Of a stretch of 64,000 bases of DNA, positions 1 through 64,000 are shown piece after piece. Under the pieces are notes generated by a model that saw nothing but the letters and a program-made list of their open reading frames with translations, was not told where the DNA came from and did no database searches. This DNA comes from Mesorhizobium sp. SOD10 (GTDB lineage Bacteria; Pseudomonadota; Alphaproteobacteria; Rhizobiales; Rhizobiaceae), in the NCBI GenBank assembly GCA_000824805.1, contig CCNA01000006.1, positions 620,001 to 684,000 on the forward strand. The letters are read 5' to 3'. The number at the start of each line of letters is the position of its first letter. Position 1 is the stretch's first letter. The position numbers and the translations under genes were made by a program.

Positions 1-141
1 GGAGCATTTTCGGTGAAAAACCGTCCCGCCCGCACCGGCCGCAACCCGCGCACCGGCGAATCCGTCGAGGTCGAGGAAAAGTGGGTGCCATTCTTCAAGA
101 CCGGCAAGGAGTTGCGCGAAAGACTGAACGGCGGCAAATAA
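1..141 (+). CDS. ihfB: Integration host factor subunit beta, C-terminal part
   Basis: The window opens inside this gene; the last 46 codons and a TAA stop are present. The visible peptide starts [20 protein letters not shown] and then has the [17 protein letters not shown] tail. This is the DNA-binding beta-ribbon arm (with the RNPRTG turn) and final helix of the HU/IHF family, and the VPFFKPGKxLR ending is typical of IHF-beta. IHF is a nucleoid protein that bends DNA at specific sites as a heterodimer with IHF-alpha. The N-terminal half lies outside the window, so its start and promoter cannot be judged. A LapA-like gene follows downstream, a common order in this group. Confidence 0.9.
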
Positions 142-182
142 GCGCCGCGCCGGCGGGTTGAAACGGCATCCTGGCGCTTAAA

Positions 183-227
183 GCATGTCTCCCGAAAGTG
201 GAGGCCGGTTTCGGGGCAAAGACATGC
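183..227. repeat. Dispersed palindromic element, GCATG type
   Basis: An imperfect 45-bp palindrome: GCATGTCT at the left end, AGACATGC at the right, with an inner CCGAAAGTGG...CCGGTTTCGG core. The same core recurs at 596-640 and 23697-23740. It lies between ihfB and the LapA-like gene and may fold as a stem-loop in the transcript. Confidence 0.75.
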
Positions 228-261
228 GCGCTTAGGAAGCTTCTCTCTATGTGGAGATCTG

Positions 262-594
262 ATGTTCAATCGCTTCATCCTCGTCGTGGTCTTCGTGCCG
301 CTGGCAATCATCCTGATCGCGCTCGCCGTCGCCAATCGCGGCGTCGTCGCTTTCACGCTCGACCCGTTCCATCCCGGCAATCCCGCGCTGACGCTGAACC
401 TGCCGCTTTTCATCTTCCTGTTCCTTGCCTTGGCCGTCGGCATGGTCGTCGGCAGCATGGCGACCTGGGTGAAGCAGGGCCGCTACCGCAAGCTCGCGCG
501 CCAGCGTGGTCTGGAAGCCGAAAACCTGCGCCAGGCGGTGAGCTGCCCGCCGGCGGCGCCCAATGGACCGGCGCTGCCCAAGCCAACGAACTAG
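262..594 (+). CDS. LapA-domain (DUF1049) membrane protein
   Basis: A 110-residue protein. Two hydrophobic segments (about residues 5-25 and 46-68) are separated by a short polar loop (DPFHPGNPALTLNLP). A basic cytoplasmic tail with helical character (KQGRYRKLARQRGLEAENLR) follows. This matches the LapA/YciS-like family, whose E. coli members help assemble lipopolysaccharide. The start is an ATG with a GGAGAT-like ribosome site just upstream. It sits directly after ihfB, as often seen in rhizobia. The last ~20 residues are proline/alanine-rich and probably disordered. Family assignment is fair; the exact role is unknown. Confidence 0.75.
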   Translation: MFNRFILVVVFVPLAIILIALAVANRGVVAFTLDPFHPGNPALTLNLPLFIFLFLALAVGMVVGSMATWVKQGRYRKLARQRGLEAENLRQAVSCPPAAPNGPALPKPTN

Positions 595-595
595 A

Positions 596-640
596 GCATG
601 ATGCCGAAAAGTGTGAAGCGGTTTTCGGGCGACGTCATGC
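596..640. repeat. Dispersed palindromic element, GCATG type
   Basis: A 45-bp imperfect palindrome with GCATGATG...GTCATGC ends and a CCGAAAAGTG...CGGTTTTCGG core. It starts 2 bases after the LapA-like stop codon. It is a sister of the copies at 183-227 and 23697-23740. Confidence 0.8.
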
Positions 641-671
641 TGTCTCTGAGTAACCCTCTACGGAGCCTCCG

Positions 672-1631
672 ATGCTGCATATTTCGGCCGAAGAGGTCGA
701 CCGCGCGCTGACCTTTCCCGGCCTCGTCGAGACATTGCGCACCGCCTTTCGCGAAGGCGCCGTGCAGCCGGTTCGCCACCATCACGGCGTCGAGCGGCCG
801 GATGGTGCGGCCTCTACCCTGCTTTTGATGCCAGCCTGGACCGACTTCAACGCCGCCGGCACCTCGGCGGGAGGGCATATCGGCGTCAAGATCGTCACCG
901 TGTCGCCGGACAACAACGCCATCGGCAAGCCGGCGGTGATGGGCCTTTATCTTCTGCTCGACGGCGTCACCGGCGAGCCTGAGGCGCTGATCGACGGCCA
1001 GCGGCTGACGCAATGGCGCACGACCTGCGCCTCGGCGCTCGCCGCCTCCTATCTCGCCCGCAAGGACGCCTCGCGGCTTCTGGTGATCGGCGCCGGCGCG
1101 CTGTCGCCGTTCCTTGCCAGGGCGCATTCGGCGGTCAGGCCGATCACATCCATCCGCATCTGGAACCGCACGCCGGCCAATGCCGAAAAAGTGGCCGCCG
1201 CCTTGCGTGCCGAAGGCCTTCCGGCAAGCGCGGCCGGCGATCTCGACGCCGAGCTTGCCGAGGCCGATATCGTCACCTCGGCGACCATCTCGAACACGCC
1301 GCTGGTCAAGGGCGCGCTTTTGAAGCCGGGCGCCCATGTCGATCTCGTCGGCGGCTTCACGCCGACGATGCGCGAAAGCGATGACGACGCGATCAAGCGC
1401 GCCCGCGTCTATGTCGACACCCGCGCCGGCGCCACCAAGGAAGCCGGCGACATCGTCCAGCCGCTGGCCTCAGGTGTGCTGAAGCCGGAAGCGATCGTCG
1501 CCGACCTCCACGAGCTCGCGCGCGGCGAGAAACAGGGCCGGGAAAGCGACGGCGAGATCACGCTGTTTAAGTCGGTCGGCGCAGCTCTTGAGGATCTCGC
1601 AGCAGGCATCGCCGTCTACGAGGCGCTCAAA

Positions 1632-1634
<3 letters not shown>
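672..1634 (+). CDS. Ornithine cyclodeaminase / mu-crystallin family protein
   Basis: A 320-residue protein of the usual length for the family. The Rossmann nucleotide site [12 protein letters not shown] lies at about residues 136-147. The N-terminal part carries the family's substrate segment (STLLLMPAW..., [28 protein letters not shown]), and the TAxRTAAxSALA-type helix is represented by [16 protein letters not shown]. Members are NAD(P)-dependent ornithine cyclodeaminases, alanine dehydrogenases or ketimine reductases. Sequence alone does not fix the substrate. An RBS-like GGAGCC precedes the ATG. The TAG stop runs straight into the heptameric repeat array that separates this gene from the convergent VOC gene. 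Confidence 0.85.
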
Positions 1635-2102
<468 letters not shown>

Positions 2103-2173
2103 ATCCGATCTCCAAAGTATCTGCACCTTGGAGACTATACGCGGACCCGCTGTCAGATTCTGGCAGCAGCAAA

Positions 2174-2857
2174 TCAGCCGGAAGCGTCGAGGCCCGCCCG
2201 CCATTCCTTCAGCATCGCCTGGCGGCGGCGCGGATAGCGGACGCCGGTCGCTGTCAGCCCGGACATCCGGTCAGTGCGGAAATGCCGGAAATCCTGGCGC
2301 ATCTCGCACCACGCCACCATCACCCGCACCTTGTCGAAGAAGGCGAGCGCGAAGGGCCACACCAGACGCTTCGATGCCGCGCCTTCGGCATCGCGATAAA
2401 AGAAGCCGAGCTTGCGCTCGTCGCGGATCGCCTGCCGTACGATGCCGAGGTCGATCGCTTCGGCATTTTCCGAGCGTGGTCCGACAAGCAGCGTCGTGGC
2501 GTCGAGATCTTCGCGCAGATCATCCGGCAGCACTGCCGCGATCTTGGCCAGCGCATCCGTCGCGGCGGCCGCCAGCCTTTCATCCGGCTGCTTCGCCACC
2601 CAGCGCGAGCCGAGCACGATCGCCTCGATCTCCTCGTCGGTGAACATCAGCGGCGGCAGCATGAAGCCGGGCTTCAGCACATAGCCAAGCCCCGCCTCGC
2701 CTTCGATCGGCGCGCCCTGCCCCTGCAGCGTCGCGATATCGCGATAGAGGGTGCGGATCGACACGCCGATCTCGTCCGCAAGCGTGCGGCCGCTCACTGG
2801 CCGGCGATGGCGGCGCAGGATCTGGACGAGATCGAGCAGGCGTTCCGAGCGGGACAT
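2174..2857 (-). CDS. YafY-type HTH-WYL transcriptional regulator
   Basis: A 227-residue protein. An N-terminal winged helix (SERLLDLVQILRRHRRPVSGRTLADEIGVSIRTLYRDI, residues 3-41) is followed by a WYL-type sensor region, in which the WYL-like segment is the RDERKLGFFYRDAEG strand pair near residues 144-158. Members are often one-component regulators of neighbouring stress or VOC genes. The neighbouring VOC gene on the same strand is 71 bp downstream, so the two may form a unit. The start is the ATG giving MSRSERL; the long open frame upstream is not coding. Confidence 0.85.
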   Translation of the reverse strand: MSRSERLLDLVQILRRHRRPVSGRTLADEIGVSIRTLYRDIATLQGQGAPIEGEAGLGYVLKPGFMLPPLMFTDEEIEAIVLGSRWVAKQPDERLAAAATDALAKIAAVLPDDLREDLDATTLLVGPRSENAEAIDLGIVRQAIRDERKLGFFYRDAEGAASKRLVWPFALAFFDKVRVMVAWCEMRQDFRHFRTDRMSGLTATGVRYPRRRQAMLKEWRAGLDASG

Positions 2858-2957
2858 GAATGGCAACCGGTGTGCCGGACAATAGGGCCGGTCCGCACGT
2901 CCCGGCAAGCGACCTGGTGCCGCGGAACGCCTGCGTCCCGTTGCCGTTGTCTCCGCA

Positions 2958-3442
2958 ATGGAGATGCGCGGAACCCTGCTGTTCTGGTCGGTGCTGACCG
3001 TTTTCGTTGCGGCGCTCAGTCTTGGACCGTCCTTTGCCCATGTGCTGGAATCGCTGCCAGGTTGACGAAGTGGTCGCCAGCGCTGTGGCGAGAGACGACG
3101 GTCTTCAACGGTCAGTTTCTGCTTTTTGCCGTGATCGGAGCCCCGCTCGATATAGCTGCCATCCTCTGTCCGGCGCTGCTTGCCTGGATGCTGCGTGGTC
3201 AAGCTTCGGCCTTCCGCTTTGTGCTCGTGGCCACATTGCTCTATGCGGCCGCGCTGGCGCTCTGGTTCGGCCTTGTCAAACCGGCAAACGATATCCTCAC
3301 GGCCTGGACGCCGGGGCCAATCCCGGAAAATTTCGAAGCCGTCCGGCTGCATTGGGAAACCGGCCACATGGCGGTAACCGCGGCGAAGGCGCTTGGCTTC
3401 ATTTCGCTTTGTTTCGGCCTGCTCGGCGCCCGGCATGGTTGA
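2958..3442 (+). pseudogene. DUF1772-like small membrane protein, frameshifted
   Basis: The first 35 codons (MEMRGTLLFWSVLTVFVAAL...HVLESLP) end at a TGA at 3063-3065. From 3059 a second frame continues without a break (RLTKWSPALWRETTVFNGQF... to GLLGARHG). Joined, they give about 160 residues with four hydrophobic segments and the N-terminal ...SFAHVLE-LP-L pattern of DUF1772/anthrone-oxygenase-like membrane proteins. One base appears to be missing near 3057-3059 (CTGCC-AGG). This is either a real inactivating deletion or a sequencing error. It is divergent from the WYL regulator, which may control it. The family is tentative. Confidence 0.65.
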
Positions 3443-3530
3443 TGGCCCCACCATTGAATAAGCCCTGCTTTGTTGCGCCGAAGGGGGCGGGTGTGGCAGA
3501 AGCGGGCCGAACCGCCGGAGATGATCCTTC

Positions 3531-4613
3531 TTGAAATCTTTTCGCGACAAACGCCGCGATGGCCGCCCGCATCCCGCAAGGGCGGAACAACCCCGCTTGC
3601 GTGATCCGTTCCCGGCCGGACGGCAGCAGGCCGCGCCCGCCGAGCGCCGCGAAACCAAACCGGCGGACCGGCAGGAAGCCCGACCGGCGCCGCGCGTGCT
3701 GGCGCGCCGCGAGGGCGTGTTGCCCGCCGAGCGCCTGCCATTGATCCTGGAAGTGGCCCCCAACGCCGATTACGCCCTCCTGGACAGCGGCGCCGGCGAG
3801 AAACTCGAGCAATACGGCCCCTACCGCATAGTGCGCCCGGAAGGCCAGGCGATCTGGCAGCGCGCCCTTCCGGCGAAGGAATGGGAGCGCGCCGACGCCA
3901 TCTTCACCGGCGACACAGACGAGGAAGGCATCGGCCGCTGGCGCTTTCCGAAGGCGCCGCTGGGCGAGACCTGGCCGATGAAGCATCACGGCATCGACTA
4001 TCTCGGCCGCTTTACCTCGTTCCGCCATGTCGGCGTCTTTCCCGAGCAAGCCTCGCATTGGGACCATATGGCGGGGCTGATCGCAGCGGCGAAGCGGCCG
4101 GTGAAGGTGCTGAACCTCTTCGGTTACACCGGTCTCGCCTCGCTGGTCGCCGCCCGCGCCGGCGCCGAGGTCACCCATGTCGATGCCTCGAAGAAGGCGA
4201 TCGGCTGGGCGCGCGAGAACCAGGAGATGGCAGGGCTTGCCGAAAAGCCGATCCGCTGGATCGTCGAGGACGCGGTCAAATTCGCCGAGCGCGAGGAGCG
4301 CCGCGGTAGCCGCTACGACATCGTGCTGTTCGACCCGCCGGCCTATGGCCGCGGCCCCAAGGGCGAGGTCTGGCAATTGTTCGAGGACCTGCCGGGCCTG
4401 ACCGACCTCTGCCGCTCGATCCTGACGCCGAAACCGCTGGCCGTCGTCCTTACGGCCTATTCGATCCGCGCCTCCTTCTTCGCCATCCACGCCCTGATGC
4501 GCGATACTTTCGCCGGCATGGGCGGCACCGTCGAATCCGGCGAACTGATCATTCGCGAGAAATCCGCCGGCCGCGCGCTGTCGACCTCGCTGTTCTCGCG
4601 CTGGGTGGCTTGA
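3531..4613 (+). CDS. Class I SAM-dependent rRNA methyltransferase (RlmI/RlmK-like)
   Basis: A 360-residue protein. A basic, proline/arginine-rich tail of about 60 residues precedes the catalytic domain. SAM-binding motif I is VLNLFGYTGLASLVAARAGA, followed by the acidic end of strand 2 (THVDASKKAIGWARENQ) and the motif IV-like FDPPAYGRGPKG. This is the architecture of 23S rRNA cytosine-C5 methyltransferases of the RlmI group. The start is a TTG at 3531 with GGAG about 10 bases upstream; no ATG serves better. It ends one base before the TrmH-family gene, so the two RNA methyltransferases are probably co-transcribed, with lspA next. The exact target base is not established. Confidence 0.8.
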   Translation: MKSFRDKRRDGRPHPARAEQPRLRDPFPAGRQQAAPAERRETKPADRQEARPAPRVLARREGVLPAERLPLILEVAPNADYALLDSGAGEKLEQYGPYRIVRPEGQAIWQRALPAKEWERADAIFTGDTDEEGIGRWRFPKAPLGETWPMKHHGIDYLGRFTSFRHVGVFPEQASHWDHMAGLIAAAKRPVKVLNLFGYTGLASLVAARAGAEVTHVDASKKAIGWARENQEMAGLAEKPIRWIVEDAVKFAEREERRGSRYDIVLFDPPAYGRGPKGEVWQLFEDLPGLTDLCRSILTPKPLAVVLTAYSIRASFFAIHALMRDTFAGMGGTVESGELIIREKSAGRALSTSLFSRWVA

Positions 4614-4614
4614 A

Positions 4615-5475
4615 ATGACGGCATATGACGGCGCGCGCCCTGTCGGGCAGGTCAAGGAAGTCACCAGCCTTGCCAATCCGCTGGTCAAGGACATCAAGGC
4701 GCTGGCGCTGAAGAAGTTCCGCGACCAGCAGAACGCCTTCATGGCCGAGGGCCTGAAGCTCGTCATCGACGCCCTCGATCTCGGCTGGTCGATCAGGACC
4801 TTGGTTTTCGCCAAGGCCGGGCGCGGCAATGCGGCCGTCGAAAAGGTCGCCGCTCGCACGGTTGCTGCCGGCGGCACGGTGCTCGAAGTTTCGGAAAAGG
4901 TGCTGGCGGCCATCACCCGCCGCGAAAACCCGCAAATGGTGGTCGGCGTCTTTTCACAGCAGACCGTGCCGCTGAAGGACATCCGCGCCAGGGACGGGGA
5001 CGTCTGGGTGGCGCTCGACCGGGTTCGCGACCCCGGCAATCTCGGCACCGTGATCCGCACCGTCGACGCCGTCGGCGCCAGGGGCGTCATCCTGGTCGGC
5101 GACACCACCGATCCGTTCTCGCTGGAGACGGTGCGCGCCACCATGGGCTCGATCTTCGCCGTGCCTGTCGCCAAAGCGACCGAGCAGGCCTTCCTCGCCT
5201 GGCGACGCGATTTTTCCGGTCTGGTCGTCGGCACGCACCTCAAAGGCGCGGTCGACTATCGCTCGGTCGATTTCTCCAGGGGACCGGTTCTGCTGCTGAT
5301 GGGCAACGAACAGCAGGGTCTGCCCGACAGCCTTGCCGAAAGCTGCGACCGCCTACTCCGAATCCCCCAGGCCGGCCGCGCCGACTCGCTCAACCTGGCG
5401 GTCGCCACCGGCGTGATGCTGTTCGAGATAAGGCGCGGCGCGTTGAAGCTCGAGCCCGCAACTGACTCGCTATGA
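4615..5475 (+). CDS. TrmH/SpoU-family RNA 2'-O-methyltransferase
   Basis: A 286-residue protein. A substrate-binding N-terminal domain (VTSLANPLVKDIKALALKKFRDQQNAFMAEG) is followed by a SPOUT catalytic domain. The three signature motifs are RVRDPGNLGTVIRTVDAVGA, LLLMGNEQQGLP and LNLAVATGVMLFE, which form the trefoil-knot SAM site. Such enzymes methylate ribose 2'-OH in tRNA or 23S rRNA; which one cannot be read from sequence. The ATG is separated by a single base from the upstream methyltransferase stop, and lspA begins 10 bases after its end, so the three genes look like one operon. Confidence 0.85.
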   Translation: MTAYDGARPVGQVKEVTSLANPLVKDIKALALKKFRDQQNAFMAEGLKLVIDALDLGWSIRTLVFAKAGRGNAAVEKVAARTVAAGGTVLEVSEKVLAAITRRENPQMVVGVFSQQTVPLKDIRARDGDVWVALDRVRDPGNLGTVIRTVDAVGARGVILVGDTTDPFSLETVRATMGSIFAVPVAKATEQAFLAWRRDFSGLVVGTHLKGAVDYRSVDFSRGPVLLLMGNEQQGLPDSLAESCDRLLRIPQAGRADSLNLAVATGVMLFEIRRGALKLEPATDSL

Positions 5476-5485
5476 GGACTACCAA

Positions 5486-5974
5486 GTGAAATCCTGGTCC
5501 CCTTACGTCCTGCTGGTCGTCATCTCCATTGCGCTCGACCAGTGGATCAAGCAGCTGGTCGAGAACGGGCTCGCCTTTCAGGAGAAGGTCGACCTCCTGC
5601 CCTTCCTGGCGCTGTTCCGCACCTACAACACCGGCATTGCCTTCTCGATGTTCGAGTCCTTCGGCGATACCGGCCTCGTGGTCATCGCCGTGCTGGTCGT
5701 CGCCTTCGTGCTCTATCTCGCCACGCGCACGCCGGCCGGCCATGTCGTCGCCCGCACCGGCTTTGCGCTCATCATCGGCGGCGCTCTCGGCAACCTCATC
5801 GACCGGGCCGTCTACGGTCACGTCATCGACTACATCCTGTTCCACACGCCCGTCTGGTCCTTCGCGGTATTCAACCTTGCCGACGCCTTCATCTCGGTCG
5901 GCGCGGCGCTTGTCGTCTTCGACGAGCTGATCGGCTGGGGCCGCGAGGCCAAGCCGCAGGATCCAGGCAATTGA
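5486..5974 (+). CDS. lspA: Lipoprotein signal peptidase II
   Basis: A 162-residue inner-membrane aspartic peptidase that removes the signal peptide of prolipoproteins after lipidation. Four transmembrane segments are visible. The conserved boxes are present: YNTGIAFS (residues 47-54), GALGNLIDR with N103 and D106, and VFNLADAFI with D133. The 27-residue spacing between D106 and D133 matches the catalytic pair known in Bacillus LspA. The start is a GTG at 5486 with GAGGA upstream. It follows the TrmH-family gene closely. Confidence 0.95.
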   Translation: MKSWSPYVLLVVISIALDQWIKQLVENGLAFQEKVDLLPFLALFRTYNTGIAFSMFESFGDTGLVVIAVLVVAFVLYLATRTPAGHVVARTGFALIIGGALGNLIDRAVYGHVIDYILFHTPVWSFAVFNLADAFISVGAALVVFDELIGWGREAKPQDPGN

Positions 5975-6028
5975 CCTGACGCGGTTGAAACCGCAGACTT
6001 CTCACCAACCGGAACCGAGGAGAAAAAA

Positions 6029-7018
6029 GTGTCGGACACCTTCAAAGCCATCCTCGTTTCGCGCGATGCGGACAAGAAGCAGTCCGTCGATGTCGTCGAC
6101 CTCACCGAGGCCGATCTGATGGAAGGCGACGTCACCGTCGCCGTCGAGGCGACGACGGTGAACTACAAGGACGGCCTCGCCATCACCGGCAAGGCGCCGG
6201 TCGTGCGCCGTTGGCCGCTGGTTCCTGGCATCGATTTCGCCGGCACCGTGATCTCCTCCTCGCATGCCGACTGGCGCAGGGGCGATAAGGTGATCCTCAA
6301 TGGCTGGGGCGTCGGCGAGACGCATTACGGCGCCTATGCCGGCCGCGCCCGCGTCAAGGGCGATTGGCTGGTGCCGCTGCCAGAGGGCATGAGCGCGCAT
6401 GATGCGATGGCCGTCGGCACGGCGGGCTATACGGCCATGCTCTCCGTTATGGCGCTGGAGCGTCACGGCATCGTGCCGGACCGCGGCCCGGTGGTGGTGA
6501 CGGGTGCGGCCGGCGGCGTCGGCTCGGTCGCCATCTCGATCCTGTCCAGCCTTGGCTACCATGTCATCGCCTCGACCGGCCGCAACGCCGAAAGCCCCTA
6601 TCTGATCGATCTGGGCGCGGCCGAGGTGATCTCGCGCGAGGAGCTCAGCCAGCCGGCGAAGCCGCTCGCCAAGGAGCGCTGGGCGGGCGGCGTCGACTCG
6701 GTCGGCAGCCATACCCTGGCCAATGTGCTTTCGATGACCTCCTATGGCGGCGCGATCGCCGCTTGCGGTCTGGCCGGCGGCATGGACCTGCCGGGAAGCG
6801 TCGCGCCCTTCATCCTGCGCGGCGTCTCGCTGCTGGGCATCGATTCGGTGATGGCGCCGAAGGCCGTCCGCCTGGAGGCATGGCGCCGCATCGGTACCGA
6901 CCTCGACTTGAACAAGCTGTCGACCCTGTCGCGCACGATCGGTTTCGACGGCATCGTCGACGCCGCGCGCCACATCGTCGAAGGCAAGATCAGGGGCCGG
7001 GTCGTCGTCGATATGTAG
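6029..7018 (+). CDS. acuI: MDR oxidoreductase, acrylyl-CoA reductase AcuI/YhdH type
   Basis: A 329-residue medium-chain dehydrogenase/reductase without the structural zinc loop. The NADPH site is GPVVVTGAAGGVGSVAISIL (about residues 153-172). The N-terminal catalytic domain has VNYKDGLAITGK and PGIDFAGTV, which are typical of the YhdH/AcuI subgroup that reduces acrylyl-CoA to propionyl-CoA. Start GTG at 6029, with GAGGAG 8 bases upstream. A transcript of its own is likely, since it is separated from lspA by 54 bases. The subgroup call is fairly firm; the physiological substrate is inferred from family. Confidence 0.8.
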   Translation: MSDTFKAILVSRDADKKQSVDVVDLTEADLMEGDVTVAVEATTVNYKDGLAITGKAPVVRRWPLVPGIDFAGTVISSSHADWRRGDKVILNGWGVGETHYGAYAGRARVKGDWLVPLPEGMSAHDAMAVGTAGYTAMLSVMALERHGIVPDRGPVVVTGAAGGVGSVAISILSSLGYHVIASTGRNAESPYLIDLGAAEVISREELSQPAKPLAKERWAGGVDSVGSHTLANVLSMTSYGGAIAACGLAGGMDLPGSVAPFILRGVSLLGIDSVMAPKAVRLEAWRRIGTDLDLNKLSTLSRTIGFDGIVDAARHIVEGKIRGRVVVDM

Positions 7019-7130
7019 CCGGAAGTCGCGGTTTCACCTGCATCCGCAGGCCGCCGGAATCCGCGCAAATCGCTAAAATTCGAACGATCCCTCCCAGTCT
7101 TCCATAATCTCTGTCTGGCATGGTTCGCGC

Positions 7131-9407
7131 ATGGTCGCGGACTCCGACATCAGACAGGACAGCAAAGCCGCGGGCGCCGACAGGCTCATCGCCGATGCGC
7201 CGAAGCGGCAGGTGCTTGCCGCGCCGCCGCTGGCTCCCGAATTGCCCGCGGCCAGCCGCGAAGGCCTGCCGTTCCTGACGATCGTCGCCATCGCTGTCAT
7301 GGCGGGGCTCGCGCATCTCACCGGAGCGCCGCTCATCGTCACCGTCGGCCTCGCCGCCGCGGCCGTCGCCGGCTTGGCCATGCATCTGCGCAGCCGTCGC
7401 GACGAGCGTCGCACCGCGGCACTTCTCGACGAGACCGCAGCCCGCAGCCGCGCCGAGATCGAGACCCTCGCCGACCGCATGTGGGAGATGCAGGAGAGCG
7501 AGGAACGCTTCCGCGGCCTGATCGACGCGCTTGGCGACCTCGTTGTCCATCGCGACCGCGACGGCCATATTGTTTATGCCAACAGCGTCTTTGCCTCGCT
7601 TGTCGATATCGACCCCCGCGATCTTGCCGGCAAGACCCTGTCCGAGCTTGGCATCGATGTCGGCGTCGTTCCCGACGCCGCCTTCTCCGACCATGAATGC
7701 CTGAGTTCCACCGATGTCGCGATCCGCACGCCGAACGGGCCGCGCTGGTTCTCCTGGATCGAATTGTCGGTGCGCGACAAGGACACGGGCGCGGTCTCGC
7801 ACCGGGCGATCGCCCGCGACATCACCGCCCGCAAGCGCGCCGAGTCCTCGCTGATCACCGCGCGCGAACGGGCCGAATATGCCAGCCAGGCCAAGTCGCG
7901 CTTCCTCGCCACCGTCAGCCATGAGATCCGCACGCCGATGAACGGCATCATGGGCATGGCGAAGCTGCTTGCCGATACCGACCTTTCGCCCGAACAGCGC
8001 ACCTATGTCGGCGCCATTTCCACCTCGGCCAGCGCGCTGCTCGCGCTCATCGAGGACCTGCTCGACTACTCCAAGATCGAGGCCGGCCGCTTCGAGCCCG
8101 AGCCGCAGCCGACGTCGCTGCGCGAAATCGCCGACAACATCATCGAGCTTCTGGCCGCAAAGGCCTTCGCCAAGAACATCGGCCTTGGGTGCCATGTCGA
8201 GCCCGACGTGCCGCAGATGATCACCGCCGACCCCGGCCGCGTGCGCCAGGTGCTGCTCAACCTCATCGGCAATGCGGTGAAGTTCACCGACACGGGCGGC
8301 GTGCTGCTCACCGTGGCGCGCGCCCGCACCGAAACCACCGACCGTGTCTGCTTCAACGTCGCCGACACGGGCCCGGGCCTGCGCGAAGAGGATATGGAGC
8401 GCATTTTTGAGGAGTTCGAGCAGTCCGACGGTACTTCGACCAGGGTGCATGGCGGCGCCGGCCTCGGACTTGCCATCTCGAAGCGGCTGGCCACTGCGAT
8501 GGGCGGCACGATCTCGGTCTCGAGCCGGCTCGGCGAAGGATCCGAATTCGTCCTCGAGCTTCCGGCGGTCGCGGCAACCGAACCGCCGCCGCATCGCCAC
8601 AACATCCTCGCCGACCGGCGGGCGGTGATCGTGTCGAAAAACCTCACCGAGGCCGATGCCATCGCCCGCACGATCAGGGCCCATGGCGGCAGTGTCGAGA
8701 TCGCGACGACACCGGGCCAGGCAGCCCCCTTTGCTGCCGGCTGCAACGTGCTCCTGATCGACGCCGCGCTCGAAAACGGCGACGGCAGGCTGCTCAAGCG
8801 GCTGCGCGACTCGGGCTTTGTCGACTGCGAGGCCATCACCCTGATCGCGCCGACGGACCGCGGCATGCTCGGCGAATTCCGCGCCAGCGGCTACGCCACC
8901 TTCCTCGCGAGACCCGTGCGCGGCGAGACCCTGCTGCGGGTGCTGTTGACCAGCCATGGCTCCGCGCTTGTGCAGCCGCGGCCGCAGCCGCGCGAGGCTT
9001 CCTCGCGCAAGCGCGACCAGGGCCTGTCGGTGCTGATCGCGGAAGACAATGACATCAACGCCATGCTCGCCCGCGCCACGCTGCTCAAGGCCGGGCATCG
9101 CGTCAAGATCGTCGGCAACGGCAAGGCCGCGGTCGATGCTGTCACCGATGCCGGCCTCAAGTTCCGCTTCGATGTGGTCCTGATGGACCTGCATATGCCC
9201 GTCATGGACGGGCTCGACGCGATCGCAGCGATCCGTCGCCATGAAGAGTCGCTAGCCATGCCGCCGATCCCGATCATGGTGCTTTCCGCCGATAGTCAGG
9301 AAAAGACCCGGCATGCCGTGCTCGCCCACGGCGCCAGCGGTTTCGTGACCAAGCCGCTCGACCCGGACGCGCTCGTCCAGGCGGTCGAGGGCCAGGTCGC
9401 CGCCTGA
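7131..9407 (+). CDS. Membrane-anchored hybrid histidine kinase (PAS-HisKA-HATPase-REC-REC)
   Basis: A 758-residue protein. Two transmembrane segments (about 45-90) precede a coiled coil and a PAS domain (~125-240). HisKA follows with [13 protein letters not shown], phospho-acceptor H264. The HATPase has the N box [19 protein letters not shown] and [14 protein letters not shown] first receiver-like domain (~500-605) is degenerate: the acidic pocket of the first strand is missing and the usual Lys is Arg (LARPV). The C-terminal receiver is intact ([22 protein letters not shown] with phospho-Asp D686; FVTKPLD). No response regulator is adjacent, so its partner is unknown. An ATG at 7131 follows a weak RBS. 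Confidence 0.9.
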
Positions 9408-9521
9408 GGAAATTTTTAACCCTTCAACGCCTTGGCTTGCCTGGCTTTCGCGGCCACAAGATAGCCGGTTGAGCGTATTGCCCAGCCGACAAAGTATTGC
9501 CCGCCACCTCGTATCACGGTA

Positions 9522-9539
9522 CTGTCACAATCCTGTTGC
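9522..9539 (+). promoter_or_regulatory. Pho box upstream of olsB
   Basis: CTGTCAC-AATC-CTGTTGC is a pair of 7-base PhoB half-sites with the standard 11-base period. It lies 51 bases before the olsB GTG start. OlsB expression is known to be PhoB-dependent in Sinorhizobium, so phosphate-starvation control is likely here too. Confidence 0.75.
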
Positions 9540-9590
9540 ACCTACACCGTATCCCCGTGCCAAGAGGGATGGCTCGAAGGAGAATCACTC

Positions 9591-10478
9591 GTGCATACAG
9601 TCGTGCCTGAATGTGACACTCGGCCGAACGCCGGCGGCGCCCTGCTCGCTGCCCGCACCGCCGACGCTGTCGCAAGCGGTGCTCCCTTGGGCCGCATCGG
9701 CAATCTCGAAGTGCGGCTCGCCCGCAACGAAGCCGAGATCGCCGCCGCCCAGGAAGTCCGCTATCGGGTATTCTACGACGAGCTTGGCGCGAGGAAGGAC
9801 CTGTTTCAGGCGCAGGACCGGCGTGACGCCGACCGTTTCGATCCGCTCTGCGATCACCTTCTTGTGTTCGATACCTCCCTTCCCGGTCCCGAGCATCGCC
9901 GCATCGTCGGCACCTACCGCTTGCTGAGGCAGGAGATCGCGACGGCCGCCGGCGGCTTCTATTCCGAGGGCGAGTTTGAGCTCACCAAGCTGATCGCGCG
10001 GCACCCCGGCCAGCGCTTCCTCGAGCTCGGCCGCTCCTGCGTTCTGCCGGAATACCGCTCCAAGCGCACCATCGAGGCGCTCTGGCAGGGCATCTGGGCC
10101 TATATCAACCATTACGGCATCGGCGTGATGACCGGCTGCGCCTCTTTCCATGGCATCGTGCCGGCGGCGCATGCCGAGGCGCTGACCTATCTTGCCCATC
10201 ATTGCCGCACCAACTCCGCCTGGGATGTTCGCGCGGTCCCGGGGCGCTACTGCTCGATGGATCTGATGCCGATCGAGGCGGTGAACACCAAGGCGGCGAT
10301 CGCCGCCATGCCGCCGCTGGTCAAGGGCTACCTGCGCGTCGGCGCCCGCATCGGCGACGGCTGTGTCATCGACCACGAATTCTCGACCGTCGACGTCTTC
10401 GTCGTCATGCCGGTCAAGGAGATCGGCGCCCGCTACGTCAACTACTATGGCGGTGAAGGGCAGCGCTTCGCGGCATAG
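9591..10478 (+). CDS. olsB: L-ornithine N(alpha)-acyltransferase (ornithine lipid synthesis)
   Basis: A 295-residue GNAT-fold enzyme that transfers a 3-hydroxyacyl chain from acyl-carrier protein to ornithine, giving lyso-ornithine lipid. Recognisable family segments are LEVRLARNEAEIAAAQEVRYRVFYDE, DRFDPLCDHLLV, FLELGRSCVLPEYR and GVMTGCASFHG. Length agrees with Sinorhizobium OlsB. Start GTG at 9591 with AAGGAG upstream; the ~40 residues before the conserved region look variable. A Pho box precedes it. No olsA is next to it. The TAG stop leads straight into a tandem GCGAATA array. Confidence 0.9.
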   Translation: MHTVVPECDTRPNAGGALLAARTADAVASGAPLGRIGNLEVRLARNEAEIAAAQEVRYRVFYDELGARKDLFQAQDRRDADRFDPLCDHLLVFDTSLPGPEHRRIVGTYRLLRQEIATAAGGFYSEGEFELTKLIARHPGQRFLELGRSCVLPEYRSKRTIEALWQGIWAYINHYGIGVMTGCASFHGIVPAAHAEALTYLAHHCRTNSAWDVRAVPGRYCSMDLMPIEAVNTKAAIAAMPPLVKGYLRVGARIGDGCVIDHEFSTVDVFVVMPVKEIGARYVNYYGGEGQRFAA

Positions 10479-10577
10479 CGAATAGCGAATAGCGAATAGC
10501 GAATAGCGAATAGAAGAAAGTAGCGGGATCTGTTCCGTTCAACCTCTATTCGCTACTCCCTATTCGCTATTCGCTCA
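10476..10577. repeat. Head-to-head tandem heptamer array, locus 2
   Basis: The left arm is five perfect copies of GCGAATA (10478-10512). The right arm has four units of the complement (TATTCGC, TACTCCC, TATTCGC, TATTCGC; 10547-10574). A spacer of about 34 bases separates them. The olsB TAG (10476-10478) and the TRIC gene stop (10575-10577) directly abut the two arms. A hairpin terminator role for the convergent pair is plausible. Confidence 0.9.
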
Positions 10578-11207
10578 CCGGATGTCTTCCGGCCTTCGCC
10601 CCGGCCGGCTTTTATAGGCCGGAAACGACCAGCCAAATCTGAGCGCGCCGCCGCGCACCAGGAACGCTGCCGCAAAGCCGAGCAGGCTGGAAGCCAGCGC
10701 CGGCAGGCCGGCTAGATCGCCAAGGGTGAAGATGGTGGCGCCGGCAAGGGCGGCGGTGACATAGATTTCGGGCCTGAGCAGCACCGAGGGCTCGCCGGCA
10801 AGCAGATCGCGCAGAATGCCGCCGAAGGTCGCCGTCAGCACGCCCATGACCACCGACACGACGGGAGAGCCGGTGATCGCCAGCCCCTTGGCCGCGCCCA
10901 TCACCGAGAACGCCGCAAGGCCGATGGCGTCGAGCCAGAGCAGCAGCTTGTAGCGGGATTCGAAGCGGTGGGCGCTAAAGAAGACCAGTACCGCGACGAC
11001 GGCGCAGATCAGCACATAGCCGCTGTTGGCGACCCAGAAAACCGGCAGGTTGAGGATGACGTCGCGCAACGTCCCGCCACCGATGCCGGTGACGCTGGCC
11101 AGGAACAGAAAGCCTATGATGTCGAGCTGCTTACGCGATGCCGCAAGCGCGCCCGTCGCCGCGAAGACGGCGACGCCGGCATAGTCGAGCAACGCGATGG
11201 GATTCAT
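10575..11207 (-). CDS. TRIC-type cation channel family (UPF0126) membrane protein
   Basis: A 210-residue protein with six to seven hydrophobic helices arranged as two homologous halves. Each half carries a glycine-rich motif: LASVTGIGGGTLRDVIL in the first and TATFGGILRDLLAGEPSVL in the second. These GGxxRD motifs define the bacterial trimeric intracellular cation channel family (YicG and relatives). Likely a K+-permeable channel in the inner membrane. It begins with an ATG at 11207 and is bracketed on both sides by tandem heptamer arrays. Confidence 0.85.
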   Translation of the reverse strand: MNPIALLDYAGVAVFAATGALAASRKQLDIIGFLFLASVTGIGGGTLRDVILNLPVFWVANSGYVLICAVVAVLVFFSAHRFESRYKLLLWLDAIGLAAFSVMGAAKGLAITGSPVVSVVMGVLTATFGGILRDLLAGEPSVLLRPEIYVTAALAGATIFTLGDLAGLPALASSLLGFAAAFLVRGGALRFGWSFPAYKSRPGRRPEDIR

Positions 11208-11214
11208 AGGATGA

Positions 11215-11315
11215 GGGCAGTAAGGGAGTAAGGGAAAATAAATAGCACAAGTCGCGCAAATTGTACCGCCGCTATCCCTCCCCCCTTACTGCCCTACTCC
11301 CCTACTCACTTACTA
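11215..11315. repeat. Degenerate head-to-head heptamer array, locus 3
   Basis: The left arm has GGGCAGTAAGGGAGTAAGGG (11215-11234). The right arm has CTTACTG-CCCTACT-CCCCTACT-CACTTACTA (11285-11315). The unit is the same as at locus 1 but degraded. The right arm ends at the grpE TAG stop (11313-11315). Between the arms is an AT-richer spacer, which must also hold any promoter of the TRIC gene. Confidence 0.75.
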
Positions 11316-11945
11316 CGCATCCTTCTCCGCCTGCTCGTTCACCGGGCCTGGTTCGACCTTCGCCTCGGCGGCGGCCTTCGGACCGCCCTTGGCGACGCCG
11401 ACCATCGCCGGCCGCAGCACGCGCTCGCCGATCGAATAGCCCGGCTGCACCACCTGGACGACGGTGCCGGCCGGAACGTCCGGATTGGGCACCTCGAACA
11501 TCGCCTGGTGGAAGTTCGGATCGAACTTCTCGCCTTCCGGCGCGAGTTTCTTCACGCCATGGCGCTCCAGCGCCGAAAGCATGGCGCGTTCGGTGAGGTC
11601 GACACCTTCGATCAGCGCCTTGAACCCGGCGTCGCCGCCGGCTTTCGCCTCGGCTGGGATCGCGTCCAGCGCGCGGCGCAGATTGTCGGACACCGACAGC
11701 ATGTCGCGCGCGAAATTGGCCACCGCGTAAGTCCGCGCATCATGCACGTCGCGCGCGGTGCGCCGCCGCAGATTCTCCATGTCGGCCGCGACGCGCAGCG
11801 CGCGGTCCTTCAGTTCCTCGTTTTCTTTCAGCAGCCGCACCAGCGCCTCGTAGTCGCCGTCGACGCCACCTTCCGCACGCTCGCCGGAAGCCTGAGTGGC
11901 TTCCATATCTTCGGGCGTGCGTTCGTCTTTTGCCTGGTCGCTCAT
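11313..11945 (-). CDS. grpE: Nucleotide exchange factor GrpE
   Basis: A 210-residue DnaK co-chaperone that releases ADP. An acidic N-terminus precedes a long coiled coil ([35 protein letters not shown]). The beta-domain signature is present: [45 protein letters not shown]. The start is placed at the ATG giving MSDQAKDE, which has GGGAAA about 10 bases upstream; an in-frame ATG 15 bases earlier is less likely. No hrcA is next to it in the window. Confidence 0.93.
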
Positions 11946-12162
11946 CGCGTTTCCCGTCATTCGGATTGGTCTGGATTTGCGCCCGATATCGAGGTTTGGA
12001 GGTCAAAAATCAAGGGGTAAGCGGTGGCCGAGGACGCCAGGCCATCATTCCGAATTAATTCAAATTTTACCCTATCACGCAGCTTTGTTTGCTCTCAAAT
12101 GCCGTTGCGGGAACCATAGCGGGGCTGGAGGAGTTTCGAAGCCGACACAGGATTTTGGGACG

Positions 12163-12381
12163 ATGAACGGCAACCACGGCAACAGGCGCGCCGAGCTGGC
12201 GAACGATATCAGGCGGCAGGCCGGCAGCGAAGCAACGAAGCGCTTTCTGCGCACCTTGCCGGCATTTCGCCTGGAAAAGGAAATGCCCCAGCGGCTTAGC
12301 GATCTGCTTGACCGCCTCGACGATGTCGAGGCGGAGAATGCGGACGGCGGGCGGCGCTCAATGGCCGCACGCCACAACTGA
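12163..12381 (+). CDS. Small hypothetical protein
   Basis: A 72-residue, charged, helix-rich protein (MNGNHGNRRAELANDIRRQAG...) without a signal or membrane segment. The ATG follows a TTTTGGGA ribosome site. Codon use matches its neighbours. I do not recognise a domain. It sits alone between grpE (opposite strand) and pfpI (opposite strand). Confidence 0.5.
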   Translation: MNGNHGNRRAELANDIRRQAGSEATKRFLRTLPAFRLEKEMPQRLSDLLDRLDDVEAENADGGRRSMAARHN

Positions 12382-12387
12382 CGGGCT

Positions 12388-13008
12388 TTAGGCCGCCTTC
12401 CGGTCGTCGCGCATCAGCGCTTCGCCGTGGCGGATCTCGGTGCCGAGCACCTTCAGGCATTCCCGCATGAAAGCGGCAAGCCCCGGCCAGCCCTTGGCTG
12501 AAACCAGATTGCCGTCGACATGCGCGCCCGTCGGGGCGACATCAATATAGGTGCCGCCGGCAAGCGTCACTTCCGGCTCGCAATATTGCAGCGCCGCGAC
12601 CTCCTTGCCGCGCACCACGCCGTCGACCGCGATCAGGATCTGCACGCCGTGGCATATGGTGAAGATCGGCTTGCCGGTCTCATGGAAATGCCTGACCAGC
12701 GCCTGCACGCGCTTGTCGATGCGGATATATTCCGGTCCGCGCCCGCCCGCCGCATAGACCGCGTCGTAGTCGGCCGGCTTCACCTCGGCGAAGGTCTTGT
12801 TGAGGATGTAGTCGTGGCCGAGCTTTTCCGTATAGGTCTGGTGGCCCTCGAAGTCGTGCAATGAGGTCTTGAGCACGTCTCCGGCCTTCTTGTCAGGGCA
12901 CACGACATGGACGGTATGGCCGACCGCGTGCATGGCCTGCTCAAAAACGAAAATCTCATATTCCTCGCTGAACTCGCCAACGAGCATCAATATCTTCTTG
13001 CCTGCCAT
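12388..13008 (-). CDS. DJ-1/PfpI family protein
   Basis: A 206-residue class I glutamine-amidotransferase-like protein. It begins KKILMLVGEFSEEYEI, with an acidic residue near 15-16. The nucleophile elbow is FTICHGVQIL with C119 and H120, and AAGGRGPEYIR is the family's oxyanion-side loop. Members act as deglycases, chaperones, hydratases or proteases; which applies here is not clear. A strong RBS (GGAGGAG) precedes the ATG. Upstream lies a perfect 13-bp inverted repeat and two TGGTCNGACCA boxes, so the gene appears to be regulated. Confidence 0.85.
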   Translation of the reverse strand: MAGKKILMLVGEFSEEYEIFVFEQAMHAVGHTVHVVCPDKKAGDVLKTSLHDFEGHQTYTEKLGHDYILNKTFAEVKPADYDAVYAAGGRGPEYIRIDKRVQALVRHFHETGKPIFTICHGVQILIAVDGVVRGKEVAALQYCEPEVTLAGGTYIDVAPTGAHVDGNLVSAKGWPGLAAFMRECLKVLGTEIRHGEALMRDDRKAA

Positions 13009-13020
13009 GCCGGTCTCCTC

Positions 13021-13070
13021 CCTTAGCTGGTCATTATTTCGTAGCCCGAAATAATGACCCTATCCTAAGG
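13021..13070. promoter_or_regulatory. Inverted repeat upstream of the DJ-1/PfpI gene
   Basis: A perfect 13-bp inverted repeat, GGTCATTATTTCG (13029-13041) and its complement (13047-13059), has a 5-base loop. An outer CCTTAG/CTAAGG pair (13021-13026 and 13065-13070) extends it. It lies 21 to 51 bases upstream of the start codon of the minus-strand gene, so it may be an operator or a leader hairpin. There is no U-tract. Confidence 0.6.
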
Positions 13071-13106
13071 GCAGGTTGGCCGAAGGGGAAGCCTAAATCG
13101 TCAATG

Positions 13107-13191
13107 TGGTCTGACCAGAACAGTGCAGCCTACGTTCTAGGCCTGTTTCTGGCCGAGTTGACCGACAAAATACGCGATGCTGGTCGGACCA
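13107..13191. promoter_or_regulatory. Two TGGTCNGACCA palindromes
   Basis: TGGTCTGACCA at 13107-13117 and TGGTCGGACCA at 13181-13191 are two copies of the same 11-bp palindrome, 74 bp apart, in the region upstream of the DJ-1/PfpI gene. The shape resembles operators of FadR-type GntR regulators; no such regulator gene is adjacent. Confidence 0.45.
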
Positions 13192-13221
13192 GGATGATAG
13201 CTCTGGTGCCTGAGTGGAGCG

Positions 13222-13755
13222 TCACCCGGGACGCTTGCGCCGCCAGGAATATCTCGGCCCTTTGGGCTCCGCCTCCACCGCCGGCTGATAGTACACCGGC
13301 AGGCCGCCGGTCCGCCCTTCCTCCAGCCGCTTCAACAGCACCGGATTGGAGACCTCGAACTCGTCGAAACCGAGCCGCAGCATATGCGGCAGCTGGTCAA
13401 CCAGCACTTGGCCGGTGGCGCGCACCGCACCCTTGAAATGATGCCGCGTCCGCAGCAATTCGCCCTTGGAGAAGGAGCGGCCGTCATTGAAGGCCGGGAA
13501 GGCGAGCGCCACCAGCGACAGCTGGTCCAGCAGGCCGGCTATCTTGTCGAGTTCGTCGCCCGGCTGCAGCAGCACCCCGAGGCGCTCCTTGGCTGACTTG
13601 CGAACGTCCTCATCCAGCCCGAGAAAGGCCTGCAGCGGCAGGATGAAACGGCCATTACCGGCAAGCGCCTCGGCGCCTTCGGCGTGCGTCCACTCGTCTT
13701 CGCGAAAGCCGTCCGGAGTCCAAAGGCGGGTCCCCGCTGTCGTCAATTCAGTCAT
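13222..13755 (-). CDS. DUF934 protein of the sulfate-assimilation operon
   Basis: A 177-residue protein. The conserved DUF934 pattern is visible: GRFILPLQAFL, LGVLLQPGDELDKIA, LSLVALAFPAFNDGRSFSKGELLRTRHHFKGAVRATGQVLVDQLPHMLRLGFDEFEV. This family is regularly encoded next to cysH/cysI and is taken to support sulfite or APS reduction, possibly in electron supply; the biochemical role is unproven. Start ATG at 13755, with AGGAC upstream (a TTG one codon earlier is less likely). It is the last gene of the cys operon and is separated from cysH by a 143-bp palindromic element. Confidence 0.85.
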   Translation of the reverse strand: MTELTTAGTRLWTPDGFREDEWTHAEGAEALAGNGRFILPLQAFLGLDEDVRKSAKERLGVLLQPGDELDKIAGLLDQLSLVALAFPAFNDGRSFSKGELLRTRHHFKGAVRATGQVLVDQLPHMLRLGFDEFEVSNPVLLKRLEEGRTGGLPVYYQPAVEAEPKGPRYSWRRKRPG

Positions 13756-13783
13756 CAAAAGTCCTAAGGTCCTAAAGATTCCA

Positions 13784-13926
13784 AGGATATGCCGAGATTC
13801 AGGTCAGGCCGAGCCGAAAGTGGTGGCTTCCGAGAACCGGAGCGAAGCGTACTTGAAGTACGTGAGCACCGGAAGCGCAGAAGTCGCCATTTGCAGGCCG
13901 GCCTCAGCTGAATATCGGCGTATCCT
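13784..13926. repeat. 143-bp MITE-like palindromic element in the cys operon
   Basis: The two 27-bp ends (AGGATATGCCGAGATTCAGG... at 13784-13810 and its inverted partner at 13900-13926) match with a few differences. The centre holds a perfect CGTACTT-G-AAGTACG palindrome (13848-13862). The right end overlaps the TAG stop of cysH. It has no coding capacity, so it would have to be moved in trans if mobile. Confidence 0.75.
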
Positions 13927-14689
13927 AAAGTGAGGCGTCGGTCAGCGACTTTTCCAAGCCGGAGAGGTGAATGCCGCACTCGGTCTTGGCATGGCCCGCC
14001 CAGCGGCCGCTGCGCGCGTCCTCGCCGGGCTGCACCGGCTGCGTGCATGGGAAGCAGCCGATCGAGAGATAGCCATAGGCGACCAGCGGATTTTCGCGCA
14101 GCGCATGCGCGCGCATATAGTCGGCCTGATCCGATGTCGTCCAGTGTGCCAGCGGGTTGATGCGGATGCGCGACCCGACCGCCTCGAAGACGGGCAGCGC
14201 CGCGCGCGTCGATGCCTGGAAGCGCTTGCGCCCGGTGAACCAGGCGCGAAACGGCTCGACGCCGCGCGCCAGCGGCTCGACCTTGCGCACGTTGCAGCAG
14301 GCGTCGGTGTCGGTCTCGTGCAACCGGCCCGTCGGATCGACGCGTTCGAGCGCTGCCTCCTCCGGCTTGATCACCCTGATATCGGTCAGACCGAAGTCGG
14401 CCACCAGCGCGTCGCGGTAGCCGAGCGTCTCCTCGAAATGCTTGCCGGTGTCGAGAAAGATGACCGGCAGCGAACGGTCGATCTCCGAAATCATGTGCAG
14501 AAGCACCGCCGAATCCGCGCCGAAGGACGACACGGCCGCGATCTCGCCGCGAAACAGATCACGCGCCGCGCGTTCGATGATCTCGATCGGCTTCAGATGG
14601 CCATGCAGCGCGTCGAGCCCCGCCGCTTCCGCGGCGACGCCTGTCTCCACACTGCCGGTGCGGTCAAGCGGCCTTGGTTTCGCCAGCAT
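13925..14689 (-). CDS. cysH: Assimilatory adenylyl-sulfate (APS) reductase
   Basis: A 254-residue enzyme that reduces APS to sulfite and AMP. The PP-loop-like ATP-pyrophosphatase fold shows AAVSSFGADSAVLLHM (51-66) and IFLDTGKHFEETLGYRD. Cys131-Cys132 and Cys212/Cys215 (GCFPCTQP) form the CC...CxxC set that binds a [4Fe-4S] cluster, which marks APS rather than PAPS reductases. The catalytic Cys is C238 in KTECGIH. The ATG overlaps the cysI end by 26 bases, so translation is coupled. The TAG stop lies in the end of a palindromic element, and the last residues may have been altered by its arrival. Confidence 0.92.
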   Translation of the reverse strand: MLAKPRPLDRTGSVETGVAAEAAGLDALHGHLKPIEIIERAARDLFRGEIAAVSSFGADSAVLLHMISEIDRSLPVIFLDTGKHFEETLGYRDALVADFGLTDIRVIKPEEAALERVDPTGRLHETDTDACCNVRKVEPLARGVEPFRAWFTGRKRFQASTRAALPVFEAVGSRIRINPLAHWTTSDQADYMRAHALRENPLVAYGYLSIGCFPCTQPVQPGEDARSGRWAGHAKTECGIHLSGLEKSLTDASL

Positions 14690-16334
14690 AGAGCGCCTCC
14701 TTGAACGGCGCGGGACCGACACGGCGGTAGGCGTCGATAAAACGTTCGTCGGGACGGAGCCGAAGGCCGAGATAGGTGTCGACGATCTGCTCGATGGCAT
14801 CGGTGATTTCTTCCGAGGAGAAGCCGCGGCCGATGATCTCGCCGATGGATGTGTTTTCGTCGGCCGAACCGCCGAGCGTCACCTGGTAGAGCTCGGTGCC
14901 TTTCTTCTCGACGCCCAGAATGCCGATATGGCCGACATGGTGGTGGCCGCAGGCATTGATGCAGCCGGAGATCTTCAGCTTCAATTCACCGATCTCACGC
15001 TGCCGCTCCAGCGAGGCGAAGCGGCGCGAGATTTCCTGCGCCACCGGAATGGAACGCGCCGTGGCCAGCGAGCAATAATCGAGGCCGGGGCAGGAGATGA
15101 TGTCGCTGATCAGGTTGGAATTGGCGGTCGCGAGACCGATCTCGACCAGCGCGTCATAGACCGCCTTCAGATCGGCGCGCGCCACATGCGGCAGGATCAG
15201 GTTCTGCTCGTGGCTGACGCGCAGCTCGTCGAAAGCGTATTTCTCGGCAATGTCGGCGACCGCTTCCATCTGGCTGTCGGTGACGTCGCCAGGCACCTCG
15301 CCGATGCCCTTGAGCGAAATGGTGACTGCCGCGTAGTCGGGATGGCGATGTGTCACGACATTCTGGTCGAGCCATTCCGAAAAGCTCTTGGAATCGAGCC
15401 GCGCTTGCTTGACGAGAGCATCGCCTTCCGGCCGGGCCGACAGCGCCGGCGGCGCGAAATAGGCGTTGATGGCTCGGATATCGGCTTCCGGCAACTTCAG
15501 CTCAGTGTCCTTAAGCTCCTGCCATTCGGCCTCGATCTGCCTTGCGATCTCCTCGACGCCGGTCTCGTGCACCAGGATCTTGATACGCGCCTTGTACTTA
15601 TTGTCGCGGCGGCCGTAGAGGTTGTACACGCGCAGAATCGCCGTGCAGTAGGACAGCAACTCCGCTTCCGGCAGGAAGTCGCGGATCTTCTTAGCGACCA
15701 TCGGCGTGCGGCCCAGGCCACCGCCGACATAGACCGCAAAGCCCAGCTCGCCGGCGGCGTTCTTCTTCAGATGCAAGCCGATGTCATGCGCCTGGATGGC
15801 GGCGCGGTCGCGCTCGGCGCCTGTCACCGCGATCTTGAACTTGCGCGGCAGATACGAAAACTCCGGATGGACCGACGACCATTGGCGCAGGATTTCCGCG
15901 TAGGGGCGCGGATCGGCGACCTCGTCGGCCGCCGCCCCGGCGAAGTGATCGGCGGTAACGTTGCGGATGCAATTGCCGCTGGTCTGGATGCAATGCATTT
16001 CGACGCTGGCGAGATCGGCTAGGATCGCCGGAACGTCGGCCAGCGCCGGCCAGTGGAACTGCAGGTTCTGGCGCGTGGTGAAGTGGCCGTAGCCCTTGTC
16101 GTATTTGCGGGCGATATGGGCGAGCATGCGCAATTGCCGGCTGTTCAGCGTGCCGTAAGGCACCGCGATACGCAGCATATAGGCATGCAGTTGCAGGTAT
16201 ACGCCGTTCATCAGCCGGAGCGGCCGGAACTGGTCCTCGGTGATCTCGCCGGCAAGCCGGCGCTTCACCTGGTCGCTGAACTCGGCCACTCGGGCCTGAA
16301 CGAAATCGTGGTCGAACTCGTCGTAACGGTACAT
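14664..16334 (-). CDS. cysI: Sulfite (nitrite/sulfite) reductase hemoprotein subunit
   Basis: A 556-residue siroheme/[4Fe-4S] reductase that reduces sulfite to sulfide. The two-repeat architecture is clear: YGHFTTRQNLQFHWP with CIQTSGNCIRNVTAD in the first half, and LRVSHEQNLILPHV in the second. The cluster ligands are in SCPGLDYCSLATAR and SGCINACGHHHVGHIG. The start is the ATG giving MYRYDEFDHDF; the 53-codon open extension upstream has no family similarity. It lies 43 bases after the DUF2849 gene. Between sulfite and nitrite reductase, the neighbours (cysG, cysH) argue for sulfite. Confidence 0.92.
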   Translation of the reverse strand: MYRYDEFDHDFVQARVAEFSDQVKRRLAGEITEDQFRPLRLMNGVYLQLHAYMLRIAVPYGTLNSRQLRMLAHIARKYDKGYGHFTTRQNLQFHWPALADVPAILADLASVEMHCIQTSGNCIRNVTADHFAGAAADEVADPRPYAEILRQWSSVHPEFSYLPRKFKIAVTGAERDRAAIQAHDIGLHLKKNAAGELGFAVYVGGGLGRTPMVAKKIRDFLPEAELLSYCTAILRVYNLYGRRDNKYKARIKILVHETGVEEIARQIEAEWQELKDTELKLPEADIRAINAYFAPPALSARPEGDALVKQARLDSKSFSEWLDQNVVTHRHPDYAAVTISLKGIGEVPGDVTDSQMEAVADIAEKYAFDELRVSHEQNLILPHVARADLKAVYDALVEIGLATANSNLISDIISCPGLDYCSLATARSIPVAQEISRRFASLERQREIGELKLKISGCINACGHHHVGHIGILGVEKKGTELYQVTLGGSADENTSIGEIIGRGFSSEEITDAIEQIVDTYLGLRLRPDERFIDAYRRVGPAPFKEALYAGETKAA

Positions 16335-16377
16335 GCTTCGTCTTTCAGGGCGCGTCCGCCCGTTGCCTTCCTGGGAT

Positions 16378-16683
16378 TTAAGCCGCCCGTGCCGCTTGCG
16401 GGCTCGCTTGCTTGCCGAGATCGGGGTGGATGGTCGGGCCCGCGGCGCGGATCTTCTCGCGCAGCCGCACCGGCTGGACCAACCCATCGACAATGGTGAC
16501 GTCGATCACGTTGACGTCCAGGACTTCATTGTTGGCGGCCGCCGCGGCGCCGATCGCTTCCAGCCGGTCCTCCGCAGCCTTGTCATACGCGATATCGGCA
16601 TGGCCGACGGTCTCCGCCCAGCCGCCATCGGCGTACCAGACGGCGATGCCGTCGGAGAGCCTGTTCGCGGTCAGTACCTTCAT
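16378..16683 (-). CDS. DUF2849 domain protein
   Basis: A 101-residue protein starting MKVLTANRLSDGIAVWYADGGWAETVGHA, the typical start of DUF2849. The family is found almost only between cysG and cysI in alphaproteobacteria, and its biochemical role is unknown. The ATG overlaps the cysG stop by four bases (ATGA), so translation is coupled. A conserved NEVLDVNVIDV strand and VQPVRLREKIRAAGPT segment are visible. Confidence 0.85.
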   Translation of the reverse strand: MKVLTANRLSDGIAVWYADGGWAETVGHADIAYDKAAEDRLEAIGAAAAANNEVLDVNVIDVTIVDGLVQPVRLREKIRAAGPTIHPDLGKQASPQAARAA

Positions 16684-18128
16684 TGCTCAACTCCTTCGGC
16701 GACGGCTGAAGCCGCGCCCTCATGCTTATGGGCCGCGAGCGGCTCGGATTGTTCGAAATTGGCGCCGGCGACGGCGTCGCCGATGATCGTCATCACCGGA
16801 CCGGTGAGGTCGGCGCGCTCCTCCAGCGAGGGCAGGTCGGCCAGCGTGCCGTGGAAACGTCGGCGAATGCCGAGGCTGGCGTTCTCGACGACGGCGACGG
16901 CGGTGTCCGGCGACAGCCCGGCTTCGATCAGCCGGCCGGCGACTTCCGCCGCGACCGAACGGCCCATATAGACGGCGACGGTGGCGCCGGAGATGGCAAG
17001 CTTTGCCCAGTCGGGCAGCGAGTTGCCCTTGAGGTCGTGGCCCGTGGTGAACACCATCGAGGACGAAACACCGCGCAGCGTCAGCGGCAGTTCGAAATCG
17101 GCGGCCGCGGCAAAGGCGGCGGTGACGCCCGGAACCACCTCATAGCCGATGCCGGCCTCCCGAAGCGCCGCCATTTCCTCGCCGGCGCGTCCGAACACCA
17201 ATGGGTCGCCGGACTTCAGCCGCACCACGCGCTTGCCGGCGCGGCCAAGCTCGATGAGCAGCGCGTTGATCTCTTCCTGGCTCTTGGAATGGCAGCCCTT
17301 GCGCTTGCCGACCGGCAGGCGCTCGGCATCGCGGCGACCCATGGCGACGATCGCCTCGGGTACCAGCGCGTCGTAGACGATGGCGTCCGCCTCCATGAGC
17401 AGGCGGTGCGCGCGCAAGGTCAAAAGATCCTCCGCGCCCGGGCCGGCGCCGACCAGCGCGATATGTCCCTCGACGGGAGTATCCTGGGCCAGGAGCTCGA
17501 GCGCCGCGCCATGCGCCTCGGCGAGTTCGCCTGCTTCGATGGCCTTGGCCGGCGCGCCGGCGAAGAAATCGCTCCAGAAGCGGCGGCGGCGATTGCCCTT
17601 AGGCAGCTTCTCGGCGGCGGCGCGGAACGAAGCGGCAAGTGCCGCCAGCCGGCCGAGCGACGGCGACAGCATGCGATCGATGCGCCCTCGCAGCATCTGC
17701 GCCAGAACCGGCCCGGCGCCTTCGGTGCCGATGGCAATCGCCACCGGCGCGCGGTTGACCAGGGCCGGGGTGAAGAAATCGCAGAGCTCAGGCCGATCCA
17801 CGGCGTTGACCGGGATGCCTAGCCGGCGGGCGTCGTCGACGACGCGACGATCGAGCGCCTCGTCGCCGCTCGCGGCGAAGACCAGTGCTGCGCCCTGGAG
17901 ATGCGCGGCTTCATATGCCGCCTCGATGTGAACGGCCCCGGTCGATGCGATGAACTCCAACAGACCGCCGCTCGCATCGTCGGCAACGATGCGCAGCACC
18001 GCGCTCGACTGCGAAAGCAGCCTGGCCTTGACAAGCGCTTCCTCGCCATTGCCGACGATGGTCACGGCTTCGCCCTCGACCCGCATGAAGACGGGAAAGG
18101 CATTGAGCTTGGCATTGGCTGGCGACAT
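16680..18128 (-). CDS. cysG: Siroheme synthase (multifunctional)
   Basis: A 482-residue protein that makes siroheme for CysI. The N-terminal third is the precorrin-2 dehydrogenase/sirohydrochlorin ferrochelatase (NAFPVFMRVEGEAVTIVGNG, NAVDRPELCDFFTPALVNR, IGTEGAGPVLAQMLR). The C-terminal part is uroporphyrinogen-III C-methyltransferase (ALVGAGPGAEDLLTLRAHRLL, DAIVYDALV, KSGDPLVFGRAGEE, VVPGVTAAFAAAA). The start is the ATG giving MSPANAKLNAF; another ATG four codons earlier is possible. It is the first gene of the minus-strand cys operon, so the promoter should lie in the 418 bases upstream. Confidence 0.92.
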   Translation of the reverse strand: MSPANAKLNAFPVFMRVEGEAVTIVGNGEEALVKARLLSQSSAVLRIVADDASGGLLEFIASTGAVHIEAAYEAAHLQGAALVFAASGDEALDRRVVDDARRLGIPVNAVDRPELCDFFTPALVNRAPVAIAIGTEGAGPVLAQMLRGRIDRMLSPSLGRLAALAASFRAAAEKLPKGNRRRRFWSDFFAGAPAKAIEAGELAEAHGAALELLAQDTPVEGHIALVGAGPGAEDLLTLRAHRLLMEADAIVYDALVPEAIVAMGRRDAERLPVGKRKGCHSKSQEEINALLIELGRAGKRVVRLKSGDPLVFGRAGEEMAALREAGIGYEVVPGVTAAFAAAADFELPLTLRGVSSSMVFTTGHDLKGNSLPDWAKLAISGATVAVYMGRSVAAEVAGRLIEAGLSPDTAVAVVENASLGIRRRFHGTLADLPSLEERADLTGPVMTIIGDAVAGANFEQSEPLAAHKHEGAASAVAEGVEQ

Positions 18129-18546
18129 GGCGACGAGCAATATTAGAACAGTTTGGCAGTTTTACGCGGGCTGGCCAAAAACCAGAAGGCAAGCACTCGC
18201 GCGCCGCCGAACAGCAGGCAATCGCTTTTTCGCAGCCGCGAAGAGCGAGAGAAAAAAATTCTACTTTAGAATGAGACGGCCGGGGCGGCGTGGGAAACCA
18301 CCCTCGATCCGGCGCAATTTTTAGCACCGGGTCCGGAAAGCGGCAAAATAGTTTTTTCTAAATTCTACTAACTTAGTAGATTAAAGCCGATCTTGCCGCT
18401 CGGCGCCCAGCCTCGCCTGGCGGGAGCAGTCGAGGGCGCCCGCCGCCAGATCGGAACCATCATGCTCCGCGGCTCGTTTGCCTAGCGATCATCCTGTCGA
18501 TCCCTGGCTCCATCGATCGACAACAATGCAAGCAAGGAGGAACGCC
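18129..18546. promoter_or_regulatory. Divergent control region of cysG and the host-attachment gene, with a 17-bp palindrome
   Basis: This 418-base gap has no gene. It is AT-rich in its middle. A perfect palindrome, TCTACTAA-C-TTAGTAGA, lies at 18364-18380. A related half (AAATTCTACT followed by TTAGAAT) occurs about 100 bases closer to cysG, near 18257-18273. These could be operator sites for a sulfur-responsive regulator, for example of the Rrf2 type, but that is inference. Confidence 0.5.
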
Positions 18547-18987
18547 ATGAGCGTCAAACTGAAGCGCGGATTGTGGGTCGTCGTGGCCGATGGCGAAAAG
18601 GCGCTCTTCCTGCGCAACCAGGGCGACAGCAAGTTCCCGAATCTGGAAGTGGTGCACGAGATGGAGCAGGAGAACCCCGCGACGCGCGAGCAAGGCAGCG
18701 ACAAGCCGGGCCGCCAGAGCAACGAGGGTCCCCGCAGCGCCGTCGAAGAAACGGATTGGCACCGTCTTGGCAAGGAGCGCTTTGCCGTCGAGATCGCCGA
18801 CCGGCTCTACAAGCTTGCGCATCGCGGTGCGTTCGACGCGATCGTGCTGATCGCGCCGCCGCAAGTGCTTGGCGAGATGCGCCAGAAACTGCACAAGGAA
18901 GTCAGCGACAAAGTGCAAGCCGAAATCCCGAAGACGCTCACCAACCACACCGTTTCCGACATCGAGAACCTGCTGCAGGCGGCATAG
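18547..18987 (+). CDS. Host-attachment family protein (baeRF-like fold)
   Basis: A 146-residue protein beginning KLKRGLWVVVADGEKALFLRNQG, with a central low-complexity acidic stretch and a C-terminal FDAIVLIAPPQVLGEMRQKLHKEVSDKVQAEIPKTLTNHTVSDIENLL. This is the pattern of the family annotated as 'protein required for attachment to host cells', related to archaeal eRF1-like folds. The name comes from an Agrobacterium study; the actual role is unclear. A perfect AAGGAGG ribosome site lies 6 bases before the ATG. Confidence 0.8.
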   Translation: MSVKLKRGLWVVVADGEKALFLRNQGDSKFPNLEVVHEMEQENPATREQGSDKPGRQSNEGPRSAVEETDWHRLGKERFAVEIADRLYKLAHRGAFDAIVLIAPPQVLGEMRQKLHKEVSDKVQAEIPKTLTNHTVSDIENLLQAA

Positions 18988-19211
18988 AGCGGCGGAAGGA
19001 AGCAGCGTCAGGCCCAGACAGGGGTCCAGGGGTCCGAAGCCGGCTCTTTGGCGGCGCGGTGCTGATTTTGCGTTACGCGCCTTCCTTCAGCATCGATTTC
19101 TGCCCGGTGGGTGGTTGCATCATCGCCGCTCCCTCCATCATATTGCCGAAGGCGACAGCCTCGGCGAGCGCCCATCCGACATTGTGAATTTCGAAAGGCG
19201 CTCCATAGACA

Positions 19212-21011
19212 ATGCCGCATGACACGCCCCTTATCGCCACCATCGTCGCCGGTTTGGGGCTTGCATTCGTCTTCGGTGCGCTAGCCAACCGTTTCCGCAT
19301 CCCGCCGCTTGTCGGCTATCTTGTCGCCGGCGTCCTGGTCGGTCCGAACACGCCGGGCTTCGTCGCCGACGCCAGCCTCGCCAACGAGCTCGCGGAAATC
19401 GGCGTCATCCTTTTGATGTTCGGCGTCGGCCTGCATTTTTCGCTGAAGGACCTTCTGTCCGTCCGCGCCATCGCCGTGCCGGGCGCCGTCGTGCAGATCG
19501 GCTTCGCGACGCTGCTTGGCGTTGGCCTTGCCTGGCTGCTCGGCTGGTCGCTGGGCGCCGGCCTGGTCTTCGGCCTGGCGCTTTCGGTCGCCTCGACCGT
19601 GGTGCTTTTACGCGCCATGCAGGAGCGGCGGCTAATCGAGACCGAGCGTGGCCGCATCGCCGTCGGCTGGCTGATCGTAGAGGATCTGGCCATGGTGCTG
19701 GCGCTGGTGCTGTTGCCCGCGCTCGCCGGCGTGCTTGGCGGCCAGCCGCTCGTCGATGACCATGCGAGCCTGCTTTCGCTACCCGCCAGCTACGGCGTGT
19801 GGGGCGTCGTCGGCGCGACATTCGCCAAGGTCGCCGCCTTCGTCGTCGTGATGCTGGTGGTCGGCCGCAGGGTCATTCCGTGGATCCTGCATTACGTCGC
19901 CCATACCGGCTCCCGGGAATTGTTCCGGCTCTCGGTGCTCGCGATCGCGCTTGGCGTCGCCTTCGGCGCGGCGAAACTGTTCGGCGTCTCCCTGGCGCTC
20001 GGCGCCTTCTTCGCTGGCATGATCATGAGCGAATCCGAGCTCAGCCACCGCGCGGCGGAAGAATCGCTGCCGCTGCGCGACGCCTTCTCGGTGCTGTTCT
20101 TCGTCTCGGTCGGCATGCTGTTCGACCCGCTCAGCCTGATCAGCAACGGCCTGCCGATCCTCGCCACCTTGGCCATCATCGTCATCGGCAAGTCGATCGC
20201 GGCTTTCCTCATCGTGATCGCCTTCCGTTATCCGATCGCGACCGCGCTGATGATTTCGGCGAGCCTTGCCCAGATCGGCGAATTCTCCTTCATCCTGGCC
20301 GAGCTCGGCGTCGGCCTGAAACTGCTGCCCGAACAGGGCCGGGACCTGATCCTCGCCGGCGCGATCCTCTCGATCCTGCTCAATCCGCTGATGTTCGTCG
20401 TTGTCGACCGGATGAAGCCATGGCTGGAAAAGCGCGCCGGCAAGGCTGCGCCGGCCGAAGAGCAAAGGCCGATCGGCCCGGCGACCGAGCCCGGCCATGT
20501 CGCTTCGGTTCAGGCAGCTCCAGGAAAGGAAGACGGTCCGCCGGCTAAAACGGCGCTTGCCGGCCATTCCATCCTGATCGGTTACGGCCGCGTCGGCAGC
20601 CTAGTGGGCGCCGCGCTGAAGGAAGCCGCCCTGCCCTTCCTGGTGATCGAGGATGCCGACAAGACACTGGCGAAGCTGCGCGATGACGGCGTCGAGACGG
20701 TCGCCGGCAATGCCGCCAACGCGGATGTCTTCGCGGCAGCCAATCCGGAGGGCGCGAAGCGGCTGATCCTTGCCGTCCCCAATGCCTTCGAGGCCGGTCA
20801 GATCGTGCTTCGGGCCCGCGCGGCCAATCCGGCGATCAACATCATTGCCCGGGCTCACTCCGACGCCGAGGTCGAGCATCTGAAAGGGTTGGGCGCCGAC
20901 ACCGTGATCATGGGCGAGCGCGAGATCGCGCGAGGGATCGTCGAGGTGGTGACTCGTACGGCCACCGAGCCGCCCGGGCCCGCGGCGGAGATCGATCCGC
21001 AGCCCGCATGA
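19212..21011 (+). CDS. ybaL: YbaL-type CPA2 monovalent cation:proton antiporter
   Basis: A 599-residue protein with about 12 membrane helices (residues ~5-400). Characteristic CPA2 stretches are FRIPPLVGYLVAGVLVGPNTPG, LLMFGVGLHFSLKDLL and LALSVASTVVLLRAMQE. A C-terminal TrkA-N/RCK domain follows, with HSILIGYGRVGSLVGAALKEA and IEDADKTLAKLRDDG (dinucleotide site). This is the YbaL/KefB family of K+ or Na+ efflux proteins gated by NAD(H) or glutathione adducts; ion specificity is not readable. The region before it (18988-19211) has no gene I can support. It ends 6 bases before the convergent AraC gene. Confidence 0.88.
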   Translation: MPHDTPLIATIVAGLGLAFVFGALANRFRIPPLVGYLVAGVLVGPNTPGFVADASLANELAEIGVILLMFGVGLHFSLKDLLSVRAIAVPGAVVQIGFATLLGVGLAWLLGWSLGAGLVFGLALSVASTVVLLRAMQERRLIETERGRIAVGWLIVEDLAMVLALVLLPALAGVLGGQPLVDDHASLLSLPASYGVWGVVGATFAKVAAFVVVMLVVGRRVIPWILHYVAHTGSRELFRLSVLAIALGVAFGAAKLFGVSLALGAFFAGMIMSESELSHRAAEESLPLRDAFSVLFFVSVGMLFDPLSLISNGLPILATLAIIVIGKSIAAFLIVIAFRYPIATALMISASLAQIGEFSFILAELGVGLKLLPEQGRDLILAGAILSILLNPLMFVVVDRMKPWLEKRAGKAAPAEEQRPIGPATEPGHVASVQAAPGKEDGPPAKTALAGHSILIGYGRVGSLVGAALKEAALPFLVIEDADKTLAKLRDDGVETVAGNAANADVFAAANPEGAKRLILAVPNAFEAGQIVLRARAANPAINIIARAHSDAEVEHLKGLGADTVIMGEREIARGIVEVVTRTATEPPGPAAEIDPQPA

Positions 21012-21017
21012 CGCGTG

Positions 21018-21824
21018 TCAGGCGACGAAGGCGGAACCGCCATTCTGCGCGATATCGCTGAGATATTTCGCCGGCGGCTTGCCCAGCGCCTTCTTGAACA
21101 TGGTGATGAAGGCGGTGACGGATTCGTAGCCGAGATCGCCCGACACCTGTTGCACACTGGCGCCGGAAGACAGTTCCCGGAGCGCGACGATCAGATGCAG
21201 TTGCTGGCGCCAGCGGCCGAAGCTCAAGCCCGTCTCCCTGACGATAAGACGCGCCAGGCTGCTTTCGCTGAGCGCCACGCGATCCGCCCACTCCGCCAGC
21301 GTGCTGCGATCGGCGGGATCATCCGCCAGCGCCTCGGCGATCCGTCGCAGCCGCGGCTCGGCCGAGATCGGCAGGTGCAATTGCTGCACAGGCATAAGCG
21401 GCAGTTCGGCGAGCAGGATGCTTCCCAGAAAACCGCAACGCGCATCGTCCGGCGCGCATTCCGACAGTTCGATGATCACCTCGCGCAGCAGCGGCGAGAT
21501 CGAAAGCGTGCAGCACCGATCCGGCAGATCGGCGGCGCCCGGCTCGATATAGACGAAGAAAATTCGCGCGTTCGCCGTCGCGATGTTGCTGTGGGACATG
21601 CCGCCGGGGATCCACACGCCGCAATGCGGCGGCACCATCCAAAGCCCGCTCGGAACGCGGCAGGTGACGCCGCCGCCAAGCGCGAAGACGAGCTGTCCCT
21701 TGCGATGCCAGTGCTCCCGCACCTCGGCCCTGGCCTCGGTGACATCGACGCCCACGGCGATCGCCGGCGCAGCCACGTCATCGACGTCGAAATCCAGCCA
21801 GGGCCAGTGGAGCGGCTGCCTCAT
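21018..21824 (-). CDS. AraC-family transcriptional regulator
   Basis: A 268-residue protein. An N-terminal cupin-type sensor (HWHRKGQLVFALGGGVTCRVPSGLWMVPPHCGVWIPGGMSH) is followed by a C-terminal double helix-turn-helix (LAEWADRVALSESSLARLIVRETGLSFGRWRQQ; VQQVSGDLGYESVTAFITMFKKALGKPPAKYL). It is divergent from the quinone-oxidoreductase-like gene, with 125 bp between, which holds a TTTAGC...GCTAAA dyad (21835-21840/21860-21865). That gene is its likeliest target. Confidence 0.9.
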   Translation of the reverse strand: MRQPLHWPWLDFDVDDVAAPAIAVGVDVTEARAEVREHWHRKGQLVFALGGGVTCRVPSGLWMVPPHCGVWIPGGMSHSNIATANARIFFVYIEPGAADLPDRCCTLSISPLLREVIIELSECAPDDARCGFLGSILLAELPLMPVQQLHLPISAEPRLRRIAEALADDPADRSTLAEWADRVALSESSLARLIVRETGLSFGRWRQQLHLIVALRELSSGASVQQVSGDLGYESVTAFITMFKKALGKPPAKYLSDIAQNGGSAFVA

Positions 21825-21949
21825 GCTTGACGTCTTTTAGCGATCATTTGGCTTTATAGCTAAATTCTTCAAGCGTGAAAGTCGATAGGCTCAAGCCGTT
21901 ATCGTCGCAATCGATCGCGCCTTCGGGCGTCAATTTCAAAGGTGGGCCT

Positions 21950-22867
21950 ATGCTCGCTCTCGCTATCTCTTCCACCAGCCCCAACCGGCTGAAGCTCATC
22001 GAGGCGGACAAGCCAAACTGTAGCGTGAATGAAGCATTGGTGGCCGTTCATGCAACATCGTTGAATCGTGGCGAGCTGCGCCTGCTCGGCATACGTCCCG
22101 ACGGCTGGATACCCGGCCAGGACGTCGTCGGCATTGTCGAACGCGCGGCGGCCAATGGCTCCGGGCCGGTCGTGGGCACGCGCGTTGCGGCATTGGTCGA
22201 TCAGGCCGGCTGGGCCGAATATGTCGCCGTCCCAACAGATCGCCTCGCCGTCATACCCGACGGCGTAAGCTTCGCCTCCGCCGCCACGCTTCCGGTGGCG
22301 GGCACGACGGCGCTGAGAACTTTGCGCCACGGCGGAGACCTGGCTGGCCAGCCGGTCCTGATCACCGGCGCGAGCGGCGCGGTCGGCCGCTTCCAGATCC
22401 AGATCGCTCGCGAGCAAGGCGCTTCCGTGACGGCGATCGCCTCGGCCCGCCATCACGATGATCTTCGCGATCTGGGCGCCGAGCAAGTCGTCCAGTCGAT
22501 CGAACTGGCCGGGGGATCCTTTTCGCTGATCACCGAGTCGGTCGGCGGCAAAAGCCTTGCCGACGCGATCGAACGCGTCGCGCCGGGCGGAACCATCGTC
22601 ATGTTCGGCTCGAGCAGCGGCGAGCTCACGCGGGTTGGCTTTCGCCAGTTCGTTCCAGGCCACGAAGGCGCCAGGCTTCAGACCTTCGCTTATTATACGT
22701 CCGGTCCAGCCATCGGCGCCGACATCGCCGTGCTGCTCGATCTTGTCGCGGCCGGCAGGCTGGAAACCCGCGTGGTTATGACGGTACCATGGACGGACAT
22801 CGGCCAGGCCCTGGATGCGCTGCGGCAGCGCGGCTTCAGCGGCAAGGCTGTCCTCACCGTGGTTTGA
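21950..22867 (+). CDS. Zinc-independent MDR family NADPH:quinone oxidoreductase-like protein
   Basis: A 305-residue protein: LNRGELRLLG and GWIPGQDVVGIVERAA in the catalytic domain, then the nucleotide site PVLITGASGAVGRFQIQIAREQGA and VTAIASARHHDDLRDLGAEQVV. No catalytic zinc ligands are seen. The start is set at the ATG giving MLALAISSTSP, preceded by AAAGGTGGG; a GTG 25 codons upstream is open but not family-like. It is divergent from the AraC regulator. Substrate unknown. Confidence 0.83.
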   Translation: MLALAISSTSPNRLKLIEADKPNCSVNEALVAVHATSLNRGELRLLGIRPDGWIPGQDVVGIVERAAANGSGPVVGTRVAALVDQAGWAEYVAVPTDRLAVIPDGVSFASAATLPVAGTTALRTLRHGGDLAGQPVLITGASGAVGRFQIQIAREQGASVTAIASARHHDDLRDLGAEQVVQSIELAGGSFSLITESVGGKSLADAIERVAPGGTIVMFGSSSGELTRVGFRQFVPGHEGARLQTFAYYTSGPAIGADIAVLLDLVAAGRLETRVVMTVPWTDIGQALDALRQRGFSGKAVLTVV

Positions 22868-22877
22868 CGTCAGCCGC

Positions 22878-23627
22878 TCACACGTGCTGGCCGCCATTGA
22901 TGTGGATTTCCGAGCCGGTCACGTAGGACGCCTGGCCCGAGCACAGGAAGAAGATGATGTCGGCCACTTCCGAGGTGGCACCCAGCCTTCTCAGCGGGAT
23001 CGTCTCGACGATCTTGTCGGTGCCGGGCGAAAGAATCGCCGTGTCGATCTCGCCCGGCGCGATCGCATTGACGCGGATGCCGTGCGGGCCGAAGTCATGC
23101 GCCATCTCGCGCGTCAGCGAGCCGAGCGCGGCCTTGGATGTCGCATAAGCCGTGCCGGCGAACGGATGCACCCTTGTGCCGGCGATCGAGGTGACATTGA
23201 CGATCGAGCCCTTGGCGGCGGCGAGCTCTTTGAACAGGCCGCGCGCCAGCATGATCGGCGCGAAGAAATTGACCTGGAACACGTCGCGCCAGACATGCAT
23301 CGGCGTGTCGATCGAGTTCATCCGGCTGCCATCCTTCAGCTTCGGCGAGATGCCGGCATTGTTGACCAGTGCGTGCAGCTGCCCGCCATGCGCCTCCAGC
23401 CGGTGTCGGATTTCGGAAACGGCGATGCCGACATCCTCCTGGTCGGCGAGATCGACCTTGATGTGATCCTCGGGGCCGGCCGGCCAAGGACAGTCCTCGG
23501 CAAAAGCCTGGCGCGAGCAGGTGATGACCCGCCAGCCCTCGCGCGAAAAGCGCTTCACCGTCGCATGGCCGATGCCCCGGCTGGCGCCGGTGAGCACGAT
23601 GGTGTTTCTGCTGTCGGTCTCGGCCAT
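22878..23627 (-). CDS. SDR-family oxidoreductase
   Basis: A 249-residue classical short-chain dehydrogenase. The cofactor motif is VLTGASRGIGHATVKRF (TGxxxGxG), followed by NNAGISPKL, the catalytic Ser region (IVNVTSIAG) and the YATSKAAL box (Tyr-x3-Lys); PGEIDTAIL follows. The arginine after the glycine motif suggests NADP preference. It is convergent with the MDR gene. Start at the ATG giving MAETDSRN. Substrate not inferable. Confidence 0.88.
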   Translation of the reverse strand: MAETDSRNTIVLTGASRGIGHATVKRFSREGWRVITCSRQAFAEDCPWPAGPEDHIKVDLADQEDVGIAVSEIRHRLEAHGGQLHALVNNAGISPKLKDGSRMNSIDTPMHVWRDVFQVNFFAPIMLARGLFKELAAAKGSIVNVTSIAGTRVHPFAGTAYATSKAALGSLTREMAHDFGPHGIRVNAIAPGEIDTAILSPGTDKIVETIPLRRLGATSEVADIIFFLCSGQASYVTGSEIHINGGQHV

Positions 23628-23696
23628 GGTTTTGTCTCCGGCCGGACATGTAGCCGAAGGGAGCACTCATGGCGAGAGGGCGAGTTGCCGCCGTAG

Positions 23697-23740
23697 CCAT
23701 GATCCCGAAAAGTGGGTTCCGGTTTTCGGGATCGCTATGG
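23697..23740. repeat. Dispersed palindromic element, ATGATCCCGAAAAGTGG type
   Basis: A 44-bp near-perfect palindrome: CCATGATCCCGAAAA at the left, TTTTCGGGATCGCTATGG at the right, with GTGGGTTCCGG between. Same family as 183-227 and 596-640. It lies between the SDR gene and the pbp gene end. Confidence 0.8.
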
Positions 23741-23775
23741 AATAAGAAGCCGGTGCCATTCCGATCCCGGCGGCT

Positions 23776-26043
23776 TCAGCCCCCGCTCAATATGTCGAGG
23801 ATCGAGGTCTGGCGCTTCTTGGTCGGACCGCCGACATCGCCGGGCGGCACCGGATGCTTGATCGAGGCGGTCGACCCGCTGTCGCTCGGCATGTCGAAGC
23901 CTCCGGCATCGACGGTCTCAGCCGGTCGTGTGGTCCGCGCCTGGCGCGCTGGTGCCGGCGCCTGGGCCACGGGCGCCGGCTGGCCGACGGCCGCGGGCGG
24001 CGCTGGCGGCGCCTGCGAGGCGTCCGCCGAAGGGATCTCGTCGGGCACGATCGTATCGGACGGCGTCGACTTCCAGGTGCCGGGCAGCGGCCGCACAGGC
24101 ACGCCCTCATGCGCGGCCACCATGAATTCGTGCCAGGCCTGCGCCGGCAAGGCGCCGCCGGTGACCTTCTTCATCGGGCTGCCGTCGTCATTGCCAAACC
24201 ACACGCCGGTGGTGAGATTGGCCGTGTAGCCGACGAACCAGGCGTCGCGCGAATTCTGGCTGGTGCCGGTCTTGCCCGCCGAAGGCCAGTTGAACGCCGC
24301 CTTCTTGGCGGTGCCAACCTCGACGGTCCCGGTCATCATCGAGTTCATCATGCCGACGATATCGGCCTTGATGACGCGCGGCGCGCTGCCGCCGCTGTTC
24401 TCGTAGAGCACCTTGCCGTTGGCGGTGGTGATGCGCTGGATGAAGTGAATGTCCGGCTTGTAGCCGCCATTGGCGAAGGGCACATAGGCCGCGGTCAGCT
24501 CCAGCGGCGTGACTTCCGATGTGCCGAGCGCGATCGATGTGTTGGCCTGCAGGTCGGACTGGATGCCCATGCGATGCGCGGCTTCCACCACGGCGTCAGG
24601 TCCCACTTCCATGGTGAGCTGGGCGGCCACCGAGTTGAGCGACTTGGCAAGAGCCGTGGCCAAAGTCACCTTGCCGTAATATTTGCCGCCGTAATTGTCG
24701 GGCGTCCATTTGCCGATTTTGATCGGCGCGTCGTTGCGGATGCTGTCCGGCGTGCGGCCGGCCTCCAGCGCCGCCATGTAGACGAAAGGCTTGAAGGCGG
24801 AACCGGGCTGGCGACGCGCTTCCGAGGCGCGGTCGAACTGGCTGGTCGAATAATCATAACCGCCGACCATGGCGCGCACCGCGCCGGAATCGTCGATCGA
24901 CACCAGCGCCCCTTGGCTAACGTTGAGCTTCTTGCCACTCTCGTCGATCAGCCGGCGGATCGACTGTTCTGCAAGCTTCTGCAGGTTGAGGTCGACGGTG
25001 GTGTTGATGACGATGTCGCCGCGCACATCGCCGATCAGGTCCGGAAGCTCGTCCATCACCGTGTCGGCGACGTAATTTTCCGAGCCGGTCCAGTAAGAGG
25101 GCGCGCGCGTTGCCGGCGCGCTCAGCGCGGTCTTGTATTCCTTGTCGCTGATCTTGCCTTCCTCGCGCATGGCCGCGAGCACGAGCTGCGCGCGCTCTTC
25201 GGCCGCTTTGGGATCGCGCGCCGGCGACAACTTGGACGGCGCCTTGAGCAGGCCCGCCAGCAACGCGGCTTCCGAGAGCGTCACGTCGCGCGCGCTCTTG
25301 CCGAAATAGCGTCGTGAGGCCGCCTCGACGCCATAGGCGCCCGAGCCGAAATAGACCCGGTTGAGGTACATTTCGAGGATCTGGTCCTTGCTGTGCTTGT
25401 GCTCGAGCCAGAGCGCGAGCAGCACTTCCTGGACCTTGCGTTCCAGCGTGCGGTCCGGCGTCAGGAACAGGTTCTTGGCCAGCTGTTGCGTCAGCGTCGA
25501 GCCGCCTTGCGAGAAATGCCCGCCGATGAGATTGGTGGCCATGGCGCGCGCCAGGCCGATCGGGTCGACGCCGAAATGCGAATAGAAGCGGCGGTCCTCG
25601 ATGGCGACGACGGCCTCCGGGATATAGGGCGACATTTCATGCAGGCTGACGGCCTCGCCGCCCGAGGCGCCGCGATTGGCAATCAGCCCGCCATCGACCG
25701 AGACGATCTTGATGTTGGGCGCGCGGTCCGGGATCGACCATGTCGTCGCCGCCGGCATCTTGGCGCCGTAATAGACCACGATGCCTGCCGCCGCGATGCC
25801 GCCCCAGATACAGAACACGAAGCACCAGTAGACCAGGCGGGTGGCGATGCCGAACAGTCCGCGCCGGCTGCGATCGCGGCCGCGACCGCGTGATTTCGCC
25901 TTTGCGGATCTGCCCTTTGCAGCGGACTTGCGGGTGCGCGGCACGACGCGATCCTCCTCGCTCACCGAAAAGCCATCGGAGGATTTCGCGCGCTGCGACC
26001 CCTCGAAGCTCGGTTCGATGCGACTGTCTCTGCGGTTCGCCAT
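23776..26043 (-). CDS. Class A penicillin-binding protein (PBP1A-type transglycosylase/transpeptidase)
   Basis: A 755-residue bifunctional peptidoglycan synthase. A basic cytoplasmic N-terminus (KSAAKGRSAKAKSRGRGRDRSRR) and one membrane anchor (~60-90) precede the GT51 domain (AIEDRRFYSHFGVDP, GGSTLTQQLAKNLFL, YLNRVYFGSGAYGVE). The transpeptidase domain has the SxxK box GSAFKP, the SLN triad and KTGTS. The C-terminal ~110 residues are a proline/alanine-rich disordered tail. Start at ATG 26043 (MANRRDSR), with AAGGGC upstream. It marks the left chromosomal flank of the mobile island. Confidence 0.9.
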   Translation of the reverse strand: MANRRDSRIEPSFEGSQRAKSSDGFSVSEEDRVVPRTRKSAAKGRSAKAKSRGRGRDRSRRGLFGIATRLVYWCFVFCIWGGIAAAGIVVYYGAKMPAATTWSIPDRAPNIKIVSVDGGLIANRGASGGEAVSLHEMSPYIPEAVVAIEDRRFYSHFGVDPIGLARAMATNLIGGHFSQGGSTLTQQLAKNLFLTPDRTLERKVQEVLLALWLEHKHSKDQILEMYLNRVYFGSGAYGVEAASRRYFGKSARDVTLSEAALLAGLLKAPSKLSPARDPKAAEERAQLVLAAMREEGKISDKEYKTALSAPATRAPSYWTGSENYVADTVMDELPDLIGDVRGDIVINTTVDLNLQKLAEQSIRRLIDESGKKLNVSQGALVSIDDSGAVRAMVGGYDYSTSQFDRASEARRQPGSAFKPFVYMAALEAGRTPDSIRNDAPIKIGKWTPDNYGGKYYGKVTLATALAKSLNSVAAQLTMEVGPDAVVEAAHRMGIQSDLQANTSIALGTSEVTPLELTAAYVPFANGGYKPDIHFIQRITTANGKVLYENSGGSAPRVIKADIVGMMNSMMTGTVEVGTAKKAAFNWPSAGKTGTSQNSRDAWFVGYTANLTTGVWFGNDDGSPMKKVTGGALPAQAWHEFMVAAHEGVPVRPLPGTWKSTPSDTIVPDEIPSADASQAPPAPPAAVGQPAPVAQAPAPARQARTTRPAETVDAGGFDMPSDSGSTASIKHPVPPGDVGGPTKKRQTSILDILSGG

Positions 26044-26169
26044 GCGCCCTTGCTTGTCTGTCCCCAATCCCGATGGCGTTCGGATTGAAGACTAGATGCG
26101 GCGGTTTAAAGGCGGGTTAAATTGATGGCCGCCCAGCCATTTGAAATTCCTTGCGAATTTCTTAATCCG

Positions 26170-27405
26170 TTACCGCGCGTTACCGCTGCCGTTACCGCTC
26201 TGTTCACGGCGCTTAAGCCGCGCCTCGGCAAAGCGGTCGGCGGCTTCCAACACGGCGCGATCATACTTCTCTGTCGTCTTGGTCCCGGTGTGCCCGGCGA
26301 CCTTGCTGGTATCGTCCAGCCTGGCGCCCGACGCCCTGCCCTCCGTGATACCGGACGCGCGCAGATCGCGAGCCCACAAGGTCGCCGGCAGGCCCGCCGC
26401 TTTGCGGTCCACCGTCCAGCGCTGCGCGAAGATCGAAGCCCGCCATGGCAGGCCGTTTTCTTCCGAAACGATCATTGGGCCAGTGCGCTGCTCAACCGGC
26501 CAGTGCTTCAACTCTTCCATCACCATCGGCGCTTTCTGCAGCGAATAGGAAATACTCGCTCCGGAGCTGTCGGCGGTCTTGGACGGCGTGTAGTGAAGCA
26601 CCATGTCCGCGTCGATGTCTTCCCATCGCAGGCCGAACCATTTCAGATCTCGATCGGCATCAAGGATTTCTGAAATACCACCCATGTCCATCGGCCACCA
26701 TTGCCCAATTACATCCCAAAGCCGCAAAACCGTCTCGAAGCACAGGGCGTAGGCAAGCGCCGATGATGGCCGGCCGTTCCGGTGGGCTGCGGCACGTGCA
26801 GCGATGATCTGTTGTGCCGACGCGGACTGGTTGCGCGGTTTCGGGTGCGGCAGCGTCTTGGCGGTCGCGCGCATGACGGCTGCCAGCGTTAAACAGCCTT
26901 CTAGTCTCATCATGATCCCGAAGCTCACCGCGGCAAACAGCACTGCGCGCGCCGTGGTGGCGGCGGCGAGGTATCGGCCATTCTCCGACCACACGTCGTG
27001 CCAGTCCATGAGATCGACGCCAGTAGTTTGATCGATACGGACGCTGCCGATGTGGCCCTTCAGGTTCTTCAGATAGTGATTGTAAGGCCGGAGCGATCCA
27101 GGTCGTAGCTTCCGATAGGTGCTTCGCGGGTGTGTCTCATAGATCATCAGCAGCGACTTGATCGAGCCATCGAACTTCAGCGGATCGGCACGGTAGCCGG
27201 TACGCCAGAGAAGCATTTCCGCTTGCAGGGAATCGCACTTCGCCTTCAGCATTTCGGGCTGATCGGCGAGATAATACAGGTTCACCGTTTTCGGGATATA
27301 GCCGTTCTTCACATCAGCTTCGTCGGCAATCCAAAACGGCGTCCTGCCGTTGGCGCGCTTAATCCACTTCAGCCCTGGTGCCTTGGTCTGCTCTTCGTCT
27401 TCCAT
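26170..27405 (-). CDS. Tyrosine recombinase (integrase) of the left island segment
   Basis: A 411-residue protein. The C-terminal catalytic part shows LWARDLRASGITEGRASG (Arg box II), VAGHTGTKTTEKYDRAVLEAADRFAEAR (H...Tyr nucleophile region) and a SAM-like helical core domain upstream (LRPYNHYLKNLKGHIGSVRIDQTTGVDLMDWH). The catalytic Tyr is most likely the Y of EKYDR. Codon use is less GC-biased than the pbp gene. It overlaps the upstream small DNA-binding gene by 37 bases. It lies 126 bases from the pbp start codon, at the edge of the island. Confidence 0.82.
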   Translation of the reverse strand: MEDEEQTKAPGLKWIKRANGRTPFWIADEADVKNGYIPKTVNLYYLADQPEMLKAKCDSLQAEMLLWRTGYRADPLKFDGSIKSLLMIYETHPRSTYRKLRPGSLRPYNHYLKNLKGHIGSVRIDQTTGVDLMDWHDVWSENGRYLAAATTARAVLFAAVSFGIMMRLEGCLTLAAVMRATAKTLPHPKPRNQSASAQQIIAARAAAHRNGRPSSALAYALCFETVLRLWDVIGQWWPMDMGGISEILDADRDLKWFGLRWEDIDADMVLHYTPSKTADSSGASISYSLQKAPMVMEELKHWPVEQRTGPMIVSEENGLPWRASIFAQRWTVDRKAAGLPATLWARDLRASGITEGRASGARLDDTSKVAGHTGTKTTEKYDRAVLEAADRFAEARLKRREQSGNGSGNAR

Positions 27406-27701
27406 TGACTTGCGTCCGCTCTGCCTGGCGCCGCTGCCGGCGACTGGGCGGTGCCAAAATAACCTTCGTAGAAACGGCGTACGAGAGCAACAGGCCGACC
27501 GCCATGGAAATCGTCAACCGCCGGGAAGCCCGGCTTGCAAGATAGGGTCGGCAGTCGCTCGCGCATCCACCTTTCCGCATTCTCGCGACCGACAATCGCC
27601 TGGGCGATCTGCTGATCGGTAGCGAACAATGGCAAATCGTCGAGCCGCAGTGGTGTTTCGGCGACCGTTCTCGGACGCATCAATAACTGAGTTTTTTTCA
27701 T
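27369..27701 (-). CDS. Small DNA-binding protein, possible excisionase partner of the integrase
   Basis: A 110-residue protein. The segment LPLFATDQQIAQAIVGRENAERWMRERLPTL looks like a helix-turn-helix, followed by CKPGFPAVDDFHGGRPVALVRRFYEGYFG, which resembles the wing of AlpA/excisionase-like proteins (fixed spacing GFP...R.V). It precedes and overlaps the integrase, the usual position of an excisionase or a repressor. The identification is by position and fold-like pattern only. Confidence 0.6.
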   Translation of the reverse strand: MKKTQLLMRPRTVAETPLRLDDLPLFATDQQIAQAIVGRENAERWMRERLPTLSCKPGFPAVDDFHGGRPVALVRRFYEGYFGTAQSPAAAPGRADASQWKTKSRPRHQG

Positions 27702-27889
27702 CGCTCATGCCCAGATTGCGACGTGCGATTGCAACGTCAGGGCAAGCATCGTCGAAATTGCTGGAATAGCGCATGGCCGTTGTGTACGCTCCTGTATCCC
27801 TTTCTGCTCTGATTTATTCCCCAGCTGAAATGTAGTCCCCGATTTCGCGCCGTGAGACTTATCAGAAGATTCGAGTCAGCTCCATGGAG

Positions 27890-28535
27890 CTAACTTTTCG
27901 TCGTCCGCTCGCTGATCCGACCAATATCTTCCAAGGCTGAGCGGATTTGCGGCCAGGGAAGTTCATCATCATCCTTTGACGGCTGCCCTTCCCTGAGTAT
28001 GGCATCGAGCTTAGCTACCACTCCGGCAAGGGAACTTTGCTGGCGTTTCTGACAACGCCTTAAGCAACGCCTCCGCGCGATCGGCCGCCTCACTTTCAGC
28101 GCGCAACGCGGCAGAATAGCCAATTGCACGATCGAAGGCATCCCATCGCCTTTGATGAGCTAGCAGCTCGGCCTCGACCTTCGCGCCAATTGCTGGATCG
28201 ACAGAACCTTCGCAAAGCATATCGCGAAGCGAATCCAGTGAATTCAGCGTTACGGTACTACCATCGGCAAGCTCGATCATCACATTGGGAAAGCCAACAA
28301 TTTCAGAGAGCTTCCACTCCAAACGCTGCTGCTCAACAGTCAATTGTTTAGTCTCTTCGTGAGCGGCTTGCCACTTTCGCCAAGTCGCCAAAGCAGGATC
28401 ATTCGATTGGTGTCTTTCGAAAACGCTGTCGGCAACAGCTTTTGGCTTCGATCCCGCCATTGCAATTGCCGTTCGCGCAAGTAGGCTCCTGCGGGTGACG
28501 GGATGCAGAGTCGTGCTATTGTCGGAATCAGCCAT
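27890..28535 (-). pseudogene. Hypothetical protein gene, frameshifted at 28036-28038
   Basis: The first frame gives a 174-residue product starting MADSDNSTTLHPVTRRSLLARTAIAMAGSKP. It ends soon after ...ALLKALSETPAKF at 28011. A second frame continues directly with SSLAGVVAKLDAILREGQPSKDDDELPWPQIRSALEDIGRI and stops at 27890. Removing one A from the AAA run (TTT on the plus strand, 28036-28038) restores one frame of about 214 residues with TPASSLAG at the joint. Hence it is an inactivated gene or a homopolymer sequencing error. It starts with a twin-Arg-like RRSLL but the function is unknown. A 14-bp palindrome (AGCTCCATGGAGCT, 27878-27891) overlaps its end; otherwise 27702-27889 holds no gene. 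Confidence 0.65.
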
Positions 28536-28569
28536 GATCCGAGCTCCCTGAAGCTTAGACGTGGTCAGG

Positions 28570-28664
28570 CTAGGCGAGGTGCACTAACACCGCGTCTAGC
28601 CGAACCCCGGACCAAAGAGGGGCCAAGGGTATCTTTGATACCTTTGGATCATAGAGGAATGATC
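28570..28664. promoter_or_regulatory. Cluster of dyads upstream of the XRE regulator gene
   Basis: Three dyads stand side by side. CTAGGCGAGGTG/CACCGCGTCTAG (28570-28581/28588-28599, two mismatches); CAAGGGTATC-TTT-GATACCTTTG (28624-28646); and GATCAT-N6-ATGATC (28647-28664). They lie between the divergent frameshifted gene and the XRE gene, so they may be autoregulatory operators. Confidence 0.45.
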
Positions 28665-28682
28665 TAAAGGGATCAAGAAGAA

Positions 28683-28916
28683 TTGGTAACTGCGGCACAG
28701 ATGCGGGCGGCCCGAGCGTTGATCGGTCTCTCACAAGCGGAGCTTGCCCGTCGGGCTGGCGTCTCTATTCCGACAATAAAGCGCTGCGAGAGCGACAGTG
28801 AGCGCACTGCGGTCGTGGCTGCCGAGACCCAAGATAAGATTCGGGCTGTCCTTGAGACAGAGGGGGTAGAATTCACTAATGGCAATCGCCCTGGAGTCAG
28901 ATTGCTCCGCACCTAA
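28683..28916 (+). CDS. XRE-family HTH regulator
   Basis: A 77-residue protein, essentially a single helix-turn-helix domain: QMRAARALIGLSQAELARRAGVSIPTIKRCESD, then RAVLETEGVEFTNGNRPGVRLLRT. This C-terminal pattern (ALE-GVEF...G-GVRL) is common in small rhizobial XRE regulators of mobile elements. The start is placed at TTG 28683 because the family begins MI/VTAAQMRAAR; an ATG at 28704 would remove that stretch. Upstream dyads suggest autoregulation. It may belong to either of the two integrase modules. Confidence 0.7.
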   Translation: MVTAAQMRAARALIGLSQAELARRAGVSIPTIKRCESDSERTAVVAAETQDKIRAVLETEGVEFTNGNRPGVRLLRT

Positions 28917-29014
28917 CCGGCCAATGATCCATGAACGCGGTGCGGCAAGAAGATCACGCCCCGATCTCATGCTCCAAGCTCGGGTTGAGCCAGAAGCATT
29001 CGTTCCGGTTTGGA

Positions 29015-29190
29015 TCGATGGAAGCAAAAGCCGCCATTGCGCTACTAGTCAAAGGCGGCACCGTCCTGAAGAGCGCGTATGGCAAGCCCTTCTCAGAAAA
29101 GAGCTTGACAGGCATGATTCGGCATTGGACCCTCCAGGCCGGAATTCCTGAGGGCTACACGCTTCATGGATTGCGCCGCAGGTTTTCACC
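29015..29190 (+). pseudogene. Remnant of a tyrosine recombinase
   Basis: The peptide AIALLVKGGTVLKSAYGKPFSEKSLTGMIRHWTLQAGIPEGYTLHGLRRRF matches the C-terminal third of phage-type integrases: xxxGKPFS...MRxWxxxAGxP followed by the catalytic box HGLR. Neither the N-terminal part nor the following Tyr region is present: similarity stops near 29190 and unrelated sequence follows. This is a broken integrase, probably truncated when the neighbouring segment was inserted. Confidence 0.6.
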
Positions 29191-29703
29191 TAAGCAGTAC
29201 TTTTGGTCCGCGGTTTTGAACCGTGGGCAAAGCGCGGGCGAGGCGTGGGCAAAGCCGCTTTTTTCGCAATGAAATCAAAGGTCATGACGACGTGTCCCCG
29301 CAGATGACGTACGGCGGCTCTTTGGCCTTGTGGCAGAGCACAAAATCGGCCCGTACTCCGGAGCATCGTTAGATGGCGCGGGGACACGCTATTGAACCTC
29401 GTCCAGGAAGCGGATAGGCGTAAGCGGCCATCGCGTCCGGACTTGAGTGCGCTGTCATTGTGAACGCGGAGGATGTCTCGCTCGCCACCCCGAGGCTCGG
29501 TTCCTGTGGCCGGAGTTCGCGCTGGATTCTGTGGGTTCTGACTGACTCCTCAGCTCGCTTGAGACGATAGTTAGCGCCCCTTTAAGTAAAGATGTTGCGT
29601 CAAAGGCCGCCAAATATTGTTCTTTACGTGCCGTCCTCGGGTTGTTTGACCCACTAAGCAGTGGCATAAAAGTGACCGGGCAGCTTGGGGGTAAACGCCA
29701 CAA
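29191..29703. other. Non-coding stretch before the Wadjet operon, with an inverted repeat pair
   Basis: About 510 bases without a supported gene. An 11-bp inverted repeat, CGTGTCCCCGC at 29291-29301 and its complement at 29378-29388, encloses about 76 bases. A direct repeat CGTGGGCAAAGC occurs at 29222-29233 and 29244-29255. The last 120 bases are AT-richer and should contain the jetA promoter. A GGGGG run is 10-14 bases before the jetA ATG. Confidence 0.5.
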
Positions 29704-31230
29704 ATGGCACTTTTTCGTTATCTTAATGATGACGCGTTTCTGATCTTTTCACGCAAATTCCGATTCCTCTATGAGGCGGCGTTATTAGATGCCTACGAGC
29801 GCTTCTTCTCTCGTGGAGCATCCTTCCCTACGCCTCAGGAAGTCGTCCACGCAATCTACGATCTCATCAAACGAAAGCCTGAGCTTCTTGCCGAGGGCGA
29901 CGATGTTGGTGAAGGCCTTCCCGACTTAGTGTCAAAGCGCCGTCGGCGGCTGAAGTTTGCAGGCGAGGCGAATGAGGCTGCGGAAACAGCGTTGCGGGTC
30001 GCAAGTGTTGCCTACCAGAAGCTGATCCAGACCGGTTGGCTCGAAGAGGAAGAATATGGGCTACGAGTGACCGTAGATATGCCCATGGGGGCAAGCTTGG
30101 TCATGCAGCTCCTGTCCAGTCTGAAGTCCGACGTGAGCCAGCGCTTTGGTGGCGTCGTTGTCAACGTCAAACAAAGTCTGGAGCTGGCGGCAAGACTCCA
30201 GCCAGGATCTTCAGGAAAGGACGCCGTGGATGCTGCATATGCCGTGGTGCAGGCGAGAGAACACGCCACCGCCTTTCTCAAGACGCTCAGGGCGATCCTC
30301 TCGGACCTGAGGCGGATCCGCCGGACTATTATGGAATCGCGGAGCATGCGCGAGAGGGTAGACGCTTACTTTCAGGAATTCATCGGCGAATTGGTTCTAA
30401 AGGACTTCCAAGCCATCCACACTTTCAATCATCCCTTTAGATTCAAGGACCACATCCTTGACCTGGCTCGCGATATCTCTCTCCACCCCGAAATCATGAA
30501 GATGATCGCTTCGGGCTATGTCGAGAGCGGAATGGCCGATACCCGCGAGGATGGGCTTAGAACAGCAGAGACCGACCTTCTATCGATTCAGGAAGTCTTT
30601 GATGGCATCGGCGAGATGTTCGACCGGATCGCCATCTTTCGCCGGCAGCTCGAACAGCGACTCCGCAACACGGTCAAATATGCGGAACAAGGGAGCAGTG
30701 GCATTTCGAGCCGGGCCTCATCGCTCATACACCGGCTTCACAAGGTAATGGACCAGCGCCCTACCCTTTCTGAGTTCGCTTGGGTACCCCTCCCGGTCGA
30801 GCCGATGCGAACGCCGTGGTCGGAAAGGCACCTCGCGCAGCCGCGGCAACCACGTAAGGCGCTGGAGTCAATGGCGGTCCCACCCAAAGTCCTGGATCCG
30901 TTGCTGGCGCTGCGTAAGAAACTCAAGAAGCAGTACATGGAAAGAATCGTTCCAGACGAGAAACAACTACTGCAATGGCTAAATGATAAAGTTCCGCTGG
31001 CGGTGACGAAAGAGGCACGTTTCCTGGAGATAGAAGACGTAGACTCATTCATTGCATTCGATGTGATCCGACGGTTTACCAAACCGGGCGAAGTTCCGCC
31101 TTCTATCGCGGCGGCGTTTGAGATCGTGGATGACTCTCAGGGACATCAGCATGATAGCGAGTGGATAAAGTGCGGTAACTTCCTCATCCGGAGACGGGCT
31201 GCCATGGCTGGAGGCGTGGATGCTGACTGA
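29704..31230 (+). CDS. jetA: Wadjet system protein JetA (kleisin-like)
   Basis: A 508-residue protein. It begins MALFRYLNDDAFLIFSRKFRFLYEAALLDAYERFF, with a winged-helix-like N-terminus (PTPQEVVHAIYDLIKRKPELL), a helical, coiled-coil-rich middle (QVFDGIGEMFDRIAIFRRQLEQRL) and a C-terminal domain ending in ...CGNFLIRRR. In Wadjet, JetA is the kleisin-type subunit that bridges the JetC ATPase and JetB. The order A-B-C-D and overlaps with the next genes support the call. I cannot assign Wadjet type I, II or III with certainty; the N-terminus seems closer to the DUF5716-type (type III) JetA. Confidence 0.75.
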   Translation: MALFRYLNDDAFLIFSRKFRFLYEAALLDAYERFFSRGASFPTPQEVVHAIYDLIKRKPELLAEGDDVGEGLPDLVSKRRRRLKFAGEANEAAETALRVASVAYQKLIQTGWLEEEEYGLRVTVDMPMGASLVMQLLSSLKSDVSQRFGGVVVNVKQSLELAARLQPGSSGKDAVDAAYAVVQAREHATAFLKTLRAILSDLRRIRRTIMESRSMRERVDAYFQEFIGELVLKDFQAIHTFNHPFRFKDHILDLARDISLHPEIMKMIASGYVESGMADTREDGLRTAETDLLSIQEVFDGIGEMFDRIAIFRRQLEQRLRNTVKYAEQGSSGISSRASSLIHRLHKVMDQRPTLSEFAWVPLPVEPMRTPWSERHLAQPRQPRKALESMAVPPKVLDPLLALRKKLKKQYMERIVPDEKQLLQWLNDKVPLAVTKEARFLEIEDVDSFIAFDVIRRFTKPGEVPPSIAAAFEIVDDSQGHQHDSEWIKCGNFLIRRRAAMAGGVDAD

Positions 31231-31870
31231 GTTCGAGGAGGTCGAGGCCCGATACGGCGGGGACAAGGGTGCCGACCTTCGGAAAGCTTGCCGATACCTC
31301 CTCCGTCATCAATTCGTCTATTCGGGCGACCGGGGTGTGGCGACCGTCTATGATGTAATTATGGATAGTCGCTTCAGAAAAGTGATCGACAATTTCTTTG
31401 ATTGCATTGGCTACCGCGTCCACCGCGAGCAAGACGAACAGTGGGCGGGGATTGTGCTTGATGATGAGGAGATGTCGTCAACACCAAAAATGAGGGCTGA
31501 CGAGACTATCGTGCTTCTGGTGGCAGCGGCTCATTGGCAGGACGAAGCGAACCAGGGCAACGTTGAAGAGCGTGCGACGGTCTTGACCACATTTAACGCC
31601 CTCTACGAGAAATACAGGGAAATGGCCGAAAGGGGCACAAAGATGCTTGTGTCCCAGTCGAGGTTCCAAGACGTTCTTGAGGATCTTGCTTCGCGCAACC
31701 TGATCTGGCTCGGAGAGTTCGATCGTGTCCTTCAGGATCGGGAGGTGGTGGTCCGGCCGATAATCAAGCTCGTTTCCGGATCCGACGCGTTGAGGCGCAT
31801 TGAGGAGCAGGTTGCGCTGGAAGACTATGAACCCCGCCAGCTCGGTCCCGTCGAGGAAAAATTGCAATGA
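31220..31870 (+). CDS. jetB: Wadjet system protein JetB (KITE-like)
   Basis: A 216-residue protein with tandem winged-helix character: ADLRKACRYLLRHQFVYSGDRGVATVYDVIMDSRFRKVIDNFFDCIGYRVHRE, then TPKMRADETIVLLVAAAHWQDEANQG, as in MukE/DUF4194-type JetB subunits. JetB binds the kleisin JetA in the SMC-like complex. Its ATG overlaps the end of jetA by 11 bases, and its stop overlaps the jetC start (ATGA). Both overlaps imply coupled translation and fixed stoichiometry. Confidence 0.78.
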   Translation: MLTEFEEVEARYGGDKGADLRKACRYLLRHQFVYSGDRGVATVYDVIMDSRFRKVIDNFFDCIGYRVHREQDEQWAGIVLDDEEMSSTPKMRADETIVLLVAAAHWQDEANQGNVEERATVLTTFNALYEKYREMAERGTKMLVSQSRFQDVLEDLASRNLIWLGEFDRVLQDREVVVRPIIKLVSGSDALRRIEEQVALEDYEPRQLGPVEEKLQ

Positions 31871-34800
31871 TGGAACTCGTGCATCTCACGCTGGTGAATT
31901 GGCATTCGTTCACTGTCGAAGATATTCCGGTTAGCGGCCACGTCGGTGTCCTTGGTGAAAACGCGTCGGGCAAATCAACAATCCTGGACATGATCCAGGT
32001 GGTGCTCACCGGCGCCAGCGGACGCTACATGAACCTCAATCCAGTCGCTGGTGAGAGTCGTCGCAGAAGCGGTCCGAGGCGCACAGTACAGGGGTACTGC
32101 CTCGGTGCCCGTGGAGAGGGCGATTTTCGGCGCGAAGCCTGCCTTACCTATGTGGCCATTAGTTTTCGAGACGCCGATGGAGTGAAGCCCGACTTGACGG
32201 TAGGCCTCGCCATGGAGGCAAGGAAGACACAGCCAGCCGAAACCATACTCGGCCGTTTCGTCGTCCGCGGCAAAATATTGACAACAGCCAATTTCTTACG
32301 TGAGCGGGAAGGAAGGCAAGAATTCGCGCAATGGGAGGAAGTAAGGCAATCGCTGGAAAGGGAATGCGGTAACGGTTTCGTAAACCATCGCGACAGCGCC
32401 ACGGACCACATCCGGGAATATATGCGTGACTTGGTTCCACGATCGGCGCCGACTTCCGGAAACGCCGCCGCGCTTGCAAAGGCGATCGTGAACGGTATGA
32501 CGCTTAATCAGGGCCTGTCCGCAACAGACTTCGTCAGGAACTATATCCTCGAGGAGTCTCCGATGAAGGTCGGCGAGCTACGAGAGTCGTTGAAGACTTA
32601 CCGACAAGTCAACCAGACTATCAAGAACATGCGGGAGCGTGCGAAGCGGCTGAAAGTGGTCAAGGCGCGAGCGGAAGATTTTAGAAACTTCCTCAATGAA
32701 CACGTCGAGGAGGACTGGATCAGTCGCAAGGCGAGGTACCTCGCGGCCTCGGCGGCGATGCGGGCACTCGAAGAAGAGGTCAAGGAAGCCGAGGCATCTC
32801 TTCTGGCCGAGAGCGAGGAAATTAACGACCTGACCACTTCGATCAACGAAGCGAACCAGGATGTGCACCGCATCATCAAGCAGATCGAAGCGATCAAAGC
32901 CAAGGTGGGCATTGACGATCTTAACAAGATGGCCGAAAGCCACTCCTTTTCCGCCGCAGATTGCCTCAAACGGATCTCTGAACGAGTGAAGCATATGCAG
33001 CGGATCGCCGCCGCGGCCGAAGCACTCGGAAAGGGTGAATCAAGCTCCCGCGAATTGGTCGCTCACGCGTCCGCGGCGGCCGAGGCGGTCAAGCGTGGGA
33101 ACACGGAAGCCACGGCAGTGATCGAACAAGCGTTCCTGGCGTCGCTCCCCGTCACCGCCGAGAGAATTGGCAGGGCGCGCAGTGAGACGGAAGCCGCTTT
33201 GCACACCAAGAACAAGGAGGTCGACAAGCTGTCTCGGTCTATCGAGGCCGCCGCTTCCGATTCACGGGATTCTCACCTCGGCGACCATACCCGCGAGTTG
33301 ATGAGGCTCCTTCGCATGGCCGGGATGGCTCCGAGAGCGCTTTGCGACATCATTGACCTTATCGACAAGGATTGGGGACAAGCGGCTGAAGGTCTTCTTG
33401 GTCGAGATAGGGAAGCGATCTTCGTCGATCGCGACCACATCCACACGGCAACGACGATCCTGAGAGAAAACAGGCGGGATCTACGCCAGGCTTCCCTGGT
33501 CAGCCTAAACAAGCTCGAGCGATACAAAGATCCGGTCGAGTCAGGTTGGTTCCCTTCGCTCTTCAGGTCCGATGACCAAGACGCAGTCGCCTTCCTGCAG
33601 CGCAGATATGGCAATGTGCGGCTAGCCCGCACCATGGAAGAGTTTAACCAACCCGGCCGCGCCCTCATGGCTGACGGCCTTTACGATGATGGGCTGTTAC
33701 GGGGGACCCGCCTGGAGGAAGCCTTCCGCCTTAAGATCGGTAAGGCGGCGCAGGAGCAACTTTTCCTGGAGCAGAAAAGGCGGTTGGAGGTTCTGCGGGA
33801 GGAAATCGAAACCCTGTCCCAGCGCAGGCGCATCCTTTCCGAGGTTGACCGCTCCGTTGCCCTTGTGACTTCGCCTGCGGACGGCGAGACGGTGGCAGGC
33901 CTGCTTGAACGAGCGCAACAGCAGGAGAGGCTGGCAGGAGAGGCTCGATCCAGGCTGGAGGCGGTCGATCAAGGCGACCTGAAACGCCTATATGAGCTTG
34001 AAGAGAAGAAGAAGGTCCAACAGGCCTATGTCGACGCCAGAAATGTCGAGCTCAACTCAATCCAGAAGAGGCAGGGAGCTTACCAGAAACAAGCTGAAAC
34101 CGCGAGAAAGACGCTCACGGGCCTTACCAACCAAGAGGGTTCGCGCCATTTGCGGAATCTCGCCCGCCGCATGTTCCAATATAGCTGGCGCTTGACGGCC
34201 GCTGTGCCAGCTAACCGCAGATACCGGGAGAGGATCGCGGGTAAACAAATCCCAAGTGACCCATCCGCCCATTACGAAGCACTGGCCGGGATCCATCGTG
34301 CGATCGGGCAGCGCGCGGAGGATCGCTCCAAGCAGGCAAAAGATAGAATGATGGAGGCCGACAGGAATGTGCGCGCCGCCATGAGGAGCTATTTTGACGT
34401 AGCTCCCATAAGCTCGGAGGTGGGAGCAGAAAGCGAGATCCTGAAGGACATCCTGCCCTGGGTGGAGGCCACGCTACGCGATATCGAAGAGAACGAGCTC
34501 ACGCGGCATGAAGCACTGGCAGCTGAAGCTTCCGAGCGAGTCTCATCTATCTTTCGCGGCGAGTTCGTCAACTCTCTCCACTCACGCATCTCCAAACTGA
34601 AGAGAGATATCGACTCGCTGAACCATAGTCTCCGCAATCACACATTCCACGGCGAGCGATATTCGTTCAGCAGGACGCAAGTGGCTCAGTACGCGCCGAT
34701 CTTGAAAGCGGTCGAGATCTACGTGACTTCCGAGGATGCGCTGGATCTTCTGTTCAAGGGTGAGATACCCGAAGGCTCCCCCCACAAACCCGTGCTCGAC

Positions 34801-35331
34801 GAGGTGAAGCGCATCCTTGAGGATCCCGATACCGAGTTCGACAGTTTTGAGGACTATCGGAGCTTTTTCGTTTTCGAAATTCACATGGAGAACCTCGATA
34901 CCGGACACAAGACACGCTGGGAAACTCGCCGTGGCACGGGTTCCGGAGCCGAGCAACAAGTCCCGCTTTACGTTGCCATCGGTGCCTCGCTGGCCTCCGT
35001 TTATGGGACCGCCGAAGGAAGATCGGGATCGCAACTTGGAATGGCACTTGCCGTCTTCGATGAAGCCTTTGCCAAGCTGGACGGCAAGAACCAGCGGCAA
35101 ATGATGAGCTTCTATGAGAGCCTAGGCCTGCAGGTGATCGTGGCTGCGCCACCCGAGCGGCGGCCCTCACTGCTCGGCTATATGCATGCCATTGTTGAGG
35201 TCGACAACATTGGCAATGGGCAATCTGAGACGACAGTAGTCCAAGTCAAGGAAAAAGCTCGCAAGGAGCTGCAGCGGATCAACCCCGAACTCATGGATGA
35301 TGAAGCGCTGCGTAGGATGGCAGCCGAGTGA
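31867..35331 (+). CDS. jetC: Wadjet system SMC-like ATPase JetC (MukB-like)
   Basis: A 1154-residue SMC-type protein. The Walker A motif is GENASGKST (residues 30-38) after VGVLG; long coiled coils occupy ~230-460 and ~650-960 with a hinge between. The ABC-type signature is RGTGSGAEQQVPLYVAIGAS (G1025-S1026-G1027), and Walker B is LAVFDEAFAKLD with D1065/E1066. JetC extrudes DNA loops and detects small circular DNA, so that JetD can cut it. The GTGA overlap with jetD and the ATGA overlap with jetB keep the operon continuous. Confidence 0.9.
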   Translation: MMELVHLTLVNWHSFTVEDIPVSGHVGVLGENASGKSTILDMIQVVLTGASGRYMNLNPVAGESRRRSGPRRTVQGYCLGARGEGDFRREACLTYVAISFRDADGVKPDLTVGLAMEARKTQPAETILGRFVVRGKILTTANFLREREGRQEFAQWEEVRQSLERECGNGFVNHRDSATDHIREYMRDLVPRSAPTSGNAAALAKAIVNGMTLNQGLSATDFVRNYILEESPMKVGELRESLKTYRQVNQTIKNMRERAKRLKVVKARAEDFRNFLNEHVEEDWISRKARYLAASAAMRALEEEVKEAEASLLAESEEINDLTTSINEANQDVHRIIKQIEAIKAKVGIDDLNKMAESHSFSAADCLKRISERVKHMQRIAAAAEALGKGESSSRELVAHASAAAEAVKRGNTEATAVIEQAFLASLPVTAERIGRARSETEAALHTKNKEVDKLSRSIEAAASDSRDSHLGDHTRELMRLLRMAGMAPRALCDIIDLIDKDWGQAAEGLLGRDREAIFVDRDHIHTATTILRENRRDLRQASLVSLNKLERYKDPVESGWFPSLFRSDDQDAVAFLQRRYGNVRLARTMEEFNQPGRALMADGLYDDGLLRGTRLEEAFRLKIGKAAQEQLFLEQKRRLEVLREEIETLSQRRRILSEVDRSVALVTSPADGETVAGLLERAQQQERLAGEARSRLEAVDQGDLKRLYELEEKKKVQQAYVDARNVELNSIQKRQGAYQKQAETARKTLTGLTNQEGSRHLRNLARRMFQYSWRLTAAVPANRRYRERIAGKQIPSDPSAHYEALAGIHRAIGQRAEDRSKQAKDRMMEADRNVRAAMRSYFDVAPISSEVGAESEILKDILPWVEATLRDIEENELTRHEALAAEASERVSSIFRGEFVNSLHSRISKLKRDIDSLNHSLRNHTFHGERYSFSRTQVAQYAPILKAVEIYVTSEDALDLLFKGEIPEGSPHKPVLDEVKRILEDPDTEFDSFEDYRSFFVFEIHMENLDTGHKTRWETRRGTGSGAEQQVPLYVAIGASLASVYGTAEGRSGSQLGMALAVFDEAFAKLDGKNQRQMMSFYESLGLQVIVAAPPERRPSLLGYMHAIVEVDNIGNGQSETTVVQVKEKARKELQRINPELMDDEALRRMAAE

Positions 35332-36509
35332 AATTCACCGATCCGATTGCACTTCTTTCTTATCTGCTGGATAGGCACGAAGACGGTCGGGCAGGCGCAC
35401 GTGCTTATCCGGACAGCGGCGCCTTTTCAAATATCGGAGAGGCTGACCGTTTCCGGAAGAAGCTGGAAGAGGCAAGCCGGGCGGGTGCAATCGAGCTTCG
35501 AATGGAGATGGGGCGCCGGCGAGCCGGCGAAATCAAGTTCGTGCGCATCGCCGACGTGGCGAGGCTCTACTGTTTCGTCGAACGAAAACCTTCCAGCGAG
35601 CGCTCGGCGTCAGCGCTCGAGGATCTATTTCGTCGAGCTGAGCTGGCTGTCCCGTTCGCTGAGCATGCGCGGGACGCTGCTGAAGCCTGGTCCAGAAATC
35701 GGCGGTGGGCGGGAATTGCTCCCGGAGACATAGGTTCGCTAGAGCGTGCGCTACTCCTCGCGCAAGCGATATACAGACGGCAACACTTAGGACTCGACTA
35801 TCGCACTTTCTCCAGAAGGGCCGTTTCCGATAGCAAAGCATTGGAACGGCTGGAGGCAGCCGTCGCAAAGGTCCTTCGAGGTGTTGGCGCGAACATCCCG
35901 GAGGGCGCCACGCCCCGCGAAGCACTCGGTGCACTTGGGCTGGAAAAGGTGCCTCCTCCCCTCCTCCTTTCAGGACCGATCACTTTTGGAGCGTCCCAGC
36001 CTGACGTATCCTTCCTTGGCGTCCCCGCAGAAGCAATCAACACCGTCGGCTTCAGCCGCACCCCGGAATACGTCCTCGTAGTAGAGAACTACACGAGCTT
36101 CGTCAGGCACGTGACTGAGGCAGATCCGGACCGCCGAGGACTGGTCATCTACGGCGGCGGCTATCCGTCGACGGGAGTTCAGAAGGCATTAGGCTTGATC
36201 GCCGGTCGCTTTCCCGACGACGTACCCTTTTACCACTGGTCCGACATCGATCCCGATGGCATCTGGATCTTCCTGACAGTTGAGAGAGCATTCGGCCGCA
36301 GACTACTCCCGCACCTCATGACCGTCGACTTGGCCGAAAAGCACGGTAGTAAGCCAGATCAAAAGGCAAGCAGAGTAGCCAGGGCTGAAGGATCGGTCCT
36401 CTTTGATTTGATCGCGTACCTTGCAAAGCCAGATGCAAAACACTTAGAGCAGGAAGAACTCGATCCTATTATTCCACGCCTACACCAGAGCGAGTGGCGA
36501 GCGTCGTGA
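35328..36509 (+). CDS. jetD: Wadjet system nuclease JetD (Toprim/DUF2220)
   Basis: A 393-residue protein. The N-terminal ~200 residues are helical (DUF3322-like). A Toprim domain follows: EYVLVVENYTSFVRHV with E253, LVIYGGGYPSTG, and HWSDIDPDGIWIF with D306/D308, the metal-binding residues. In Wadjet the JetD dimer cleaves DNA bound by the SMC complex, as in topoisomerase VI A-type folds. Start codon is GTG at 35328, overlapping the jetC stop. It is the last gene of the operon; the next 230 bases hold no supported gene. Confidence 0.88.
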   Translation: MKFTDPIALLSYLLDRHEDGRAGARAYPDSGAFSNIGEADRFRKKLEEASRAGAIELRMEMGRRRAGEIKFVRIADVARLYCFVERKPSSERSASALEDLFRRAELAVPFAEHARDAAEAWSRNRRWAGIAPGDIGSLERALLLAQAIYRRQHLGLDYRTFSRRAVSDSKALERLEAAVAKVLRGVGANIPEGATPREALGALGLEKVPPPLLLSGPITFGASQPDVSFLGVPAEAINTVGFSRTPEYVLVVENYTSFVRHVTEADPDRRGLVIYGGGYPSTGVQKALGLIAGRFPDDVPFYHWSDIDPDGIWIFLTVERAFGRRLLPHLMTVDLAEKHGSKPDQKASRVARAEGSVLFDLIAYLAKPDAKHLEQEELDPIIPRLHQSEWRAS

Positions 36510-36740
36510 TGCAAACCAATTTTTGTCCTCGCCCAGTTGATCGGCATAGCTGGCGAAGGCGCTCCGCTTCCAAAACTGACCATCGCGCGGGTCGTCCGAA
36601 GTCCGAAGACCTGAAGGGGCAGGTGAACTGGCGGTACTGGTTTGCTGGTGCGGTCGAGACATACCTACAAACTGTAAGGCGTTTCGCTAGCGGGGATATC
36701 TGGTCGTAATTGAAGGCTGTACGAGACTTCGGATATTTGC
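36510..36740. other. Non-coding gap after jetD
   Basis: Short open frames in both directions overlap each other here, none with recognisable content or good codon use. I see no terminator hairpin directly after jetD. It may hold the promoter of the alpA-like gene. Confidence 0.4.
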
Positions 36741-37139
36741 GTGACTGTTGACGGACAACCAACCCTTCGGGTGTCACAAATGGTCAAACAGCAACAGTCT
36801 TCTGAGTTCGACAAACCGGAGGATACCACAAATCGCCAGCAGAGCCTGTTTCCGACTTTGCCCCACATTGCGGCGAGTAGGGTAATGCGAACCATACGCC
36901 GGCCGCAGCTGAGAGAGATCGTTCCGCTGTCCGACACGACAATCTATGAGATGGAGCAACGCGGCGAATTCCCGCGCCGCTTCAATCTCAGCCCCCGCTG
37001 TGTTGTCTGGGACTTGGAAGAAGTCGAAGCTTGGATCGAAGAGCGGCGGAATGCGTCAAATGCGGGAAAAAGCGAGAGCCGGCCAGCTCCCAACGTAAGA
37101 CTACGAAAGACCCGACCGGTCAAATCGGATCGAGCGTAA
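36741..37139 (+). CDS. AlpA-family excisionase/regulator
   Basis: A 132-residue protein. The second half is the AlpA/MerR-like winged helix: TIRRPQLREIVPLSDTTIYEMEQRGEFPRRFNLSPRCVVWDLEEVEAWIEERR, followed by a basic tail. AlpA-type proteins activate excision or control integrase expression in P4-type elements. The GTG at 36741 is tentative; an in-frame ATG lies at 36780. Its 3' end overlaps the 3' end of the convergent integrase gene by 20 bases. Confidence 0.8.
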   Translation: MTVDGQPTLRVSQMVKQQQSSEFDKPEDTTNRQQSLFPTLPHIAASRVMRTIRRPQLREIVPLSDTTIYEMEQRGEFPRRFNLSPRCVVWDLEEVEAWIEERRNASNAGKSESRPAPNVRLRKTRPVKSDRA

Positions 37140-38373
37140 TCGCTGCTCCCGTAGGCGGCTGAAGTGCAGGCGTGTGCTTCTTGCCTGCCGTCCACGAGTC
37201 GACCATATCAGCCCACTCCTGCAGCATATGACGACGCTGCAACTCATATTCAGCCCTATTGTAGACGCCCCGCGATGAGCGGCCGTCTTCGTGGGCAAGA
37301 CATTTTTCAATCCAGTCGCGATTGAACCCGATTTCGTTCAAGAGTGTAGACCCGGTACGCCGGAGATCGTGCACCGTGAAGGGCGCAAGTGGAAGATCTT
37401 GCTTCCTTGCCCGCTCGACAATCGCTGCAGTCACGCGATTGAAGGTCGCGCGTGACATTGTTTCATCGGCATCGTAGCGAGACGGCAGCACATACCGCGA
37501 ATTAGCCGCGCAAGTTTTAAGCGCTATCATGATGTCGAGCGATTGCCGTGACAAGTACACATTATGCGGCTTCTTCCGCTTCATGCGTTCTTTTGGTATG
37601 TTCCAGACGGCGTTCTCGAAATCGACCTCCTCCCACGTTGCGTCGAGCAGTTCACCCTTGCGGACCATCGTGAGCAAGATAAGCTTTAGGCCAAGCCGAA
37701 TAGTCGGCAGCGTTGGCACATTCTCCAACTCTTTCAGCATGATCCGGATCTCTGCGGGCGACAGTGCCCTATCTTTCGCCTCGAACGTGGCTATCGAGGC
37801 CGGCCCCACTTCGTCCGCAGGATTGCTAATCTTTTTGCCATGCAGAATGGCGTGACCATAGATCTGCTTAACGATATCCCGGATATGAATGGCTGTTGCA
37901 GGCGCGCCGCGCTCCTTCACCCTCACGCAGAGTGCCCGCAGGTCGTCAGCTGTGATCTCGGTTAGGAGCCTTTTCTGCCAAATCGGCAAAATGTCTCGAT
38001 CGAAAATCGCTTTCCGCATCGAACGGGTGCTCTCCGCCATCTTTGCGTCCTTGAACCAGCGTCTACTTGCATCGCCGAACGTCGCCGTGGCTGGCAGCCG
38101 ATGCTTTTCGCGCTGCTTTTCCTGCGCGGGGGACTTTCCGGCCGCTACCATCTTCCGCGCTGAGAGGCAGCGGTCGCGCGCCTCCGCCAGCGTGATACCT
38201 CCCTCACCGTAGCGGCCCAGCGTCAGGGTCTCTCGCCGGCCATTCATCCGGTAGTCATACCGAAATGCAATCTGCCCCGTTGGAGAAACCATCGCGTACA
38301 TACCGTCACGATCGGAAACCTTGTATTTTTTCTCCTTTGGTTTCAGCTTCTTAAGTGCAATGTCGGTTAACAT
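37120..38373 (-). CDS. P4-type tyrosine integrase (DUF4102 N-terminus)
   Basis: A 417-residue integrase. The N-terminal DUF4102 domain reads MLTDIALKKLKPKEKKYKVSDRDGMYAMVSP and RMNGRRETLTLGRYGEGGITLAEAR. The catalytic residues sit in LLTMVRKGEL (Arg I), HDLRRTGSTLL (His-x-x-Arg II) and LAHEDGRSSRGVYNRAEYELQRR (His/Tyr). Start at ATG 38373. Its upstream region, with TACCGTCA repeats, faces the 3' end of guaA 317 bases away, the usual arrangement for islands that integrate into the end of guaA. Confidence 0.92.
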   Translation of the reverse strand: MLTDIALKKLKPKEKKYKVSDRDGMYAMVSPTGQIAFRYDYRMNGRRETLTLGRYGEGGITLAEARDRCLSARKMVAAGKSPAQEKQREKHRLPATATFGDASRRWFKDAKMAESTRSMRKAIFDRDILPIWQKRLLTEITADDLRALCVRVKERGAPATAIHIRDIVKQIYGHAILHGKKISNPADEVGPASIATFEAKDRALSPAEIRIMLKELENVPTLPTIRLGLKLILLTMVRKGELLDATWEEVDFENAVWNIPKERMKRKKPHNVYLSRQSLDIMIALKTCAANSRYVLPSRYDADETMSRATFNRVTAAIVERARKQDLPLAPFTVHDLRRTGSTLLNEIGFNRDWIEKCLAHEDGRSSRGVYNRAEYELQRRHMLQEWADMVDSWTAGKKHTPALQPPTGAAITLDPI

Positions 38374-38689
38374 GGCCCCACAAAAAATTGGGAAACACAA
38401 ATCGATCTAACGCCAATTTTACCGTCAAAAATTTTACCGTCAACCTTTGTTGGTAATCTTTATATTTCAAAGGCTTGGCTGGAACAGTTAAAATGACCTA
38501 GAAATTCGGCGACATGACGGTATGGGCGGAAAGAGGGAGGGCGGAAAAGAACGTACCGTCAGATTTACCGTCAGATGCTTCCGCTTAGGGGCGATAGTTG
38601 GCGATAGAGCCTAAAAGGAAGATTGATTTACTTCAGAGGCTTACGGAGCTTGCCTAGATAGCCACCGAAAGTCAGAGAACGACACCGCC
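38374..38689. promoter_or_regulatory. Probable attachment-site region with TACCGTCA arm-type repeats
   Basis: No gene lies in these 316 bases. The octamer TACCGTCA occurs four times directly (38420-38427, 38435-38442, 38554-38561, 38566-38573) and once inverted (38515-38522). Pairs are 12-15 bases apart. GGCGATAG is also repeated near 38586-38605. These look like arm-type integrase binding sites; the core crossover site is expected at the last bases of guaA (38690-38710). I did not find a second copy of the guaA end at the left side. Confidence 0.55.
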
Positions 38690-40255
<1,566 letters not shown>

Positions 40256-40325
40256 GGCGAGCCTTTAGAGAAAGAAACGAGTCGACGCAATGGGCTCCGC
40301 GCTGCGGCTTTCGGTCCCTTCGGGC

Positions 40326-40967
40326 CTAATCCAGGCGGATCGCGCCGGATTTGATCGCCTGCTCCAGCAAGCCGACGGCCGCAGCCAGCTTCTCATCGAT
40401 CACATGCAGATATTCCGTCCAGTCGCTGACGTGCCTGAGATCGGCCGCGCCGTCGGAAATGCCGCGCAGCCCGATCAGCGGCACGCCGAACAGCTGGCAG
40501 GCGCGCAGGCAGGCGAAGGTCTCCATGTCGACCATGTCGTCGTCGATGGCGTCATAGGCGGCGCCGGAGATGATCGCGCCGCCGGTCGAGAGCGAGGCTG
40601 TCTTGATGCCCGGGATGAGGAGAGGCAGCGGCACCGCCACCGGCAGGTCGAGGAAAGGCGTCGCCCCCTTTTCGAAGCCGAGCGGCGAAGCGTCCATGTC
40701 GCGATAGCTCACCGACACGGCCTGGTAGATTTCGGCCTGTTCCAGCTTGCGGCTGCCGGCCGAGCCCAACGAGACGATCAGGTCCGGCAGCGCTCCCTCG
40801 GCCTTCAACGCGGCCAGCTCGGCGCCCAGCCTGACACCGGCCTCGACCGGACCAACGCCGGTCATCAGCGGCGTGAATAGGTTTTTGAGATGCGGGCCAT
40901 ATTCGGCTTCCACCGCCATGACGAAGAGAACGGATTTGTCCGACAGGCGTGACACTTCGATAGTCAT
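40326..40967 (-). CDS. Nucleoside phosphorylase-fold nucleosidase (MTAN-like)
   Basis: A 213-residue protein of the PNP/UDP phosphorylase fold. Visible are LFVMAVEAEYGPHL at the start, TGVGPVEAGVRLG, IVSLGSAGSRKLEQAEIYQ, DMETFACLRACQLFGVPLIGLRGISDGA. The VDMETFA and ISDGA motifs are those of 5'-methylthioadenosine/S-adenosylhomocysteine nucleosidases. It is the neighbour of guaA on the same strand (70 bases upstream), so a purine-salvage link is plausible. The exact substrate is not certain. Confidence 0.8.
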   Translation of the reverse strand: MTIEVSRLSDKSVLFVMAVEAEYGPHLKNLFTPLMTGVGPVEAGVRLGAELAALKAEGALPDLIVSLGSAGSRKLEQAEIYQAVSVSYRDMDASPLGFEKGATPFLDLPVAVPLPLLIPGIKTASLSTGGAIISGAAYDAIDDDMVDMETFACLRACQLFGVPLIGLRGISDGAADLRHVSDWTEYLHVIDEKLAAAVGLLEQAIKSGAIRLD

Positions 40968-41106
40968 GAAGCTTTACCCCTATTTGCTACGACGAAGGGA
41001 AAGGGACAACGTGCCCCTTGCCGCCTGCCGGCCCTTCCCCATGGCTCCGGGCGTTCGTCGCTCGAAAAGCCCATTCGGGGCTTTCGCCTGTTGTGCTGAC
41101 CGCTCC

Positions 41107-41565
41107 TCATCCCTCAATACCGTCGCGGCCGACCACCGTCATCATGGTGCCGGTCATGGTGGCGATCAGCTTGGCCTCGCCGTCGGCTGCGAAGGCATAG
41201 GCCTGGCCGTCGGCGACGATGATGGTGCGTCCGGGCTTGGTCACGGAGCCGCGGAACAGGAAGCGCTCGCCCCTGCCCGGCGCGAGCAGGTTCACCTTGA
41301 ACTCGATGGTCAGAACGCCGGAATTCTCCGGCATCAGCGAGAAAGCCGCGTAGCCGCAGGCGGAGTCCAGCGCTGTGGAGATAACGCCGGCATGCAAGAA
41401 GCCGTGCTGCTGGGTAAGCGAGGCGGAATAAGGCATCTCGATTTCGATAATGCCTGGCGTCACCAAGGTCAGCTCGGCACCGATCGTCGCCATGGCTTTC
41501 TGCCGGGCAAAGGAGGTCCTGACTCGTTCCTCGAAGTCAGGAGCGGGTACGATCTTGGCTGCCAT
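41107..41565 (-). CDS. PaaI-family hotdog-fold thioesterase
   Basis: A 152-residue single-hotdog protein. LTQQHGFLHAGVISTALDSACGYAAFSLMPENSGVLTIEFKVNLLAPGRGE carries the HG...D/E pattern of the PaaI group, and the C-terminal strand is TIIVADGQAYAF...KLIATMTGTMM. Such proteins hydrolyse aryl- or acyl-CoA; the substrate is not known here. It lies between the nucleosidase and rsmB on the same strand but without overlap. Confidence 0.82.
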   Translation of the reverse strand: MAAKIVPAPDFEERVRTSFARQKAMATIGAELTLVTPGIIEIEMPYSASLTQQHGFLHAGVISTALDSACGYAAFSLMPENSGVLTIEFKVNLLAPGRGERFLFRGSVTKPGRTIIVADGQAYAFAADGEAKLIATMTGTMMTVVGRDGIEG

Positions 41566-41660
41566 GGAGCTTCGCCTCCTATTTGCTGGCGAAGCTTATT
41601 GCAGAGGCAGGCAAGACAGGCAATCTCCTATGTTGCAGCGCAGCAAAAGGACAGTCGCCC

Positions 41661-42950
41661 TCAAGCAGCCCTGCGCAAGGCGTGGAAATAGAATCCGTCG
41701 GTGCCGCTCAGCGCGGGCGACAGCGAGATGCCGCCGCCTGCGCCGATACGCGCGGCCGCCTGGTGGCCGGGGAAGCGGCTGTCCCAGAGCTGGCGATGGT
41801 CGACCGGCGCAAAACCTTCATGGCGTTCGCGGAAGGCCGCGACCTGCTCGCCGTTCTCTGCATCGAACACCGAACAGGTGATGTAGACCAACAGGCCGCC
41901 CGGCTTGACGAAGGCCTGCGCGGTATCGAGGATTGCCTGCTGCTCTCCCTTTCGGGCATCGAGCTGTCGCTCGGTCAGCCGCCATTTGGCGTCGGGCCGT
42001 CGCCGCCAGGTGCCGCTGCCGGTGCAGGGCGCGTCGATCAGCACGAGGTCCATATGCCCGGTGAGCGGCGCAAGCTCCGCCGGCTTGCTGACGACCTGGA
42101 CGTTGCGGTTGTGCGAGCGGCGGATGCGCTCGAAGATCGGCGCCAGCCGCACCTTTTCCGCGTCATGGGCGAAGAGCTGGCCCCGATTGTCCATCTCGGC
42201 CGATAGCGCCAGCGTCTTGCCGCCGGCGCCCGCACAATAGTCTAGCACCTGCATGCCGGGCGCAGCACCGGCGAGCGCCGCGGCAAGCTGCGAGCCCTCG
42301 TCCTGCACCTCGAACCAGCCTTTCTGGAAGGCGGGCTCGGCCTGCACGTTCGGATGCCTGCCGTCGCCGTCGATCGGTGGGATGCGGATGCCGTTCGGCG
42401 CGATGCTCGCGGGCGCGGCACCCGTGCCCTGGAGCTCGGCCAGCACCTTGGCGCGATCGGCCTGGAGCGTGTTGACCCTGAGATCCAGCGGCGGGCGCTG
42501 GGCGAGCGCCGCGCCTTCCTCGACCCAGGCGTCGCCATAGGTTTGCTCGAGCAGCGGTGCGCACCAGTCCGGAACATCCGCCCGCACGGCATCGGGGGCC
42601 TCGCCAAGCCTGCGCTCGGCCGCCGCCTTCAACTCGGATGCGCTGAGCAGCGGCGGCGCAAATTTGTCGCCGTCCAGCGCGTCGTTGAGCGACTGCGCCG
42701 TCTGCCCCCACTCCAAGAGAAGCGCGCCGAAGCCGATGGCGCGCGGCGTGTCCTCGCCGAACAGCCAGCCGGCCGATCGTTTGCGGCGCAGCGCGTCATA
42801 AACGATGTTGCCGATCGCCGCGCGATCGCCGCCGCCGGCGAAGCGATGCGACAGGCCCCAGTCGCGCAAAGCGTCGGCCACCGGCCGGTGGCGCCGGCCG
42901 ATGTCTTCAAGAACCTCTATCGCCGCCGCCAGCCTTCCGCCCAGTCGCAT
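41661..42950 (-). CDS. rsmB: 16S rRNA (cytosine(967)-C(5))-methyltransferase-like RsmB
   Basis: A 429-residue protein. An N-terminal NusB-like helical domain (RHRPVADALRDWGLSHRFAGGGDRAAIGNIVYDALRRKRS) is followed by an SAM domain: MQVLDYCAGAGGKTLALSA, VLIDAPCTGSGTWRRRPD (motif IV Cys) and VYITCSVFDAENGEQV (motif VI catalytic Cys). It fits the RsmB/Fmu group. Start ATG at 42950. The end is well separated from the thioesterase gene (95 bases). Confidence 0.87.
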   Translation of the reverse strand: MRLGGRLAAAIEVLEDIGRRHRPVADALRDWGLSHRFAGGGDRAAIGNIVYDALRRKRSAGWLFGEDTPRAIGFGALLLEWGQTAQSLNDALDGDKFAPPLLSASELKAAAERRLGEAPDAVRADVPDWCAPLLEQTYGDAWVEEGAALAQRPPLDLRVNTLQADRAKVLAELQGTGAAPASIAPNGIRIPPIDGDGRHPNVQAEPAFQKGWFEVQDEGSQLAAALAGAAPGMQVLDYCAGAGGKTLALSAEMDNRGQLFAHDAEKVRLAPIFERIRRSHNRNVQVVSKPAELAPLTGHMDLVLIDAPCTGSGTWRRRPDAKWRLTERQLDARKGEQQAILDTAQAFVKPGGLLVYITCSVFDAENGEQVAAFRERHEGFAPVDHRQLWDSRFPGHQAAARIGAGGGISLSPALSGTDGFYFHALRRAA

Positions 42951-43025
42951 CCCGTTTTCCGTAGCTGTTACAAATCGGTTTCAGCCCGCTCATAAAGCCT
43001 TTCAGGCCAGGATTGAAACAGTTCC

Positions 43026-43083
43026 GTTCGGTTTGCCGGTGAAACGACGTTTCAAGACCGGCCGATTTGGCCGAACGCTTTTT
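43026..43083 (+). terminator. Orphan terminator-like hairpin between rsmB and aqpZ
   Basis: GTTCGG/CCGAAC (43026-43031/43071-43076), GCCGGT/ACCGGC (43035-43040/43057-43062) and GAAAC/GTTTC nest into one stem, followed by CTTTTT (43078-43083). It points to the plus strand, but no plus-strand gene lies upstream (rsmB runs the other way). The rest of the 331-base gap 42951-43281 has no gene. A short RNA ending here is possible. Confidence 0.45.
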
Positions 43084-43281
43084 CCATGGTGAGCGGCTGA
43101 GCCGGGAAACAAGAACAATCGATCAGAACATGAAAGACTTCTAATGTTTTTGATCGACCCCTGCAAGAAAGCCCACCGGCTTAACCTCTCAGCTTTCCAA
43201 GTGTTTCCTGCAGGAATACTCTTCCGGAAGTGATTCGCGACGTGGGAAATGCGGTTCGACGGATCCTATGAGGAGAGGGCA

Positions 43282-43959
43282 ATGAAGACTTATCTAGCAG
43301 AAGTTCTCGGCACGTTTTTGTTAGTGTTCATCGGTACGGCCTCCGTGGTCACGGGCGGTTTCGGCGGTGCGCTGCCGCTCGGACAGGAAGGCATCGGCCT
43401 GGCGTTCGGCATCGGCCTGATCGCCGCGGCCTATGCGATCGGCCCGATTTCGGGCGCGCATCTCAACCCGGCGGTGACGCTCGGCGTGTTCCTGGCAGGG
43501 CGGATGCCGGCCAAGGACGTCGTCCCCTATTGGATCGCGCAGATCATCGGCGCCATCATCGCCTCGCTGGCGCTGTGGATCATCGTTTCCGGCCAGGCCG
43601 GCGGCCACACCGGCGGCTTCGGCGCCAATGGCTGGGACGAAACGAAATGGGGCATGAGTTCGGCCTTCCTGTGGGAGCTGATCGGCACCTTCACCTTCGT
43701 CACGGTGATCCTCGGCGTCACCAACGCCAAGCACACGACCGCCTTCGCCGGCCTGGTCATCGGCCTGACGCTGGCAGGCATCCACTTCGCCATGATCCCG
43801 GTGACCGGCACCTCGGTCAATCCGGCCCGCTCGATCGGCCCGGCGCTGTTTTCGGGAGGTGCTGCGCTCAGTCAGCTCTGGCTGTTCATCGTCGCGCCGC
43901 TGATCGGCGGGGCGATTGCCGGTGTCGTCGCCAAGGCCGGCATCTTCGAAAAAGACTGA
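43282..43959 (+). CDS. aqpZ: Aquaporin Z
   Basis: A 225-residue water channel with six membrane segments. The two NPA boxes are SGAHLNPAVT (N62-A64) and GTSVNPARS (N180-R183). The selectivity filter residues typical of water-selective AqpZ, including H168 and R183, are in place. The start is the ATG giving MKTYLAEVLGT with an AGGAGAG ribosome site; the earlier in-frame ATG is not supported. It is convergent with katG; a stem-loop overlaps its stop codon. Confidence 0.95.
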   Translation: MKTYLAEVLGTFLLVFIGTASVVTGGFGGALPLGQEGIGLAFGIGLIAAAYAIGPISGAHLNPAVTLGVFLAGRMPAKDVVPYWIAQIIGAIIASLALWIIVSGQAGGHTGGFGANGWDETKWGMSSAFLWELIGTFTFVTVILGVTNAKHTTAFAGLVIGLTLAGIHFAMIPVTGTSVNPARSIGPALFSGGAALSQLWLFIVAPLIGGAIAGVVAKAGIFEKD

Positions 43960-43971
43960 TCGGTCTTTTTC
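43948..43971 (+). terminator. Terminator-like stem overlapping the aqpZ stop codon
   Basis: GAAAAAGAC (43948-43956) and GTCTTTTTC (43963-43971) form a perfect 9-bp stem with a 6-base loop containing the stop codon TGA. The stem is AU-rich, so alone it would be weak; the stronger terminator lies at 44043-44069. Confidence 0.5.
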
Positions 43972-43975
43972 GTTT

Positions 43976-44025
43976 GAAGCAATTCCGGACGGAAAACCGC
44001 AGAACACTTTTCCTGGAATTGCTTC
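43976..44025. repeat. Dispersed palindromic element, GCAATTCC type
   Basis: A 50-bp palindrome with GAAGCAATTCC ends and GGACGGAAAACCGC...CACTTTTCCTGG inside. Sister copies are at 56880-56925 and, degraded, at 63063-63108. It lies between two terminators, downstream of aqpZ. Confidence 0.8.
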
Positions 44026-44042
44026 GGCCGAATAAGCAAAAA

Positions 44043-44069
44043 GGCGCGGGCATCTCCCGCGCCTTTTTT
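44043..44069. terminator. Bidirectional rho-independent terminator, aqpZ/katG
   Basis: GGCGCGGG (44043-44050) pairs with CCCGCGCC (44056-44063) over a 5-base loop. It is flanked by AAAAA on the left and TTTTTT on the right, so it can end transcripts of both the plus-strand aqpZ and the minus-strand katG, whose stop is 17 bases away. Confidence 0.9.
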
Positions 44070-44085
44070 CTTGGGAGGTACGACC

Positions 44086-46450
<2,365 letters not shown>

Positions 46451-47359
46451 ATGATTGGCCTCACCGTTCGGCAGATGCAATATTTCGACGCGCTGGCGCA
46501 GACGCTGCATTTCGGCCGCGCGGCGAAGCTTGCCGGCGTCAGCCAGCCGGCCCTTTCCGCGCAGATCGCCGAGATGGAAGAGCGGCTGAACTGCCTGTTG
46601 TTTGAGCGCGGCGGCAAGACGGTGCGCATGACCGACGAGGCGCTTGCCTTGCGGCCGCGTATCGAGCGCATTCTGGCCGACATACGTGACGTCGAGACGA
46701 CTGCCCGGCGCGGTCGCCCGACCATGGAAGGGCGCTTTCGGCTGGGGATCATCCCGACGGTCGCGCCCTACCTTCTGCCGCATGTGCTGCCGGAGCTGAA
46801 AAAGCACTATCCTTCCCTCCAGCTCGAGCTGCGCGAGGCGGTGACCGCGTCGCTCGCCGAGGATGCGACGTCAGGCCGGCTCGATGCCTTCATCGCGGCC
46901 TTGCCGCTCGATCAGCCGGCGATCGTCACCGAACGGCTTTTTCCAGACCGCTTCTTCCTTGCCGTTCCCGCCGGCGATCCGGCCTTCGCCTCGCCGCCGG
47001 TGCCCCCGGAAAGTCCGGCACTGGAGCGGCTGATGCTTCTGGAGGAAGGCCACTGCCTGCGCGAGCAGGCACTGGCCGTCTGCGGCAATGTGCGGCCCGT
47101 GGCGATGGCAAGCTACGGCGCGACCAGCCTGACGACGCTCCTGCAGATGGTGGCGCATGGGCTCGGCGTCACGCTGGTGCCGGAAATGGCGGCAAGTGCC
47201 GCAGGCGTCATGCCGGATTTGAGGATCGTGCCGTTCCAGGAGCCGATGCCGCAACGCATGATCTGCATGGCCTGGCGGAAGAACAAGGTGCGCCAGGACG
47301 AGTGCGTGGAACTGGCGAAAATCATCCGCGGATTGGATCGGGCGGTGCTGGCGGCGTGA
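46451..47359 (+). CDS. oxyR: Hydrogen peroxide sensor and regulator OxyR
   Basis: A 302-residue LysR-type regulator. The helix-turn-helix is LHFGRAAKLAGVSQPALSAQIAEMEERLN. The redox pair C202 and C211 lies in EEGHCLREQALAVCG, with the same 9-residue spacing as C199/C208 in E. coli OxyR. Its DNA-binding domain and cysteine pattern, together with divergent katG, support the call. It ends 8 bases before the ABC ATPase gene end of the opposite strand. Confidence 0.95.
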   Translation: MIGLTVRQMQYFDALAQTLHFGRAAKLAGVSQPALSAQIAEMEERLNCLLFERGGKTVRMTDEALALRPRIERILADIRDVETTARRGRPTMEGRFRLGIIPTVAPYLLPHVLPELKKHYPSLQLELREAVTASLAEDATSGRLDAFIAALPLDQPAIVTERLFPDRFFLAVPAGDPAFASPPVPPESPALERLMLLEEGHCLREQALAVCGNVRPVAMASYGATSLTTLLQMVAHGLGVTLVPEMAASAAGVMPDLRIVPFQEPMPQRMICMAWRKNKVRQDECVELAKIIRGLDRAVLAA

Positions 47360-47367
47360 GCCGAAAA

Positions 47368-48174
47368 TCAAAGAACCCGCGACAGGAATTCGCGCGTGCG
47401 CGGCGACTGCGGATCGGCGATCATTTCGCGCGGTGGGCCGCGCTCGACGATCACGCCGCCATCCATGAAGACAAGCTGGTCGCCGATCTCGCGGGCAAAA
47501 CCGATCTCGTGGGTGACGACGACCATGGTCATGCCGCTCTCGGCGAGATCGCGCATCACCTGCAGCACCTCGCCGACAAGCTCGGGATCGAGCGCCGAGG
47601 TCGGTTCGTCGAAGAGCAGCACCTTCGGCTTCATCGCCATGGCGCGCGCGATCGCCACGCGCTGTTGCTGACCGCCGGAAAGCTCACGCGGATAGCGGTC
47701 GATCTTGTCGAGGAGACCGACACGCTTGAGCAGGACCTCGGCTTCAGCCTTCGCCTGGTCGGGCGGAATGCGCCGCACCTGCGTCGGCGCCTCGATGAGG
47801 TTCTCCATCACCGTCATGTGCGAGAACAGGTTGAAGGATTGGAACAGCATGCCGATCTCGGCGCGCCGCCGGCACAGCAGATCGTCCTTCACCTCGTAGA
47901 GCTTGTCGTCGCGGAGGTCATAGCCGACGAACTGGCTGTCGACGAGCAGGAGCCCGCCGCTGATCTTCTCCAGATGGTTTATGCAGCGCAGGAACGTGCT
48001 CTTGCCCGAGCCCGAAGGGCCGATGATGCAGGCAACGGAGCCAGCCGCGACATCGAGATCGATCCCCTTGAGCACTTCCAGCTGGCCGTAGGATTTGCGC
48101 ACGCCGCGCGCGAACACCATGGAATCGGTGGGCACGCCGAATCGGGCCCGGTTCTCGGATCTCACGTCGCTCAT
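47368..48174 (-). CDS. Amino-acid-type ABC transporter ATPase
   Basis: A 268-residue ATPase: Walker [11 protein letters not shown], signature [33 protein letters not shown]. This is the GlnQ/HisP-type of polar amino acid importers. The ATG overlaps the permease gene by four bases. Its substrate is set by the binding protein encoded two genes upstream and is not inferable from the ATPase. Confidence 0.92.
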
Positions 48175-49112
48175 CGGGCGATGCCGCGCAGGCTGATTGC
48201 GTTGCGCAGCGCGCGCATGGTCAGCGGATCTCGGCGTGTGTCGCTGCGGCCGAAATGGCGCTCGAGGAAATGCTGCCCGACCGACATGATGCTGACCACC
48301 GTGAGATACCAGAACGCCACGACGATCAGGAGCGGGATGGTCTCGAAGGTGCGGGCGTAGATGCTCTGGGCCGAATAGAACAGATCGTCGACCGCGATGA
48401 AAGTCACCAGCGATGTCATCTTCAAGAGATTGATGGCCTCGTTGCCGGTCGGCGGCAGCACGAAGCGCATGGCCTGCGGCAGTGTGATGCGTTTCAGGAT
48501 CATGCGGTAGGGCATGCCGAGCGCGCTCGCCGCCTCCGCCTGGCCGGACGGCACCGACTTGATGCCGGCGCGGATGATCTCGGCCATGTAGCCCGCCTCG
48601 CAGAGCGAAAGGGCCACGACGGCCGAGAAGAACGGCGTCATGAAATCATTGGTGCGGGCGGAGAAGATCGTGCCCAGGAATGGCAGGGTCAGCGAGACCT
48701 CGCGCACCAGAAGCGACAGGTTGAACCAGAAGATGAGCTGGATCAGCGCCGGCACGCCGCGGAAGAACCAGACATAGACGCCGGCGAAGCCGCGCAGCAC
48801 CGGGCTCGGCGACACGCGCATAATGGCGATGACGGTGCCGATGATGATCGCCAGCACCATGATCACCACGGTGAGGATCAAAGTGTTGGCGAGGCCGCGC
48901 ATGATCGAGGGATGGAAGAGATAACCCGCGGCCGTGCCCCAGGCGAAGGCGGGGTTGCTGGCGAAGGCCCGAACGATGAGGAAGGCCAGCAGGAGGGCGA
49001 ACGCCGTGCCGATCCAGATGCCGTAGCGACGCTGCGGCACCACGGTGAGTCGCGCCGCCGCTGCGGCGGCGCCGTGATCGACGCTCAACTCTCTCGGGTG
49101 GGCCACGCCCAT
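48171..49112 (-). CDS. Amino-acid-type ABC transporter permease
   Basis: A 313-residue membrane protein. An N-terminal extension of ~45 residues precedes the first helix. The EAA-type loop is [44 protein letters not shown], characteristic of His/Glu/Gln family permeases. It overlaps the ATPase gene by 4 bases. No second permease is present, so it probably works as a homodimer. Start ATG at 49112. Confidence 0.9.
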
Positions 49113-49137
49113 CGCAGAACTCCTGATCTCTCTGTCG

Positions 49138-49201
49138 GGCGTCCAGTCTACCGGACGCCGGTGTCCCCGCTCAAAACGCCCGCGCGCCCTGTCGGGCGCG
49201 C
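49138..49201. other. Two stem-loops between the binding-protein and permease genes
   Basis: GGCGTCC/GGACGCC (49138-49144/49153-49159) and GCGCGCCC/GGGCGCGC (49182-49189/49194-49201, 4-base loop) lie after the binding-protein gene. Such hairpins often stabilise the upstream message or partly stop transcription, giving excess binding protein. Confidence 0.6.
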
Positions 49202-49267
49202 AAACATGTCGTACTGAATTTGCGCATGATCAGCCCCGAAAATCGATGCCGATTTCAGGTTGATGCC

Positions 49268-50125
49268 TCAGTCGGCACGCAGCGCATCCATGCTGTTGAC
49301 GAAATAGGGTTCCTTGATCGCGTAGGCGCCCATTCCGTATTTCTCGAGGATGGTCTTGTAAGTGCCGTTCTTGAACAGCTCCGACAGTGCGGCGACCATC
49401 ATGTCGGCGGTCCCCTTGTCGTCCTTGGCGATGGCAAGGCCCAGGGGCGCCACGTCATAGAGGGTTGGCAGGACGACGAGCTGGCCCTTGCTGGTCACCT
49501 CGAAATAGCTCGACGCGGTCGCATCGTCCATGCGGGCGTCGACGCGGTCGGAGAGGACAGCCTGGACGATGTCGGTCGAGGAGTTGAAGACCGATTTCTC
49601 GATCGCCTTCTGGCCCTTGTCGGTGCATTCCTTGCTGAGCTTGTCGACCAGGAAGTCGGACGCGCTGCCGGCGGAGACGCCGATCCGCTTGCCGCAAAGC
49701 GGCGTGTCGCCGCTGAAGGTCGCCTTCTTGTCCGGCGATGTCGAGACGGCGAGGCCGGCCTTGAGAAACATGACGAAGTCGACCTGCTTCAGCCGCTCGG
49801 GCGTGGCCGAGAAGGTCTCCCAGGCGATCTTGAAGCGACCGGCCGCAAGGCCCGGAATCATCGACGGAAACGGTGTGCGCTGGACGTCCAGCTTGGCGCC
49901 GACCAGCTTGGCGACCTCGCCGGCCAGTTCGATGATGATGCCGGTCTGCTTGCCGTCGGCATCGAGATATTCGAACGGCGCGTAGTCCAGTGTGTTGGCG
50001 ACGGCGAGCGTGCCTGTCTGCTGGACCTCCGCCGATTTCGGAACCTCGGCAGCAGTCGAAAACCCGCTCCAGGAAGTGGCAAGTGCGGCCAGCGCCAGGC
50101 CGGCCATGCACAGATACGTTCTCAT
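49268..50125 (-). CDS. ABC transporter substrate-binding protein (polar amino acid type)
   Basis: A 285-residue periplasmic protein with a signal peptide (MRTYLCMAGLALAALATSWSGFSTAA, cleavage near 26). The family 3 binding-protein pattern is clear: GTLAVANTLDYAPFEYLDADGKQTGIIIELAGEVAKLVGAKLDVQRTPFPSMIPGLAAGRFKI, and LCGKRIGVSAGSASDFLVDKL. Ligand unknown. Start at ATG 50125 with GGGGAACG upstream. The 2OG-oxygenase gene lies just upstream, so the oxygenase may act on the imported compound. Confidence 0.88.
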   Translation of the reverse strand: MRTYLCMAGLALAALATSWSGFSTAAEVPKSAEVQQTGTLAVANTLDYAPFEYLDADGKQTGIIIELAGEVAKLVGAKLDVQRTPFPSMIPGLAAGRFKIAWETFSATPERLKQVDFVMFLKAGLAVSTSPDKKATFSGDTPLCGKRIGVSAGSASDFLVDKLSKECTDKGQKAIEKSVFNSSTDIVQAVLSDRVDARMDDATASSYFEVTSKGQLVVLPTLYDVAPLGLAIAKDDKGTADMMVAALSELFKNGTYKTILEKYGMGAYAIKEPYFVNSMDALRAD

Positions 50126-50218
50126 GTTCGTTCCCCTTTTGCTCATTGCATTGGCTGCAATCTGTTCAGCACCTCCGCGCCGCGCGGATGACCGGCGCGG
50201 AGGCGGAAGTTCGATCGC

Positions 50219-51229
50219 TTACGCGCTCGCCGTTTCGGCCTTCTTCTTGCGGTAGTGGTAGTTCTTGTCGATTCGCTCCATCAGGTATTCGCCATAGAGC
50301 ACCGGCCCGTATTTCGGCTTGGCGCCGGCGGGCACGCAGACGGGGAGCGCCTCGATCGTCTCGTCCATCGACGGGTCGAAAAAGAAGGGCTGGGAATAGC
50401 GCTCGCGCCCCGATCGGTTGATGACGCGGTGCGGCGTCGAGACGAACTGGTCGTTCGACCAGCGCGCCAGTATGTCGCCGACATTCATCACGAAGGAGTC
50501 TGGGATCGGCGGCGCGGGCACCCAGTCGCCCGCCTTGTTCTTGACTTCGAGGCCTCCGACGTCGTCCTGCGCGAGCAAGGTGATGAAGCCGTAGTCGGTG
50601 TGCGGCGCCGAGCCGAACAGCCCCTCTTCCTGTGGCTGCGTCGGATAATGCAGCAACCTGAGGAAGGTGGTCGGCTGTTCGAAATATCGGTCGAGACTGT
50701 CGGCCGGCAAACCGAGCGACAGCGCGATGGCGCCGACCATCTTGCGGGCGAGCGTGCCCATCTGATCGACATAGCGTTCGATCGTTTCCCTGAAGCCGTT
50801 CAGCATCGCCTCGTCCGGCCATTGGTTCGGACCCTGCAGTGGCTTTTCGGCGAGCGCACGCGGATCGTCTTCGTCGACTTCATGCATGAAGAAGATCGAC
50901 TCGCTCTGGTTGGGCTTGCTGACGGTCGCAACCGACGAGGTCACAATAGTCGAGCCGGCAAAGGGCAGGTAGCCGCGGAAGTTCCTGTCGATCTTCAGCT
51001 TGAGCTTCTCTTCTTCCGGCAAGGCGAAGAAGCGCTTGCTCGCCTCGCGGACCGCCTCGACATCGGCGCGCGGAATCGGATGGCCGACGACATAGAGGAA
51101 GCCGATCGTCTCGAGATAGCGGCGCAGCGTTGCCGCCGTCGCCCGGATCGCGTCCTGGTCGGCGCCGTAGAGAGCCGACACGTCGAGGATCGGAATTTCG
51201 GAAAAGTCGCCGCGTTCTCGTTCGTCCAT
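50219..51229 (-). CDS. Isopenicillin N synthase-like 2OG/Fe(II) oxygenase
   Basis: A 336-residue enzyme. The Fe(II) ligands are H210 and D212 (SAPHTDYGFITLLAQD) and H267 (FVSTPHRVINRSG); the 2-oxoglutarate-binding RxS is R277-Y-S279. The N-terminal DIOX_N region is EIPILDVSALYG...TIGFLYVVGHPI. These proteins hydroxylate or ring-close small molecules; the substrate is not defined. Start at ATG 51229 after AGGGTC. A 14-bp palindrome lies 28 bases upstream in the divergent promoter. It heads the ABC-transporter gene group. Confidence 0.88.
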   Translation of the reverse strand: MDERERGDFSEIPILDVSALYGADQDAIRATAATLRRYLETIGFLYVVGHPIPRADVEAVREASKRFFALPEEEKLKLKIDRNFRGYLPFAGSTIVTSSVATVSKPNQSESIFFMHEVDEDDPRALAEKPLQGPNQWPDEAMLNGFRETIERYVDQMGTLARKMVGAIALSLGLPADSLDRYFEQPTTFLRLLHYPTQPQEEGLFGSAPHTDYGFITLLAQDDVGGLEVKNKAGDWVPAPPIPDSFVMNVGDILARWSNDQFVSTPHRVINRSGRERYSQPFFFDPSMDETIEALPVCVPAGAKPKYGPVLYGEYLMERIDKNYHYRKKKAETASA

Positions 51230-51256
51230 TGTCGAAGACCCTGTCTTGAACATAAG

Positions 51257-51270
51257 ATACAGTACTGTAT
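51257..51270. promoter_or_regulatory. 14-bp operator-like palindrome in the oxygenase/nucleoside hydrolase promoter
   Basis: ATACAGTACTGTAT is a perfect palindrome between two divergent start codons (51229 and 51323). The ATAC...GTAT shape and the TetR gene two genes away suggest a TetR-type operator that controls both transcripts. Confidence 0.6.
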
Positions 51271-51322
51271 TTCTACACATCCGAACGGGCTCATCAATAG
51301 GCATTCGCAAGGCAGACACGAT

Positions 51323-52267
51323 ATGGCACCACGCAAGATCATCATCGACACCGATCCCGGCCAGGACGACGCCTTCGCGATCCTGTTTGCGCTCGGCTCG
51401 CCAGCCGAACTCGAAGTGGTGGGCATCACCACGGTCGGCGGCAACGTGCCGCTGCCGCTGACCTCGAAGAACGCGCTGAAGGTGGTCGAGCTCGCCGGGC
51501 GGCCCGACGTGCCGGTGTATGCCGGCTGCCCGGGCCCGATGGTGAAGAAGCTGATGACGGCCGAATATGTGCACGGCAAGACCGGGCTCGACGGCGCCGA
51601 TCTTCCCGAGCCGGTGACGCCGCTGCAGAGCGAGCACGGGGTCAACTATCTCGTGCGGGCGATCATGGATGCGCCGGAGGGCCAGCTCACCGTCTGCACG
51701 CTCGGACCGATGACCAATCTGGCGATGGCCATGACCATGGAGCCGAGGATCATTCCGCGGCTGCGCGAGGTGGTGCTGATGGGCGGCGGCTTCTTCGAGG
51801 GCGGCAACGCGACGCCCGCCGCAGAGTTCAACATCTTCGTCGACCCGCATGCGGCGCACAAAGTGTTCGACAGCGGCGTGCCGCTGACCATGGCGGGCAT
51901 CGACTGCACCTACACCGCGATGATGACGCTGGAATGGCTGGACCGCCTGCGCGCCACCGGCAGCAGGGCCGCGATCGAGGCCGCCAACCTCGCCGATTTC
52001 TACCGCCAGTATGGCAGCCATAAATTCGACACGCCGGGGCGGCCCATCCATGACGCCTGCGTCACCGGTTACCTGCTGGCGCCGGAGATCTACGAAAAGC
52101 GCCAATGCGCGGTGACGGTGGATATAGTCTCGCCCGAGACGATCGGCATGACCGTCGTCGACTGGTGGCATGTCACCGGCCGCCGCAAAAATTGCAACGT
52201 GCTGCGCCGCATCGAACCGGCGCCGTTCTTCGAGCTTATGCTGCAGCGGATCAGCGCCCTACCTTAA
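51323..52267 (+). CDS. Inosine-uridine preferring nucleoside hydrolase family protein
   Basis: A 314-residue protein. The Ca2+-binding N-terminus is KIIIDTDPGQDDAFAI (DTDPGxDDA motif, D9-D16). The family's VVLMGGGFFEGGNATPAAEFNIFVDPHAA and HDACVTGYLLAPEIY motifs follow. It cleaves the N-glycosidic bond of nucleosides to base and ribose. Start at ATG 51323. Divergent from the oxygenase and followed by the TetR gene on the same strand (97 bases). Confidence 0.9.
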   Translation: MAPRKIIIDTDPGQDDAFAILFALGSPAELEVVGITTVGGNVPLPLTSKNALKVVELAGRPDVPVYAGCPGPMVKKLMTAEYVHGKTGLDGADLPEPVTPLQSEHGVNYLVRAIMDAPEGQLTVCTLGPMTNLAMAMTMEPRIIPRLREVVLMGGGFFEGGNATPAAEFNIFVDPHAAHKVFDSGVPLTMAGIDCTYTAMMTLEWLDRLRATGSRAAIEAANLADFYRQYGSHKFDTPGRPIHDACVTGYLLAPEIYEKRQCAVTVDIVSPETIGMTVVDWWHVTGRRKNCNVLRRIEPAPFFELMLQRISALP

Positions 52268-52364
52268 GCTTTATGTTCCGTAGTGGACGAGCACGGTTGC
52301 GGGTTGCGAAGCGGGCAAACATCGGCTTGATCGAGAACGGCTCGGCGAATTGCCGCCTGGCGCC

Positions 52365-53057
52365 ATGGAGGCCTGGAAGCAATTGAAAGCGGATGTCGCC
52401 TCGGCAAAGACGAAACGACCGGCCAGGACGCAGGCCCGGTTGACGACGGCCCGGCAGACGCTGAGCCGCGAGGCCTGGATCGCAGCGGCGCGCAAGGTGC
52501 TGGAAAAGCGCGGCATCGCCGAGGTCAAGATCGACCGCCTGGCCAAGCAGCTGAAGGTGACGCGCGGCAGCTTCTATTTCCATTTCACCAGCCTCGCCGA
52601 CCTCCGTGATGGCCTCTTGCAGGAATGGCGCAACATTAACTGTGCTCCGTTTTGGGCAATGCGCGAGATGCACGACATAGACGGCCTGCAGTTCTTCACC
52701 GACATCGTGCATGTCTGGGTCGACGAAAACCCGTTCAGCCCGCTGCTGGACCTTGCCGTGCGCGACTGGGCGCGGACATCGAAGAAGCTGACGCAGGAAG
52801 TGAAGGACATGGACGATCTCAGGATTGCGCTGCTCGTCCGCTCGTTTCGCGCCATGGGCTATTCGCCGGACGAAAGCCTGGTCAGGGCGCGCATCACCTA
52901 CTTCCATCAGATCGGCCAGTACGCGCTGTCCTTTAAGGAAGACCCTGCCGTGCGCCGCAGCTATCAGCCGCTGTTCGGCGAAGTACTGCTCGGCCCGCTT
53001 GTCCAGAAGCCAGGTTCGGCGCCGAGGCCGTCGGAGATACGGACAGGGCGGCGGTAG
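52365..53057 (+). CDS. TetR/AcrR-family regulator
   Basis: A 230-residue protein. The DNA-binding domain spans about residues 38-85: AWIAAARKVLEKRGIAEVKIDRLAKQLKVTRGSFYFHFTSLADLRDGLL. A ligand domain without clear identity follows. The start is tentative: ATG at 52365; a TTG at 52350 is an alternative, and neither has a strong RBS. It is the natural candidate to bind the ATACAGTACTGTAT palindrome 1.1 kb upstream. Confidence 0.82.
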   Translation: MEAWKQLKADVASAKTKRPARTQARLTTARQTLSREAWIAAARKVLEKRGIAEVKIDRLAKQLKVTRGSFYFHFTSLADLRDGLLQEWRNINCAPFWAMREMHDIDGLQFFTDIVHVWVDENPFSPLLDLAVRDWARTSKKLTQEVKDMDDLRIALLVRSFRAMGYSPDESLVRARITYFHQIGQYALSFKEDPAVRRSYQPLFGEVLLGPLVQKPGSAPRPSEIRTGRR

Positions 53058-53162
53058 AGGAAGGCTTGCACGGCTGAGCGCAACTCTTGACCGCACTCCT
53101 GGCAAGGTATGGCGCCTCTAAGCTCGCGGCTTTACCCCGGTTGCCAGCTTTCACCCGAGGCT

Positions 53163-54266
53163 TCACGGCACAAAGATCAGAAATACATAGGTAAAGAACA
53201 ACACGACATGGACCATGCCGGTCAGGAATGTCGTTCTTTCGGTGCTGAAGCTGACGCTGCATATGAAAAGGGCCAGCACCAGGAGCACGGCATCGGAGGC
53301 CGTAAGCCCAAGCGTCAGTCCCCTCCCCGTCAGCAGGCTGGCGGCCGCGACCGCCGGTATCGTCAAACCGATCGTGGCGCAGGCCGAACCCATCGCGACG
53401 TTCAGGCTTCGCTGCAGCTCGTTCTTGACCGAGGCGCGGATCGCCGAGACCGCCTCCGGCATCAAAACCAGCGCCGCGATCAACGCCCCCACGATGCTGT
53501 CGGCCTGGGTCACCTTATAGGCGGCGAGCGCATCCTCCACACTTGCGGCGACCTGCTCGGCGAGCAGGACTATTCCGATCAGCCCGCTCAACAGCAGCAG
53601 GGCACTGACGGAGATGCTATCGTGGGAGGCAGTTCGCATCGGCGCGTCATGCGCCTGTCCCTGGACGAAGTCCTCCCGGTGCCGAACGGTCTGGGCGAAC
53701 ACGAAGCTCGCGTAGAGCAGCACCGAAAGGACACTGACGAAACCGAGCTGAGCCGCCGAAAACGTGCCGGGATCCGTAGCCTGGGTGTAGGTCGGAAGAA
53801 TAAGCGTCATCACGGTCAGCGCGATGAGAACCGACAGGTAAGCGTTGGTCCCTTGCCGGAGGATAGCCTGTTTGCGATAGCGCCAGCCGCCGAGCGTGAG
53901 ACATATGCCGACAACACCGGTGGAGGTGATCATCACCGTCGAGAAAACGGACTCTCGCGCCAGCGTCGGGTTGTTTTCTCCATGCAGCATCATGGAGACG
54001 ATGATCGACACCTCGATTGCGGTCACGGCAAAAGTCAGCACCAAAGTTCCATACGGCTCCCCCACGCGCCGGGCGACTGCCTCGGCGTGGTCGAGTACCA
54101 CGAAAATGGTGGTGAACATGATGGCGCTGGACAGCGCCCCGACGAGGATCCTGGCATTGAGCGACCCTTCGTCCGCCGAAAGACCGCTGGCCTTGACCGC
54201 GACAGCCATCGCCAGCGCGGCCAACGGCATCGCGTAGGACGTCACCGACCGGACATAACCAGTCAT
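53163..54266 (-). CDS. CaCA-type calcium/cation:proton antiporter (ChaA-like)
   Basis: A 367-residue protein with about 11 membrane helices in two inverted halves. The first alpha-repeat reads LVLTFAVTAIEVSIIVSMMLHG, the second LIAALVLMPEAVSAIRASVKNELQRSLNVAMGSACATIGLTIP, with the acidic Glu in each half. This is the ChaA/CAX type that exports Ca2+ or Na+/K+ against protons. The ion is not fixed by the sequence. Start ATG at 54266. A separate transcript; no overlapping neighbour. Confidence 0.82.
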   Translation of the reverse strand: MTGYVRSVTSYAMPLAALAMAVAVKASGLSADEGSLNARILVGALSSAIMFTTIFVVLDHAEAVARRVGEPYGTLVLTFAVTAIEVSIIVSMMLHGENNPTLARESVFSTVMITSTGVVGICLTLGGWRYRKQAILRQGTNAYLSVLIALTVMTLILPTYTQATDPGTFSAAQLGFVSVLSVLLYASFVFAQTVRHREDFVQGQAHDAPMRTASHDSISVSALLLLSGLIGIVLLAEQVAASVEDALAAYKVTQADSIVGALIAALVLMPEAVSAIRASVKNELQRSLNVAMGSACATIGLTIPAVAAASLLTGRGLTLGLTASDAVLLVLALFICSVSFSTERTTFLTGMVHVVLFFTYVFLIFVP

Positions 54267-54349
54267 TCAAGCCCCCCAACGCCCATGCGTTTTCGTGATT
54301 TTAGCGGAAAAGCGCGTGGAGAACACCTCTCACCGGCATCTTAAAGCAT

Positions 54350-54973
54350 TCAAAACATGATTGAGGATTGGGCACCATTTCTAGCGTCGAATGCCTCAAT
54401 GGCCCTGCGAACCGCCCCACAGAATTTTTCCAGAAGTTCCGGTTCGTTCCCCAGCCGGCGGCGCAACGAGAGGGGCACTTCCAGTTGCGCTCCTTTCCCA
54501 GTCAGTCCCCGGTTGACGATGTTCGAATCCTGGATGCCGGAAAACGGATGGTTGTCTCTTTTCGTCTGGAAGCCGGCCTCCTGAAGACGCCAGGCTATTT
54601 CTGAAACCAACGCTGCGTCCTTGCCGCCCAGATAGACTGTCGTGAGATCATCCCGATCCTGGCGGCCGTGGATCGCAACGACAGTGGATTTCGTCCGCAA
54701 CAGTTTCAGCGCGGATTCCTCGTCAAAGTTCCTGGAGGTTATGTGCAACTCCCGGTTGCTTTCCGGCATAAGCCCTTCGAAGCAATACATATCGAGATCG
54801 CCCCCGGCTATCGTCTCGGCGATCAGGGAGGTGCGGGGTTCGATCTTGCCGCCGTGCGGGGCCATCACGATCGCACTGCCGGTTCGCGCGCCGCGCCGGA
54901 TGACTATGCGATAATCCAAGTTTTCGATTTTGGCGGCTTTCAGCGCCGCGAAATTTGGAAACTCGTTATCCAT
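54350..54973 (-). CDS. Poly-gamma-glutamate hydrolase family protein
   Basis: A 207-residue zinc-dependent hydrolase of the family of phage PghP. Candidate metal and catalytic positions are in VMAPHGGKIEPRTS (His-x-x...Glu), TVVAIHGRQDR and KGAQLEVPLSLRR (Glu). No signal peptide, so it acts in the cytoplasm unless exported otherwise. Members are widespread as single copies in soil bacteria and in phages; the natural substrate is unclear where no poly-gamma-glutamate is made. Confidence 0.75.
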   Translation of the reverse strand: MDNEFPNFAALKAAKIENLDYRIVIRRGARTGSAIVMAPHGGKIEPRTSLIAETIAGGDLDMYCFEGLMPESNRELHITSRNFDEESALKLLRTKSTVVAIHGRQDRDDLTTVYLGGKDAALVSEIAWRLQEAGFQTKRDNHPFSGIQDSNIVNRGLTGKGAQLEVPLSLRRRLGNEPELLEKFCGAVRRAIEAFDARNGAQSSIMF

Positions 54974-54983
54974 AAATGCCGTT

Positions 54984-56750
54984 TCACGCCGTCTTCTGCG
55001 CCACCAGCCCCAATTCCTCCACCATCGCTTCGCGCATCAGGAATTTCTGTGGCTTGCCGGTCACGGTCATCGGCAGCTCGGTGCGGAAGCGGATGTGGCG
55101 CGGCACCTTGTAATGCGCGATCTGGCCGGCGCAGAAGGCCTTGATCTCATCGGCGGTGGCGATCTGGCCGGGTTTAAGCACGATCCAGGCGCAGAGCTCC
55201 TCGCCATATTTGTCGTCGGGAATGCCGAAAACCTGCACCTCCTTGACCTTGGGATGGCGATAGAGGAATTCCTCGACCTCGCGCGGATAGACGTTCTCGC
55301 CGCCGCGGATCACCATATCCTTCACCCGGCCGACGATGTTGCAATAGCCCTCGGCATCGATGGTGGCGAGGTCGCCGGTGTGCATCCAGCCGTCGGCGTC
55401 GATCGCCTCGCGGGTCTTTTCGGCGTCGTCCCAGTAGCCCTTCATCACCGAATAGCCGCGCGTGCAGAGCTCGCCCGGTGCGCCGACTGCGACGGTGGCC
55501 CCGTCGGCGCCGATCGCCTTCACCTCGACATGCGGGTGGATGCGGCCGACGGTGGAGACGCGCTTTTCCAGCGGATCGTCGACACTGCTCTGGAAGGAGA
55601 CGGGGCTGGTCTCCGTCATGCCATAGGCGATCGTCACTTGCGCCATATGCATCAGCGACACCACCTTCTTCATCACCTCGATCGGGCAAGGCGAGCCGGC
55701 CATGATGCCGGTGCGCAGGCTGGAGAGATCGAAGCTCGCAAAATCCGCGTGGTCGAGCATGGCAACGAACATGGTCGGCACGCCGTAGAGGCCGGTGCAG
55801 CGTTCCTGCGCGACCGCTTTCAGCGTCACGCCGGCGTCAAAACCTTCGCCGGGAAAGACCATGGTCGCGCCTTTCGACACGCAGCCCATCGTGCCCATCG
55901 ACATGCCGAAGCAGTGATAGAGCGGCACCGGAATGCAGAGCCGGTCGTCGACGGTGAGTTTTATGGCCGAGGTGACGAAATTGCCGTTGTTGACGATGTT
56001 GGAATGGGTCAGCGTCGCGCCTTTCGGGGCGCCGGTGGTGCCGCTGGTGAACTGGATGTTGATGGCGTCGCCCGGCTTCAGGCCTTCGGAGATGCGGTCG
56101 AGACTGTCATGCTCGTCGCGGCCGGCCATGGCCAGCACGTCGCCAAAATTGAACATGCCGGGCGAGTTGTCGTCGCCCATGCGGATGACGGTTTCCAGCG
56201 ACGGCAGCTTTTTCGCCTTCAGCTTGCCGGGTTCTGCCGTGGCAAGCTCCGAAGCCAGCGTCTGGATCATGCCGAGATAGTCGGAGGTCTTGAACTGGGC
56301 GGCCGTGACGAGTGCTTTGCAGCCGACCTTGTTGAGGGCGTATTCCAGCTCGGTCAGCCGGTAGGCCGGGTTGATGTTGACGAGGATCAGGCCGATGCGC
56401 GCGGTGGCGAATTGGGTTACCAGCCATTCCCAGCGATTCGGTGACCAGATGCCGACCCGATCGCCCTTTTCCAGCCCGAGCGCCAGGAACCCGGCAGCCA
56501 AGGCGTCGACCGCGTCCGACAGCTCGCTCCAGGTGAAGCGCTTGTCCTGACCGACGAAGATAGCGGCATCGAGTGTGGCGTATTTGCCCACCGTTTCAGC
56601 AAACAATTCAGGAATGGTCTTGTCGAGCAGGGGCACCGAGCGGTCGCCCGACACATGCGCCTTGCCGCCCAGCGGAGCGATGAAGGTGCCGCTTGCGCCA
56701 CGCCCGCGCAGATTGGTGGCGTTCATGAGCTCGTCGAGTTTGATCGCCAT
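54984..56750 (-). CDS. Acyl-CoA synthetase (AMP-binding, medium-chain type)
   Basis: A 588-residue enzyme. The adenylation motif is [35 protein letters not shown] is the second, and [41 protein letters not shown] the third. The C-terminal catalytic Lys is in [12 protein letters not shown]. It activates fatty or aryl acids to CoA thioesters. It is downstream of hisG on the same strand but separated by 175 bases with a 12-bp inverted repeat, so it likely has its own control. Confidence 0.88.
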
Positions 56751-56826
56751 CGCCGTCTCCTCCCGGGATGATGGAGCCTATCAGCCTGCAAAGGCGGTGG
56801 AAACCCGCCGAAGGTAGAGGTGGTGA

Positions 56827-56862
56827 AAGCGTTTCACCGTTCGTGGAGCGGGTGAAACGCTT
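56827..56862. promoter_or_regulatory. 12-bp inverted repeat upstream of the acyl-CoA synthetase gene
   Basis: AAGCGTTTCACC (56827-56838) and GGTGAAACGCTT (56851-56862) are perfect arms around a 12-base loop, 77-112 bases upstream of the start codon of the minus-strand gene. It could be an operator or the end structure of the hisG transcript (no T-tract seen). Confidence 0.5.
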
Positions 56863-56879
56863 GAGCCCTCTGGTTTGAC

Positions 56880-56925
56880 GCAATTCCGGACGGAAAACCG
56901 CGTCACACTTTTCCTGGAACCGCTT
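56880..56925. repeat. Dispersed palindromic element, GCAATTCC type
   Basis: A 46-bp palindrome (GCAATTCCGGACGGAAAACC...CACTTTTCCTGGAACCGC) ending directly at the hisG stop codon. Sister of 43976-44025. Confidence 0.75.
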
Positions 56926-57624
56926 TCAGGCGACCAGCGCGGCCATTTTGGCGGCAATATCGCGCACCTGGGCCTCGTCCGCCGCATCACGCCGCTTCCT
57001 CGAAGCGACCAGACAGGCCTGCGACTTCAGGATCGTGCCGTCGCCCAGCACCTTGAGATGGTTGGCGCGCAGCGTCGAGCCGGTGGTGGTGATGTCGACG
57101 ATGATGTCCGCCAGGCCTGCGGCCGGCGCGCCTTCGGTGGCGCCGAGGCTTTCGACGATGCGATAGACCTGGATGCCGTGCTTCAGCGAAAAGAACTGCT
57201 GCGTCAGCCGCCAGTATTTGGTGGCTATTCTGAGCCTGCGGCCATGGCGCTGGCGGAAATCGGCGGCGACGTCGTCAAGGTCGGCCATGGTGTCGACATC
57301 GAGCCAAATGTCGGGCACCGCCACCACGACATCGGCATGGCCGAAACCGAGGCGGGCGACGATCTCGGCGCGCGCTTCCCAATCGGCAAGATTCTCGCGC
57401 AAAAGGTCCTCGCCGGTGATGCCGAGATCGACCGCGCCCTGGCCGATCTCGCCGGCGATTTCGGATGCGGAGAGAAAGGCCACCTCGACATTGTCGAGAC
57501 CGTCGATGTGAGCACGGTATTTGCGGTCGTCCTCGGGCAAGGTGACGGCCAGGCCGGCCTTGGCCAGCACGCCGAGGGACTGCTCCTTGAGACGGCCCTT
57601 GGAGGGGATCGCCAGCGTGATCAT
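56926..57624 (-). CDS. hisG: ATP phosphoribosyltransferase, short form
   Basis: A 232-residue catalytic subunit of the first histidine step. It has [22 protein letters not shown] at the start, [12 protein letters not shown] and the PRPP loop [21 protein letters not shown]. It lacks the C-terminal regulatory domain, so it needs HisZ. Its ATG overlaps the hisS-hisZ stop by four bases, so both are translated together. The TGA is followed immediately by a palindromic element. Confidence 0.93.
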
Positions 57625-60224
57625 TTGGCGTTCTCCCGCAGGGCTTCGATGCGGTCGAGCCAGACCGAGAAGCCGACGCCGGGGATCGGCTTTTTTGCTC
57701 CCAGCAGCGTCAGCAGCCTGTCGTAGCGACCGCCGCCGACCAGCGGGCGGTCGCCATCCGCCGCCGCGATCTCGAAGACGAGGCCGGTGTAGTAATCGAG
57801 CGGGCGGCCGAAGGCGGCGTCGTAGCGGATTTGCGCCGCGGACAGGCCATGCGCCTCAATCGCCTTGGCGCGGGCGGCGAAATTCTCCAGCGCCGGGCCC
57901 AGCGACAGGCCGGCGTCGGCGGCGAATTTTTCCAGCGCCGCGGTCGCGCCGTCGAGCGCGACGTCGATCTCGAGAAAACTCTTGAGCGCCGAAAAGGCCT
58001 CGTCTGACAGGCGCACACTGCGCAGCTGTGCTTTCTCGATCAGCCTGCGCGCAATGTCGGCCGGCGCGCGGCCGGACGATGCCGACAGCCCCGCCTCCTC
58101 CATGCCTTCGGCAATGTGCGCGGCAAGGCCTTCCGCATCGCCGTCCAGCGCCAGCAGGGCGACCGGGCCAGAGAGCTGGCTGTTGCGCGGCGGGTTGGCA
58201 AGGTCGGCAAGCGCGGCCTTCAGCATCGGCGCCGAGCCGAAGGCCCGCGCGAGCCGCATGCGCCAACCGCGCGGCAGGCCGAGCCCCGCCAGCACCGCCT
58301 CGAATAAAGTCTGGTCGCCGAGCGTGACGGCGAGTTTCCGTCCAGGCAGCGCCAGTGACAGCAGCGCATGCGCGTCGGCGAGCGAACGGGCATCGGCGGC
58401 GGCCGTGTCGCTGTCGCCGAGATCCTCGATGCCGGCCTGAAAGAACTCGTTGCCGCCGTCGCGGCGCTGACGGAACACTTCGCCCAGGTAAGAATAGCGA
58501 CGCGGCGTGCCGGCCTGGCTGGCGATGTGGTCGAGGCAGACGGGGATGGTGAATTCAGGCCTGAGGCACAGCGTCTTGCCGGTCTCGCTCTCGGTCAGAA
58601 AGATGCGGCGGCGCAAATCCTCGCCCGCCATGTCGAGGAACGGATCGGCTGGCTGCAGCACCGCGACCTCGACCGCGTGGGTGTCGCGGGTGGCGAAGAG
58701 TTTCGTGATGTCGGCGGCGATAGGGGGACGGGAGGTCATAAAGCGCCACCTCCCCTTCTCCCCTTGTGTCACCTCGGCAACCAGATCACCTTCCGCGACC
58801 GTCACCTGCGCCGGCCGCGCGGCCCGCCATTCGGCATTGTCGGTGATCTCGGCTGACAGCCGCGCGCCTTCGATCAGGTCCTTGATCTGCACCTCGCCCT
58901 TAGCGCGCTCGTCGCCGCCCTGGATGATGGCGGCCGGGCTGCCCCGGCGGTCGGCATATTTCAGCTGCGCCTTCATGCCGGCGCCGCCCAAATACATTTC
59001 GGAGCGGATGCCGGCGGCGCGCATGTCGGCGACCATCTTCTGGTAGCGGCCGAGGCTTTCCGTGTCCTTGTCCATGACGAGCACCACGACCGGCGCGACG
59101 ACATCGGATGTGTCGAGCTTGCCGAGGTTCTTCAGCGCCGTCATCAACCGGGAGACGCCGATCGAGAAGCCGGTCGCCGGCACCGGCTCGCCGCGGAAGC
59201 GCGAGACCAGCCCGTCATAGCGCCCGCCGCCGCCGACCGAGCCGAAGCGAACGATCTGGCCTTCGTCATTGGGGATCTCGGCCAGGAGCTCGGCCTCGAA
59301 GACAGGGCCGGTGTAGTATTCGAGGCCGCGCACGACGGAGCGGTCCATCACGATGCGGTCTTCGCCGTAGCCTGCGGCTCTAACCAGCGCCTCGATCGTT
59401 GCCAGTTCGCCGACGCCTTCCTGATAGACAGCGTTGGCATTGACGCTTGCATCCTGGGCGGCCTGCCCATTCCTTGCCGTTGCCAGAAGAACCGCCTCGG
59501 CTTGCGTGTCGTTCAATCCGGCGCCCTTGGCGAAGTCGCCCTCCCCTTCCTTGCCGCCATCCCAACGCCCGGGACCAAGCAGGAGCCTGACGCCTTCGGG
59601 TCCGAGCTTGTCGAGCTTGTCGATGGCGCGCAGCACGGTCAGCCGGCGGCCGGCATTCTGGTCGCCGCCGAGCCCGATCGCCTCCAATACCCCATCCAGC
59701 ACCTTGCGGTTGTTGACCCGGATGACATAGTCGCCGCGCTTGATGCCGAGCGCCTCCATCACGTCGGCCATCATCATCGCCATCTCGGCGTCGGCGGCGA
59801 CGCCCGGCGTGCCGATCGTATCGGCGTCGAACTGCATGAACTGGCGGAAGCGGCCGGGACCGGGCTTCTCGTTGCGGAACACCCAGCCGGAGCGGTAGCT
59901 GCGATAAGGCTTCGGCAGCCTGTCGTAATTCTCGGCGACGAAGCGGGCCGTCGGCGCGGTGAGATCATAGCGTAGCGACAGCCACTGGTCGTCGTCATCC
60001 TGGAAGGAGAAGACGCCTTCGTTCGGCCGGTCCTGGTCGGGCAGGAATTTGCCCAACGCATCGGTGTATTCGATCATCGGCTGGTCGACCGGCTCGAAAC
60101 CATAGAGCTCATAGACCGAACGGATGGTCGCCATCATCTTCTCGACGGCGCGGATGTCTTCGGCGCTGCGGTCGGCAAAACCGCGCGGCAGCCGCGCTTT
60201 CGTCTTTTCCGATTTGTCGGCCAT
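57621..60224 (-). CDS. hisS-hisZ: Fused histidyl-tRNA synthetase / ATP phosphoribosyltransferase regulatory subunit
   Basis: A single 867-codon frame. Residues 1-~495 are a complete class II HisRS: motif 2 is [23 protein letters not shown], then [14 protein letters not shown] and [17 protein letters not shown], and an anticodon-binding domain ([28 protein letters not shown]). From [15 protein letters not shown] (ATG at 58739) a full HisZ follows (372 residues; [56 protein letters not shown]). Usually these are separate genes. The joining peptide [10 protein letters not shown] comes from a purine-rich stretch. The ATG at 58739 might still start a separate HisZ. Start at ATG 60224. Its HisRS type is the alphaproteobacterial one. 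Confidence 0.85.
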
Positions 60225-60516
60225 GGGTTGATCTTCTCTGGTAATGGGCGCGCGTTTCCTAAACGATGCCGCTTGGAGCGGCAAGGGTTAGCGCTTTCCT
60301 CCTCCCCCATGCGGGAGAAGGTGGATCGGCGCGATAGCGCTGGCTTTCCCTGGAGCACCCCCCTCATCCGTCGCTTTCGGCGAAACCTTCTCTCACGAGA
60401 GAAGAAGGAAAAACTGAAACAAACCACACCAAAACGAAACAATTCCGCCATCCGTGCGGCATGCTGCCGACACAATCCGCGACCATAAAGCGCGCCGAAA
60501 CAAGGGGTTCGGAACC

Positions 60517-60753
60517 ATGGCGACGGCTGGAGACATCATCGAGAGCGGCAAATCGGCCAGGCTGCGGCCTGCCGGCGGCTTTGCGCTCAAATCGGCGCAG
60601 CAGCCGGCTGGGCCGTTCGAGGTCGCGGCCGGGGCGCGCAAGCCGACCATGCGCGACGCGCTGGTGACCGGGCTGCTGGTGATCTATCCGGCCTTCGCGG
60701 CCGTGGCGGCGATCATTGCCGGGCTGTTCCTGGCCGGCGCCGGCAGCATCTGA
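60517..60753 (+). CDS. Small hypothetical membrane protein
   Basis: A 78-residue protein. The N-terminal half is polar (MATAGDIIESGKSARLRPAGGF); one hydrophobic helix (ALVTGLLVIYPAFAAVAAIIAGLFLAGAG) ends the protein. Codon use matches the neighbours, but no strong RBS is seen and no family is recognised. It lies opposite hisS. The 290 bases before it contain no other gene. Confidence 0.5.
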   Translation: MATAGDIIESGKSARLRPAGGFALKSAQQPAGPFEVAAGARKPTMRDALVTGLLVIYPAFAAVAAIIAGLFLAGAGSI

Positions 60754-60781
60754 CTTTCATTCAACGATCGGGGGGATCATC

Positions 60782-61165
60782 ATGGGGTTGCGATTTGCTG
60801 GCGCGCTTGCCAGCGCGCTTTTCTTTAGCATGCCCGTTGCCGCCAGCGCGTGCCAGCCGGGCGATGCCCGTCTTGCCGGCCATTATTATCTGAACGGCGT
60901 CATGGAGGTCGGTTCCGAGCTGCTTTTGAAGAAAGACGGCAGCTTCGAATTCGCGCTCGCCTATGGCGCCAACGACCAGTACGGTAAGGGCTGCTGGGTG
61001 AGGAAAGGCGCGACCGTCGAGGTCATCCCGGGGGGCCGCAGCTCCGCGTCCACGCATCACACGCCCGACGATCGCGGCTTCAGCGGACTGGTGCTGACGG
61101 TGTCCGGCTCCAGCCTGGTCTGGGACATCAACGGCAGCGGCCATAAGGGCAGGTTCGAGAAGTAG
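60782..61165 (+). CDS. Secreted hypothetical protein
   Basis: A 127-residue protein. A signal peptide (GLRFAGALASALFFSMPVAASA) is followed by an all-beta-looking domain: YYLNGVMEVGSELLLKKDGSFEFALAYG, then GCWVRKGATVEVIP and FSGLVLTVSGSSLVWDING. Two cysteines after cleavage (CQPGD..., GKGCWV) may form a disulfide. GGGGGAT precedes the ATG. No family recognised. It lies 28 bases after the small membrane protein and may be co-transcribed. Confidence 0.65.
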   Translation: MGLRFAGALASALFFSMPVAASACQPGDARLAGHYYLNGVMEVGSELLLKKDGSFEFALAYGANDQYGKGCWVRKGATVEVIPGGRSSASTHHTPDDRGFSGLVLTVSGSSLVWDINGSGHKGRFEK

Positions 61166-61170
61166 CCGCG

Positions 61171-61824
61171 CTATTTCGGCCGCTTGAGCTTCTTGCGCTC
61201 TTTTTCCACCTCCGCCCTGCAATAGCAGCCTTCGAGATGGTCGTTGACCAGGCCCATCGCTTGCATGAAGGCATAGACCGTCGTTGGGCCGACAAAGCTC
61301 CAGCCGCGCTTCTTCAATTCCTTCGATATCCTGACCGACACCGCCGTCGTCGGATTGGCGCGCAGATGCGCCAGGTCGACGATTTCGGGCCGCTCGTCCG
61401 GACCCGGTTCGAACTTCCAAAACCAGGCGGCTAAAGAGCCGAACTCGTCCACCATCTCGCGGGCGCGTTTGGCGTTGTTGATGGTCGAGACGATCTTGCC
61501 GCGATGGCGGATGATGCCGGCATTGCCGAGCAGGCGCTCGACATCCTCATCGGTGAACGCCGCCACCGTGTCGAAGTCGAAACCGGCGAAGGCCTCGCGG
61601 AAATTTTCGCGCTTGCGCAGGATGGTCAGCCAAGACAGCCCCGACTGGAAGCCTTCCAGGCAGATCTTTTCGAACAGCCGGCGATCATCCGTTACCGGCC
61701 GGCCCCACTCATGATCGTGGTAATGAAGATAGTCCGGCAGGTTGCCGTGCCAGAAGCAGCGCGCCTTGCCATCGGGGCCGTCGAGAATACCGGCATTTTC
61801 AGTCGCCATCGTCAACAAATCCAT
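61171..61824 (-). CDS. tag: DNA-3-methyladenine glycosylase I
   Basis: A 217-residue enzyme that removes 3-methyladenine from DNA. Typical of the family: YHDHEWGRPVTDDRRLFEKICLEGFQSGLSW and FAGFDFDTVAAFTDEDVERLLGNAGIIRHRGKI. The zinc-binding residues appear as Cys in ARCFW, His in the YHDHEW segment, and the His/Cys of VNDHLEGCYC near the C-terminus. Start at 61824 (an ATG five codons later is also possible; neither has a good RBS). It is convergent with the secreted protein gene. Confidence 0.92.
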   Translation of the reverse strand: MDLLTMATENAGILDGPDGKARCFWHGNLPDYLHYHDHEWGRPVTDDRRLFEKICLEGFQSGLSWLTILRKRENFREAFAGFDFDTVAAFTDEDVERLLGNAGIIRHRGKIVSTINNAKRAREMVDEFGSLAAWFWKFEPGPDERPEIVDLAHLRANPTTAVSVRISKELKKRGWSFVGPTTVYAFMQAMGLVNDHLEGCYCRAEVEKERKKLKRPK

Positions 61825-62023
61825 TCGTTAAAGCGCTTCAGCGCAGCTTTTACCGTGGCTTTACCAGATTCCTGAACCGGCCGGTAACCACACCAAAAGG
61901 TTTACTGACAGTTCCGCATTTTACGCATTCCGATTCATGTTTTGCTTGCCGCTCCGCGCCAAGGATCGCGAAACCGAGGGCGCCCTCTCCGCCCCGGATG
62001 AGTTCGATCAAGGTGCGTTCCCG

Positions 62024-62764
62024 ATGAAGACAGCGTTTTGTTCCCTGCTCGGCGCGGTGGCCATTCTTGCCGCCGGCGCCACGACCTCCCTTGCCAACGA
62101 CCGCTATGCCGACGTGCCGCCGGTCATGGTGAGCCCCGACCTTTCGGCGCCCTGGGTGCTGCAGCTCGGCCACGCGCCGGGCATCGTGCGCCCGACGCGT
62201 CAGGCGACGCAGCAGCCATTGCGGCGCCTGTTCCAGGCGCAGCCCGACCGGCAGAAGACGGCGGCCGTGCAGCAGCCGGCCAAGCGCATGGTGATGCGGC
62301 CGCAGATCAACCCGATCTACCTGCCGCAGGAAGTCGCCTATGACGGCCCGCAGAAGCCGGGCACAATCGTCATCGATACGCGCCAGAACTTCCTCTATCT
62401 GGTCGAGAAGAACGGCAAGGCGCGCCGCTACGGCGTCGGCACCGGCAAGCCGGGCTTCGAATGGTCGGGCACCCACAAGATCACCGACAAGAAGATTTGG
62501 CCGGATTGGCGTCCGCCGAAGGAAATGATCGCCCGCGAAGCCGCCAAGGGCCGCTACCTGCCGACCTATCTGGCCGGCGGCATCGAGAACCCGCTCGGCG
62601 CGCGCGCGCTCTATCTCGGCACCACCGAATACCGCATCCACGGCACCAATCAGCCTTGGACGATCGGCGGCGCGGTGTCTTCGGGCTGCATCCGCATGCG
62701 CAACGAAGACGTCGTCGATCTCTACGAGCGCGTGAATGTCGGAACCACGGTCGAGGTGATATAG
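62024..62764 (+). CDS. L,D-transpeptidase (YkuD domain)
   Basis: A 246-residue cell-wall enzyme with an N-terminal signal (MKTAFCSLLGAVAILAAGATTSLA). After a linker rich in Gln/Pro, the YkuD domain starts near residue 113 (GTIVIDTRQNFLYLVEKNG). The catalytic motif is IHGTNQP...SSGCIRM with H206 and C222. It crosslinks peptidoglycan at 3-3 positions or attaches proteins. Start at ATG 62024, 29 codons inside an open frame that has no family similarity upstream. A strong terminator lies 150 bases downstream. Confidence 0.9.
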   Translation: MKTAFCSLLGAVAILAAGATTSLANDRYADVPPVMVSPDLSAPWVLQLGHAPGIVRPTRQATQQPLRRLFQAQPDRQKTAAVQQPAKRMVMRPQINPIYLPQEVAYDGPQKPGTIVIDTRQNFLYLVEKNGKARRYGVGTGKPGFEWSGTHKITDKKIWPDWRPPKEMIAREAAKGRYLPTYLAGGIENPLGARALYLGTTEYRIHGTNQPWTIGGAVSSGCIRMRNEDVVDLYERVNVGTTVEVI

Positions 62765-62913
62765 TCACAGCGAATCAGCCGGTTAGACGGCGCATCAGTT
62801 TTTGTTCGACGCTGTTGCCGCTAAGTCATAGTGCGATCCCGCGGGATGTGCTTAAACCGGTGTCAGGGGTTTACGGGGGACGGGCCGTGTGGGGATACGG
62901 CCGGTCACGAAAA

Positions 62914-62942
62914 GGCAGCGCGGCCAACCGCGCTGCCTTTTT
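62914..62942 (+). terminator. Rho-independent terminator after the L,D-transpeptidase gene
   Basis: GGCAGCGCGG (62914-62923), CCAA loop, CCGCGCTGCC (62928-62937), then TTTTTC. A perfect 10-bp GC stem with flanking A/T runs. It sits 150 bases past the stop codon, with a GGCCGT/ACGGCC hairpin just before it; the gap 62765-63131 (367 bases) otherwise holds no gene, so a 3'-UTR or a small RNA is possible. Confidence 0.9.
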
Positions 62943-63062
62943 CGTTTTTGAGTTTCCCTTTGATGCATGGCGCGGCAAGTCGCCCCGAAAGCAGGCGGTT
63001 TCGCTTTCGGGGCTGATTTCCCGGCGCGCCTCTGCTATTGCAGCGCAAAATCCTGATCGTTA

Positions 63063-63108
63063 CGCAATTCCGGACGCAACGCCGCTTACGCGCTTCTCCC
63101 TGAATTGC
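63063..63108. repeat. Degenerate dispersed palindromic element, GCAATTC type
   Basis: GCAATTCCGGACG at the left and GAATTGC at the right enclose a degraded core. It belongs to the family at 43976-44025, and lies just before the folD start region. Confidence 0.65.
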
Positions 63109-63131
63109 TGCAGAAGGCAGAGGTGCCAGCC

Positions 63132-64000
63132 ATGACCCGAACCGACGACAGCCGCTATCTGAAAGGCGGCCCCGTGGCCCAGCGCATCATCGCTTCGGTG
63201 CGCGAAGACGCGGCGATCGCCACGGCCGAAGGTTTCCCGCCAAAGCTGGTCTCGATCACCGTCGGCGATACCGCAGCGGTCGATGTCTACGTGCGCAACC
63301 AGCGTGCCAAGGCCGCCCTTGCCGGCATCGGCTTCGAGGAACGCCGCTTCGCCGCCGACATCACCGCCGGTGAACTGGAAGCCGCCATTCATGGCCTCAA
63401 CGCCGACCCGCGCGTCACCGGCATCATCATCCAGCGGCCGGTGCCGGCGCATATCCCGATCAAGACGCTGCAGGCGGCGGTGCATCCGCTGAAGGACGTC
63501 GAGGGCATGCACCCGGCCTCGATCGGCAACATCGTCTACAACCAGCTCGACCTGGCGCCCTGCACGGCGGCGGCTTCGGTCGAACTGCTGAAGGAGACCG
63601 GCCTCGATCTCAAGGGGCTCGAAGTGGTGGTCGTCGGTCACTCCGAGATCGTCGGCAAGCCCATCGCCTTCCTGTTGATGAGCGAGGGCGCGACGGTGAC
63701 GGTCTGCCACCACATGACGCGCTCGCTGGCGGCGCATGCGCGGCGCGCCGACGCGCTGTTCGTCGCCGTCGGCAAGCCACGGCTGATCAAGGCCGACATG
63801 GTGAAGCCGGGTGCTGCGGTCATCGACATCGGCATCAACTCCGAGGTCGGGCCTGACGGCGAAACCCGTATCGTCGGGGACGTCGACACCGACAGCGTCA
63901 AGGAAGTGGCGTCCTGGATCACGCCGGTGCCGGGCGGCGTCGGCCCGCTCACGGTGGCGATCCTGCTGCGCAACACCATGGTGGCGCTCAACCGCCAGCG
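63132..64000 (+). CDS. folD: FolD-family methylenetetrahydrofolate dehydrogenase/cyclohydrolase, 3' end outside window
   Basis: The visible 289 codons show the family frame: VSITVGDTAAVDVYVRNQRAKAALAGIGFEE, IIIQRPVPAHIPIKTLQAAVHPLKDVEGMHP, LEVVVVGHSEIVGKPIAFLLM and ITPVPGGVGPLTVAILLRNT. At the position of the catalytic Lys (YVxxK) there is Gln57, and the DVDG aspartate is Glu124; Gln101 is kept. Thus it is a divergent paralogue, perhaps only dehydrogenase-like in activity. Start at ATG 63132 with AGAGGTG upstream. Truncated by the window end. Confidence 0.85.
   Translation, partial: MTRTDDSRYLKGGPVAQRIIASVREDAAIATAEGFPPKLVSITVGDTAAVDVYVRNQRAKAALAGIGFEERRFAADITAGELEAAIHGLNADPRVTGIIIQRPVPAHIPIKTLQAAVHPLKDVEGMHPASIGNIVYNQLDLAPCTAAASVELLKETGLDLKGLEVVVVGHSEIVGKPIAFLLMSEGATVTVCHHMTRSLAAHARRADALFVAVGKPRLIKADMVKPGAAVIDIGINSEVGPDGETRIVGDVDTDSVKEVASWITPVPGGVGPLTVAILLRNTMVALNRQ

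What the first reader, a model, noticed from the sequence alone, without database searches (positions are those of the whole stretch)
29704..36509. Complete Wadjet (JetABCD) anti-plasmid operon on an integrase island
Four genes in order A-B-C-D overlap by 11, 4 and 4 bases. JetC keeps Walker A (30-38), the GSG signature and Walker B (D1065/E1066). JetD keeps the Toprim acids E253, D306 and D308. All active sites look intact, so the system is likely functional. A plasmid-restricting system carried on a mobile island in a rhizobium, where symbiosis plasmids and islands move, is of ecological interest. The subtype is not clear to me (features seem closer to type III than I).
Basis: partly seen in the sequence, partly recalled or inferred. 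Interest (0 to 1): 0.65.

Follow-up and report, generated by a model that had tools for sequence, protein, structure and literature searches.

The report
Type I Wadjet on split mobile element
A soil bacterium (Mesorhizobium) carries an intact-looking type I Wadjet, a known kind of plasmid-destroying defence, on a 12.6-kb segment flanked by two different integration sites whose partner ends lie elsewhere in the genome, which suggests that the defence travels on a mobile element that sits in the chromosome in separate pieces.

Summary
Four intact genes, jetA-B-C-D (29704-36509), overlap by 11, 4 and 4 bases, and every active-site residue named is present. The lean towards type III is wrong: every best profile match is type I (JetC 1623 bits against JetC1, 36 against JetC2). 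A JetD model has the C. glutamicum Wadjet nuclease and P. aeruginosa JetD as best PDB matches, with low TM-scores.

The island is more unusual than described. It is 12.6 kb (26106-38705) and ends in two different integration sites: a guaA-type integrase at a 16-bp core at the end of guaA, and a second integrase at a 16-bp core upstream of a penicillin-binding-protein gene. In 12 relatives with both loci on one contig they are 0.87-4.5 Mb apart. The partner of each core lies on another contig, one beside conjugation genes, the other beside a Zorya type I operon. Two further strains share the segment. This fits one region of a bipartite integrative and conjugative element, in plan like the tripartite ICEs of Mesorhizobium and bipartite ones of Bradyrhizobium, with a site pair I did not find described.

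Activity, excision and transfer are untested. Wadjet is reported to spare circles above about 50-100 kb, so an effect on symbiosis elements is not expected.

The parts
29704..31230 (+). jetA (kleisin), 508 aa, Wadjet type I
   Evidence: PADLOC JetA1 740 bits; Pfam JetA PF18982 E 2e-65
31220..31870 (+). jetB (KITE, MukE-like), 216 aa
   Evidence: PADLOC JetB1 298 bits; Pfam DUF4194
31867..35331 (+). jetC (SMC ATPase), 1154 aa; Walker A 30-38, signature GSG 1025-1027, Walker B DE 1065-1066
   Evidence: PADLOC JetC1 1623.5 bits against JetC2 35.9; residues checked
35328..36509 (+). jetD (Toprim nuclease), 393 aa, GTG start; E253, D306, D308
   Evidence: PADLOC JetD1 537.7 bits; Pfam JetD_C; model (mean pLDDT 86) matches PDB 8b7f and 7til best
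26106..26121 (+). core TTAAAGGCGGGTTAAA, left end of the segment (attL_P), upstream of the PBP gene
   Evidence: second exact copy on own contig C56:15731-15746; one copy in unoccupied G117
38690..38705 (+). core TCATTCCCACTCGATC, right end of the segment (attL_G) = last codons of guaA
   Evidence: second exact copy on own contig C28:82645-82660
26170..27405 (-). intP: tyrosine recombinase of the PBP site, 411 aa
   Evidence: PHROG integrase E 1.3e-15; homologues (E up to 1e-40) in 14 of 146 genus genomes, own included; in 10 of the 14 the PBP gene lies within the 1.5 kb fetched on that side
27369..27701 (-). rdfP: candidate excision factor directly upstream of intP, 110 aa (role by position only)
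   Evidence: conserved beside intP in 13 of 14 loci; no Pfam or PHROG match
28011..28535 (-). small orf, unknown
   Evidence: its DNA is present at about 85% in the G094 element; about 115 bp of it are missing in ORS3324 and ORS3359
28683..28916 (+). HTH (XRE-type) regulator, 77 aa, TTG start
   Evidence: Pfam HTH_31/HTH_3
28931..29272 (+). short integrase C-terminal remnant at the junction of the P-type and G-type parts
   Evidence: weak Pfam PF00589 E 0.023, below the curated cut-off
36741..37139 (+). AlpA-family excisionase candidate, convergent with intG
   Evidence: Pfam Phage_AlpA E 3.8e-12; PHROG excisionase
37120..38400 (-). intG: tyrosine recombinase of the guaA site, 426 aa
   Evidence: Pfam arm-binding, central and catalytic domains
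23776..26067 (-). flank: penicillin-binding protein gene (chromosomal)
   Evidence: Pfam Transgly and Transpeptidase
38690..40255 (-). flank: guaA, GMP synthase (chromosomal; 3' end is an insertion hotspot)
   Evidence: NCBIfam PRK00074 789 bits

Best explanation
The operon is a type I Wadjet. By analogy with studied members (inferred, not shown), JetABC, an SMC motor, reels in DNA. On a small closed circle its two motors meet and trigger JetD, whose Toprim site cuts the DNA, so small and medium plasmids are lost. The operon is cargo of a 12.6-kb segment (26106-38705). One end is the P site (16-bp core upstream of a PBP gene, integrase intP) and the other is the G site (16-bp core at the end of guaA, integrase intG). 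Because each core has its partner on a different contig beside element-like DNA, the segment is most likely one region of a bipartite integrative and conjugative element. The circle would insert at one site, and then recombination of its second attP with the second attB would split it and rearrange the chromosome. Shown: gene identity, subtype, intact residues, the two cores and their partners, and the same segment in two other strains. Inferred: anti-plasmid activity, the inversion, reassembly, transfer, and that the pieces on the two other contigs form one second region.
For: Type I profiles for all four proteins. Catalytic positions intact. JetD model's top PDB matches are JetD-type nucleases. 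Cores: TTAAAGGCGGGTTAAA occurs exactly twice in the own genome (C6 and C56), twice in ORS3359 (G057), once in unoccupied G117; TCATTCCCACTCGATC exactly twice in the own genome (C6 and C28); reversed-pattern controls 0. The junction sequences read chromosome-core-element on C6 and element-core-chromosome on C56. In 12 relatives that have both loci on one contig, PBP and guaA are 0.87-4.54 Mb apart, and the block normally upstream of PBP lies on C56 in this genome. ORS3324 and ORS3359, deposited separately, carry the same PBP-intP-Wadjet-intG-guaA segment at about 97.5-99%. C28 beside the partner core encodes VirB4-like, VirD4-like and DUF3363 proteins; C56 encodes ZorABCD. The convergence of intG with an AlpA-type gene and the small gene upstream of intP match what is reported for rdfG/intG and rdfM/intM of ICEMcSym1271 (PMC5882170, passages).
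Against: The genome is a draft of 61 contigs, so the second region is not seen as one piece; C56 and C28 may belong to different elements. fix-type and metabolic genes on C28:1-26 kb could be chromosomal. P-type elements exist alone (G094, about 31 kb) and G-type ones probably alone (G117, cores 396 kb apart, one with a mismatch), so the segment could be a fusion of two independent elements by ordinary recombination. G090 carries the Wadjet with intG at guaA on one contig and intP at PBP on another. All ICEs in the 41-genome survey of the genus carried trb-type clusters, vir-like ones only on plasmids (PMC8627217, section read); whether C28 is trb- or vir-like was not settled here. In G056 and G057 the guaA core itself differs by one base, and G057 has a third core-like place. 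rdfP matches no known excisionase family. Sequence searches of JetA, JetC and JetD against the PDB gave nothing at the thresholds used (E 0.1 for JetA and JetD, 1e-4 or 1e-5 for JetC); the JetD fold match has low TM-scores (0.34-0.37) and rmsd of 12-14 A.
Confidence: 0.72

Rival explanations
1. An ordinary type I Wadjet on an ordinary guaA island; the P-type end is a leftover of a second, independent element, and the two were joined by homologous recombination or a rearrangement. Nothing moves as a bipartite unit.
For: Relatives of both ends occur on their own (G094 P-type, G117 probably G-type); an integrase remnant at 28931-29272 marks the junction of the two parts; G090 has Wadjet and intG without intP next to them.
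Against: Both integrases, both companion genes and both ends are conserved as a unit in three strains, the cores with at most one change. In ORS3324 and ORS3359 a guaA-type core on another contig lies near sequence like the 0.3 kb at and after the last VirB-type frame of C28 (75-83% identity; the conjugation genes themselves were not looked at there).
Confidence: 0.3
2. The PBP-to-guaA junction is an assembly artefact.
For: The genome is a draft of 61 contigs.
Against: Two separately deposited assemblies (ORS3324 and ORS3359) have the same continuous segment.
Confidence: 0.03
3. JetABCD serves chromosome organisation (MksBEF-like) or copy-number control rather than plasmid defence.
For: Related complexes without the nuclease act on chromosomes (PMC10586767, passages).
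Against: JetD is present, its Toprim acids are invariant, and the operon is uncommon (12 of 146 genus genomes have any JetA match, 3 of these fragments only) and on mobile DNA.
Confidence: 0.06

Closest known systems
Wadjet type I (JetABCD; P. aeruginosa PA14, E. coli GF4-3, C. glutamicum MksBEFG)
   Same: Four genes, order A-B-C-D, type I profiles, SMC ATPase motifs, Toprim acids, JetD-like fold
   Different: Diverged beyond sequence matches to the solved structures; Walker A has A instead of R at residue 33 in this Mesorhizobium group (5 loci plus the window); no IFDR letters in JetB
Tripartite ICEs of Mesorhizobium (ICEMcSym1271 and kin; sites phe-tRNA, guaA, met-tRNA)
   Same: Region bounded by att sites of two different integrases; guaA as one site; excisionase candidate convergent with intG and a small gene upstream of the other integrase
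   Different: Second site is upstream of a PBP gene, not a tRNA gene; only two sites found; Wadjet and Zorya near the ends. Sequence relation of these integrases to IntG and IntM of ICEMcSym1271 was not tested
Bipartite symICEs of Bradyrhizobium (tRNA-Val plus ybgC)
   Same: Two sites, one small region (about 50 kb there, 12.6 kb here) and one larger
   Different: Other genus, other sites; no symbiosis role shown
Monopartite guaA ICEs and islands of Mesorhizobium
   Same: Related intG beside guaA
   Different: There both ends are expected to use the guaA core (seen here for G117 only); here the other end is the P site

Membership tests
Wadjet type I | Four adjacent genes jetA-B-C-D | tested here: met
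Wadjet type I | Proteins match type I profiles better than type II or III | tested here: met
   JetA1 740, JetB1 298, JetC1 1623 (JetC2 36), JetD1 538 (JetD3 24) bits
Wadjet type I | JetC Walker A, signature and Walker B intact | tested here: met
Wadjet type I | JetD Toprim acids intact and JetD/TopoVI-A-like fold | tested here: met
   fold match best by E-value but low in TM-score
Wadjet type I | Restricts small circular plasmids | not testable with these tools
   needs a plasmid assay
Wadjet type III | Best match to type III profiles | tested here: not met
   among the families shown (all for A, B and D; the best 25 of 43 for C) only JetD has type III matches, 24 bits at best against 538 for type I
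Polypartite (bipartite) ICE | Region bounded by att cores of two different integrases, with each integrase present | tested here: met
Polypartite (bipartite) ICE | Partner half-site of each core elsewhere in the genome beside element-like DNA | tested here: met
   C56:15731 and C28:82645
Polypartite (bipartite) ICE | Conjugation genes on the same element | tested here: inconclusive
   VirB4-like, VirD4-like and DUF3363 genes adjoin one partner core on C28; linkage to C56 and so to one element not shown
Polypartite (bipartite) ICE | Excision and reassembly into one circle | not testable with these tools
   needs qPCR of attP and attB
[quoted passage not shown]
   guaA present; the other end is at a PBP gene; no tRNA gene in the window

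The most novel reading that the evidence does not exclude
The Wadjet travels on a bipartite conjugative element, and the split arrangement protects the element from its own nuclease. The two ends of the 12.6-kb Wadjet segment carry different cores and should not recombine with each other, so the segment cannot pop out as a small circle. The only circle the element could form is the reassembled one. The held pieces add up to about 84-111 kb (12.6 kb here, 15.7 kb on C56, 56-83 kb on C28, if all belong to it), near or above the size that Wadjet is reported to cut. A mobile element could thus carry a weapon that destroys smaller competing circles while escaping it itself.
Probability: 0.3. Interest if true: 0.65.

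Novelty: new variant of a known kind. Interest (0 to 1): 0.45.

Why it matters
The Wadjet itself is an ordinary new member of type I. The platform is what matters. If confirmed, it adds a second kind of split ICE to Mesorhizobium, with an integration site (upstream of a PBP gene) that I did not see described, and with defence cargo at the ends examined. It would also allow a direct test of how a conjugative element can carry a nuclease that kills circular DNA: size of the circle, or control during transfer.

Tried and rejected
Type III subtype: rejected by profiles. Sequence search of the PDB with single proteins and with profiles of JetC and JetD gave no relevant match (one search gave only a chance-level hit, E 0.049), so a structure model was used for JetD. 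Looking for a second guaA core inside the window gave none, which led to the search of the whole genome. A direct-repeat scan of 26000-38900 showed no att pair among the 20 of 55 families listed, as expected if the two ends are different sites. Translated all-against-all comparison of guaA neighbourhoods was too noisy in this G+C-rich DNA and was not used. A chromosomal gene downstream of guaA could not be defined, because that side differs among the relatives looked at. The canonical tripartite ICE was considered and rejected as a filing, because the second site is not a tRNA gene. A third site on C28:1-82 kb was looked for: no tRNA gene there (one tRNA-Leu lies outside the core, at about C28:84.3 kb) and no match to intG or intP; an integrase of another kind would have been missed. 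Integrases near the other Wadjets: 4 of 46 loci had an ORF similar to intG or intP, a single-sequence search of limited reach with up to 10 kb on each side.

Counts: 146 genus genomes were searched with JetA (12 with any match: 6 at 91-100% identity including the own genome, 3 at 33-35%, 3 fragments only). 46 loci came from the scan of named genomes; 43 have all four jet genes and 39 of these have A over 480, C over 1100 and D over 370 aa. The conserved-motif counts used 41 JetC of at least 1100 aa and 43 JetD of at least 370 aa; shorter ones were dropped. Alignments used 17 JetD and 16 JetC chosen by hand from the window and these loci.

This changed the distance range and several qualifiers. 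The confidence of the best explanation went from 0.75 to 0.72 and that of the fusion rival from 0.28 to 0.30, because the survey's ICEs all had trb-type clusters and the type on C28 is unsettled.
Full report
Observation. PADLOC profiles identify them as JetA1, JetB1, JetC1 and JetD1 with E-values from 7.9e-90 to 0. Pfam agrees: JetA, DUF4194, SbcC_Walker_B with AAA_29, and JetD_C. The search of the whole genome with JetD found one copy.

Subtype. The lean towards type III is not borne out. The best type II or III scores shown are 36 bits (JetC2) and 24 bits (JetD3), against 1623 and 538 for type I; JetA and JetB have no type II or III match in their lists; for JetC the best 25 of 43 families were shown. 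A structure model of JetD (mean pLDDT 86, pTM 0.66) has as best PDB matches 8b7f (nuclease from C. glutamicum, E 4.1e-10) and 7til (JetD from P. aeruginosa, E 6.1e-9), followed by topoisomerase VI A chains. TM-scores of the first two are low (0.34-0.37), which may reflect domain orientation or model error. The catalytic acids are invariant in the 17 JetD aligned. The Walker A loop is GENASGKST here and in 5 of 41 relatives, all Mesorhizobium, against GENRSGKST in 35 and GENTSGKST in 1.

Mechanism. From the literature (PMC10586767, passages): JetA, B and C are kleisin, KITE and SMC; JetD has a Toprim domain; the complex is proposed to extrude DNA until its motors meet, which happens on small circles, and then JetD cuts. 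Circles over about 50-100 kb and linear DNA escape. A study in Clostridium (PMC12287153, passages) reports an apparent cut-off of about 40 kb in genomes that hold both Wadjet and large plasmids. I infer the same action here; it is untested. Mesorhizobium symbiosis ICEs are about 350-850 kb (PMC9973854, passages), so they are not expected targets.

The island, right end. intG (37120-38400, minus) lies beside guaA. The 3' end of guaA is an insertion hotspot. Of 60 relatives searched besides the own genome, 59 had a match to the guaA end region, two of these (G072, G168) of only 28-33 bases. In the 15 neighbourhoods fetched by place, 10 have DNA related to the intG/AlpA module next to guaA and 5 have none, and what lies further out differs. 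An AlpA-family gene (36741-37139) is convergent with intG.

The island, left end. A second tyrosine recombinase, intP (26170-27405, minus), lies beside a PBP gene. Homologues at E up to 1e-40 occur in 14 of 146 genus genomes, own included; in 10 of these 14 the PBP gene lies within the 1.5 kb fetched next to it, in 4 it does not; a small gene that I call rdfP is next to intP in 13 of 14. In G094 a P-type element of about 31 kb sits between the PBP gene and its normal neighbour. It shares 2.7 kb (26168-28906) with the window at about 85%. No Wadjet DNA was found in it, and G094 is not among the genomes with a JetA match.

Two different ends. In 12 relatives that have both on one contig, the PBP gene and guaA are 0.87 to 4.54 Mb apart (0.87 to 2.97 Mb by the shorter way if those contigs are circles). 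For the other relatives, with the two on different contigs, nothing can be said. In the window they are 12.6 kb apart. The chromosomal block that normally lies upstream of the PBP gene is on contig C56 of this genome. Reading the junctions: the unoccupied site in G117 is ...GGTTTAAAGGCGGGTTAAAGCAGGG...; the window has the same up to TTAAAGGCGGGTTAAA and then element DNA; C56 has other DNA up to TTAAAGGCGGGTTAAA and then the chromosomal GCAGGG.... The 16-base core occurs exactly twice in the own genome, twice in ORS3359 (G057) and once in G117, with no exact match in G056, G094 and G076; in G056 and G094 variants with one and two changes stand at the same place beside intP. The guaA core TCATTCCCACTCGATC likewise occurs exactly twice in the own genome, at guaA and on C28:82645-82660. 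Reversed-pattern controls gave none.

What lies beside the partner cores. C56 inward of the core carries ZorA, ZorB, ZorC and ZorD of Zorya type I, a UvrD-type helicase and other genes. C28 inward of the core carries genes like VirB4 (CagE_TrbE_VirB), VirD4 (T4SS-DNA_transf) and a DUF3363 protein, with ThiF, JAB and E2-like genes, a KAP NTPase and a UvrD-PDDEXK protein. The VirB5 to VirB10 identities of the small frames next to VirB4, and the name relaxase for DUF3363, are my reading or recall, not search results. C28:1-26 kb holds fix-type and metabolic genes whose status, cargo or chromosome, is open.

Shared by other strains. ORS3324 (G056) and ORS3359 (G057) have the same PBP-intP-Wadjet-intG-guaA order, at 97.5-99%. 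ORS3359 also has 8.3 kb of the C56 end at 99%, with zorA, through the core and 23 bp beyond; the rest of the Zorya operon was not in that query. ORS3324 shares only the last 0.2 kb of that end, so its cargo there differs. Each has a guaA-type core on another contig (exact in ORS3359, one mismatch in ORS3324), with sequence 75-83% like that around the C28 core and at the end of its last VirB-type frame; ORS3359 has one further core-like place. The identity of G056 and G057 with these named strains is inferred from equal contig lengths and positions. In N.Ca.IN.010.08.1 (G090) the Wadjet, the AlpA gene and intG are at guaA, but intP at a PBP gene is on another contig, so the pieces also occur apart.

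Comparison with known elements. [quoted passage not shown] passages). Bradyrhizobium has bipartite symICEs (PMC9174649, passages). The plan here is the same, but the second site is new to me. Section 14 of PMC8627217, read whole, names sites at tRNA genes, guaA, radC and dusA and counts 16 in all; its Table S7 was not seen, so the full list was not checked. The same section says that all ICEs found carried trb-type clusters, with vir-like ones on plasmids; the type on C28 was not settled here. The search for Mesorhizobium with Wadjet gave one paper, on Rhodococcus (listing), and searches for bipartite or tripartite ICEs with guaA gave no paper describing this pair in what I saw (listings). Defence terms that I searched in PMC8627217 had no occurrence. 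This is not proof of absence from print; most subscription journals are not held.

Verdict. The Wadjet is type I and ordinary in itself. Its carrier, a segment bounded by two different integrase sites with partner ends elsewhere, is best read as one region of a bipartite ICE. That reading is supported at the sequence level and untested as a moving unit.

Noticed in passing
own genome G000:C56:2178-9695 (L173): Complete Zorya type I operon (ZorA, B, C, D) inward of the partner core of the P site, with helicase genes on either side.
   Followed up: partly
own genome G000:C28:35955-39549 and 57330-58712 (L175, L174): DUF3363 protein, E2-like and ThiF/JAB-like genes, and nearby a KAP NTPase and a UvrD-PDDEXK protein on the conjugation-gene side; possible further defence genes.
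   Followed up: partly
own genome G000:C28:1018-8971 (L225): Genes with COX1, FixG_C and copper-type P-ATPase domains (fixN-, fixG-, fixI-like by my reading) on the same contig as the conjugation genes.
   Followed up: no
L011-L012, L014-L015 (G024:C1 about 6.917 Mb; G027:C11 about 44.8 kb): JetA remnants (residues 1-35 and 33-90 in two frames, 80-86% identity): a decayed copy of the same Wadjet.
   Followed up: no
L021 (Microvirga sp. VF16 plasmid pMVF16-1, 1.4 Mb): A relative of this Wadjet sits on a megaplasmid, fitting the reported escape of very large circles.
   Followed up: no
G117:C1:1389702 and 1786068: Two guaA-type cores (one with a mismatch) 396 kb apart in the same orientation: probably a large monopartite ICE at guaA.
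   Followed up: no
L100 (G110) positions 10702 and 12656: The guaA core is nearly duplicated about 2 kb apart, a very small element or remnant at the hotspot.
   Followed up: no
L020 (N.Ca.IN.010.08.1) 661-9591, minus strand: Two very large frames (1149 and 1731 aa) beside the Wadjet with only weak matches to defence profiles (mad8; PDC-M54A).
   Followed up: no
window about 28287-28401: About 115 bp present here and missing in ORS3324 and ORS3359, inside the small orf 28011-28535.
   Followed up: no
window 26067-26121: The core lies some 40 bp upstream of the longest-frame PBP start, so the insertion may change the expression of that gene.
   Followed up: no
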